In this document: positions 1 to 36,084 of the stretch, piece after piece
How positions within the stretch are numbered: position 1 is the stretch's first letter
Layout of the letters: every line of letters begins with the position of its first letter
Source of the DNA: Desulfobacteraceae bacterium
GTDB taxonomy: Bacteria; Desulfobacterota; Desulfobacteria; Desulfobacterales; JAJDOA01
Direction: 5' to 3'
NCBI GenBank assembly: GCA_022340405.1
Contig: JAJDOA010000373.1
Span: 1-36,084 of the forward strand
DNA length: 36,084 bases
Program-made: the position numbers and the translations under genes
The notes under the pieces: generated by a model
Told to the model about the DNA's origin: nothing
Database searches by the model: none
What the model saw: the letters and a program-made list of their open reading frames with translations, nothing else

Positions 1-140
1 TTGTCTTTCGTAGGGGCGGGGTTTATCCCCGCCCGTTCGGGGTAAGTGATCCCACCAGTGGGAGGGGATAAACCCCTCCCCTACCGATCGATTGGGAAGC
101 CATATCGGAAACGGAACAGAATTCTGACAATCGCTATAAT
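1..140. repeat. Palindromic repeat family R1, copy 1 (left end outside window)
   Basis: Two GC-rich hairpins lie in a row: one with arms GGGCGGGG/CCCCGCCC around TTTAT, and one with arms GGGAGGGG/CCCCTCCC around ATAAA. The second is nearly the reverse complement of the first, so the pair is itself a large palindrome. The same core recurs near 17400 and 25930. The right flank, up to a GCTATAAT end, matches the right end of the copy at 17349-17525. The left end lies outside the window. No gene is supported between 1 and 240. Confidence 0.85.
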
Positions 141-245
141 TGATGCATGCAATCATGCATTTGGACGCGGCTCGATCGCTGATAACTTGTTAGCTCAAGG
201 GAAATTTCTACCAGGGTTGTACCGTTGGAGTTCAAAACAAGAAAA

Positions 246-270
246 GGGTTACGGTAACTAACCGTAACCC
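246..270 (-). terminator. Intrinsic terminator of tRNA-Lys
   Basis: A perfect 10-bp stem (GGGTTACGGT paired with ACCGTAACCC) closes a 5-base loop. On the minus strand it is followed by a T-rich stretch. It lies 11 bases beyond the encoded CCA end of the tRNA, so it fits as that gene's Rho-independent terminator. Confidence 0.8.
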
Positions 271-281
271 TTTAATTTCTT

Positions 282-358
282 TGGTGGGCCGTGAAGGAAT
301 CGAACCTTCAACCTACTGATTAAGAGTCAGGTGCTCTGCCTAGTTGAGCTAACGGCCC
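282..358 (-). tRNA. tRNA-Lys (anticodon CUU)
   Basis: Read on the minus strand, this folds as a complete tRNA. The acceptor stem is GGGCCGT/ACGGCCC, the D-arm contains TAGCTCAACTAGGCAGAGC, the T-arm is GAAGG-TTCGATT-CCTTC, and the discriminator is A followed by an encoded CCA (282-284). The anticodon loop is CTCTTAA, giving CTT, which reads AAG lysine codons. The top pair of the anticodon stem is a C-U mismatch; the other four pairs are Watson-Crick. A terminator follows directly. Confidence 0.95.
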
Positions 359-448
359 GATGAACAAAGCGGCTTGGTACCAATTTTCCCGATGCTTGTC
401 AAACCATTTTGCGCCGGCATGGAGCGATTTTTTCCGCACCCGGACGGG

Positions 449-1183
449 TCAGCGGCGCCGGGAGCTCTTTCTCTGCTGGCGCCGCTGCTTTTTCCATTCT
501 TTTTCCTTCCTTCGCTTCCCGTGCGCTGCTCCCGCCAACTCCTTTTCCAGGTCCATGAAAAAGCTTCCCGGGGTTTTGGGTTTCTCCGGCGCTTCCGGCT
601 TTTTCGACTTGGACGGCACTGCAGGCTCTTTGGGCAGGGGAGGCGCGGTGAAGGAACCTACCGGCAGCCGGTCCGCCAGATAGACACCGCCCCCCGCCGC
701 GTAAAAGACAACATCCATGGCCTCGGCCGCAGCGGTCTGCACGGTGAGCATCACAGGCTCCCGGTCGATGCGCCCTCCAATGCGCAGGGCCGTATCCGTC
801 TCGGAGGAAAGCACCACCCAGTCCTCACCGGAGGGATGCAGTCCTTTTTCCACCACGTGCGGATGAGCCCTTTGCCGCACGCATGTGAACAGCAGTTTGG
901 GAACGGCATCGGCCGGTTCGGGCAGACCCAGGTTTGCGCGCTCCCGGGCGCGGATGCGGTTGTCTTCGATTTCCACAGGAGGGTCCTTTACAACCAGAAG
1001 AACCTCGTCGAGGGCAGCCCGGCGCACATGCCGCCATCCCTCCTCTTCGTGCAGCGACTTGAGCAGGTCCTTGACCTTGACCCAGCCGTTCGCGTCGGGC
1101 ACCAGTCCGAATTCCCAGGGCTTGCGCCCCAGGATGTAGTCCAACAACTTGGCAAGCTGTTTGGGGTCTTTTGGGTGCGCCAC
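449..1183 (-). CDS. KptA/Tpt1-like RNA 2'-phosphotransferase homologue with altered active site
   Basis: The 244-residue product keeps the KptA/Tpt1 layout: an N-terminal winged-helix-like part (LAKLLDYILGRKPWEFGL, then NGWVKVKDLL at 32-41), the IRAR motif (77-80), and an ADP-ribosyltransferase-like half with GLHPSG and GGVYLADRLP (165-174). Known members remove the splice-junction 2'-phosphate from RNA using NAD+. Here the family's Arg-His pair after the first helix is Gly19-Arg20, and the usual HVHL strand reads WVVL (122-125), so normal catalysis is doubtful. The C-terminal 60 residues are proline/lysine-rich and end in a strongly basic tail, which suggests nucleic-acid binding. The GTG start at 1183 was chosen over an upstream ATG because AAAGGAG sits ten bases before it. 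The family relation is fairly sure; the activity is unknown. Confidence 0.7.
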   Translation of the reverse strand: MAHPKDPKQLAKLLDYILGRKPWEFGLVPDANGWVKVKDLLKSLHEEEGWRHVRRAALDEVLLVVKDPPVEIEDNRIRARERANLGLPEPADAVPKLLFTCVRQRAHPHVVEKGLHPSGEDWVVLSSETDTALRIGGRIDREPVMLTVQTAAAEAMDVVFYAAGGGVYLADRLPVGSFTAPPLPKEPAVPSKSKKPEAPEKPKTPGSFFMDLEKELAGAAHGKRRKEKEWKKQRRQQRKSSRRR

Positions 1184-1488
1184 GGGATCGCGTCTCCTTT
1201 CGATCCATGGGTGGCAGCCTTGGCTTCCGCCGCCGTCGAAAGGCCGTCCGCAAGCCGTACAAAGCCGGCCTCGAAGGTGGTCGAAAGGTTGATTCTCCAA
1301 AGGCCTTCTGTTACCTATCGAAGCGCGATCCGGTTGCCACATCGGCAGTTGGATAAAACATAATCATCATCCAAGGCATTTTCACTATCCGAGCGGGGAT
1401 CCGTTCCGGACCCGCGGCGAAACCCAACCCAGAAAAACGGGTTGCTCCGGCCGCCCTGTGCGGCACCGTCAGAAAGGACGCTACGCAT
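1184..1488. other. Intergenic region between divergent kptA-like gene and hemL
   Basis: This 305-bp stretch must hold the promoters of two diverging genes. Reading frames continue through it on both strands but lack family signal. Near 1334-1364 there is a TTGCCA and a downstream CATAAT with a 19-base spacer, a poor match to a sigma-70 promoter for hemL. The hemL ribosome-binding site is at its right edge. No RNA structure or repeat was recognised. Confidence 0.4.
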
Positions 1489-2781
1489 ATGAGAACCGAC
1501 CGTTCCGCCGAACTGTTTGAAAAGGCGCAGACCCTCATTCCCGGCGGCGTCAACAGCCCGGTGCGCGCCTGCCGGTCCGTGGGGCGCAATCCGCTGTTTG
1601 TCGAGAAGGCCGTCGGGTGCTTTGTGTACGATGCCGACGGCAACCGCTACATCGACTATGTGGGCTCCTGGGGCCCCATGATACTGGGCCACACGCACTC
1701 CGTGGTGGTGGAGGCGATCCGGAGGGTGTTGGAGCGTGGGATCAGCTTTGGTGCGCCCACCAAGCTGGAAATCGAGCTCGCCGAAAGAATTGTCGCCGCA
1801 GTGCCCTCGGTGGAAATGGTCCGAATGGTCAACTCGGGGACCGAGGCCACCATGAGCGCCATCCGTCTGGCGCGCGCCTTTACCGGAAGGGACGCCGTCG
1901 TCAAATTCGACGGCTGCTACCACGGCCACAGCGACGCACTGCTCGTGGAGGCGGGGTCCGGGGTTGCCACCCTCGGCATTCCCGGCAGCCCCGGGGTCCC
2001 GAAGGCCTTTGTGGAGCACACCGTGTCCCTGCCCTTCAACGATCTGGATTCCGTGGAAACGCTGATGAAAGACCGAGGGGACGACATCGCCTGCATCATC
2101 GTGGAACCCGTTGCCGGCAACATGGGCCTGGTGGCGCCGGAAGAAGGCTATCTCGAAGGCCTGCGGGAGCTCACCCGTCGGCACGGAGCGCTGCTGATCT
2201 TCGACGAGGTGATGACCGGCTTCCGGGTGGCCTATGGCGGTGCCCAGGAGCGGTTCGGGGTCACCCCGGACCTGACCACGCTGGGCAAGATCATCGGCGG
2301 CGGCATGCCCGTGGGCGCCTATGGCGGGCGGCGGGACATCATGGAACAGGTGGCTCCCTGCGGCGGCATGTACCAGGCGGGAACCCTGTCCGGCAACCCG
2401 GTGGCCATGGCCGCCGGCATCGCGACCCTCGACCAGATCGCTTATCCCGGCTTTTACGATGCGCTGGAGGAGAAGGCGGAGCGTCTTTCCAACGGCCTTG
2501 CCCGCGCCGCCGAAAAAGCGGGCGTTCCGGTCTGCCTGCAGCGGGTGGGATCCATGATGGGAATGTACTTCACCGATCGGAAGGTGAAGAACTTCGCAGA
2601 CGCCAAGACCTCCGACCTGGAACGGTTCACCGCCTACTGGGCGGGGATGCTGGAAAGGGGGATCTATTTGGCGCCCTCCCAGTTCGAGGCTGCCTTCGTC
2701 TCGGCCGCCCACAACGTGGAGTTCATCGAGGCGACGGTGGCGGCGGCCGAGGCGGTTTTGGCGGATGTGGCCAAGCCGTAG
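1489..2781 (+). CDS. hemL: Glutamate-1-semialdehyde 2,1-aminomutase
   Basis: This PLP enzyme converts glutamate-1-semialdehyde to 5-aminolevulinate in the C5 route to tetrapyrroles (heme, sirohaem, cobalamin), in the cytoplasm. The 430-residue length is normal. Visible family signatures are the N-terminal [11 protein letters not shown] (17-27), [10 protein letters not shown] (115-124), the DEVMTGFR loop (239-246) and the PLP lysine Lys267 in [11 protein letters not shown]. The ATG at 1489 follows AAAGGA at good distance. The gene converges on the RACo-type gene with only 24 bases between the two stop codons. In a window rich in corrinoid enzymes its product is a shared precursor for B12, but nothing shows co-regulation. 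The call is firm. Confidence 0.95.
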
Positions 2782-2805
2782 GCTGACGGGTTTGGTCGGT
2801 TCGTT

Positions 2806-4797
2806 TTATTCGTTGCGGGCGTCGGCGGGCAGAATGCCGGCAAGGTGAGGAAACGGGTCGCTCATGTGGGGCATGTGGATGGCTTCGATGAGCTGCTCCT
2901 GAAAGTCCTCCATCAGCGTCAGTTCGACGTATTCCACACTGCGGGCGATCCGGTCGGCTTCCACACGCTTTTTGCGGTCCAGCAGTGCTATGCGGCATCC
3001 GTCCCCGGCTGCATTGCCGATGGCGGAGACGCGATCCAGCGGGCAGTCCGGGAACATTCCCAGCACCATGGCGGCCAGGGGGTCCAGATGGTTGCCGAAG
3101 GCGCCGGCAATCTGGATACGATCGGGGCGTTCCAGGTTCGTGCGCTGCAGCATCAGCTTGCATCCGGTGTAAATGGCCGCCTTGGCCAGCTGGACCTGCC
3201 GGATGTCCGCCTGGGAAATCGTGACATCCCTGCCAATGGCGGTCTCTTCCGACCGCGCGACGACAAACTCCAGCATCCCGGCTTCCTCATTTTGCCGCAG
3301 CCGCCCCGTCTGAATGTCCGGGACGAAGGCGCCGGTCCGGTCGACGATACCGGCCTTGAGAAATGCGGCGACCGCGTCCACAATGCCGCTGCCGCAAATC
3401 CCCTTGGCCATCATTTCCTCGGGATTCGATTGACTGCGCCACTTGTCCCTGCCGACCACCTTGTAGTCGACGGCAAGGGAATCCGCTGCAACCTGGACCC
3501 GCTCGATGGCGCCGGGGGCGGCCCGCATGCCAAATTCGATTTGAGCGCCCTCCAACGCCGGTCCGGTGGCACAGGAACAAGTGCTGCAAATCCGCCGGTC
3601 GTGATTGCCCAGGACCAACTCACCATTGGTGCCGATATCGACAATCAGCACCGTGTCCGGACTGTTGTGCGGCTCTTCCACCAGCATTACGCCGACATTG
3701 TCGCCGCCGACGAATCCCGACTCGTTCGGCAGCAGGTAGACCCGGGCGGTCGGATGGACGCGCAGTCCCATCTCTCTCGCCCTGGTGCACAGCCCGGCCT
3801 GGTTGGCGGGTGCAAACGGGATCGCCCCGAGGGGTTCGGGATCCAGCCCCAGCAGCAGGTGGTGCATGGTCGTGTTTCCGCAGATGCTGACATCCACGAT
3901 ATCCTCGCACCGGATGCCGCCGGAACCGAGGACCGCCTCCGACTGGGCAACGGCCTTCTCTATGATTCGATTCAGCCCTCCGATCACGGCTTCGTTCAGG
4001 CGGGCCAAGCCGTCGGAGTGGTTCAGATGATAGTCGATGCGGGAGATCACGTCCTCGCCAAACTGAATCTGCGGGTTCATGGAGGAGGCCGTCGCCACCA
4101 CCGCACCGGTTTTCAAGTCGCACAGGTAACCGGCAAGGGTCGTCGTGCCGACATCGACGGCCAAGCCGTAATGGGCCGGGACCACACCGGGCTGGACACG
4201 GACGATTTCCCGATCCATCCATACGCTGACGGTCAGCGTCCGCTGCCCTTGACGCAGGCATTGCTGCAGGCCCCGTAGCGCGTGGATATCGATGGTCAGC
4301 CCCGTTACGCCATGGGTGCCCTCCAGCGCCAGCAACACCCGCTCCAGGTCGGCGGTGGGCTCGGACAGAGAGGCCTCTCCAACGGTGACGGGGTAGATTT
4401 GCACCGCCGGATCGCAATCGATGTCGATCGGCCGGGCCTCCTTGCTCACCACCTGCCTGCCCGGCCGGGATTCTTCCGGAACGTAGATGACCAGATCCCC
4501 GGTGACACGCGCGGCGCAGGCCAGCCGGTACCCGGCGGCTTTTTCTTCCGGGGAGATGTGTTCTCCCTCCGCCTCGTGCCACGGGCCGGCGTTTTCTCTT
4601 GCCGATTCGATGCCGTACTTGTCGAACCGTCCGGATTCCACCAAAACCCGGCACTTGCCGCAGATCTGGTGCCCGCCACACAGCGCCTCGATCCCCACAC
4701 CGAGGCTTCTGGACGCCTCCATGACCGTGGCGCCCCGCGCCACCCTCCCCCTGCGCCCCGAGGGCTGAAAGATCACCTCAGGTTCGTCGTTTTCCAT
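2806..4797 (-). CDS. RACo-type reductive activator of corrinoid proteins (2Fe-2S ferredoxin + ASKHA ATPase)
   Basis: The 663-residue protein starts with a 2Fe-2S ferredoxin domain whose ligands are Cys40, Cys46, Cys49 and Cys94. A linker follows, then an ASKHA-type ATPase domain of the DUF4445 kind beginning at GLAVDVGTTTLAGYL (about 211-225), with further glycine-rich phosphate loops such as VDIGTNGEL and GICGSGIVD. Family members use ATP hydrolysis to drive one-electron reduction of Co(II) back to Co(I) on corrinoid proteins that have been accidentally oxidised. It is the last gene of the methyltransferase operon, 35 bases after the MttB stop, with GAGG eight bases before the ATG. The two corrinoid proteins of the same operon are its natural substrates. 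RamA-type activators are a different family and do not fit this sequence. Confidence 0.92.
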   Translation of the reverse strand: MENDEPEVIFQPSGRRGRVARGATVMEASRSLGVGIEALCGGHQICGKCRVLVESGRFDKYGIESARENAGPWHEAEGEHISPEEKAAGYRLACAARVTGDLVIYVPEESRPGRQVVSKEARPIDIDCDPAVQIYPVTVGEASLSEPTADLERVLLALEGTHGVTGLTIDIHALRGLQQCLRQGQRTLTVSVWMDREIVRVQPGVVPAHYGLAVDVGTTTLAGYLCDLKTGAVVATASSMNPQIQFGEDVISRIDYHLNHSDGLARLNEAVIGGLNRIIEKAVAQSEAVLGSGGIRCEDIVDVSICGNTTMHHLLLGLDPEPLGAIPFAPANQAGLCTRAREMGLRVHPTARVYLLPNESGFVGGDNVGVMLVEEPHNSPDTVLIVDIGTNGELVLGNHDRRICSTCSCATGPALEGAQIEFGMRAAPGAIERVQVAADSLAVDYKVVGRDKWRSQSNPEEMMAKGICGSGIVDAVAAFLKAGIVDRTGAFVPDIQTGRLRQNEEAGMLEFVVARSEETAIGRDVTISQADIRQVQLAKAAIYTGCKLMLQRTNLERPDRIQIAGAFGNHLDPLAAMVLGMFPDCPLDRVSAIGNAAGDGCRIALLDRKKRVEADRIARSVEYVELTLMEDFQEQLIEAIHMPHMSDPFPHLAGILPADARNE

Positions 4798-4832
4798 GGA
4801 TGGCTACCTCGCGAAGGGCATCCGCCGGCCGG

Positions 4833-6266
4833 TTACTCCCAGTGTTCGGCCATTCGATCCAGCTCTTTTCGCTTTTCCTCCGGCAACATCCGCTCGTGAT
4901 GCTCCATCTGCTCCAACGTCTGCTCTCGCAGTCGCTCCTCGAAACGCAGGCCGCCGTGTTCGAGCCAGGAAACGTAGTTGGATCGATCGAACATGTTCGA
5001 GTACCAGACTTCCCGAAAATGCTCGGCGGTGTGGTCTTCCTGCATGAAGTGCCCCCCGGGCCCCACGTCGTGGATCACATCCACTGCCAGGTGTTCGTCA
5101 TCGACTTGTATGCCGCGGGTGATGGGGGCAAGCATGTCGAGCACCTCGTGCACCAGCACCATAAAGGCCGGGGAGGCCAGGCAGCCGTGATCGAGAAGGC
5201 CGCAGTCGTGAATCAGGTTTGCGCCGCTGAGCGCGGCCGACATGCACGACATGGTCGCTTCGGCGGCGGCTTGGGAATCCGGCAGCTTGGCGTCGGAGCA
5301 TCCGGCGGTTCCGAAATAGGGCAGCTTGAAGTGTTGGGACATCTGCGCCAGGGCGGCCCCCATCAGGATCATTTCCGGAGCGCCGTAGGAGAAGATCGTT
5401 GTGCGCATGTCCATGACGGTTGCGAACGCACCATAGATGAATGGGGCTCCCGGCCGAACCAGCTGAGTGATGACCAGGCCGATCAACGACTCGGCGGTTC
5501 CCTGCACGATGGATCCGGCGAATGTGGCCGGGCCGGTGCTTCCCGCCTGCGGCGCTCCGTAGCAGATCTGGGGAATCCGCTTCTCGGCACAAAAGATCAT
5601 TTTTTCCAGCGTGTCGTCGGTAAGCATCAGGGGGGAGATGGGGTCGGCGAGCATGACGATGGAGGGGGCGTTCAAAAACTGTTTTTCGTCGCCGGCAATG
5701 ACCAGGGCCATTTCATAGATGTCTTTGAGGCTGTTGATGTCCTTGCAGCAAAAAACCATGGGTTTTTCGCTGTAGGTCAGGGCCTCCTTGAGCACCAACC
5801 GGTCCGACAGGTCCGGAGGCACGTCGCTGGCCAAACCGAACGTCATGCCCCATTGGTAGTTGGGGAGGTTTTCGAGCAGCGAGGCCGTGGTGCGGCAGTC
5901 TTCGAGACGAAACTTCCGGCGCTCCCCCGTGGCCGGCTCCAGGTAGTCGAGACAGTCCAGACTGGGGCCGAACCAGCTCCGGTTGCGTTCGAGCTTCACG
6001 GTCCGCTCGCCGCTGCGTGTTCCCAAAACGACGCGCGAAGGCGCACGGTTGAGGGCATCCTTGACCAGGGAATCGGGGATGCGGACCCGGTCACCGTCGA
6101 CCCTGGCACCGGCGTCCAACAGAAGATCCAACGATCTCTGATGGGTGATTCTAACGCCGGTGCGTTCCAGAACCTCCATGGTGGCCATGTAGACGTCCTC
6201 AACCTGCTCGGACTGGAGCACATTGAGACGCGGCTTCCTTCGGATGTTGAATCGACTCGTTGGCAT
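4833..6266 (-). CDS. MttB-family (trimethylamine methyltransferase-like) corrinoid methyltransferase 1, non-pyrrolysine
   Basis: The 478-residue protein has the MttB signatures: a FNIRRKPRL-type N-terminus, GSTGPATFAGSIVQGTAES, the FSYGAPEM segment, TAGCSDAKLPDSQAAAEA, and a C-terminal DVIHDVGPGGHFMQEDHT stretch. MttB-fold enzymes demethylate methylated amines onto the Co(I) of a partner corrinoid protein. The frame is uninterrupted, so there is no in-frame amber codon and no pyrrolysine. This places it with the betaine, carnitine and proline-betaine type demethylases rather than true trimethylamine MttB. GGAGG five bases upstream fixes the start at 6266; the longer frame to 6422 would overlap the GntR gene. 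It is the third methyltransferase of the operon, between a GntR gene and the activator, and has no corrinoid gene immediately beside it. The substrate is unknown. Confidence 0.92.
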   Translation of the reverse strand: MPTSRFNIRRKPRLNVLQSEQVEDVYMATMEVLERTGVRITHQRSLDLLLDAGARVDGDRVRIPDSLVKDALNRAPSRVVLGTRSGERTVKLERNRSWFGPSLDCLDYLEPATGERRKFRLEDCRTTASLLENLPNYQWGMTFGLASDVPPDLSDRLVLKEALTYSEKPMVFCCKDINSLKDIYEMALVIAGDEKQFLNAPSIVMLADPISPLMLTDDTLEKMIFCAEKRIPQICYGAPQAGSTGPATFAGSIVQGTAESLIGLVITQLVRPGAPFIYGAFATVMDMRTTIFSYGAPEMILMGAALAQMSQHFKLPYFGTAGCSDAKLPDSQAAAEATMSCMSAALSGANLIHDCGLLDHGCLASPAFMVLVHEVLDMLAPITRGIQVDDEHLAVDVIHDVGPGGHFMQEDHTAEHFREVWYSNMFDRSNYVSWLEHGGLRFEERLREQTLEQMEHHERMLPEEKRKELDRMAEHWE

Positions 6267-6330
6267 GCCCGCCTCCACGCCGGTGGTCGGCGCCGACGGC
6301 ATTTTCGGCGCCCAACACGGAATAGCCCTG

Positions 6331-6978
6331 TTAGTCCTCGCTCCGCAGAAGGCTTCGCACCCGGTCATAGAATGCCCCAACGTGCCCGCGCATGATCCGC
6401 TCGGCACGATCGGCGTCTCCATCCCGGACGGCCTCCAGCATCTCCAGATGCTCGGCTACGGCACCATGTAGAAAATCCAGCTTCGGCAGCGTCAGAAACC
6501 ACAGGCGCTGAGACAGACCGAACAGATGCTCCAGACTGCGGGCCAGATACTTGTTTCGGGCCGCCCGGATCAGTGCCTGATGGAATTTGTGGTCGATATC
6601 CAGAAGACGTTTGCTGTCTTGGGGATCGGTGGCCAGCTGCTCCTTGCGCAGCGCCTCCAGAACCGCAAGGTCGTCACGATCGGCGCGCTCTGCCGCCAGT
6701 CGGGCGCAAACGGGTTCCAGGGCCAGCCGCATTTCACTGAGCTGTTCGAGATCGGGAAGGCTGATATCGGCCACATAAAGCCCGTGACGCGGCGTGATGA
6801 AAACCAATCCGTCATGGGTCAGCAGCTTCAATGCCTCCCGTACGGGGAAGACGCCGGTCTCGATCTCCTCGGCCAGCTCCTGTTCGTTGATCAGCGCGCC
6901 GGGCTTCAGCGCAAGGGTGACGATCTTTTCGCGGATCACCGTGTAAGCATGTCGGGTATCGACTTCGATCAACTCCAT
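6331..6978 (-). CDS. GntR-family transcriptional regulator, FadR/FCD subfamily (internal to operon)
   Basis: The 215-residue protein has a winged helix-turn-helix (about 8-70, with LNEQ-like and VREALKLLTHDGLV elements) and a C-terminal helical FCD ligand domain. The FCD metal-site residues look complete: Asp129, His133, His177 and His199. Members are usually repressors released by a small carboxylate ligand. AGGAGG eight bases before the ATG at 6978 decides the start; an upstream in-frame start at 7026 has no comparable site. The gene sits inside the methyltransferase operon, between the HyuA-like gene and the third MttB, an unusual place for a regulator. An intercistronic promoter or operator near 6979-7080 is possible but was not identified. 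Confidence 0.88.
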   Translation of the reverse strand: MELIEVDTRHAYTVIREKIVTLALKPGALINEQELAEEIETGVFPVREALKLLTHDGLVFITPRHGLYVADISLPDLEQLSEMRLALEPVCARLAAERADRDDLAVLEALRKEQLATDPQDSKRLLDIDHKFHQALIRAARNKYLARSLEHLFGLSQRLWFLTLPKLDFLHGAVAEHLEMLEAVRDGDADRAERIMRGHVGAFYDRVRSLLRSED

Positions 6979-7080
6979 GCGGAGTTCCTCCTGCCGCGTT
7001 GACGCGGGTCCCGCCGACATCGGCATCCGAGGCTGCGTCGGGGCAGGCCCCGAAAGGCGAACATCGCCCGCGGCCTTTGG

Positions 7081-9108
7081 CTATAGGGACCGATCGACGG
7101 GAGCGAGTCGCGGGTTGCCCATCGCACGGGCGCGGATGCGGTAGGTATCCAGCCCGTCCGTTTTTTCTTCCATGGCCACCTGCGGGTTGTCGGCCCCCGA
7201 GCGCAGGGCTGCGCCCAGCGCTCTTTCCCGGCTTAGTTTGCGGGCGTTTGCCAGCGCGTCCTCCAATTCGTCGAAAAGCTGCCGCTCCTCCTTGGCCTGG
7301 ACATAATAGCCGATGGCTTCCAGTCCGTCTGCGGCGACCCGCGGATATACAATGATCTCCTCGGCCACCATGATCGTGCCGGCCACCGCGCCCACGGCAT
7401 TGGCAACCGGATGATGGTCGGGCAGGATCAATTTCGTGTAAAGGATATCGGCCACATTTTCAAGAAAGATTCTCGCCGGCGCACCGATGCCGATGATCGG
7501 AAGAGACAGCTCGAATCGCGTGCGCAGATGGGGATGGACGTTGCGCAAACTGTTGAGAAAGAACCACTGACCGATATCGCCGCCTTTTTCCATCTCGGGC
7601 GGCGGGGGGAGGGTTTTTTCGGACAGGAAGCAGACGATGGCGTGAACGATTGCCTCCGTGATCATCGATCGGACGTGAAGGGAAAACGCCTCCGGATCCC
7701 ATCGTTTGCAGCGGGAAAACACCCGCAGGGCCGTCGCCGCCGCCTCTGTGTTCCAGGCAGTATAGACCCCCTCGGTATGGAGCAGATCGGTGGGGGTCAG
7801 CCCCGCTCGGCCGATGAGCTCGTGGCGATCCAAATGGTCGGTTCCGATCTGAACCCTGCTGATCAGGCCCAGCCGATCGAGAATCTCGGGAAGCGGCTTC
7901 GGCCCGTCCGACAGCATGGCCAAAAGGGCCTTTTCCTGTGCGCTTGCCGGAGAGGCGGCTCCGGTGGGCTCCCGCAAAAGAAACCAGAACTCCAAAGCCT
8001 CCGGATCGATTTTCGATGCTTGCCGCTGGTTCAGCCCTTTGAGGTGGGACATGACGCCCGGGTGCTGATCCGCCAGGTAGGCGAGGGGCACCACCCGTTC
8101 CGGCCCGATGGTCACCTCATTGTCCCGTGCCAGGCGGATGTGACTGTCCCCGCCCAGGGCGATGGAAAACAAGTCGGCGGCCTTGACCGCCGTCTTGTAT
8201 CCGGACACGGTGGCTCCTTCTTCGCTGACGGTGACCTGCCCTCTTTCAATGAGGGCGAAATCGGTGGTGGTGCCCCCGATGTCGACCACCAGGGCTTTGT
8301 CGAGCCCGGACAGAAAGCGCCCGCCGATAGCGCTGGCGGCGGGCCCCGAGTGAATCGTCTCCACCGGTGTCGCCGCGGCGAACTCGTCGCTCATCAACGT
8401 GCCGTCCCCGCGCACCACCATCAGCGGCGCCACGATATGCTTCCGCTCCATGGCGCGGCGCACGGCCACGATGAAGTCCCTGAGCACCGCTAGCAGCGAG
8501 GCGTTCAGCGCCGCCGTCGTGGCGCGCTCCACCGAGCCAAGCTTGGTGGACAACTGATGCCCGAGAACCACGGGCAGATCGCAAATGCCGGAAATGGCCT
8601 GGAAGCAACGGTGCTCATGCTCCGGGTTCAGCGGGCTGAAGTAGCTGGACACCGCGATGGCATCCACCTGGTCCTTGATGGAAGCGACTTTCTCCAGCAC
8701 GGCGGGAAGATCCAGCGGCGCCTTCTCCTGCCCGTACAGATCGTGTCCCCCGGAAAAATAGTAATAGTGCTGCGTGGCAAAACGGGCTTCCATCCGGAAA
8801 GAGGCCACCAGATCCGGATCGTAGCCGATCAGCAGCAGGGCGACGCGCTTGCCCTTGCCCTCGGCGATGGCATTGGTGGCCAGGGTCGTCGACACCGAAA
8901 CCATCCGAACTGCAGACGGGTCTTCGATGCGGATGCCCTGGATCACCGATTCGATGCCGATGGACAGGTCCCGTTTGGTGGTCAGACTCTTGTGTGCGGC
9001 CCGAACCTCGCGCGAATGGTACTCCATGAGGATGCCGTCGGTGTAGGTGCCACCGGTGTCGATCCCCAGCACCAGCGCGTCGCTATGAGAACGGTTGTCT
9101 GTGGTCAA
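7081..9108 (-). CDS. Hydantoinase/oxoprolinase-family ASKHA ATPase (HyuA-like), no HyuB partner
   Basis: The 675-residue protein has the HyuA fold signatures. The N-terminal phosphate loop is LGIDTGGTYTDG (about 14-25), followed by VSVSTTLATNAIAEGKGKRVALLL. A second phosphate loop reads VVDIGGTTTDFALI, preceded by IHSGPAASAIGG. HyuA proteins couple ATP to opening of hydantoin or oxoproline rings, normally together with a HyuB subunit, but no HyuB gene is present here. Its place in the operon, 18 bases after an MttB stop, suggests a role in handling the methylated substrate or in activating corrinoids; both are inference. The annotated start is TTG and no strong Shine-Dalgarno precedes it, so translation may be coupled to the upstream MttB. 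The family call is firm; the reaction is unknown. Confidence 0.85.
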   Translation of the reverse strand: MTTDNRSHSDALVLGIDTGGTYTDGILMEYHSREVRAAHKSLTTKRDLSIGIESVIQGIRIEDPSAVRMVSVSTTLATNAIAEGKGKRVALLLIGYDPDLVASFRMEARFATQHYYYFSGGHDLYGQEKAPLDLPAVLEKVASIKDQVDAIAVSSYFSPLNPEHEHRCFQAISGICDLPVVLGHQLSTKLGSVERATTAALNASLLAVLRDFIVAVRRAMERKHIVAPLMVVRGDGTLMSDEFAAATPVETIHSGPAASAIGGRFLSGLDKALVVDIGGTTTDFALIERGQVTVSEEGATVSGYKTAVKAADLFSIALGGDSHIRLARDNEVTIGPERVVPLAYLADQHPGVMSHLKGLNQRQASKIDPEALEFWFLLREPTGAASPASAQEKALLAMLSDGPKPLPEILDRLGLISRVQIGTDHLDRHELIGRAGLTPTDLLHTEGVYTAWNTEAAATALRVFSRCKRWDPEAFSLHVRSMITEAIVHAIVCFLSEKTLPPPPEMEKGGDIGQWFFLNSLRNVHPHLRTRFELSLPIIGIGAPARIFLENVADILYTKLILPDHHPVANAVGAVAGTIMVAEEIIVYPRVAADGLEAIGYYVQAKEERQLFDELEDALANARKLSRERALGAALRSGADNPQVAMEEKTDGLDTYRIRARAMGNPRLAPVDRSL

Positions 9109-9126
9109 TGGTCGTGCCGCACGATA

Positions 9127-10629
9127 TCAGACAAACATCTTGACGTCCAGTTCCTCGTCCTTGTGGCGGGCGTCCGCCAATTCACAGACGCGGCGCAGCT
9201 CCTGGTACATGGCGTCGTCCAGCAGCGGTTCGGTTTCGGCCTCCAGGATTTCGACCACGCGATCGTGGACGCGCTCTCCGTAACGCTTGCCGCCGGCCAT
9301 GTTCCAGTTTTCCCAGTTTTGCCGGTCGATAAGCTTCGGGCGCCAGATCTCGGTCTTGAAGCGTTCGTAGGTGTGGTCGTGCTCCATGAAGTGACCGCCT
9401 GGGCCGACCTGCTCCATCACATCCAGGGCCATGGCCTCGGGGGTAACCGGAATTCCCTGAAGGATGCGCTTGACCATGTCGATCATCTCGTCGGAGGCGA
9501 CCATCAGCTCCGGGCAACTGGTCAGGCCGGAGTCGAGGTAGCCCACGTCGTGGATCATGTTGCCGCCGATAAGCCCTGAAGTCGCGATGTTGATGGCCCC
9601 CTCCATGGCGGCCTGCTCGTCGAACAGCTTGGCATCGGAGCAGCCCGCCGTTTCGTATTCGGGCACCCGCAGCCATTTGGTGATGTCCGTGTAGGCGGCG
9701 CTCAACAGGGCCATTTCCGGAGAACCATAGGAATAGATCGTCGAGAGCATGTCCATGTTGGACATCAAGCCGCCGATGATGATCTGGGCCCCGGGGTTGC
9801 GCAGCTGGCTGAGGACGATGCCGAAAAGGCTCTCGGCAAGGGCCTGCACGAGCAGCCCGGCCAATGTGGTCGGCGCGGTGGCACCTGCCAGCGGGCATGG
9901 TGTGTAGACGAACGGAATGTGGTTGTCGCAGCAGAACAGCAGCTTCTGAATGACTTCCTGGGAATGGCTCAGCGGCGACACCGGCTCGATGTACAGGGTG
10001 AAAATGGGGCCTTTTCGCCATTCCTCCTTTCCACCGACGCGGATGTAGGCCATCTCCAGCTGATCCCGGACGCCCTCGATGTCGACGGCGGTGATGTTGA
10101 TGGGCTTGCTGGTTCCCTCCAGCATGGCCAGATACTGCCAGCGGTCGTAGGTGCCGACCGCCGTATCCTGGGTGATTCCCAGCGACATGTGAAAGTCGTA
10201 GTTGGGCAGCGCCTGGGCGATGCGTGCACAGTTTTTTACGTCGTTGTAGGTGCTGCGCCGGCGCTCTCCGGTGTAGGGGTCTATGGTATAGGGTGTGTCG
10301 GATCCGCCGCCGTAGTAGATCTGGTTCTTGTAGAGCTCCATTCGGTGTTTCCGATCCGGACCGATCACCACCACCTTGCTGGGAACCGTGGCACGGGCCT
10401 TGTCGACCATGTAATGGGGCACTTTGACCAGACTGCTTTTCTCGGTGGTATCTTCGACAATGGCGCCTCCGGATTGGGCGACATCGACGCCCTCGCTGTC
10501 GTACACACGGACACCGGTTTCATACAGCACCCGGAGCGAAGCGTAATAAATGGCCTCTATCTGATCTTCACTCAACACCCGGAAGGTGGGTGTGGCGTTC
10601 ACGTCGTAATTGTGTCGGTTCACCATCAT
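9127..10629 (-). CDS. MttB-family corrinoid methyltransferase 2, non-pyrrolysine
   Basis: This is a 500-residue MttB-superfamily protein. Diagnostic segments are FRVLSEDQIEAIYYASLRVL near the N-terminus, GATAPTTLAGLLVQALAES, IYSYGSPEMALL, TAGCSDAKLFDEQAAMEGA, and DVMEQVGPGGHFMEHDHTYE near the C-terminus. No amber codon interrupts the frame. The expected role is transfer of a methyl group from a quaternary or tertiary amine to the Co(I) of the corrinoid protein encoded 40 bases upstream. The start at 10629 is chosen because AAAGGAG lies eight bases before the ATG; a second ATG follows directly, and the longer frame to 10779 would overlap the corrinoid gene. Among the three paralogues it has the longest C-terminal tail after the GGH motif. 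The substrate is unknown. Confidence 0.92.
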   Translation of the reverse strand: MMVNRHNYDVNATPTFRVLSEDQIEAIYYASLRVLYETGVRVYDSEGVDVAQSGGAIVEDTTEKSSLVKVPHYMVDKARATVPSKVVVIGPDRKHRMELYKNQIYYGGGSDTPYTIDPYTGERRRSTYNDVKNCARIAQALPNYDFHMSLGITQDTAVGTYDRWQYLAMLEGTSKPINITAVDIEGVRDQLEMAYIRVGGKEEWRKGPIFTLYIEPVSPLSHSQEVIQKLLFCCDNHIPFVYTPCPLAGATAPTTLAGLLVQALAESLFGIVLSQLRNPGAQIIIGGLMSNMDMLSTIYSYGSPEMALLSAAYTDITKWLRVPEYETAGCSDAKLFDEQAAMEGAINIATSGLIGGNMIHDVGYLDSGLTSCPELMVASDEMIDMVKRILQGIPVTPEAMALDVMEQVGPGGHFMEHDHTYERFKTEIWRPKLIDRQNWENWNMAGGKRYGERVHDRVVEILEAETEPLLDDAMYQELRRVCELADARHKDEELDVKMFV

Positions 10630-10669
10630 GATTCGCTCTCCTTTTGGTGAGGCGTTGCGATACGTCGAC

Positions 10670-11311
10670 TCAACCGGCTTCGATGAGATTCCGTGCCACC
10701 TCCGCACCGGATACGGCATTGTGGCCGTAACCGTCGGCCCCGATTCTTTCCGCAAATTCGGCGTCCACGGGGGCCCCACCGACCATCACTTTGACCTTGT
10801 CCCGTAAGCCGGCCTCTTCGATCGCCTTGAGCGTGTACCCCATCGCACGCATGGTGGTGGTCAACAGGGCCGACATGGCCACGATGTCCGGCTGATGGGT
10901 CTTGATCGCCTCGGTAAACTTGTCGGGGGGCGCGTCGAATCCCAGGTCGACAACCTCGAAGCCGGCCCCTTCGCACAACATGCCGACCAGGTTTTTTCCG
11001 ATGTCGTGCAGGTCCCCCTGCACGGTGCCGATGACGATTTTGCCCGCACGGCCCGCCTTGTCGCCGGCCAGCAGCGGCCGGAGCAACTCCTGACCGCCGT
11101 GCATGGACTTGGCGGCTCTCAGCACCTCGGGAATGAACATCTGGGCGGCTTTGAAGCGCTTGCCGACTTCGGCCATTCCGACGATCAGACCGTTTTGCAA
11201 GATCGTCTCCGCCTCCTGCCCCTCGTCCAGTGCCTTTTGCACCAGCTTTTCGACCCCCTGGATGTCTCCCCCAATGATCCCTGTGGCAATCTGCTCGAGT
11301 ATTTGGCTCAT
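10670..11311 (-). CDS. Corrinoid-binding methyltransferase protein 1 (MtbC/MttC-like)
   Basis: This is a 213-residue two-domain corrinoid carrier. The N-terminal helical cap (about 1-85) is followed by a Rossmann-like B12-binding domain. The cobalt-ligand motif is D-L-H-D-I-G at 100-105, with His102 as the lower ligand; downstream are SALLTTTMRAMGYT and the VMVGGAPV loop. It carries methyl groups between an MttB protein and the methyl-THF methyltransferase. AAGGAG lies nine bases before the ATG at 11311. It sits between MttB 3 and MttB 2, so it may serve either. It resembles the second corrinoid protein of the operon closely through the DLHDIGKNLVGM region but differs at the N- and C-termini. 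Confidence 0.94.
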   Translation of the reverse strand: MSQILEQIATGIIGGDIQGVEKLVQKALDEGQEAETILQNGLIVGMAEVGKRFKAAQMFIPEVLRAAKSMHGGQELLRPLLAGDKAGRAGKIVIGTVQGDLHDIGKNLVGMLCEGAGFEVVDLGFDAPPDKFTEAIKTHQPDIVAMSALLTTTMRAMGYTLKAIEEAGLRDKVKVMVGGAPVDAEFAERIGADGYGHNAVSGAEVARNLIEAG

Positions 11312-11346
11312 ATCGACGTTCTCCTTTTCCAGACGGTGGTGGCAGC

Positions 11347-12810
11347 CTAGGACTTGTCCTTTACGCGCTCCTCGGCGGCTTCCATGATTTCGGCAATCGC
11401 TTTTTCGGTTTCCGGCCGCACCGGCGAAGGTTCGTGCGTCGCTGCGATTTCCCGCGTCCGCTCGACCACCCGGTCGCGCATGGGTTTTTGGCCGTCCGCA
11501 TCCCACTCCTCGAAATTGCGGCGATCGCATAGATTCGGGTACCAGAACTCGGTCTTGAAATGCCGCATGGTGTGATCGTGGTAGAGGTAGTGGCCGTCGG
11601 GGCCGACATCCTGAATCACGTCAACGGCCAGCGTTTCCTCGTTGACTTCGATGCCGCGGCAAATGCGTCGCGAATAACCGATGGCCTCGTCCATCATGAC
11701 GGTCTGGAGAATGGAACCGGTCATGCCGCTTTCGGTGTAGCCCACGTCGTGACAGAGATCGCCTCCGCTCAGGGCCGAGAAGAAAACCGAAAGGGAGCCC
11801 TCCAGCGAGGCCTGCTCGTCGAGGCACTTGGAGTCCGTGCAGCCTCCGGTCTGCCACAGCGGTATCCCGCAGTAGTGCGCCAGCTCCGTGGCGCCGGCCA
11901 TCATGAGGCTGAGCTCGGGGGCTCCGTAGGTGAGGATCATCGCACTCATGTCCATGACCGAGAGCACACCACCCATGAAAAACGGCAGACCGGGCCGAAT
12001 GGTCTGGGAGAGCACCAGTCCCATGAAAGACTCTGCCGTCGTCTGGATAATGATGCCCGCGGGCGTAACCGGCGCCGTTCCCCCGGCCAGGGCGCAGGTG
12101 GTAAAAATCACGGGAACCCCGTGCTCGGCGGCGAAAATGACCTTGTCCACGGCCTCGAAGGTGCTCACCAGAGGAGACAGGGGTTCGCAGTAGTGAACGT
12201 AGTTGGGCCGCTTTTCGAACGCCTCCTGCCCTCCGGCCTCGGCAACGGCGATCTGGTGAATGTCGTTGGAATCGTCCCACCCGTAGGACCACGCCACGAT
12301 GGGTTTGCTGGTTTTCGGAAACATGGTCGCAAACTCGTAGGAGGCGGCAAGATCCGTGTGAACGTCGCTGATCGTGCCCAGACTTTCGCAGAAGTCGATG
12401 TTGGGCAGCGCGTCGCACACGGTGGCTACAATGCGGGCATCGTCCCGCACGTACGGTCTGCGTTCCAACGTTTCGATGTCGATGAAATTCGGGGGCGTGG
12501 GACCGGGTCCGAAATGGGACCTGCCGGGGCCGATGTGGATGTCGTGTGCGGGGTTGCCGTCCCGGGCGTAAATCGTGAAGCTCCGGGGCGCCGTCGCCAG
12601 CGATCGCTTCACGACGTGCGGCGGGATCTGCACACGTTTGCCCTCCACCCGAGCCCCGGCACCCGCCAGGATTTCCCGGGCTCGATCGTGATGCACGTCC
12701 AGCCCGATCTTGTCCATCACATGCAGCACACCGTCGAACATCTCCTGCAGTTGGTCTTTGGAGAGCACTTCGAAGCGCACTCCGGAATTAACGCGATAAT
12801 TGGCTCTCAT
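11347..12810 (-). CDS. MttB-family corrinoid methyltransferase 3, non-pyrrolysine
   Basis: This 487-residue MttB-superfamily protein shows FEVLSKDQLQEMFDGVLHVM, GGTAPVTPAGIIIQTTAES, LTYGAPELSLM, TGGCTDSKCLDEQASLEGS and DVIQDVGPDGHYLYHDHT. The frame has no amber codon, so pyrrolysine is absent. It is the first MttB gene transcribed in the operon, between the two corrinoid genes, and AAAGGAG precedes the ATG by eight bases. The sequence differs from the other two paralogues in many substrate-facing stretches (for example the FGPGPTPPNFID region about 100 residues in), which suggests a different methylated substrate or a different step of one pathway. The role in methyl transfer to Co(I)-corrinoid is a family inference. 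Confidence 0.92.
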   Translation of the reverse strand: MRANYRVNSGVRFEVLSKDQLQEMFDGVLHVMDKIGLDVHHDRAREILAGAGARVEGKRVQIPPHVVKRSLATAPRSFTIYARDGNPAHDIHIGPGRSHFGPGPTPPNFIDIETLERRPYVRDDARIVATVCDALPNIDFCESLGTISDVHTDLAASYEFATMFPKTSKPIVAWSYGWDDSNDIHQIAVAEAGGQEAFEKRPNYVHYCEPLSPLVSTFEAVDKVIFAAEHGVPVIFTTCALAGGTAPVTPAGIIIQTTAESFMGLVLSQTIRPGLPFFMGGVLSVMDMSAMILTYGAPELSLMMAGATELAHYCGIPLWQTGGCTDSKCLDEQASLEGSLSVFFSALSGGDLCHDVGYTESGMTGSILQTVMMDEAIGYSRRICRGIEVNEETLAVDVIQDVGPDGHYLYHDHTMRHFKTEFWYPNLCDRRNFEEWDADGQKPMRDRVVERTREIAATHEPSPVRPETEKAIAEIMEAAEERVKDKS

Positions 12811-12888
12811 CGATGGGCTCCTTTCCCGGCAACCGCTGTTTCCAACCTTCGGCGGCTTTCCGGTCCGAACGGACGGCCGAGAGACGGG

Positions 12889-13530
12889 TTAGCGGCTGTT
12901 GGCAATCAACTCCTTGGCCTTGTCGGCGGCGGCGGCGGCATCCGGCGCGTAGGCGACGCCGATCTTGTCTGCAAACGCCTGGCTCACCGGCGCCCCGCCG
13001 ATCATGATCTGCACCCGATCGCGGACACCGGCTTCCTCCAGGGCTTTTACGGTGTCTCCCATCGACCGCATGGTGGTCGTCAGCAGTGCCGACATGCCGA
13101 CGATATCGGGCTCGAATTCCTTTACGGCTTCGACGAATTTCTCCGGCTCCACGTTGATTCCGAGATTCCGAACCTCAAAGCCCGCTCCCTCGCACATCAT
13201 GCCGACCAGGTTTTTCCCGATGTCGTGAAGGTCTCCTTTCACCGTGCCCAACAGCACCTTTCCAACCATGGAAATCCCTTTTTCCACCATCAGGGGCTTG
13301 ATGACTTCCATGACATTGAGCATGGCACGCGCAGAGCGCATGACTTCGGGCACGAACACCCTGCCCGCCTTGAATTCGACGCTGACGTAATCCATTCCGG
13401 GCATCAGCCCTTTGTAGAGGATGTCCTCGGCACCGGAACCCTCGTCGATGGCCTGCTGGGCGATCTGAGCGATTTCGTCCTTCTTGCCCTGCATTACCGC
13501 TGTGGTGATCTGCTGTAATATCTCGCTCAT
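12889..13530 (-). CDS. Corrinoid-binding methyltransferase protein 2 (MtbC/MttC-like)
   Basis: This 213-residue corrinoid carrier has a helical cap domain (about 1-85) and a B12-binding Rossmann domain. The base-off/His-on motif is D-L-H-D-I-G at 100-105 (His102), with SALLTTTMRSMGDT and the IMIGGAPV loop downstream. It should shuttle methyl groups from an MttB protein to the MtgA-like enzyme. A strong GGAGGTG lies before the ATG at 13530. It is the second gene of the operon, directly after the methyl-THF methyltransferase and before MttB 3, an arrangement that suggests these three form one working set. It is the same length as corrinoid protein 1 and collinear with it, indicating duplication. 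Confidence 0.94.
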   Translation of the reverse strand: MSEILQQITTAVMQGKKDEIAQIAQQAIDEGSGAEDILYKGLMPGMDYVSVEFKAGRVFVPEVMRSARAMLNVMEVIKPLMVEKGISMVGKVLLGTVKGDLHDIGKNLVGMMCEGAGFEVRNLGINVEPEKFVEAVKEFEPDIVGMSALLTTTMRSMGDTVKALEEAGVRDRVQIMIGGAPVSQAFADKIGVAYAPDAAAAADKAKELIANSR

Positions 13531-13625
13531 CCATTCACCTCCTTTCGTTTCGATAAATGCGGCCGTCTTAGGACATCCTTTTCGACCGCAATCGGTGTGA
13601 ACCGGCCCTTGCCTTTCCTATTCGA

Positions 13626-14492
13626 TTATGCGGACTGCTCCCGTTCGCGAAATGCATCGATCCAGCGCATGGTCCATTCGTCTTTTCCCATCACAAGATC
13701 GGCGGCCAGAATGGCAATCCCCAACTCCGCCGCCAGTGGATTGGTGATGGGACACGTCAGTCCGGCGTGGATGGCCATGGCGATGAAAGCGGTGTTGATG
13801 TAGGGTCGATCCGGAAGCCCGAAGGAAACGTTGCTAGCGCCCATGGTGATGTTGACGCCGAATTCACGGACGACTTTTTCGATGGTGTCCAAGGTGACTT
13901 TGGCGGCATTGTGGTCGGCGCCCAGGGTCAGCACCAGAGGATCGATGACGACGTCCTCTGCGGGGATGCCCAGACGGCCTGCGCGCTCGATGATTTTTTC
14001 CGCCACGGCAAACCGCTCTTCCGCTGTGGGCGGAATGCCGGCGTCATCCATGCAGAGCCCGATCACGGCGGCGCCGAACTCTTTGACACGGGGCAGCATC
14101 TCTTCAAGCGACCGCTCCTCGCCATTGACGGAATTCACGAGGGCCTTGCCCTCATAAACGGAAAGGGCGGCGGAAAGCGCCTCCGGATCCGCCGTGTCGA
14201 TGCAGAGCGGCACATCCGTGACCGCCATTACGTTGCGCACGGCCGCTTCGAGCAGGACCGGCTCGTCTCCGTCCGGGATGCCCGCATTGACGTCGAGCAC
14301 TGCCGCGCCCGCCGCCACCTGGTCTACGGCGTCCCGTCGAACGATGTCGAAATCCTTGCGCTCCAGAGCCGACTGCAGTTGCTTGCGTCCCGTTGGATTG
14401 ATGCGTTCACCGATGATGACGGTGGGCTGATCTCTTCGGATGGTGACGGTGGTGCTCTTGGAGGAAAGGGTGGTGGTCAGGGGTTCGCTCAT
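13626..14492 (-). CDS. Methyltetrahydrofolate:corrinoid methyltransferase (MtgA/AcsE-like)
   Basis: This 288-residue pterin-binding TIM-barrel protein shows IGERINPTG (27-35), the DVNAG strand (67-71), LCIDTAD (97-102) and NVSFGLP (221-227), all typical of the family that moves methyl groups between corrinoid proteins and tetrahydrofolate. In amine-demethylating systems such enzymes take the methyl group from the corrinoid and make methyl-THF for the Wood-Ljungdahl branch; the direction here is inferred from the gene context. It is the first gene of the operon, 112 bases downstream of a cobalamin riboswitch. Its Shine-Dalgarno GAGAGGTG is complementary to a segment just after the riboswitch. 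MetH pterin domains and dihydropteroate synthase are related, but length and motifs favour the MtgA/AcsE type. Confidence 0.9.
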   Translation of the reverse strand: MSEPLTTTLSSKSTTVTIRRDQPTVIIGERINPTGRKQLQSALERKDFDIVRRDAVDQVAAGAAVLDVNAGIPDGDEPVLLEAAVRNVMAVTDVPLCIDTADPEALSAALSVYEGKALVNSVNGEERSLEEMLPRVKEFGAAVIGLCMDDAGIPPTAEERFAVAEKIIERAGRLGIPAEDVVIDPLVLTLGADHNAAKVTLDTIEKVVREFGVNITMGASNVSFGLPDRPYINTAFIAMAIHAGLTCPITNPLAAELGIAILAADLVMGKDEWTMRWIDAFREREQSA

Positions 14493-14493
14493 G

Positions 14494-14590
14494 TCGCACC
14501 TCTCATCGGTTTGGATTACAGGTGAAAGGACTGGTTCGGAAACCAGGCGTACACAAAGATGGTTGGTTCACCTTGATCCGCGAGGTGCAA
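14494..14590 (-). promoter_or_regulatory. Candidate riboswitch expression platform (SD-sequestering hairpin)
   Basis: Between the riboswitch and the mtgA-like start codon the minus-strand RNA can form nested helices. The outer arm TTGCACCTC (14590-14582) pairs with GAGGTGCGA (14502-14494), which contains the Shine-Dalgarno; the nine pairs include one G-U. A middle helix pairs AGGTGAA (14573-14567, minus strand) with TTCACCT (14526-14520), and an inner hairpin CTGGTT-TCCG-AACCAG lies at 14546-14531. This would block ribosome binding. No T-tract follows, so translational rather than transcriptional control is the likelier mode. How the aptamer switches it was not resolved. Confidence 0.6.
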
Positions 14591-14604
14591 CAAACAAATC
14601 CGGC

Positions 14605-14783
14605 ACAGGCAGGTCTTCTGACTTCCCGACCCTGCCGGCAGCCTTCCCGTCTTCTCGCAATGAGACAGTGGCGACAAATGCCGGCAGAGGCACCAGTGGC
14701 TGCGGCAACATGGACGGGATCACAGCGGCGGGCCCGTTTCCGATTCACACGGAATTCCCTATTATGCTACGGCGAGCACCTGG
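14605..14783 (-). promoter_or_regulatory. Cobalamin riboswitch
   Basis: On the minus strand this reads as a class-I-type cobalamin aptamer. It has a 5' closing arm CCAGGTGCT, a GGGAATTCCGTGTGAATC segment, the conserved GCCCGCCGCTGTGA core, a CCACTG element, GAGAAGACGGGAAGGC, and the 3' box GGGAAGTCAGAAGACCTGCC whose ACCTG closes the P1 stem with CAGGT. It lies upstream of the nine-gene corrinoid methyltransferase operon. Cobalamin riboswitches usually lower expression of B12 synthesis or uptake genes when B12 is present; here the regulated genes consume corrinoid cofactor. The recognition is strong; end points are accurate to about ten bases. Confidence 0.93.
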
Positions 14784-14971
14784 ACCGGCGCGAAGGCACC
14801 GAGAACGGTCCTTCGACTGGAGCCAAAGATCGGTTGGCCGATAGGCCAGGCCAAATTGGTCTGATGAACTGATCAACAGGTTGACAGATGTATGTCGATT
14901 GTGTCAAGAAAAAAATGAAACGGGATCGATCCACCCAACCCGACAGCGGAGAAAGGAAACTTCATCGCCTC
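14784..14971. promoter_or_regulatory. Divergent promoter/operator region between corrinoid operon and GntR gene
   Basis: This region must hold promoters for both directions. Visible candidates are: an inverted repeat TTGGCC-N9-GGCCAA at 14834-14854; TGGTCTGATGA at 14857-14867, whose left half matches the TGGTC half-site known for FadR-type regulators; and TTGACA at 14881-14886, a good -35 box for the rightward gene but without a good -10. A TTGACA...TGTCAA inverted pair also starts at 14881. None of these is proven; they are the obvious places to look for binding of the divergently encoded regulator. Confidence 0.4.
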
Positions 14972-15700
14972 ATGACCTTTCGATCGATACAGAGGAGTTC
15001 GACTCCCGAGTTGGTGGCGCGGGAGATTCTCAACAGCATCGAAACCGGGCATCTCAAGCCCGGGGACAAACTGCCCACCGAGCGGGAGCTGACGAAAATG
15101 TTCGGTGTGGCGAGGTCCACCATCCGGGAGGCGGTTTCGGCCCTGGCGATGCTGGGGTATCTGGAAGTGGCGCAGGGACGCGGGACCTTCCTGCGCAAGG
15201 ATTTGAAGCTTGCCAATCCATCCGATTTCGCCCTGAGCGACATCCAGGCGGTGGCCAACATTCTGGACCTGGTCGAGGTCAGAGAAATGCTCGAGAGCAA
15301 CGTGGTCCGACTGGCAGCGGAGCGGGCCGACGCGGAAGACATCCATCTCATCCGCAAGACGGTGCTGCAGATGAAAGAGAGCGTCGACGATCTGGAAAGC
15401 TTCGTCAAACACGACTTCGAGTTCCATATCGCGCTGGCCCGAGCCACCGGCAACCGAATGATCTACGAGATGATGAAGCAGATCGTCGAGAACGTTCACC
15501 GTGAGTACGAAAAATTCATGCCGAAGGCGCTGTTTCGAAGAGATCAAGCGGCCTTGACGGCCGAGCGAATACTGACCAGCCTGGCAAACGGCGATGGAGA
15601 TGCGGCCGCGGAAGTCATGGCCGAACATTTGAATTTGGTCAACACGGAGCTGAAAAGTCTGATCCCCGATGTGGAGTGGATCCGGAAAAAGCGGATCTAA
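14972..15700 (+). CDS. GntR-family transcriptional regulator, FadR/FCD subfamily (divergent from corrinoid operon)
   Basis: The 242-residue protein has an N-terminal winged helix-turn-helix with LPTERELTKMFGVARSTIREAVSALAMLGYLEVAQGRGTF split over about 34-73, and an FCD effector domain. Of the FCD metal residues Asp148, His152 and His219 are present, but the middle histidine position appears to be a glutamate in the AERIL segment, so metal binding may be altered. Divergent placement from the corrinoid operon makes it a likely local regulator of that operon. Start choice is uncertain. ATG at 14972 gives the usual family N-terminus and leaves the TTGACA element at 14881 upstream; in-frame ATGs at 14888 and 14915 lack good ribosome sites, and AAAGGA lies rather far (about 16 bases) from 14972. 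Confidence 0.85.
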   Translation: MTFRSIQRSSTPELVAREILNSIETGHLKPGDKLPTERELTKMFGVARSTIREAVSALAMLGYLEVAQGRGTFLRKDLKLANPSDFALSDIQAVANILDLVEVREMLESNVVRLAAERADAEDIHLIRKTVLQMKESVDDLESFVKHDFEFHIALARATGNRMIYEMMKQIVENVHREYEKFMPKALFRRDQAALTAERILTSLANGDGDAAAEVMAEHLNLVNTELKSLIPDVEWIRKKRI

Positions 15701-15861
15701 AAGATTAGGGTCTGTTTATATCCATCAGATATTCCATATATTTATCCATATTTTTTCGCCGCTCCCTGCGGTCATGGCTCTTTGTCAAAAACGCAGGATC
15801 GTGGTACACACCACTGGCCTCACATCGTCTGAAAGCGGACCCTTGATCGGAGACGACAACG

Positions 15862-17352
15862 TTGCCGTACGACCCCCTGCGCAGCAAAAACAACCGGATT
15901 CCAGCTTCGGTGAAAACCGTCCACCTCATCGCCGCCTGCGGTACGGCCATGGGAGCGCTGGCCTGCATGCTCAAGGAGTCGGGAAGGTCCGTGACCGGTT
16001 CGGACGAGAAAGTATACCCTCCCATGAGCACGTACCTCGCCGAGCGGGGCATCCCCATCCGGGAAGGCTTTTCGGCGGACCACCTGGACCATCGCCCCGA
16101 TCTGGTGGTGGTGGGAAACGCCGTTTCCGCAAACAACTTGGAAGTGGTGGAGTTGGCAAAGCTCGGCCTCCCCTTCTGCTCCATGCCCCAGGCCTTCAAC
16201 CGCTTTGCCGCAGACGGGAAAAAGGCCGTTGTGGTCACCGGCACTCACGGAAAGACCACCACATCCGCGGTGGCCGCCTGGTTGCTGGAGTGGGCCGGCA
16301 TGGATCCATCTTTTGTCATTGGCGGCATCCTGAAAAACTTCGGAGGAAACTATCGCCTGGGTGACGGGACTACCATCGTTTTCGAAGGGGATGAATACGA
16401 TACCGCCTTTTTCGACAAGGGGCCGAAATTTCTCCACTATGCGCCGAGCGTAGCGGTGCTCACCGGCGTGGAATTCGACCACGCGGACATCTACCGAGAC
16501 CTGGACCATGTCACCTCCGCCTTTCACCGGTTCGTGTCTTCCATGCCCCGGCAGGCGACACTTGTGGCCTTCGGAGACGACCCCGTGGTCAACGAACTGA
16601 TCCGGGACTGCCCGTGCCGGGTGGAAACCTACGGCACCGGAGACCGGACCTTCTGGAGGCTGGAGGATCTGAAGGTGGACCCGCCGTGGACGCGGTTTAC
16701 GGCGTTTCGGGACGGCCGGTCCCATGGACGCTTTTCCACCCCCATGATGGGAGCGCACAATGCCCTGAACGCGTTGTCCGCGGTTGCCGTCGCCGACCGG
16801 ATGGGCATTCCGGCCTCCGCCGTGGACGATGCGTTGAAAAGATTTGCCGGTGTACGGCGCCGGCAGGAAGTGCGCGGGGAAGCCTCGGGTGTCACCGTCA
16901 TCGACGACTTCGCCCACCACCCGACAGCCGTTAGGGAGACGCTGCGGGCCATCCGTCCCTATTATCCGGGAAGAAGATTGATTGCCGTGTTCGAGCCGCG
17001 CACCCATGCCAGCATGCGTAAGGTGTTCCAGCACGTCTACCCGAAGGTGTTCGATCCGGCGGATCTGGTATGCATCCGGGAACCGTCCATGCTGCACAAG
17101 GTTCCCGCCGCCGAACGATTTTCCGCGGAGAGGCTGGCGGCGGACCTACAGCGGCGGGGAAAGGACGCCCGATATTTCCCCGGAACCGAGGAAATCATCG
17201 CGTTTCTTGTGCAGAGCCTGCGCTCCGGCGACGTCGTGCTCATCATGTCCAACGGCGGCTTCGACAACATCCACGAAAGGCTGCTGGAACGGCTGCGGGG
17301 AAAACCCCCTGACCCGAACCCTCATCTGTCGGATGGATTTCGACATCCATAG
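15862..17352 (+). CDS. mpl: UDP-N-acetylmuramate:L-alanyl-gamma-D-glutamyl-meso-diaminopimelate ligase
   Basis: Mpl is a Mur-ligase relative that attaches recycled murein tripeptide to UDP-MurNAc, in the cytoplasm. The 496-residue protein has the Mur N-terminal fold (HLIAACGTAMGALACML at 21-37), the ATP loop VTGTHGKTTTSA (125-136), the central-domain VFEGDEYDTAFFDK, and the C-terminal DDFAHHPTAVRETL and FEPRTHASMR characteristic of Mpl rather than MurC. The start is TTG at 15862, preceded by GGAG. The stop codon TAG (17350-17352) lies inside the left terminal repeat of an R1 element, so the present C-terminus is partly set by that insertion; the tail after about residue 480 is proline-rich and unlike a conserved domain end. 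The enzyme call is strong. Confidence 0.93.
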   Translation: MPYDPLRSKNNRIPASVKTVHLIAACGTAMGALACMLKESGRSVTGSDEKVYPPMSTYLAERGIPIREGFSADHLDHRPDLVVVGNAVSANNLEVVELAKLGLPFCSMPQAFNRFAADGKKAVVVTGTHGKTTTSAVAAWLLEWAGMDPSFVIGGILKNFGGNYRLGDGTTIVFEGDEYDTAFFDKGPKFLHYAPSVAVLTGVEFDHADIYRDLDHVTSAFHRFVSSMPRQATLVAFGDDPVVNELIRDCPCRVETYGTGDRTFWRLEDLKVDPPWTRFTAFRDGRSHGRFSTPMMGAHNALNALSAVAVADRMGIPASAVDDALKRFAGVRRRQEVRGEASGVTVIDDFAHHPTAVRETLRAIRPYYPGRRLIAVFEPRTHASMRKVFQHVYPKVFDPADLVCIREPSMLHKVPAAERFSAERLAADLQRRGKDARYFPGTEEIIAFLVQSLRSGDVVLIMSNGGFDNIHERLLERLRGKPPDPNPHLSDGFRHP

Positions 17353-17525
17353 CGATTGCCAAAAGTATGTTCCGATTGAATCTCGTGTTTTTTGCTTTTC
17401 GTAGGCGGGGTTGATCCCCGCCCGGCCGGGGTGGCTGGTGCCATCAGCGGGAGGGGATAAACCCCTCCCCTACGGTACTGTTGGAAACCATCTCGGAAAC
17501 GGAACCGGATTCTGACCATAGCTAT
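17349..17525. repeat. Palindromic MITE-like repeat R1, copy 2 (complete)
   Basis: This is a complete 177-bp copy. Imperfect terminal inverted repeats run from ATAGCGATTGCC at the left to the reverse complement of ATAGCTATGGTC at the right; about 18 of 26 positions match and both inner ends finish in GTTCCG. Inside are the same two GC-rich hairpins seen at 1-100 and 25930-26012. The element contributes the stop codon of mpl and ends one base before the ATG of the flavoenzyme gene. No transposase is encoded, so it is either a non-autonomous element or a REP-type repeat. Confidence 0.85.
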
Positions 17526-17526
17526 C

Positions 17527-18684
17527 ATGCCCACTTCCCGCACAGACGTCATCGTGGTCGGTCTCGGAACGGCGGGGGCGGCGACCTGCATGGAACTGGC
17601 CCGGCGAGGGGTTTCCGTCACCGGATTCGACGCCCTTCGTCCACCGCACCGCCGTGGAAGCCATCACGGTGAATCCCGGAGCATTCGAAGAGCCTATCTG
17701 GAGGGCACCGCCTACGTCCCCATGGCGATGCGGGCCTGGCGGTTGTGGCGGCGGCTGGAGCGCACGTCCGGCCAGCCCCTGCTCGTCACCACGGGCAATC
17801 TGACCATCGGCCCCCCGGATTCCCCGGCCGTATCCGGATTTGTTGCCAGCGCAAGAACTTACGGCATTGACCATCGGGAGATGACAGCCGCCGAAGTCCG
17901 CAGACAATGGCCGCAGCTCGCTGTTCCCGACGGTTTCTCGGCAGGACTCGAACGAAAAGCCGGTATTCTGTTCCCGGAACGGGCCGTCACGGTCATGCTG
18001 TCCGAGGCGGAACGGGCGGGTGCCGTCCTGCGTTTTGCAGAACCGGCGCTGGCATGGGAGGAGCGGACCGGCGGAGTCCGGGTGTGGACCCCAAGCGGGC
18101 GCTACGAGGGCGGAAGGCTCCTGCTTTGCGCAGGGTCCCGAACGCCGCAACTGCTCGGAGAAGAAGGCGGGGCCCTTCAGCCCAAGCGGGTGGTGGTGCA
18201 CTGGATCGCACCGCCGGAACCATCCCACTACCGACTGGGAGCCTTGCCGGTGAATTTCTGGCAGATCCCCTCCCCCGGCAGCCCCGGCGGCTCCCCTTAT
18301 GCGGAATTCTACGCCCTTCCCATCCTCCAGCCCGGCGGCCGCCTAAAGGCCGCCGCTCACAACCGGCTGAAAGACTTCGATCCATCCGCTGCTGCCCAGG
18401 AGGTTGCGAAAGAGGAAAAGAAGAAAATCCGGAGATTTTTGGGCTCCTTCCTGCCCGAACTCAATGGCGGCGACATCCGATCCGACCTTTGTACCTACAC
18501 CCTCACGCCCGACGGAGATTTCGCACTGGGGGCCGCCGCCGGCCGCGACAACGTCTTTCTTGCGGCTTTGGCCGGCCACGGCTTCAAATTCGCTCCCGTT
18601 CTGGGGGAAATCCTGGCCGATCGGCTGACCGGACAAGAGCCGTCGTTCGACACGGCCATGTTCGCACCGGACCGTTTCCGCTGA
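17527..18684 (+). CDS. Sarcosine oxidase / N-methyltryptophan oxidase-like FAD enzyme
   Basis: This 385-residue flavoenzyme belongs to the monomeric sarcosine oxidase family. The FAD dinucleotide fold is VIVVGLGTAGAATCMELARR (8-27), followed by the family motif GSHHGESRSIRRAYLEG (44-60) and the C-terminal AGHGFKFAPVLGE. Cys322 in LCTYTLTPDGDF aligns with the cysteine that covalently binds FAD in this family. Members oxidise N-methyl amino acids such as sarcosine to the amine plus formaldehyde. An R1 element ends one base upstream of the ATG, so there is no normal Shine-Dalgarno and any older promoter has been displaced. It stands alone, converging on the transporter gene. The substrate is inferred; an oxygen-dependent oxidase would be odd in a strict anaerobe. 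Confidence 0.82.
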   Translation: MPTSRTDVIVVGLGTAGAATCMELARRGVSVTGFDALRPPHRRGSHHGESRSIRRAYLEGTAYVPMAMRAWRLWRRLERTSGQPLLVTTGNLTIGPPDSPAVSGFVASARTYGIDHREMTAAEVRRQWPQLAVPDGFSAGLERKAGILFPERAVTVMLSEAERAGAVLRFAEPALAWEERTGGVRVWTPSGRYEGGRLLLCAGSRTPQLLGEEGGALQPKRVVVHWIAPPEPSHYRLGALPVNFWQIPSPGSPGGSPYAEFYALPILQPGGRLKAAAHNRLKDFDPSAAAQEVAKEEKKKIRRFLGSFLPELNGGDIRSDLCTYTLTPDGDFALGAAAGRDNVFLAALAGHGFKFAPVLGEILADRLTGQEPSFDTAMFAPDRFR

Positions 18685-18702
18685 CCAAACACGGGCTCCG
18701 TC

Positions 18703-19650
18703 TCAACCTTTCCTTTCGGTACGGCCGGCAGGGGCGGGGTCCAACCCCCTGCGCCTCGTTGGCGCAGGGGAAGAGGGCGCCCGCTCTTCGGTGGAGATGA
18801 TCACCAGGGCGAAAAAGATCAGCAAAACACCCGCCCATGCCAGTGCCGTCAAGGGCTCCTTCAGCAAAAAGATCCCCAGCAGCGCAGCCACCAACGGTTC
18901 GCCCAGGGCCAATGTTCCGGCGTGGGCCACAGGGATACGGGCCAGACCTTTGGCCAGAAACAGATAGGCGGCTGCCGTGGCAAACAGGCCCAGCCAGAGC
19001 GCCACCAAGCCGCCGCGCAGGCCGATAAGGACCGCAGGGTTGCCGGTCGCCAGCACGGGAAACAAGGCAACGGCCCCGGCGGTCAGCACCACGGCCATGA
19101 CCGTCTCCGCAGCCTGCTGCAAGACCATCCGCTGGACGGCCGCCATGCAGACCGCATATCCGGTTCCGGCTGCCAGGGAAAGCAACACCCCCGAAGGGTC
19201 CACGGAGCGTTGCTGGTCCGGTACCAGCAGACAGGCGCAGCCCACAATTGCCACCGCAGTGGAGAGGAACCACCGGCGGCTCGGTGCATTTCGGGTGAGG
19301 GCAATCTCGATCACCCCGGCTGCGATGGGTGTGCTTCCAATGGCCACCAGGGTGCCCACCGCAACGCCGGTTCGGGCCACGGCCTGAAAAAAGCAAAGCT
19401 GAAACAGGACGGTCCCGGCGACGGCGGCCAGTGCGGCGGGGCTTCGGATCAACGAGCCCATACCCTTCATCCGCCCGCAGGCAACGGCCAGTATCAAAAG
19501 GGCCGGCCCCCCCACCGCCAGCCGGAGCGCGCCGATGAATGCCGGCGACAGGCCTTGCGGCGCAAAGGCCTGCGCGGTACCGGTGGTTCCAAACAGCGCG
19601 GCGGCCAGCAGTACGAATCCATGTCCGCTATGGATACGGGTTCCGTTCAT
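18703..19650 (-). CDS. EamA/DMT-family transporter
   Basis: The 315-residue hydrophobic protein has two EamA repeats, about ten predicted membrane helices, starting with GFVLLAAALFGTTGTAQAFAP and ending with LAWAGVLLIFFALVII. The GEPLVAALLGIFLLKEPLT segment is typical of the second repeat. The family exports or imports small metabolites, often amino acids; the substrate cannot be told. The ATG at 19650 was preferred to an upstream GTG at 19680 because it gives the usual short N-terminus; neither has a good ribosome site. The last 20 residues are a proline/arginine-rich tail encoded by a GC-rich palindromic stretch (18746-18770), which looks like a repeat that has entered the 3' end of the gene. 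Confidence 0.88.
   Translation of the reverse strand: MNGTRIHSGHGFVLLAAALFGTTGTAQAFAPQGLSPAFIGALRLAVGGPALLILAVACGRMKGMGSLIRSPAALAAVAGTVLFQLCFFQAVARTGVAVGTLVAIGSTPIAAGVIEIALTRNAPSRRWFLSTAVAIVGCACLLVPDQQRSVDPSGVLLSLAAGTGYAVCMAAVQRMVLQQAAETVMAVVLTAGAVALFPVLATGNPAVLIGLRGGLVALWLGLFATAAAYLFLAKGLARIPVAHAGTLALGEPLVAALLGIFLLKEPLTALAWAGVLLIFFALVIISTEERAPSSPAPTRRRGLDPAPAGRTERKG
18746..18770. repeat. Perfect GC-rich palindrome inside the 3' end of the EamA transporter gene
   Basis: A 10-bp perfect inverted repeat, CCCCTGCGCC around TCGTT to GGCGCAGGGG, lies within the last codons of the transporter. It is preceded by GGCAGGGGCGGGGTCCAACC, which resembles the first hairpin of the R1 repeats. It codes for the unconserved C-terminal tail and could also act as a terminator between the convergent genes, though no T-tract is present. 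Confidence 0.6.
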
Positions 19651-19699
19651 GGCGGGAAGGATGGAACAGGATTGTGGCACAGGAATTTCACGGTATTCT

Positions 19700-19729
19700 A
19701 TTTGCCACGGATTTCGCAGATTTCACAGA
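19700..19729. repeat. Short degenerate tandem repeat (CACGGATTTCGCAGATTTCACAG type)
   Basis: The stretch contains three imperfect units of about nine bases (CACGGATTT, CGCAGATTT, CACAGAG). It lies in the gap between the transporter start and the end of the MetH-activation-like gene. Such degenerate nonamers occur in intergenic DNA of many bacteria and carry no assigned function. The remaining bases of 19651-19765 show nothing recognisable. Confidence 0.5.
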
Positions 19730-19765
19730 GTTTTTTCACTTGGGGTGGAGATGCTGCATCCGCCG

Positions 19766-20473
19766 TCAGTGAAGGGATTCCCAAAGATCGGGGTCGAAGG
19801 GAGCGGTCCGGGAAGGGCAATTTTCGCGCCGGCAGACCGTGCAGCTTCGGAAATCGTGCTCGGAGGGGAATCGGATTCCGGAGATCGATTTGACCGGTAT
19901 CATCAGGCACGATTCGGTGAGCGTTACGCCGACGGCCGGCGGAAGATCACCGATAAGACCGAACAGCAGCCGCTGCTGCTCGATGGGCCAGATGTCCACG
20001 TCGCCGGAGCCTGGACTCATCGCCGCGGTGGTCTTGAGAAGAAACCGGGCCTCCAGATGTTGCTGCAGGTGCCGGCGTGCGCATTCCAGCAGGGCACCCT
20101 TGATGGTATCCCAATAGTATGCCCGCACGAAATCCTGCCGGTCGAAGACGATATCCTCCACCTCCCTTCCGCAGGTCGCCAAAAACGGAAAAACACGCTC
20201 CAACCCCTCCAGGTTTCGGCGCAAGGCGGCGCTGGTGAAGGTGACGCCTCCGATGGTGACGGTGTCTTCGCCCTTTTCATCGATGTATCGCACGGTGTAG
20301 CCCGCCTTGGGTCTACCCATCGCCTCCGCCCTGTCTACCAGCGCCTCGAATTCGTCGGCCTCCTTCGTCCCGGCAACGAGGCGCATCCGCTGCAACAGGA
20401 CTTCCCGGTCGAGAGAGAAGGGAATGTCTTCGAAAAATTCCATCGGCACGTGCCTTCCATTCACAAAAAGCAT
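19766..20473 (-). CDS. MetH activation-domain-like protein with C-terminal cysteine cluster
   Basis: The 235-residue protein resembles stand-alone versions of the B12-dependent methionine synthase activation domain. The C-terminal half carries SGDVDIWPIEQQRLLFGLIG (156-175) and TESCLMIPVKSISGIRF (186-202), the latter corresponding to the AdoMet/cobalamin-facing region of MetH. It ends in a Cys211-x2-Cys214-x4-Cys219 cluster suited to an Fe-S cluster, which ordinary MetH lacks. Known MetH activation domains reductively methylate Co(II)-cobalamin with AdoMet. A role in reactivating a short MetH or another corrinoid protein is inferred. ATG at 20473 was preferred; a GTG three codons upstream is possible, and the ribosome site (GGTGG) is weak. 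The gene follows the gcv terminator and probably has its own promoter. Confidence 0.75.
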   Translation of the reverse strand: MLFVNGRHVPMEFFEDIPFSLDREVLLQRMRLVAGTKEADEFEALVDRAEAMGRPKAGYTVRYIDEKGEDTVTIGGVTFTSAALRRNLEGLERVFPFLATCGREVEDIVFDRQDFVRAYYWDTIKGALLECARRHLQQHLEARFLLKTTAAMSPGSGDVDIWPIEQQRLLFGLIGDLPPAVGVTLTESCLMIPVKSISGIRFPSEHDFRSCTVCRRENCPSRTAPFDPDLWESLH

Positions 20474-20549
20474 GGATGCCACCGGCTCAGAGGCTGGGGG
20501 CTGTTTTTAAATTGGGATTTAGAAACAAATCCTAAGACCCATGCGAGAA

Positions 20550-20572
20550 AGGGAGGGGAAAAACCCCTCCCT
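20550..20572 (-). terminator. Terminator after the glycine cleavage operon
   Basis: A 9-bp perfect stem (AGGGAGGGG and CCCCTCCCT) encloses a loop of five A on the plus strand, five T on the minus strand. It lies 50 bases beyond the gcvPB stop and ahead of the MetH-activation-like gene. The arms resemble the second hairpin of the R1 repeats. It should end transcription of the gcv operon; the following bases on the minus strand are only modestly T-rich. Confidence 0.65.
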
Positions 20573-20621
20573 CTTTGTTATTGGACCATGATCGTCCGGG
20601 TCCGCTCCGGAATCCGCCATC

Positions 20622-22079
20622 CTATCCGCTCAGGCAGGGTTTGCGGGCGGCCGTGACCTCGTCCAGCCGTCTCACCTTCGGGATGCGGGGCGCCTCGGTC
20701 AGAAGATCCGGTTGGGTCCGCGCCTCCTCGGCAATGGCCTTCATGGCCTCGACAAAGCGGTCCACGTCCGCCTTGCATTCGGTTTCCGTGGGTTCGATCA
20801 TAATAGCGCCGTGAACCACCAGGGGAAAATAGATCGTGGGCGGATGGAATCCGTATTCCATGAGCCGTTTGGCGATATCCAGGGTGCTGATCTTGTGGGC
20901 CTGTTGGTTCTTGTCGGTAAAGACGCATTCGTGCATGCAGGGACGGTCGTAGGGCAGGTGATAGGTGCCCTTCAGCTTCTCCTTGATGTAGTTGGCATTG
21001 AGAACAGCCAGTTGGGAAGCCTTTTTGAGATGCCCCCCCATGCTGCGGATGTAGCTGTAGGCACGAACGAGGATGCCGAAGTTGCCGTGGAAGGCGTGCA
21101 TCTTGCCCACCGAGTCCGGGTGGTCCTCGGAAAAGCGATAGCGGCCGTCCTCGCCCAGCGCCACCCGGGGTATGGGCAGGTACGGCTCCAGCTCCCGGGT
21201 GACGCACACCGGCCCCGCACCCGGACCGCCGCCACCGTGGGGTGTGGAAAAGGTCTTGTGCAGGTTTAGGTGCAGCACGTCGACTCCGGAGTCGGCCATA
21301 TTGACCACCCCCATCACCGCGTTCATGTTCGCCCCGTCGGCATAGACCAGACCGCCCTTTCCATGGACGATTTCGGCGACCTCCCGGATGTTTTCCTCGA
21401 ATAGACCCAGCGTGTTGGGGTTGGTGACCATGATGCCGGCGGTGTCCTCGTCCATCGCTTCGGCCACCACGGCGGGATCCAGCACTCCCTTTTCGTTGGA
21501 GCGGATCGCCACGGAATGAAACCCGCACAGCGATGCGCTTGCCGGATTGGTCCCGTGAGCCGTGTCCGGGATGAGAATTTTCGACCGCGGCCGTCCCTGC
21601 TTGGCGTGATGGGCATGGAGGATCAGCATGCCGGTGAGTTCGCCGTGAGCGCCGGCAGCCGGCTGGAGGCTCACCGCGTCCATTCCGGTGATCCGGGCCA
21701 GGTACTCCTGCAGCTCGAACATCAGCTGCAGCGCGCCCTGCGCCAATTCTTCCGGAAGCAGCGGGTGGGCCCCGGCAAAACCCGGAAGCGAGGCCTGCCG
21801 TTCGTTGGTCTTGGGATTGTATTTCATGGTGCAGGAGCCCAGGGGGTACATCCCGCTGTCCACGCTGAAGTTCCATTGGGACAGTCGCACGTAGTGCCGG
21901 ACAACGTCCACTTCACTTAAATCCGGAAAGTCCGGACCGTCTCCGGCCAGTGTCTCGTCCAGCGCCGCGGGTTCCACATCCCGTCGGGGCATGGAAAATC
22001 CCGTTCTGCCCGGAGCCCCCTTTTCCCAGAGCAGCGGTTCGTTGAAAATCAGACCGTTGGTGCCGACCGTATCATTCAT
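20622..22079 (-). CDS. gcvPB: Glycine dehydrogenase (decarboxylating) subunit 2, P-protein beta
   Basis: With GcvPA this subunit forms the PLP-dependent P-protein, which decarboxylates glycine and passes aminomethyl to the lipoyl arm of GcvH. The 485-residue protein shows SGMYPLGSCTMKYNPK (75-90), TAHGTNPASA (173-182), and the PLP lysine Lys275 in LNLHKTFSTPHGGGGPG. The ATG at 22079 overlaps the gcvPA stop by four bases (ATGA), giving translational coupling. The reading frame is open far upstream, but that extension only runs antiparallel to gcvPA codons in another frame and is not used. It is the last gene of the operon and is followed by a terminator hairpin. Confidence 0.95.
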   Translation of the reverse strand: MNDTVGTNGLIFNEPLLWEKGAPGRTGFSMPRRDVEPAALDETLAGDGPDFPDLSEVDVVRHYVRLSQWNFSVDSGMYPLGSCTMKYNPKTNERQASLPGFAGAHPLLPEELAQGALQLMFELQEYLARITGMDAVSLQPAAGAHGELTGMLILHAHHAKQGRPRSKILIPDTAHGTNPASASLCGFHSVAIRSNEKGVLDPAVVAEAMDEDTAGIMVTNPNTLGLFEENIREVAEIVHGKGGLVYADGANMNAVMGVVNMADSGVDVLHLNLHKTFSTPHGGGGPGAGPVCVTRELEPYLPIPRVALGEDGRYRFSEDHPDSVGKMHAFHGNFGILVRAYSYIRSMGGHLKKASQLAVLNANYIKEKLKGTYHLPYDRPCMHECVFTDKNQQAHKISTLDIAKRLMEYGFHPPTIYFPLVVHGAIMIEPTETECKADVDRFVEAMKAIAEEARTQPDLLTEAPRIPKVRRLDEVTAARKPCLSG

Positions 22080-23410
22080 GATGCAACCTCCCGGACCAGG
22101 GTGTCCATGTCTTCCTTGGAAGCGGTTTCGGTAACGCACAGCAGATAGTGGTCCTTCAAATTCGGGTAGTAGCGGACCAGCGGGAGTCCGGCGACGATGT
22201 TCTTCTCCAGCAGCCGGCGGTAGGTTTGCTCGGACCCTTCGGGAAACCGGATCACGAACTCGTTGAAGGTCGGGCTGCCGAAAGCAACGGCAAGCCCGGC
22301 ATCGTGAAAGGCCGTTTTGAGGTACTCGGCCTTGTCGTAGTTGAGACGCGCCAACCCCCGGATGCCGGTCCCGCCCAGCGAGGCCATGTAGATGGCCGAA
22401 GCCGTGGCGCACAGCCCCTGGTTGGAGCAGATGTTGGAGGTCGCCTTTTCCCTGCGGATGTGCTGTTCCCGGGTGGCAAGGGTGAGCACAAACGCACGCC
22501 GGCCATCCTTGTCCATGGTCTGGCCGATGAGCCGCCCCGGCATCTGCCGCACGTAGGTCATCTTGGCGGCGAACATGCCGAGACCCGGGCCTCCGAAGGA
22601 ACGCGGAATGCCGAGACTCTGACCTTCCCCGCAGGCGATGTCCGCACCGTGGCCGCCGGGGCTTTTCAACAGACCGTAGGCAAGAGGCTCCGTGAATCCG
22701 ACGATGAAAAGCGTCTTGGCGTCGGTGTGCACCCGCTCGGACACGGCCTGAAGATCCTCGATGCACCCGAAGAAATTGGGCGACTGGACCGCCACGGCGG
22801 CCATCTCTTCCAGGCTTCCGATGCGGGACAGATCCGTGCGGCCGTCTTTTCCATAGGGCACTTCCACCACTTCGAATTCGGTCGGATGGAAGTAGGTATT
22901 CACCACCCGGCGGTACAGGGGATGGACGGCCTCGGAAACGGCCACCTTCTTCCTCCGGGTGACCCGCACCGCCATCAGCAGCGCCTCCGCCAGCGCCGAG
23001 GCGCCGTCGTACATGGAGGCGTTGGCGACGTCCATTCCCAGCAGCCGCGTGACCAGGGTTTGGTATTCGTAGATGGCCTGCAGCGTCCCCTGGCTGACTT
23101 CGGGCTGGTAGGGCGTGTAGGCCGTGACGAACTCGCCCCTGGACAGCAGCTGGACGGCAGCGGCGGGCGTGTAGTGGTCGTAGCTGCCCGCCCCCAAAAA
23201 AACCTTGGCTTCCGGCGCGACGGCCATTGAAGCGGCAAGTCCGCTCATATGTTCGTTCAGCTCCCACTCCGTGAGGGGGTCGGGGAGATCCAGTTGCTGC
23301 AGCGTGCAGCAGCTGTCTGGAATGGTGGAAAACAGGTCGTTGAGATGCTCGGCCCCCACCGCCTGGAGCATCTCCGCGATCTCTTGCTCGGTATGGGGTA
23401 GGTATCTCAT
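22076..23410 (-). CDS. gcvPA: Glycine dehydrogenase (decarboxylating) subunit 1, P-protein alpha
   Basis: This 444-residue alpha subunit of the split P-protein begins MRYLPHTEQEIAEML and has LGAGSYDHYTPAAAVQL, the TPYQPEVSQGTLQAIYEYQ stretch split over about 88-107, and TREQHIRREKATSNICSNQ, all typical of GcvPA. It acts as a complex with GcvPB. The start at 23410 overlaps the stop codon of gcvH by four bases (ATGA), and AAAGGA lies in the end of gcvH. The split P-protein is the form common in archaea, Firmicutes, Thermotogae and many Desulfobacterota, unlike the single-chain proteobacterial enzyme. Confidence 0.95.
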   Translation of the reverse strand: MRYLPHTEQEIAEMLQAVGAEHLNDLFSTIPDSCCTLQQLDLPDPLTEWELNEHMSGLAASMAVAPEAKVFLGAGSYDHYTPAAAVQLLSRGEFVTAYTPYQPEVSQGTLQAIYEYQTLVTRLLGMDVANASMYDGASALAEALLMAVRVTRRKKVAVSEAVHPLYRRVVNTYFHPTEFEVVEVPYGKDGRTDLSRIGSLEEMAAVAVQSPNFFGCIEDLQAVSERVHTDAKTLFIVGFTEPLAYGLLKSPGGHGADIACGEGQSLGIPRSFGGPGLGMFAAKMTYVRQMPGRLIGQTMDKDGRRAFVLTLATREQHIRREKATSNICSNQGLCATASAIYMASLGGTGIRGLARLNYDKAEYLKTAFHDAGLAVAFGSPTFNEFVIRFPEGSEQTYRRLLEKNIVAGLPLVRYYPNLKDHYLLCVTETASKEDMDTLVREVAS

Positions 23411-23814
23411 TGTTCGGATCCTTTCAGCATGTCGAGATAAGCGTCGCGGTCCATCAAGGCATCCAGTTCGGAAGGATCGTCGGGTTTGACATCGATCATC
23501 CAACCGTCACTGTAGGGGGCTGTGTTCACCAGCTCCGGCGCATCCTCCAGGGCGCCGTTGACAGCCGTGATTTCCCCCGACACGGGCATGAAGAGCTCGG
23601 AGACGGCCTTGACCGATTCCACCGTCCCGAATTCATCTCCCTTTTTCAGACGATCGCCCGCCTGGGGAAGTTCGACGAAGACGATGTCGCCGAGCTGGTC
23701 CTGGGCATAATCCGAAATACCGACCCGCAGGACATCCCCCTGGGATTTGGCCCACTCATGATCTTCGGCGTACCGGACATCCTCGGGCAACTGCAGTTCG
23801 CTGATCTCCTTCAT
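23407..23814 (-). CDS. gcvH: Glycine cleavage system H protein
   Basis: This is the 135-residue lipoyl carrier of the glycine cleavage system. It shows EDHEWAK near the N-terminus, GISDYAQDQLGDIVFVELP (32-50), and the lipoylation site Lys69 in TVESVKAVSEL, followed by GEITAVNGALEDAPELVN. It shuttles the aminomethyl group between the P-protein and GcvT. AGGAGG precedes the ATG; the gene starts 19 bases after gcvT and overlaps gcvPA by four bases. Length and motifs are standard. Confidence 0.96.
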   Translation of the reverse strand: MKEISELQLPEDVRYAEDHEWAKSQGDVLRVGISDYAQDQLGDIVFVELPQAGDRLKKGDEFGTVESVKAVSELFMPVSGEITAVNGALEDAPELVNTAPYSDGWMIDVKPDDPSELDALMDRDAYLDMLKGSEQ

Positions 23815-23833
23815 ACATTCCTCCTTTTGGGCT

Positions 23834-25096
23834 TCAGAGCATGGTTTGGATGGGACGCCGCGCCGTTCTATCCGGCCGGATATCCCCTACGACGCCAGCC
23901 TGGATCGTGCGCCGTCCGTTGCGGAGCGTCAGGGTTTGTCCGCTCTCCAGGGGTCGGTCCGTCTTCACGAAGCCGCAGCATAACCCTCTGGGAGAAAAGC
24001 CCTCCGGTGCATCGCCGCTGGCAATGCTGTAGATCCGGCTTCCGACGCGACCGATGCCCATGTCGGTGGCGCAGGTCAAAACGCTTCCGATGATCCGTCC
24101 GTCCGGCAGCAGCACTTGGGCGCCGTCGGCGGCGTTCACCTTGCGCAGGTCCTCGCCCACATACGCTGCGGTCCAGGGTGCATCCGCCGCCTCAAGGAGG
24201 GCCTTATCCCCGAGAAAGGACTTGGAAAAGCCGGATCGGTCCGGGGTAAACGGAAGGGCGAACTCCCAGGGGTGGTGGATGAACGGCCAGGCGCCGATGT
24301 CCTGGTGGGACAACGGCAGCCCGGCCCCGGCCCGCAGGGAGTCCCGTGCCGCCAGGCCGCAGGGAAGCACACCGAGGGGTGCGCCTTCGGAGAGGACGGA
24401 CTCCCACACCGGCAGGACCCGATCGGGCTGCATAAAGATTTCGAAGCCGAACTCTCCTGTGTAACCGGTCCGCGAGAGCAAAACCGGCGTGCCGTCCTTC
24501 AACATCAGGTCCGCATATCCGGGAGCGTCCGGATCGAAATGTCCCTTGAAGGAGAAGTACACCATGCCGGCCATCGCGCTCGGCCCGCCATCGACAAGGC
24601 GGCCGAGAATCTTCCCCGCCAGCGGCCCCTGGAGATCGATTTTGCCCACTCCGTCGGTCCGATCCTCCACACGAACGTCCAGCCCCTCGGCGTGCATCTC
24701 CAAATGGCGGGAGACGGTGCCGCCCATCCCGGCATTGACCACGACCAGAAAGCGCCGGTCCGCCGTTTTGAAAACGATGGCGTCGTCGATGACCTCCCCC
24801 CCATCGCTGAGAAAAGCGCCGTAGACACAGCGGCCGGAGGCGATGGGTCCGTTGTGCCGTCCGATGCAGGCGTCCAGGTCTTTGGTAAAGCACGCCTGCA
24901 GCAAGGCCAAGGCATCGGGTCCTTGCACGCCGACAACGGCCATGTGGCTGGTGTCGAAGAGCCCGGCGGCGGTCAACACGCTCAGGTGCTCCTGTTTGGC
25001 CGAGGCATACCACAACGGCATGTCATAGCCGCCGAATTCGGCCATTTTTGCACCCTGTGTGGTGTGCCATGCATGAAGCGGCGTCTGATGGGCCAT
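23834..25096 (-). CDS. gcvT: Aminomethyltransferase (glycine cleavage T protein)
   Basis: The 420-residue protein transfers the one-carbon unit from aminomethyl-GcvH to tetrahydrofolate, releasing ammonia. Signatures are TPLHAWHTTQGAKMAEFGGYD split at the N-terminus, GLFDTSHMAVVGVQGPDAL, GYTGEFGFEIFM and GLAARDSLRAGAGLPL. It is somewhat longer than many GcvT (about 365-375 residues), with extra residues in the C-terminal barrel region. CAGGAGG lies eight bases before the ATG. It follows the AsnC/Lrp gene by 48 bases and opens the structural part of the operon. The methylene-THF made here joins the same folate pool as the product of the upstream corrinoid operon. Confidence 0.94.
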   Translation of the reverse strand: MAHQTPLHAWHTTQGAKMAEFGGYDMPLWYASAKQEHLSVLTAAGLFDTSHMAVVGVQGPDALALLQACFTKDLDACIGRHNGPIASGRCVYGAFLSDGGEVIDDAIVFKTADRRFLVVVNAGMGGTVSRHLEMHAEGLDVRVEDRTDGVGKIDLQGPLAGKILGRLVDGGPSAMAGMVYFSFKGHFDPDAPGYADLMLKDGTPVLLSRTGYTGEFGFEIFMQPDRVLPVWESVLSEGAPLGVLPCGLAARDSLRAGAGLPLSHQDIGAWPFIHHPWEFALPFTPDRSGFSKSFLGDKALLEAADAPWTAAYVGEDLRKVNAADGAQVLLPDGRIIGSVLTCATDMGIGRVGSRIYSIASGDAPEGFSPRGLCCGFVKTDRPLESGQTLTLRNGRRTIQAGVVGDIRPDRTARRPIQTML

Positions 25097-25144
25097 GGGG
25101 TACCTCCTGAAAGCATCGGCTTGTATCCGGCTAACCTTCCGTAC

Positions 25145-25588
25145 TCAGTGCACGTAAGGCACTTTCAAATTGTAGCCCTTGTAGACCACGAAGGTTTCGA
25201 CGGAACGGATGCCCTTGAGCCGGTAGACTTCCTTGGTGTAGAAATCGAGAAGGTTGAAATCTTCCTTGAGCAGCACCACCAGCATCAGATCGTACCGGCC
25301 CGTCACCACGCTGGCCGAAACCACCCCCTTGAGTTCTGCGAACTCTTTGGCCTTCTCGACCAGATTGAGCGTATCGAGCTGGACGCCGATCATGCAGACA
25401 GTGTGATCCGGCATCGCCTCGGGATCGACGAGTCCGGTGATTTCGAGCACATCTTCGTCTACTAGCTTCCGCACCCGCTGCCGCACCGTGTTTTCGGAAA
25501 GGGAAAGGCTGTCTGCGATGGCCCGGAAGGACTTGCGGCCTTCCCGCAGGTGGCGGATGATGGAGATGGTCGTCTCGTCGAGCTTCAT
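25145..25588 (-). CDS. Lrp/AsnC-family transcriptional regulator
   Basis: The 147-residue protein has an N-terminal helix-turn-helix (RAIADSLSLSENTVRQRVRKLVDEDVLEITGLVD split over about 22-55) and a C-terminal RAM ligand domain with VVSASVVTGRYDLMLVV and a final VYKGYNLKVP. AsnC/Lrp regulators sense amino acids. Position as the first gene of the glycine cleavage operon makes glycine or a related amino acid a sensible ligand, and autoregulation of the operon likely; this is inference. The start at 25588 follows GGGGTG. An AT-rich region with a candidate promoter lies just upstream. Confidence 0.9.
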   Translation of the reverse strand: MKLDETTISIIRHLREGRKSFRAIADSLSLSENTVRQRVRKLVDEDVLEITGLVDPEAMPDHTVCMIGVQLDTLNLVEKAKEFAELKGVVSASVVTGRYDLMLVVLLKEDFNLLDFYTKEVYRLKGIRSVETFVVYKGYNLKVPYVH

Positions 25589-25654
25589 GACACCCCGTCG
25601 GATGGAAGGGGATACGAAAGGAAACGGGTGCCGGCCGATGTACTGGCTGGGCTC

Positions 25655-25683
25655 TGGCTATCAATTTTTGATCTTTATGTCAA
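25655..25683 (-). promoter_or_regulatory. Candidate promoter of lrp-gcv operon
   Basis: On the minus strand a perfect -35 box TTGACA (25683-25678) is followed after 17 bases by TAGCCA (25660-25655), a weak -10. The surrounding 25660-25735 is strikingly AT-rich for this genome, with small inverted repeats such as TCAA-TTT-TTGA that would suit a dimeric Lrp-type regulator. No glycine riboswitch was recognised between here and the lrp start. Confidence 0.4.
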
Positions 25684-25803
25684 TATTTTTTTATAATTTT
25701 TCTTTTTTCATCAAAAATAGGGGTAAATTTGAATCATATCATCATTCTCTCCAACTTTGCGCAAGGCAGCGACCACCCCTTCCCGTGGCTGCCAAGCGGA
25801 CAT

Positions 25804-25850
25804 TTGAAGACTCCCCGCCGCAAGCAGCGGGGAATGTTCTGCCTGTCGGC
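25804..25850. repeat. REP-like palindrome family R2, copy A
   Basis: The unit begins TTGAAGACTCCCCGCCGCAA and returns through GCGGGGAATG, forming a stem CCCCGC/GCGGGG. The same unit occurs at 31118 and 33489. It lies in the intergenic region upstream of the lrp gene, about 35 bases left of R1 copy 3. Confidence 0.75.
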
Positions 25851-25886
25851 AGTGCTGCGCAGCCCGGTAAGGAATTCTGCTAATTT

Positions 25887-26017
25887 ATAGCAATTGCTAA
25901 AAGTATGTTCCGATTGGAATGGCTTTTTTTGTCTTTCGTAGGGGCGGGGTTTATCCCCGCCCGTTCGGGGTAGGTGATCCCACCAGCGGGAGGGGATAAA
26001 CCCCTCCCCTACAGATC
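25887..26017. repeat. Palindromic repeat R1, copy 3 (right end truncated)
   Basis: The left terminal repeat (ATAGCAATTGCTAAAAGTAT) and both GC hairpins match copies 1 and 2, but similarity stops soon after CCCCTCCCCTAC, so the right terminal arm is missing. The left half is almost identical to copy 1 from the CTTTCGTAGGGGCGG stretch on. The rest of the gap, 26018-26272, holds no recognised gene or structure other than the ybaK ribosome site. Confidence 0.8.
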
Positions 26018-26272
26018 TATTCAATCACGGGGCCGCAGCGAGGCGGAAGTCGCGGCAACGGGGCCGCTGTGAAAACCGACGGAATGGAGATGTGCTCAGC
26101 CGGGTCGGTAAGAGACGATTTCGGGACGGCTTCTATTGACAGCCCTTCGACCGGCGGGGTATCCGATGGGCAATGCTGGTTTTTTCCCGGCTCCGTTTCC
26201 CCGATGCGTTTTCCGGAGCAACGGCGCGGGGCCCCGGCGGCAACTGCTCACCATCACGACAGAGAGGACGAC

Positions 26273-26725
26273 ATGACCCTGGAAGAAAAAATCATCGGTA
26301 TGATGGAAGAAAAAAACATCCCCTACGAGACGTTCGAACACGAGCCGGTGTACACCAATCCTGCGATGGCCGAGGCCCTGAACGTGTCTGAAGCGGAAAC
26401 GGTGAAATCCCTGGTCCTGATGACCAAGGAAAAATCGATGATCGTGCTGGTGATGCCGGGAAACAAAAAAGTCGACTGGAAGCAGACGGCCAAAGGCGTT
26501 GGAACCAAAAAAGTCACCTTTGCCAAGCCCGAGGCCGTCAGTGATGCCGTTGGGTGCGAGGTGGGGTGTGTCCCGCCTTTCGGACACATGACTGCACTGC
26601 CCGTCTACATGGATCCGGAGCTGACCCGGAAGGAATACGTCTATTTCAATCCCGGCGTGCACGACAAATCGTTCAAGGTCAAAGCCTGGGATTTGAAAAA
26701 GCTTTGCGAGCCGAAAATGGTGTAG
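26273..26725 (+). CDS. YbaK/EbsC-family aminoacyl-tRNA deacylase
   Basis: The 150-residue protein belongs to the YbaK/ProX family, which hydrolyses mischarged aminoacyl-tRNAs in trans (for example Cys- or Ala-tRNA-Pro). Visible features are YETFEHEPVYT (18-28), the conserved lysine Lys45 in ETVKSLVLM, DWKQTAKGVGTKKVTFA and the GCEVGCVPPFGH loop typical of the substrate pocket. GAGAGG six to seven bases upstream sets the ATG at 26273; the open frame continuing to 26069 has no family similarity. The specific mischarged tRNA cannot be told. The gene stands alone and converges on the solenoid-protein gene. Confidence 0.88.
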   Translation: MTLEEKIIGMMEEKNIPYETFEHEPVYTNPAMAEALNVSEAETVKSLVLMTKEKSMIVLVMPGNKKVDWKQTAKGVGTKKVTFAKPEAVSDAVGCEVGCVPPFGHMTALPVYMDPELTRKEYVYFNPGVHDKSFKVKAWDLKKLCEPKMV

Positions 26726-26745
26726 GGGCGGATACAACCGCAAAG

Positions 26746-26768
26746 GGGGCGGGGAGCCGCCCCGCCCC
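26746..26768. terminator. GC-rich hairpin between convergent genes
   Basis: A 9-bp perfect stem GGGGCGGGG/CCCCGCCCC with a 5-base loop lies between the stops of the YbaK-type gene and the convergent solenoid gene. No T-tract follows, so it is a weak terminator candidate. The sequence around it (TAGGGGCGG) resembles the start of the R1 hairpin and may be a decayed member. Confidence 0.45.
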
Positions 26769-26832
26769 TGCGGACCGTAGCTGAAGCGCTGAAACGAAAC
26801 AAAATCTGGGCAAATGCTGTTGATGCCGATCC

Positions 26833-28845
26833 CTACCGGGCAAAGATCTTTCCGGCCCAGGGACGGTCGTCCAGTCGGTTGGCGATGCTCACCGCCAGCG
26901 GATAGCCGAACTTACGCGCGTCATCGGCCTTTTCGGCCTTCTGGTAGACGCGTCGCGCCCATTCCCTGTCGGAAAAATGGCGTAAAATGCTTTCGGCCAG
27001 GTAGATCCAATCCAGAGCATTGCCGAACTTCTTCTCCGCCTCCTGGTGTAGGCCCCGAACGAAATCAACGTTTTGGGTCTGCTCCAGGGCAGCGGTAATC
27101 AGCTGCCGGTAGGCGTACCGATCGCTGCAGCGCTCCTCCGCCTTGGTAAAAAGGGACTCCGCCCAAGCGGCATCTCCAAGGGTAAGCTGGACAGCGCGGG
27201 CGAGGACCGTGAATCCTCCGAGGTCTCCCGTTTTTTCCTCCGCCGCAGACAACAGTTGCCGGGTCCACTCCTCGTCGCCGAGCTTGGCGTCCACGATCCG
27301 GGCCAGCTTGATGAAGTCGGTGGCGCTTTGACACCCGCCTTCCAGATCTTTGTAGATCCTTCGCACCCAGTCCTTGTCGCGCAGGGTTTCCAGAATCCCC
27401 TCCACCACCATGGTGTATTCACTGTAGCTGGTGCATCCCTCAAGGAGCTTCTCATAAATTTTCCGGGTCCACTCCTCGTCACCGAGATCGGCATACACGT
27501 TGGCCGCCAGATCCAGGGTCTCGGGAAAGAAGCGGCACAGCTGTTCCGCTTTGGTGTAGAGCTTCCGGGCGTAGGGCGCATCCTCGGTCCCGCGCATGAC
27601 GTCGTGGCCCAGATTGCTCAGCACCGCTCCGGTTTCGGCCTCTCTCTCCCGTCTGATGAAATCCTCGTAAAGGGAAGGGTTTTCCTCGCGCTTTGTCAGC
27701 TGCAGCTGGATGTCCGCCACCCATTTCTCGTCATCGGCGTATTTCACGATCGCTTCGGCGGCCTTCTTGAACTCATCGGGCTTTTCCGCCTGCAGTTCGG
27801 CCTGGCGCAGGATCTCCAGCGCGGTCGGCTTGTCCTGAATCTCCTCGGCCACCGAAACGGCGATATCCACCCGCTTGGCCGCATCGGGTGCGGAGTCCGC
27901 GGCCTTGCGGTAGACCTGACCGGCAAATGCGAGATCCCCCGTGTCCTTGACGACCGCCTTGGCCAACTCCAGGGTTTCGGCGTATTTGTCGAAGCGCGAT
28001 TCGGCTTCCTTGTAGATGGTCAGCGCCAACTCCTTGTCTTCGAGGACGTTGGCCACCGAGCCGGCCAGCGCCATGAAATCCTTGCCGCTCTCGATGCTGC
28101 CTCGGGCTTTGTCGTAGACGGCCTTCGCCTGATCCCGGTCGTCCAGCTCCTGGACCAGCACCTCGGCCAGTTTCATCAGGTCGGTTCCCGCCTCGAGGCC
28201 TTCCTCGGCCTTTTTGCAGATGGAGCGGGCCAGCTCTCTGTCGGAGAGCGTCTCCATCACCGCCTTGGCCAGGGAAACGTAGTCGTCCACCTTCTGGCAG
28301 CTTTGCAGGGCCTGGTCGTAGACCTTCCGGGCCCAGTCGGCGTCATCGAAAGCATTCATGACGCCTGCGGCGAAATCCTGGAAATCGGCGACGGACTGAC
28401 ACTTTTCCTGGGCCTGTTCCGCCGTCTCGCGGGCCAGCTGGTCGTCGGAGAGGACATCGACAACGCTCTTTGCCAGATCGAAGAAGTCCTTCACCTTGAG
28501 GCATTTTTCCCTGGCCGAGGCGCAGAGCTCCTTGGCGGCCTCCGCCTCGCCCATTTCCTGGGCGGACTTGGCCAGGCCCAGAAACTCCTGCATGTTCGTG
28601 CAGTAATCCTTGCCCTGGGTCAGGAAGGTCTTCGCCTTTTCCTTGTCCTTCAGGGCCGTGGCCGCTCCGTCGGCCAAGGCGGCGAAGTCGTCGGCAAACT
28701 CGGCCCAATCCGCGCCTTCGTCGATGAGCCGCGACACCCATTCCTGGTCGCCGATGGACTCCGCCACTTCCTTGGCCAGGTCCACGTAGCTCTGGGTCGA
28801 GTCACACGATTCTTCTTTTTCCTCCAGTTCTTCCTTTGTCGCCAT
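26833..28845 (-). CDS. Large helical-repeat (TPR/HAT-like) solenoid protein of unknown function
   Basis: The 670-residue protein is built almost wholly of about 17 degenerate repeats of 36-38 residues, with consensus D-F-x2-L-A-x2-V-x4-x-D-x-E-x-A-R-x-I-Y-x-K-A-E. Clear units include DADWARKVYDQA, DEEWTRKIYEKL, DKDWVRRIYKDL and DREWARRVYQKAE. Such pairs of helices form superhelical scaffolds for protein binding. The conserved Trp and Tyr recall HAT repeats, but the family was not recognised. There is no signal peptide or membrane segment; composition is strongly acidic at the N-terminus, so it is cytoplasmic. A good GGGAGGAAG precedes the ATG at 28845. It lies 182 bases downstream of the VWA gene on the same strand, suggesting a joint role with the AAA+/VWA pair. 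Confidence 0.75.
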   Translation of the reverse strand: MATKEELEEKEESCDSTQSYVDLAKEVAESIGDQEWVSRLIDEGADWAEFADDFAALADGAATALKDKEKAKTFLTQGKDYCTNMQEFLGLAKSAQEMGEAEAAKELCASAREKCLKVKDFFDLAKSVVDVLSDDQLARETAEQAQEKCQSVADFQDFAAGVMNAFDDADWARKVYDQALQSCQKVDDYVSLAKAVMETLSDRELARSICKKAEEGLEAGTDLMKLAEVLVQELDDRDQAKAVYDKARGSIESGKDFMALAGSVANVLEDKELALTIYKEAESRFDKYAETLELAKAVVKDTGDLAFAGQVYRKAADSAPDAAKRVDIAVSVAEEIQDKPTALEILRQAELQAEKPDEFKKAAEAIVKYADDEKWVADIQLQLTKREENPSLYEDFIRREREAETGAVLSNLGHDVMRGTEDAPYARKLYTKAEQLCRFFPETLDLAANVYADLGDEEWTRKIYEKLLEGCTSYSEYTMVVEGILETLRDKDWVRRIYKDLEGGCQSATDFIKLARIVDAKLGDEEWTRQLLSAAEEKTGDLGGFTVLARAVQLTLGDAAWAESLFTKAEERCSDRYAYRQLITAALEQTQNVDFVRGLHQEAEKKFGNALDWIYLAESILRHFSDREWARRVYQKAEKADDARKFGYPLAVSIANRLDDRPWAGKIFAR

Positions 28846-29027
28846 TTTCTTCCTCCCTCTGCTGGTCTCTGGTTACAGGGCTTGTGCGATTCGGGTTTTG
28901 TTTCCAGATGGCTGGTTCCTGCGGGCTCCACAACACCGCGGCATGTGGTCCCGGCAAGGTCGACAACCCCTATATCACGGTATGGCCGCGACCGAAAGAT
29001 CGGCGCTTCTCCAATCCCAAAAGCGGC

Positions 29028-30221
29028 TCAGTTCCGGGACATCAGGTGCGCCACGGCCGATTCGAGGCCGTCCAGGGAAAGCTCGAACATGGGAAAGATG
29101 CCTCGAATGGCCTTGATGGTATAGGTGTAGTGCCACTGGTGTTCGGGCACGGGGTTCAACCAGGCGTTGTGCGGGAAGCTCTCGGCAAGGTGGCGCAGCT
29201 GTTCGATGCTGGGCTTGCCGCTTCTCTCGCTGATATAGATGGATCCGTCGGTGGCCATCAGCTCGTAGGGAGCCATGCTGGCATCTCCCACGAGGATCAA
29301 GCGGGTTTCCGGATCGTAGCGGGAAAGCTCCCGCACCAGCACCGGTTGGCGGTAGCGCTGCGGGTCTTCCCAAAGCGCGTCGTAGATGGTGTTGTGGTAA
29401 AAAAAGATCTTCAACTCCTTGAACTGGGAGCGGGCGTAGTCAAACAGGGTCTGGACCACCGGGATGTAGGGATCCATGGACCAGCCGCCGTTGTCGATGG
29501 CCAGGATCACCTTGAGGCGGTCTTTCAAGCTGCGTTGGAAGACGATCTCGATTTCCCCGGCGTTCTTCATGGTCTGGTAGATGCTTTCGTCCACGTCCAC
29601 CTGATCTTTGGGCCCCGCCGGGACCATGTTCCGCAGCCGTTTGAGCGCCTCCCCGACCATCGCCTGCGTGAGCGGTCCGCTGCGCGAATAGTCCTTGTAG
29701 CGTCGCTCCATGGCCACCTTGACGGCGGATTTGTTGCGGGACATGCCCCCCACGCGCATCCCGCCGGGATGATGCCCGGAATGGCCCACCGGCGAGGTGC
29801 CGCCGGTACCGATCCACTTGCTGCCCCCGTGGTGTTCCTCCGTCTGCTCCTTGAGCCGCTCCCGGAAATACGCCAACAGCTCCTCGGGGGAAAGTCGGCT
29901 GAGCTCCGACTCGTCCACTCCCAGTGCCTCGGCCATTTCCTTCGGATTCTGAAGCCACTGCTCCAGAAGGGCCCTGGCGACTTCGTCGATCTCGAAAGCC
30001 TCCACTTCCGGCAGTTCGGCTCCCTGGAAGGTGTGGGCGAAGATCTGGTCGAAAAGGTCGAAATAGCGCTCGCTCTTGACGAGAATGCTGCGGGAGGCGG
30101 TGTAAAAATCGTCCAGAGAAACGACAAGCCCGGTCTGCAGCGCCTTGTGCAGGGTCAGAAAGGAGGTCGGCGTCACCGGGACGCCCTTGTCACGAAGCAT
30201 GTAGAAAAAGTCGACGAACAT
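29028..30221 (-). CDS. VWA-domain protein (CoxE-like), partner of MoxR-type ATPase
   Basis: The 397-residue protein has an N-terminal helical region typical of CoxE-like proteins (MFVDFFYMLRDKGVPVTPTS), a glycine/histidine-rich linker (about 131-160), and a C-terminal von Willebrand A fold starting RLKVILAIDNGGWSMDPY (235-252). The metal-ion site is altered: the usual D-x-S-x-S reads D243-N-G-G-W-S248, so the first serine is lost. VGDASMAPYEL downstream supplies another part of the fold. MoxR/VWA pairs act as chaperones that insert cofactors or remodel complexes. The start is five bases after the stop of the ATPase gene, so both are cotranscribed. The target is unknown. Confidence 0.85.
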   Translation of the reverse strand: MFVDFFYMLRDKGVPVTPTSFLTLHKALQTGLVVSLDDFYTASRSILVKSERYFDLFDQIFAHTFQGAELPEVEAFEIDEVARALLEQWLQNPKEMAEALGVDESELSRLSPEELLAYFRERLKEQTEEHHGGSKWIGTGGTSPVGHSGHHPGGMRVGGMSRNKSAVKVAMERRYKDYSRSGPLTQAMVGEALKRLRNMVPAGPKDQVDVDESIYQTMKNAGEIEIVFQRSLKDRLKVILAIDNGGWSMDPYIPVVQTLFDYARSQFKELKIFFYHNTIYDALWEDPQRYRQPVLVRELSRYDPETRLILVGDASMAPYELMATDGSIYISERSGKPSIEQLRHLAESFPHNAWLNPVPEHQWHYTYTIKAIRGIFPMFELSLDGLESAVAHLMSRN

Positions 30222-30226
30222 CCGTA

Positions 30227-31078
30227 CTAAAACACCCTCCTCCGTTGCAGGGTGGAGGCGGCGCGCTCGTAATCGCCGCTCTTTTTGAACAGAACCCCCA
30301 TGTACGGGACATCGCCCTTCGACAGGGTCTTGGGCCGAAAGTCGGGGTCGGCTTTCAGGGCCCGAATCCAGTTGATGAGCTCACGGGTTGCCGGCTTCTT
30401 CTCGATGGCATCCAGCTCCCGGAGCCGGTAAAAGGTGCCGATGGCGTTTTCCAGCAGCGCTGCGTCGATGTCCGGAAAATGAACCCGCACGATTTTTCGC
30501 ATCATCTTTGGATCGGGGAAGGCGATGTGGTGAAAGTTGCACCGTCCCAAAAATGGGTCCGAGAGATCTTTTTTAGCGTTGGAGGTAATGACGATCACCG
30601 GCCGGCGAACGGTCCTTACGGTTTTGTCGATCTCGATGATGTCAAACTCCATCTGGTCTAGAACGTCGAGCATGTCGTCTTGAAAATCGGTGTCCGCCTT
30701 GTCGATTTCATCGATGAGCAGAACGGAACGGACCTCGGAGGTGAAGGCCTGGCCGATCTTGCCCATCTTGATGTACTCTTCGATTTGACTGACGTCCCTG
30801 CTGGAGTCTCCGAAGCGGCTGTCATTGAGGCGTGTGAGCGTGTCGTACTGGTACAGCGCCTCCACCAGCTTCATGCTCGATTTCACATTGAGTACGATCA
30901 GCGGCATACGCAGGTTTTCGGCAATGGCATGGGCCAGCATGGTCTTGCCCGTACCGGGTTCGCCCTTGAGCAGGAGCGGCATTTCCAGCGCCATGGAGAT
31001 ATTGACGATCTTGGCCAACTCGTCGTCCAGAACGTAATGACTGGCGCCGGTAAATCGCGCCGCGGCTTCGTTTTCCAT
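30227..31078 (-). CDS. MoxR-type AAA+ ATPase (CoxD-like)
   Basis: The 283-residue AAA+ protein has a Walker A GEPGTGKT (39-46), Walker B VLLIDEID (119-126), sensor-1 TSN (165-167), a likely arginine finger Arg179 in FLGRCNFHHIAFPDP, and a C-terminal lid domain. It belongs to the MoxR/CoxD group, which works with VWA proteins to mature or remodel protein complexes. AAGGAG six to nine bases before the ATG at 31078 fixes the start; the frame upstream runs into repeat R2 copy B. It is the first gene of a minus-strand set with the VWA protein and probably the solenoid protein. Confidence 0.9.
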   Translation of the reverse strand: MENEAAARFTGASHYVLDDELAKIVNISMALEMPLLLKGEPGTGKTMLAHAIAENLRMPLIVLNVKSSMKLVEALYQYDTLTRLNDSRFGDSSRDVSQIEEYIKMGKIGQAFTSEVRSVLLIDEIDKADTDFQDDMLDVLDQMEFDIIEIDKTVRTVRRPVIVITSNAKKDLSDPFLGRCNFHHIAFPDPKMMRKIVRVHFPDIDAALLENAIGTFYRLRELDAIEKKPATRELINWIRALKADPDFRPKTLSKGDVPYMGVLFKKSGDYERAASTLQRRRVF

Positions 31079-31117
31079 GAATTCTCCTTGCAATGATATT
31101 CCCGCCTCAGAACCGAC

Positions 31118-31167
31118 TTGAAGACTCCCCGCCGCAAGCGACGGGGAATGCGCTCGCTGTTGCCGGG
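31118..31167. repeat. REP-like palindrome family R2, copy B
   Basis: The unit begins TTGAAGACTCCCCGCCGCAA and ends CGGGGAATGCGCTCGCTGTT. Stem CCCCG/CGGGG is extended by an inner CGC-AA-GCG. It ends one base before the stop codon of the MetE-core gene and nearly fills the gap to the AAA+ gene, where it could act as a terminator or processing hairpin. Confidence 0.75.
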
Positions 31168-32250
31168 TCAAACCAATCCGTAGGCATCGCGGATCCGCTG
31201 TGAAAGGTCCCGCGTGAGTTCCAACACTCTCAAGGCATGCGCCTCATCCAGGGATCCCATGCCGCAGCTTGGGGTGATCAACGATTGGCGAAGCAGTGTT
31301 TCCCGTTCCACGCCCACGGCCTCCATCGATCCGAGCTGTCGCTGCCACCGTTGGAACAGTGAGTCCACCGTTTCCGCGTTGACGGCATCCGGATCCGCGG
31401 TCGGTACGATGCCCCAAGCGATCCAACCACCCTTTTTCAGGTGGGCGCCGATGGATTCCGGAAACAGGACGAACCGGTCGAAATGGCTATAGGCATCGAA
31501 GTTGACGATGTCCACAGAGGATTCCATCACCATGCCCCAATCGGTGTTGGCGCATACGTGAATCCCGGAAAAGGCCCCTTCTCTGCGCAGGGTTGCGACG
31601 ATTTCCGACAAGCAGCCGACGACGGCGTCGCGGCCGATGCTGATCATTTCGGACGAACCGAAGCCGGCAAGGGCCGGCTCGTCCAGAAAAACGATGACCG
31701 GAGCCACTGCCACTCGGGAGAGCCTGCGAACCTGCCAGGCAGCCTTCAGCGCCAGGTGCTTCACGGCCATATCCCGCGCCTGTTCGTCGTAAAACAGCGC
31801 CCTGCCGTCCTGGTCCTTCACGCCTGTGGTGAAGGTGATGGGTCCGGTGATCTGTCCCTTTACGGCGATGGGGGGTGCCGTCTGCCGGTGCAGACGGTCT
31901 TCGAAAACGAAAAAACCCCGTGCTTCCTCCTCGGACATGGAAAAACGCGTTCCATCCAGCGGCTTCCCATCTTCGGTCACCGAGAGAAAATCCTCGAAGA
32001 AAGAGACGCTCTCCTCGGCGAAAGCGTCGCCGGCAAGGTCGATGTAGTCCTTGCCCCCATCCCGCACCCTCCCGGGGTAGCCGGGCAGAAACTGAGGGAT
32101 CATGGCTTCCGCGGGATGGCGGGGAAGCTGGACCCAGAGGGGGATGTCTCCGGTAAACCGAAAAACGAGTTCGCTGGCCTCCCGGTGGCCTTCCACTGGC
32201 ATGCTGCCGATGAGCAGCGCCAGGCAGTTTCCCTGAAGGTGAGTTGTCAT
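31168..32250 (-). CDS. MetE-core-like (cobalamin-independent methionine synthase family) methyltransferase
   Basis: The 360-residue protein corresponds to the C-terminal catalytic barrel of MetE / the UROD-MetE superfamily. The zinc ligands appear as His231 and Cys233 in GIHVCANTDWG and Cys329 in LITPSCGMGSLDEA; the FLDEPALAGFG strand (188-198) is typical of MetE. It lacks the N-terminal half needed for folate binding in full-length MetE. Short MetE-core proteins in anaerobes and archaea are known to take methyl groups from corrinoid proteins instead of folate to make methionine; that would fit this corrinoid-rich genome but is inference. The ATG at 32250 follows GAAGG. Relation to uroporphyrinogen-decarboxylase-like methyltransferases is the alternative. 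Confidence 0.8.
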   Translation of the reverse strand: MTTHLQGNCLALLIGSMPVEGHREASELVFRFTGDIPLWVQLPRHPAEAMIPQFLPGYPGRVRDGGKDYIDLAGDAFAEESVSFFEDFLSVTEDGKPLDGTRFSMSEEEARGFFVFEDRLHRQTAPPIAVKGQITGPITFTTGVKDQDGRALFYDEQARDMAVKHLALKAAWQVRRLSRVAVAPVIVFLDEPALAGFGSSEMISIGRDAVVGCLSEIVATLRREGAFSGIHVCANTDWGMVMESSVDIVNFDAYSHFDRFVLFPESIGAHLKKGGWIAWGIVPTADPDAVNAETVDSLFQRWQRQLGSMEAVGVERETLLRQSLITPSCGMGSLDEAHALRVLELTRDLSQRIRDAYGLV

Positions 32251-32391
32251 ATTTTGAACCTTCTTTGATAATACCGTAAAAGAGAAAGGTTATCATGCCT
32301 TTCCAGCCATTTCAACCAAGGCCGTGTTCCGGAGAATACGGAGAAAACCCCCCTGCACAGGGGATTCACCCTCTTGCCGTTCGCTGTTGGA

Positions 32392-32420
32392 TTGACAGGG
32401 TTCGGGGCCGGTGGTATACG
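32392..32420 (+). promoter_or_regulatory. Strong sigma-70 type promoter upstream of tatA
   Basis: A perfect -35 box TTGACA (32392-32397) is followed after exactly 17 bases by TATACG (32415-32420). Transcription would start near 32427, about 195 bases before the tatA start codon, much further than needed for a simple leader. Confidence 0.7.
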
Positions 32421-32426
32421 TCGTGG

Positions 32427-32610
32427 CTGGCACTCCAACGTTCAGAACGGGCTTACCTGTGGGCGACATCGCCGCCGCCGGTGCGAAGCGGGATGCAGCA
32501 TTCCGACGGTGGTGAGCGGAGCGCCGGAGGGCCGCCATCCGGCATGGACAGACGGTGCCATTTCACCGGTCGGCGGAGGAACACCTGCAACAGGCCCCGA
32601 ACGGTAAACA
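32427..32610 (+). ncRNA. Unidentified structured leader or small RNA upstream of tatA
   Basis: The expected transcript from the strong promoter can fold into a closed structure. TGGCAC (32428-32433) pairs with GTGCCA (32555-32560). Inside are hairpins CGTT-CAG-AACG, GGCG-ACAT-CGCC, CCGCCG/CGGTGG and GCCGGA/TCCGGC. It matches none of 6S, 4.5S, tmRNA or RNase P motifs that I could check by eye, and has no T-tract terminator. It may be a long tatA leader or a separate small RNA. No protein in this stretch is convincing. Confidence 0.3.
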
Positions 32611-32620
32611 GGAGGGTTGG

Positions 32621-32806
32621 ATGTTTGGAATCGGAATGCCGGAACTGATTATCATTCTCGTCATCATCCTGATCATTTTCGGAGCAGGCAAGCTGCCTGA
32701 AATCGGAGCGGGCATGGGAAAGGCCATCAAGAGCTTCAAATCCGCGACGGCCGAGGAAGAAAAAGAGCCGAAAAAGATCGAGGACGAGTCAGACAAGAAA
32801 GAATAG
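32621..32806 (+). CDS. tatA: Sec-independent (twin-arginine) translocase subunit TatA
   Basis: The 61-residue protein has the TatA/E layout: a short N-terminal transmembrane helix ([20 protein letters not shown] split over about 6-25) ending in the [10 protein letters not shown] hinge, an amphipathic helix ([10 protein letters not shown]), and an acidic/lysine-rich tail. TatA forms the pore for folded, cofactor-bearing proteins across the cytoplasmic membrane. AGGAGGG five to eight bases before the ATG sets the start. TatB and TatC are not in the window, so this is a stand-alone copy. A terminator hairpin follows 30 bases after the stop. Confidence 0.93.
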
Positions 32807-32836
32807 CGGCCGCTACCGCTTCGGCTCCCTGATTTG

Positions 32837-32870
32837 ACAGGGCGGATCCCCGTTGCGGGGTCCGCCTGTT
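32837..32870 (+). terminator. Intrinsic terminator of tatA
   Basis: The inverted repeat ACAGG(G)CGGATCCCCG and CGGGGTCCGCCTGT, with one bulged base and a two- to four-base loop, is followed by TTTTG on the plus strand. It lies about 30 bases beyond the tatA stop codon. On the minus strand it is too far from T-rich sequence to serve ssb well. Confidence 0.8.
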
Positions 32871-32996
32871 TTGTCCGGGATCGCCTCCCTGCCGTGAACA
32901 ACTGTCCGTCCACGACCCGATCCCCTCCCGTGCCCAGCGCGCCTGCAAGGCCGCCATCGGGTGAAGCTTCCGCAATACGGCCTCGCGCCGGTCGGT

Positions 32997-33422
32997 TTAA
33001 AACGGAATATCGTCGTCCTGATCTTCCGGCAGGGGCGGACCCTCGTACTCGGGGACCTTGGACCCGCCAGAAGAGGATTGAGCCCCGCCCGCGTCCCGCG
33101 GACCGAGCATCTTCATTTCGTTGGCCAGCACCTCCGTCGTAAAGCGACGATTTCCCTCCTTGTCCTCCCACTCACGGGTTTGGAGCTTGCCCTCGATATA
33201 GACCTGACGGCCTTTGGAGAGGTACTCGCCGCAGATTTCAGCGAGTCTGCCGAAGGCGACGATGCGATGCCACTCGGTACGATCCCGCCACTCACCGGAA
33301 TCCCGATCTTTCCATCGCTCGCTGGTGGCGATCGTGAAATTGGCCACTGCGGTGCCGCTGGGCGCATATCGGATCTCGGGGTCTCTGCCCAGGTTGCCGA
33401 TCAGAATGACTTTGTTGATCAT
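32997..33422 (-). CDS. ssb: Single-stranded DNA-binding protein
   Basis: The 141-residue SSB begins [19 protein letters not shown], has the OB-fold segments [16 protein letters not shown] and [20 protein letters not shown], and ends in the acidic tip DDDIPF that recruits replication and repair partners. The linker (about 107-130) is short and Gly/Ser/Pro-rich. It binds ssDNA as a tetramer. GGGAG lies seven bases before the ATG at 33422. No rpsF or rpsR flank it, so it is a stand-alone copy. Confidence 0.95.
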
Positions 33423-33488
33423 TGTGGTGCTCCCTTCGCTTCGGATGAAAAGGACATTGTGGGACGATAACAGCGGTCAGGGTGCAGT

Positions 33489-33575
33489 TTTGAAGACTCC
33501 CCGCAGCCCCGGTTCCCGGGATTTCCGCTTCGCTCCAACAAGCTGCGGGGAATGCGCTTGCTGTTGCCGCTTCAA
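33489..33575. repeat. REP-like palindrome family R2, copy C (expanded loop)
   Basis: Same ends as copies A and B (TTGAAGACTCCCCGC at the left, GCGGGGAATGCGCTTGCTGTT at the right), but here the stem is CCCCGCAGC/GCTGCGGGG and the loop holds about 38 extra bases including a CCCGG-TT-CCCGGG-type hairpin. Outer TTGAAG (33490-33495) and CTTCAA (33570-33575) form a further inverted pair, so the whole unit is palindromic. It lies upstream of ssb. Confidence 0.7.
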
Positions 33576-33688
33576 GCCGGGCGGGCACCGCTGGGTCTGT
33601 GGACGGGGTGCATCAGAAAATCGGTGTCTCTCGATCGATCCGCAAAATACAAAAAAGCTCCCGGGCTGTCAACGATGGTGTCGATGGC

Positions 33689-33740
33689 GGGCTGGGGTGG
33701 CTGGGTTTATTGGGTTCATTGGGTTGGTTGGGTTTAGGGG
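33689..33740 (+). repeat. G-rich 9-bp tandem repeat, potential G-quadruplex
   Basis: Seven runs of three or four G occur in 52 bases, spaced by short T-rich loops. The core is a 9-bp tandem unit GGGTTNATT (GGGTTTATT, GGGTTCATT, GGGTTGGTT, GGGTTTAGG). It lies about 120 bases upstream of the RNA methyltransferase gene. Such arrays vary in length by slippage and could fold as a G-quadruplex on the plus strand. The rest of 33576-33860 shows no gene. Confidence 0.6.
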
Positions 33741-33860
33741 TCAAGGCACGATATTTTTTGCTGGGTTCTAAATCCACCCGTGGTATTCTGCAGGGAATCG
33801 AGCTTTTCGACACCGGAGCCCGGCTGCACAGCTCATCATAACAGTCGACACCGAAACGCC

Positions 33861-35069
33861 ATGAAGGACAGTTACGACATCGGAACGAAGGCATTCTCCA
33901 AGCGTCTGCGGCGCCACGTCGTGGGCCGCGACAGGGCGTACTTCGCCGTAACGGCGCCGGGTCTGGAGTCCTTGTGCCGGGAAGAACTGGAGGCCCCTCC
34001 GATGCGCCTGCAAACCCAACCTCCCGGTGATGGCGGCGTCGCCTTCACGGGACGGCTGGAGGACTGCCAGCGGGCAAATCTCCACCTGCGCACCGCATCC
34101 CGGGTTCTGCTTCGCATCGGATCGATTCGGGCCTCCGGCTTCGGGACTTTCGAAAAGCGAGCCACCGCTATGGCGTGGGAGCTCTTTCTTCCTCCCGCAG
34201 CCCCCGTGGTGGTGAAAGCGACGATGCACCGCTGCCGCCTCCTGCACAGCGAGGCGCTCAAGGAGCGGACCTTGGCGGCCATTGCCCGGCGGATGCAAAC
34301 GGCAACAGGGGCCGCGCGGGACGAGCACCCAGAGGCGGCGCTCCCGCCCCAGACGGTTCATATTCGCGGCTACCGGGACCGTTTCGGCTTCTCCATCGAC
34401 AGCAGCGGCGCCCCCTTGTACATCCGGGGGCGCAAGCCCCACGCCGGAAGGGCACCGGTTCGTGAAACCCTTGCCGCGGGGATTCTGAAGCTGATGGGCT
34501 ATGCGGGCGAAAGCCCCCTTGTGGATCCCATGTGCGGGTCGGGAACCTTTTCCCTGGAAGCCGTCATGGCAGCCCGAAACATCCCCGCCGGATGGTACCG
34601 GGAATTTGCGTTCGAGCACTGGCCCTCCTTTGCGCCGAAACGCTGGCAGTACCTGCGCGCAGAGGCGGAAAGGGAAATTCGCTCCTCTTGTCCGCACCGG
34701 ATTTATGCCTCGGACATCGATCCAGAAGCATGCCGCCGCCTGCAAAAGACGGTGGCCGGATTTGGATGGAGCGACTCGGCGATCGTTCGCAAGGCGGACT
34801 TCTTCTCGGTGGAGCCTTCCGTTTTTGGGGACCTACCAGGGCTGGTGGTTCTCAATCCGCCGTACGGGAAACGGGTGCAGACCGGCACGCAAACGCCGGC
34901 GTTTTTTCGCGCCGTGGCCGAGCGCCTACGCTCGACATGGGGGGGCTGGCGGGCGGCACTGCTGGCACCGCTCCCACTGCTGCAGGCCTGCTCCCTCCCC
35001 GGCTTCCGGACCGTGCAAACCGTTCACGGCGGGATCCGGTTGGCCATTCACTACGGGCGGGTGCCCTGA
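33861..35069 (+). CDS. THUMP-domain class I SAM-dependent RNA methyltransferase (RlmL/YpsC-like)
   Basis: The 402-residue protein has an N-terminal ferredoxin-like/THUMP region (YFAVTAPGLESLCREEL at about 22-38; GGVAFTGRLEDCQRANLHLRTASRVL split over 54-79) and a C-terminal Rossmann methyltransferase of the UPF0020 type with DPMCGSGTFSLEA and the catalytic NPPYGKR. Such enzymes make m2G or related marks in 23S rRNA or tRNA. It is far shorter than fused E. coli RlmL and corresponds to the YpsC-like single-domain form. ATG at 33861 gives the usual N-terminus; no good ribosome site is visible, and the frame continues upstream to 33780 without family similarity. The target nucleotide is not predictable. 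Confidence 0.87.
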   Translation: MKDSYDIGTKAFSKRLRRHVVGRDRAYFAVTAPGLESLCREELEAPPMRLQTQPPGDGGVAFTGRLEDCQRANLHLRTASRVLLRIGSIRASGFGTFEKRATAMAWELFLPPAAPVVVKATMHRCRLLHSEALKERTLAAIARRMQTATGAARDEHPEAALPPQTVHIRGYRDRFGFSIDSSGAPLYIRGRKPHAGRAPVRETLAAGILKLMGYAGESPLVDPMCGSGTFSLEAVMAARNIPAGWYREFAFEHWPSFAPKRWQYLRAEAEREIRSSCPHRIYASDIDPEACRRLQKTVAGFGWSDSAIVRKADFFSVEPSVFGDLPGLVVLNPPYGKRVQTGTQTPAFFRAVAERLRSTWGGWRAALLAPLPLLQACSLPGFRTVQTVHGGIRLAIHYGRVP

Positions 35070-35141
35070 GTGCGATACTGCGGTCGGGCTGCGATAGCTT
35101 TGGTGGTTCTTTGACAGTCTGACATCGGGATTCCGACCGTC

Positions 35142-35771
35142 TCACGACCCCTTCCGCACCCCCCGCTCCAGCAGTTCAAAGGCCAGCTCCAGGGTCGGCC
35201 GGAGGTAGTCGCGCTCCCGGTTGAGCAGATTCTTGCTGTTTTCCCACAGCACGACTCCGGAAAACATCCCCCAGACGATGTCCGTGAGGGCGACCGGGTG
35301 ACGGTCGACAAAGCTCCCCTCGCGGATTCCTTCCTGGAAGATACCGGAAATCTTGTCCAGGGCCTGGCGGGTCAGCCCCGTGATTTCCGACAGCATCTCC
35401 GGGGAAAGGTTTTTCAGAATGTCACTGGATTGCAGGTGGAACATGTTGATGGCAACGGACGGATCGAACTCGTACACATCATAAAGGACCTCCTTGAGCG
35501 CCCGAAGCTTTTCCGGCGGCTCGAGGCCGTCGTCGATGTGCTCCAGACGCATGAGCAGATACTGCAGCACCCGCAACGACAGGGATACCCAGAGCTCCTC
35601 CTTGTTGCGAAAATACAGATACAGCGTGCCCGAGCTCAGCTCGGCACTTTTGGCGATCTCCTCGATGGTGGCCTTGGTGAACCCCTTTTCGGAAAACACC
35701 CGTTTGGCGGCGACCAGGATCTGCTGCCGCCTCCGCTCCTTCTCTTTTTGTTTCCTTTCTGGAATTCCCAT
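35142..35771 (-). CDS. TetR/AcrR-family transcriptional regulator
   Basis: The 209-residue protein has a TetR helix-turn-helix near the N-terminus (KRVFSEKGFTKATIEEIAKS, then SSGTLYLYFRNKEELW) preceded by a very basic arm (RKQKEKERRRQQI), and an all-helical ligand domain. TetR proteins are usually repressors of neighbouring genes, but no divergent partner gene lies in the window; the flanking DNA up to the window end is repeat sequence. The ATG at 35771 was preferred to a TTG at 35795 because GGGGG lies upstream at usable distance. It converges on the RNA methyltransferase gene. The ligand and targets are unknown. Confidence 0.88.
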   Translation of the reverse strand: MGIPERKQKEKERRRQQILVAAKRVFSEKGFTKATIEEIAKSAELSSGTLYLYFRNKEELWVSLSLRVLQYLLMRLEHIDDGLEPPEKLRALKEVLYDVYEFDPSVAINMFHLQSSDILKNLSPEMLSEITGLTRQALDKISGIFQEGIREGSFVDRHPVALTDIVWGMFSGVVLWENSKNLLNRERDYLRPTLELAFELLERGVRKGS

Positions 35772-35848
35772 GCCGTTTGTTTCCCCCTTTTGCAACGATC
35801 CGCGCTTCAGAAATGGAGTAAAGCTCTACGGATAAAAGTTGGATTTTG

Positions 35849-35940
35849 TAGAAGCCATCTCAAAATTGTCTTTTCGCCCCATCTCGGCGTCGGGTCCTCC
35901 TTGACCTTGAACCAAAATCCGAATTTTGAGATCGCTTCTA
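35849..35940. repeat. MITE-like inverted-repeat element R3, copy 1
   Basis: This 92-bp element has terminal inverted repeats: TAGAAGCCATCTCAAAATT at the left and the reverse complement of TAGAAGCGATCTCAAAATT at the right (18 of 19 positions). A second copy of the left end begins at 36051. It has no coding capacity. The rest of 35772-36084 contains no supported gene. Confidence 0.8.
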
Positions 35941-36050
35941 GAAAAAATTTCAAGCCGGGTCAAGGGGAATCGTTGAAAGCGCCTGCAGGGGGGGAATACG
36001 TCGGTTGCAGCCATTGATGATTTGCAGGGGATTTTCTGATATATTGTCAG

Positions 36051-36084
36051 TAGAAGCCGTCTCAAAATTGTCTTTTCGCCCCAT
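36051..36084. repeat. R3 element, copy 2 (cut by window end)
   Basis: The 34 bases to the window end match the left part of the R3 element at 35849 with one difference (TAGAAGCCGTCTC instead of TAGAAGCCATCTC), including CTTTTCGCCCCAT. The two copies lie about 110 bases apart in direct orientation. The remainder lies outside the window. Confidence 0.75.

Follow-up and report, generated by a model that had tools for sequence, protein, structure and literature searches.

The 36,084-nucleotide stretch of DNA analyzed here (the window) carries a nine-gene, B12-dependent methyl-transfer operon in a sulfate-reducing bacterium, and two of its three MttB paralogs, B1 and B2, share a Glu-Cys-Cys-His (E-C-C-H) set that is almost invariant in, and restricted to, their aligned orthologs. 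We see an even chance that the operon is a B12-dependent N-demethylation line, in which B1 and B2 would use a metal to demethylate dimethylglycine and then sarcosine, the methyl groups ending as methyl-tetrahydrofolate (methyl-THF). New here are the conservation of the operon's core in two phyla, the three old MttB clades, the E-C-C-H set, and the dimethylglycine/sarcosine context.

All nine genes lie on the minus strand with frames confirmed as intact in the window sequence, separated by gaps of 18–95 bases (95, 78, 35, 40, 18, 54, 64, and 35), as an earlier sequence-only reading had described. Gene A (13626..14492) encodes a methyl-THF:corrinoid protein methyltransferase of the PRK07535 type, AcsE/MetH-like (Pterin_bind, 2.3e-27; PRK07535, 306 bits for a cut-off of 259). 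It had been taken for an MtgA-like enzyme, but MtgA proper was rejected on a model score of 20 bits (cut-off 550). The corrinoid proteins C1 (12889..13530; B12-binding and B12-binding_2) and C2 (10670..11311; B12-binding domains, closest model MtgC_2 at 229 bits) both carry GDLHDIG and so retain the D-L-H-D-I-G motif already ascribed to them. The MttB genes B1 (11347..12810), B2 (9127..10629), and B3 (4833..6266) match PF06253 at 322.9, 324, and 330.6 bits. Domain matches also bear out the remaining assignments: a HyuA-like ASKHA ATPase (7081..9108; Hydant_A_N, 5.7e-33; Hydantoinase_A, 3.2e-27; MutL weak), a GntR/FCD regulator (6331..7026; FCD, 1.8e-30; GntR, 8.7e-14), and a reductive activator of corrinoid proteins with 2Fe-2S and RACo/DUF4445 domains (2806..4797; RACo_C_ter, 3.4e-87; Fer2), for which the closest NCBIfam model is AcsV (442.6 bits). 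RamA-like and DUF1638 reactivation proteins are present in relatives of the operon. The host genome contains acsB and dsrA. A chance origin of the operon is excluded because the core order recurs across many genomes of two phyla.

The leader of the operon carries a cobalamin riboswitch that had been overlooked. The RF00174 aptamer preceding gene A (14591..14798, minus strand) was matched by cmscan at 87.7 bits (E-value 1.5e-20; gathering threshold 31.5 bits) over model positions 1–189, that is, as a full aptamer. Its conservation across relatives was rejected, as it was not found in nine of the ten related loci scanned and only a weak one occurred, in L026. No intrinsic terminator was found between the riboswitch and gene A. 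A long helix predicted on the same strand (14480..14602; −40.6 kcal/mol, z −2.68), in which 14601–14582 pairs with 14502–14481, would cover both the Shine-Dalgarno site (14504–14497) and the ATG (14492) of gene A, and might possibly act as a translational OFF switch. A second GntR/FCD regulator is divergent from the operon (14888..15700, plus strand; FCD, 1e-26), and this gene also adjoins the operon in three related loci (L013–L015; 58–61%).

Pyrrolysine is missing from many MttB-superfamily proteins. B1, B2, and B3 are full-length members of this superfamily (PF06253/COG5598; 322.9–330.6 bits, cut-off 25), with a mutual identity of ~36% and TIGR02369 scores of 373–390 bits, below the cut-off of 525. 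They had been recognized as different, uninterrupted, and non-pyrrolysine genes, and this description holds: both pyrrolysine and selenocysteine were rejected for the active position, all three genes having a Cys codon at the pyrrolysine position and no internal stop, and PylS was not found in the host genome above its cut-off. In another genome, G559, the TAG noted within a B2-like frame falls outside the aligned MttB part. In phylogenetic analysis, B1, B2, and B3 form three old clades rather than one, separate from both pyrrolysine MttB and MtgB (branch support 100). At MtgB positions Y94/N199/R309/H345/F353, B1 has P/E/W/H/G, B2 S/E/Y/H/G, and B3 L/D/F/H/G, so that in the alignment the glycine-betaine residues Y94, N199, R309, and F353 are not kept in any of them. 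As judged by sequence, the three paralogs are outside the pyrrolysine MttB and MtgB classes. Betaine demethylases had been expected, but none of the three lies in the MtgB clade, these glycine-betaine residues are replaced, and B1 and B2 have a putative metal site instead.

The predicted fold matches those of MtgB (TM ~0.85) and pyrrolysine MttB (TM 0.86). With the MtgB/MtgC/MtgA system of Desulfitobacterium hafniense (PDB 2QNE, 9YCE), the operon shares this fold and the overall scheme, but it differs in identity (27–29%), clade, the betaine-binding residues, which are not kept, and the type of folate enzyme. Likewise, pyrrolysine MttB of Methanosarcina barkeri (PDB 7XCL/7XCN) has the same fold with the reactive position in the same place, whereas the proteins studied here have Cys for pyrrolysine, extra surrounding Cys/Glu/His residues, and no accompanying pyl genes.

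The E-C-C-H set comprises E209, C239, C324, and H354 in B1 (codon starts 12186, 12096, 11841, and 11751) and E214, C244, C329, and H359 in B2 (counted from the ATG at 10626), the second Cys being at the pyrrolysine position in each case; the same four positions are D208, A238, C323, and H353 in B3. It is invariant in 26 B1 and 28 B2 orthologs, down to ~45–50% identity. The positions equal N199 of MtgB and M249, Pyl334, and Y364 of MttB, which have been described as pocket-lining (PMC6855144, PMC9842639), and AF2 models place them at or next to C-terminal strand ends (confidence around loops ~60–75). In MtaB, two Cys and one Glu are the zinc ligands, in a TIM barrel (PMC6257451). The conservation of E-C-C-H at pocket positions therefore suggests an MtaB-like site in B1 and B2, by which these residues would hold a metal, probably zinc; the Glu/Cys/Cys (+His) ligand pattern expected of an MtaB-like zinc-dependent corrinoid methyltransferase is present in both. 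As in MtaB (2I2X), Glu and Cys may hold the zinc at the bottom of the barrel above the cobalt, but there is no detectable sequence relation to MtaB (TM ~0.20), and zinc is proven in MtaB only. No MtaB was found in the host genome.

The core C1-B1-C2-B2-HyuA is kept across Desulfobacterales and Chloroflexi, B1 and B2, each adjoining its own corrinoid protein, forming a nearly universal pair. The HyuA-like ATPase, which has no HyuB partner, is a conserved part of this module (orthologs at 61–74% in core loci). A scan of genome contigs gave no Firmicutes among the matches, and annotated plasmids contained only distant MttB genes (up to 33%) and no B1 or B2. An EamA transporter common to the window and the Chloroflexi loci was rejected for want of significant similarity. 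B3 is an optional member of the operon, present in only three related clusters, with orthologs only in L014 (76%) and L068 (58%). The suggestion that the three paralogs successively demethylate one compound is upheld in part: the support extends to B1 and B2, which are paired, have their own corrinoid proteins, and occur in a dimethylglycine/sarcosine context, and not to B3.

Gene neighborhoods suggest what the substrates of B1 and B2 may be. MtgB-type genes adjoin the core in seven loci (L015, L027, L028, L030, L031, L033, and L068), the last of which also has SoxA/SoxB-like (sarcosine oxidase) genes; the window itself contains no MtgB-type gene, and the host genome no BCCT-family betaine transporter. 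In a sister branch, B1/B2 lie beside sarcosine/dimethylglycine methyltransferase (SDMT). A stand-alone SDMT-like gene was found there in 14 genomes, all 14 with B1/B2, and glycine/sarcosine methyltransferase (GSMT) is missing in 13 of them; one genome, G043, has GSMT as well as B1/B2, and none of the four genomes with a GSMT-SDMT fusion shows B1. Few independent lineages stand behind this pattern, and the SDMT-like proteins score ~410 bits, under the 550-bit equivalog cut-off; the NF041675 search, run at a loose E-value, returned many unrelated methyltransferases, and only matches above ~350 bits were used. The MtgB-type neighbors, the sarcosine oxidase genes, and the sister branch with SDMT but without GSMT together point to dimethylglycine and sarcosine, both of which arise when the osmolyte glycine betaine is broken down. 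They also speak against B1 and B2 being metal-dependent enzymes for another donor, whether trimethylamine/dimethylamine (for which they would replace MttB/MtbB without pyrrolysine), a thioether such as a product of DMSP, or a compound with a methoxy group. The resemblance of the four residues to the site where MtaB, the methanol enzyme, binds zinc, two enzyme-corrinoid protein pairs reminiscent of mttBC/mtbBC, and the PylS-free host genome would all agree with such a donor, which we hold to be rather unlikely.

Such an operon had been expected to be new if confirmed, but the same make-up is found in 'Ca. Formimonas warabiya' DCMF, whose nine-gene cluster Ga0180325_114734-742 was published in 2022 with proteomics showing a strong rise on glycine betaine; Sporomusa ovata and 'Ca. 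Frackibacter' have partial copies of it (PMC9768040). Each of the two clusters has nine genes, among them three for MttB-superfamily enzymes, two for corrinoid proteins, and one each for a folate methyltransferase and a HyuA-like protein, and both show the order C-B-C-B-HydA with lengths of 210/485/210/488/668 (DCMF) and 213/487/213/500/675 (here), homology being judged by this order and these lengths, not by sequence. They differ in that the third part in DCMF consists of MtgB and two BCCT transporters, whereas the present operon has B3 as the third MttB, the AcsV-like RACo, the internal GntR gene, and the cobalamin riboswitch. Separate pterin and corrinoid subunits also occur in Ruegeria pomeroyi MtgBCDE and the split MetH of Phaeobacter (PMC12478193, PMC5764234), with which relatives of the present operon further share RamA-like and DUF1638 reactivation proteins, but these systems are aerobic, with an MtgB-type demethylase, and tied to methionine synthesis.

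DCMF degrades glycine betaine past dimethylglycine to sarcosine and makes the C-B-C-B-HydA proteins on glycine betaine; its authors leave the dimethylglycine-demethylating enzyme as a question (PMC9768040). As DCMF stops at sarcosine, two enzymes would be one too many there, unless they work as a pair. In DCMF the three enzymes carry the annotation MtgB and their cluster goes up on glycine betaine (PMC9768040), which could also be read as a sign that all three paralogs here are conventional enzymes that demethylate quaternary amines, serving three betaines, with no special role for the Cys, and every characterized MttB-superfamily protein without pyrrolysine in the cited literature uses quaternary amines only (PMC8604678, PMC12155760). 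This is improbable given that none of the three falls within the MtgB clade, that MtgB R309, N199, Y94, and F353 are replaced, that E-C-C-H is almost invariant and confined to B1/B2, and that several loci already pair MtgB-type enzymes with B1/B2.

Secondary and tertiary amines are poor methyl donors, and for this reason we propose metal activation in the demethylation of dimethylglycine and sarcosine by B1 and B2. Glu-Cys-Cys-His, with one Cys exactly at the pyrrolysine spot of MttB, would hold the metal that activates the amine, probably a zinc ion; B1 and B2 would demethylate N-methylated glycines, in the likeliest case dimethylglycine followed by sarcosine, and hand the methyl groups to C1 and C2, from which protein A would transfer them to tetrahydrofolate, and the Wood-Ljungdahl pathway would then oxidize or assimilate them. 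RACo, perhaps together with the HyuA-like ATPase, would maintain the Co(I) state, and B3 would probably provide an upstream or additional substrate.

A broader proposal, possible but on balance doubtful, is that B1 and B2 represent a metal-dependent, reversible MttB branch acting on tertiary and secondary N-methyls without pyrrolysine, and that in one sulfate-reducer lineage the pair, fed by methyl-THF via a corrinoid protein, replaces the SAM-dependent GSMT and makes dimethylglycine for betaine. Under this reversible reading, B12 and not SAM would carry two-thirds of the betaine methyls, since the pair would stand in for GSMT. That the window's own system is also anabolic, methyl-THF methylating glycine toward an osmolyte or its precursor, is very improbable: in its favor, the sister branch is associated with SDMT and SerA, has MetK close by, and mostly lacks GSMT, and gene A belongs to the AcsE/MetH type, which is reversible; against it, no SDMT was found at E ≤ 1e-80 in the host genome or the rest of its branch, and the FCD-type regulators and MtgB/transporter neighbors look catabolic.

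For anaerobic dimethylglycine and sarcosine breakdown, E-C-C-H at the pyrrolysine site offers a directly testable answer, namely metal activation, and provides a residue motif for annotating this branch in marine Desulfobacterales and Chloroflexi. The occurrence of SDMT without GSMT suggests a reverse use of this chemistry as well, which may build the osmolyte betaine and save SAM.

The operon runs from 14492 to 2806 on the minus strand, with intergenic gaps of 18–95 bases, and encodes a methyl-tetrahydrofolate:corrinoid protein methyltransferase (A), two corrinoid protein/MttB pairs (C1-B1 and C2-B2), a HyuA-like protein, a GntR regulator, a third MttB paralog (B3), and RACo, a reductive activator of corrinoid proteins, in this order. 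Pfam and NCBIfam confirmed the family of each gene and, with the coordinates, bore out the nine-gene operon and gene list of the sequence-only reading, in which two neighboring elements were absent: a cobalamin riboswitch upstream of A (RF00174; 14798–14591; 87.7 bits) and a divergent GntR/FCD gene (14888–15700). Because the RNA 3' of the aptamer can fold into a long predicted helix (z −2.7) that masks the Shine–Dalgarno sequence and initiation codon of A, B12 likely controls translation of A. The riboswitch is local to this operon: one of ten related loci scanned gave a weak match and nine gave none. Downstream of the operon lies a convergent hemL. Elsewhere in the window, a KptA/Tpt1 RNA 2'-phosphotransferase homolog (449–1342, minus strand) adjoins a tRNA-Lys in this sulfate reducer, and in a minus-strand block (26833–32250), an AAA ATPase weakly similar to MadB (116 bits, cut-off 475) and a protein with weak resemblance to core MetE (33 bits) are surrounded mainly by proteins of no recognized family.

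One B1 search of named genomes identified 27 loci, nearly all from Desulfobacterales and Chloroflexi and most of them 67–87% identical to B1 across the full protein length. Across the 291 genomes of the class, B1 homologs occurred in 20 and formed two groups, of ~80% and ~50% identity. The recurring order is A-C1-B1-C2-(DUF1638)-B2-HyuA-(GntR)-(RACo), B1 and B2 co-occurring almost always. DUF1638, which together with RamA-like proteins has been tied to B12 reactivation (PMC5764234, PMC12478193), is missing from the C2/B2 junction of the window's operon and is encoded elsewhere in its genome. B3 is optional; its orthologs are limited to the Olavius algarvensis Delta 3 symbiont (76%) and locus L068 (58%).

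In a phylogeny of MttB proteins computed after removal of four pocket columns, MtgB-type proteins (glycine betaine methyltransferases) formed one branch with a support of 100, and B1, B2, and B3 fell outside it in three distinct, well-supported groups. Their placement in one substrate clade, which the sequence-only reading had named as evidence against itself, was thus not observed in this part of the test. Since the B1 and B2 groups each include ~50% relatives, the B1/B2 pair predates, on this tree, the split between contexts linked to sarcosine/dimethylglycine N-methyltransferase (SDMT) and window-type contexts.

Alignment to solved MttB-superfamily structures showed that all three paralogs have a cysteine where MttB carries its pyrrolysine (residue 334). 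B1 and B2 also have a fixed glutamate at MtgB N199, a cysteine at MttB M249, and a histidine at MttB Y364/MtgB H345. This E-C-C-H set is invariant in 26 B1 and 28 B2 sequences, including relatives of 44–51% identity, with few exceptions beyond them (one ERCH, one KCCH). Because B3 has D-A-C-H and other relatives E-G-C-H or N-S-C-H, the full set is special to B1/B2 among the proteins examined. Met249, Pyl334, and Tyr364 have been placed in the MttB active site (PMC9842639), and N199 and H345 belong to the predicted betaine site of MtgB (PMC6855144). AF2 models (mean pLDDT 83 and 79) place all four residues at or beside the C-terminal ends of barrel strands, and the B1 fold is that of MtgB/MttB (TM 0.84–0.86). 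The zinc of MtaB is held by two cysteines and one glutamate (PMC6257451), to which B1/B2 would add a histidine. From this conservation, placement, and analogy, we predict that B1/B2 hold a metal site doing the job of pyrrolysine.

Three genomic contexts agree on the substrate. First, MtgB-type genes (43–53% identical to MtgB) adjoin the module C1-B1-C2-B2-HyuA at loci L015, L027, L028, L030, L031, L033, and L068. Second, the L068 module is adjoined by SoxA-/SoxB-like sarcosine oxidase genes (TIGR01372, 694 bits; TIGR01373, 388 bits). Third, the ~50% branch shows an SDMT homolog (about 410 bits) followed by C2-B2-B1 and, downstream, HyuA, ACT, RACo, DUF1638, A, and serA, with metK nearby. SDMT scored above 350 bits in 18 of the 291 genomes, as a stand-alone protein in 14 and fused to glycine/sarcosine methyltransferase (GSMT) in four. 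B1/B2-type genes were present in all 14 stand-alone-SDMT genomes, contiguous or nearby where the contig permits, and B1 in none of the four fusion genomes at the threshold of the 291-genome search. The GSMT half of the fusions matches the Methanohalophilus GSMT structure (E-value 4e−122), and GSMT is confined to five genomes of the 291: the four with a fusion plus one stand-alone-SDMT genome (G043). The fusion proteins (about 555 aa; L118, L119, L121, L124) apparently achieve betaine synthesis by one gene. The association of B1/B2 with SDMT lacking GSMT (Fisher p = 0.0016) involves few lineages (one large family, one outlier, two fusion families) and is therefore a strong lead, not proof. This pattern points to glycine, sarcosine, and dimethylglycine as the compounds that B1/B2 handle. 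In the SDMT-linked branch they may methylate glycine; in the window's branch, which has no SDMT but has FCD regulators and MtgB neighbors, demethylation is more likely. A FAD enzyme of the monomeric sarcosine oxidase/N-methyltryptophan oxidase family near the operon (17527–18684, plus strand; PRK11259, 343.9 bits, cut-off 257) could act on N-methyl amino acids.

The genes, their order, the residues, the clades, and the associations are shown by the analysis. In the mechanism that we infer, including metal, donor, direction, and the roles of B3 and HyuA, the B1/B2 metal would bind the nitrogen of the N-methyl substrate, whose methyl group would be attacked by Co(I) of C1/C2. A would then unload methyl-Co(III) onto tetrahydrofolate, and RACo would reverse slippage to Co(II) by re-reduction. 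The HyuA-like protein, an ASKHA ATPase with weak resemblance to MutL, a helper of B12 mutases, may serve as an additional reactivase or may spend ATP on driving the harder demethylation. The glycine produced could feed the complete glycine cleavage operon gcvT-H-PA-PB (20622–25096, minus strand), whose GcvT-like protein is unusually long (420 aa); such genes were not found beside the module in the relatives examined.

The host is a sulfate reducer with CODH/ACS (dsrA and acsB present), in whose genome we detected no PylS above cut-off, no MtaB, and no BCCT transporter. Outside the operon, it encodes three more full-length MttB genes and fragments. A second corrinoid cluster (contig C248, 18.3–24.7 kb; L059 6318–12726) comprises an A-like gene, a corrinoid protein, two MttB proteins with Ala and Ile in place of Pyl, and RACo. 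Contig C99 (1–9000; L060) has the look of an anaerobic cluster for (hydroxy)proline betaine: it carries a glycyl radical enzyme with its activase, an MtgB-type MttB sharing 45% identity with MtgB, an aldehyde ferredoxin oxidoreductase, and a member of the enolase superfamily, possibly truncated, that is close to cis-3-hydroxyproline dehydratase. A degenerate B3-like fragment with an in-frame TAG (contig C167, 3466–3801; L062, about 3.5–3.8 kb) is flanked by GntR genes and a 1000-aa protein resembling bifunctional proline dehydrogenase.

The operon is not new in kind, contrary to the expectation of the sequence-only reading that a confirmed operon of this sort would be a novelty; the observation stands, and the interpretation in part. 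A cluster of nine genes, corrinoid protein-MttB-corrinoid protein-MttB-HydA-MtgA-MtgB-OpuD-OpuD, occurs in 'Ca. Formimonas warabiya' strain DCMF (Peptococcaceae), and its first five proteins rise 6–10 log2 units on glycine betaine, in a route from glycine betaine to dimethylglycine to sarcosine; the authors did not assign roles to individual MttB proteins (PMC9768040). The window's operon, also of nine genes with the C-B-C-B-Hyu/HydA order, is a variant of this type, and its novelty is moderate; newly described here are the residue signature of B1/B2, the MttB clades, and the case made for substrate and direction. Methanolobus vulcani with MtgB takes just one methyl group off glycine betaine (PMC6855144), which fits the module being the part required beyond dimethylglycine. 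The most interesting point, beyond what had been claimed from the sequence, is a predicted metal-based, pyrrolysine-free methyl transfer to and from simple amines.
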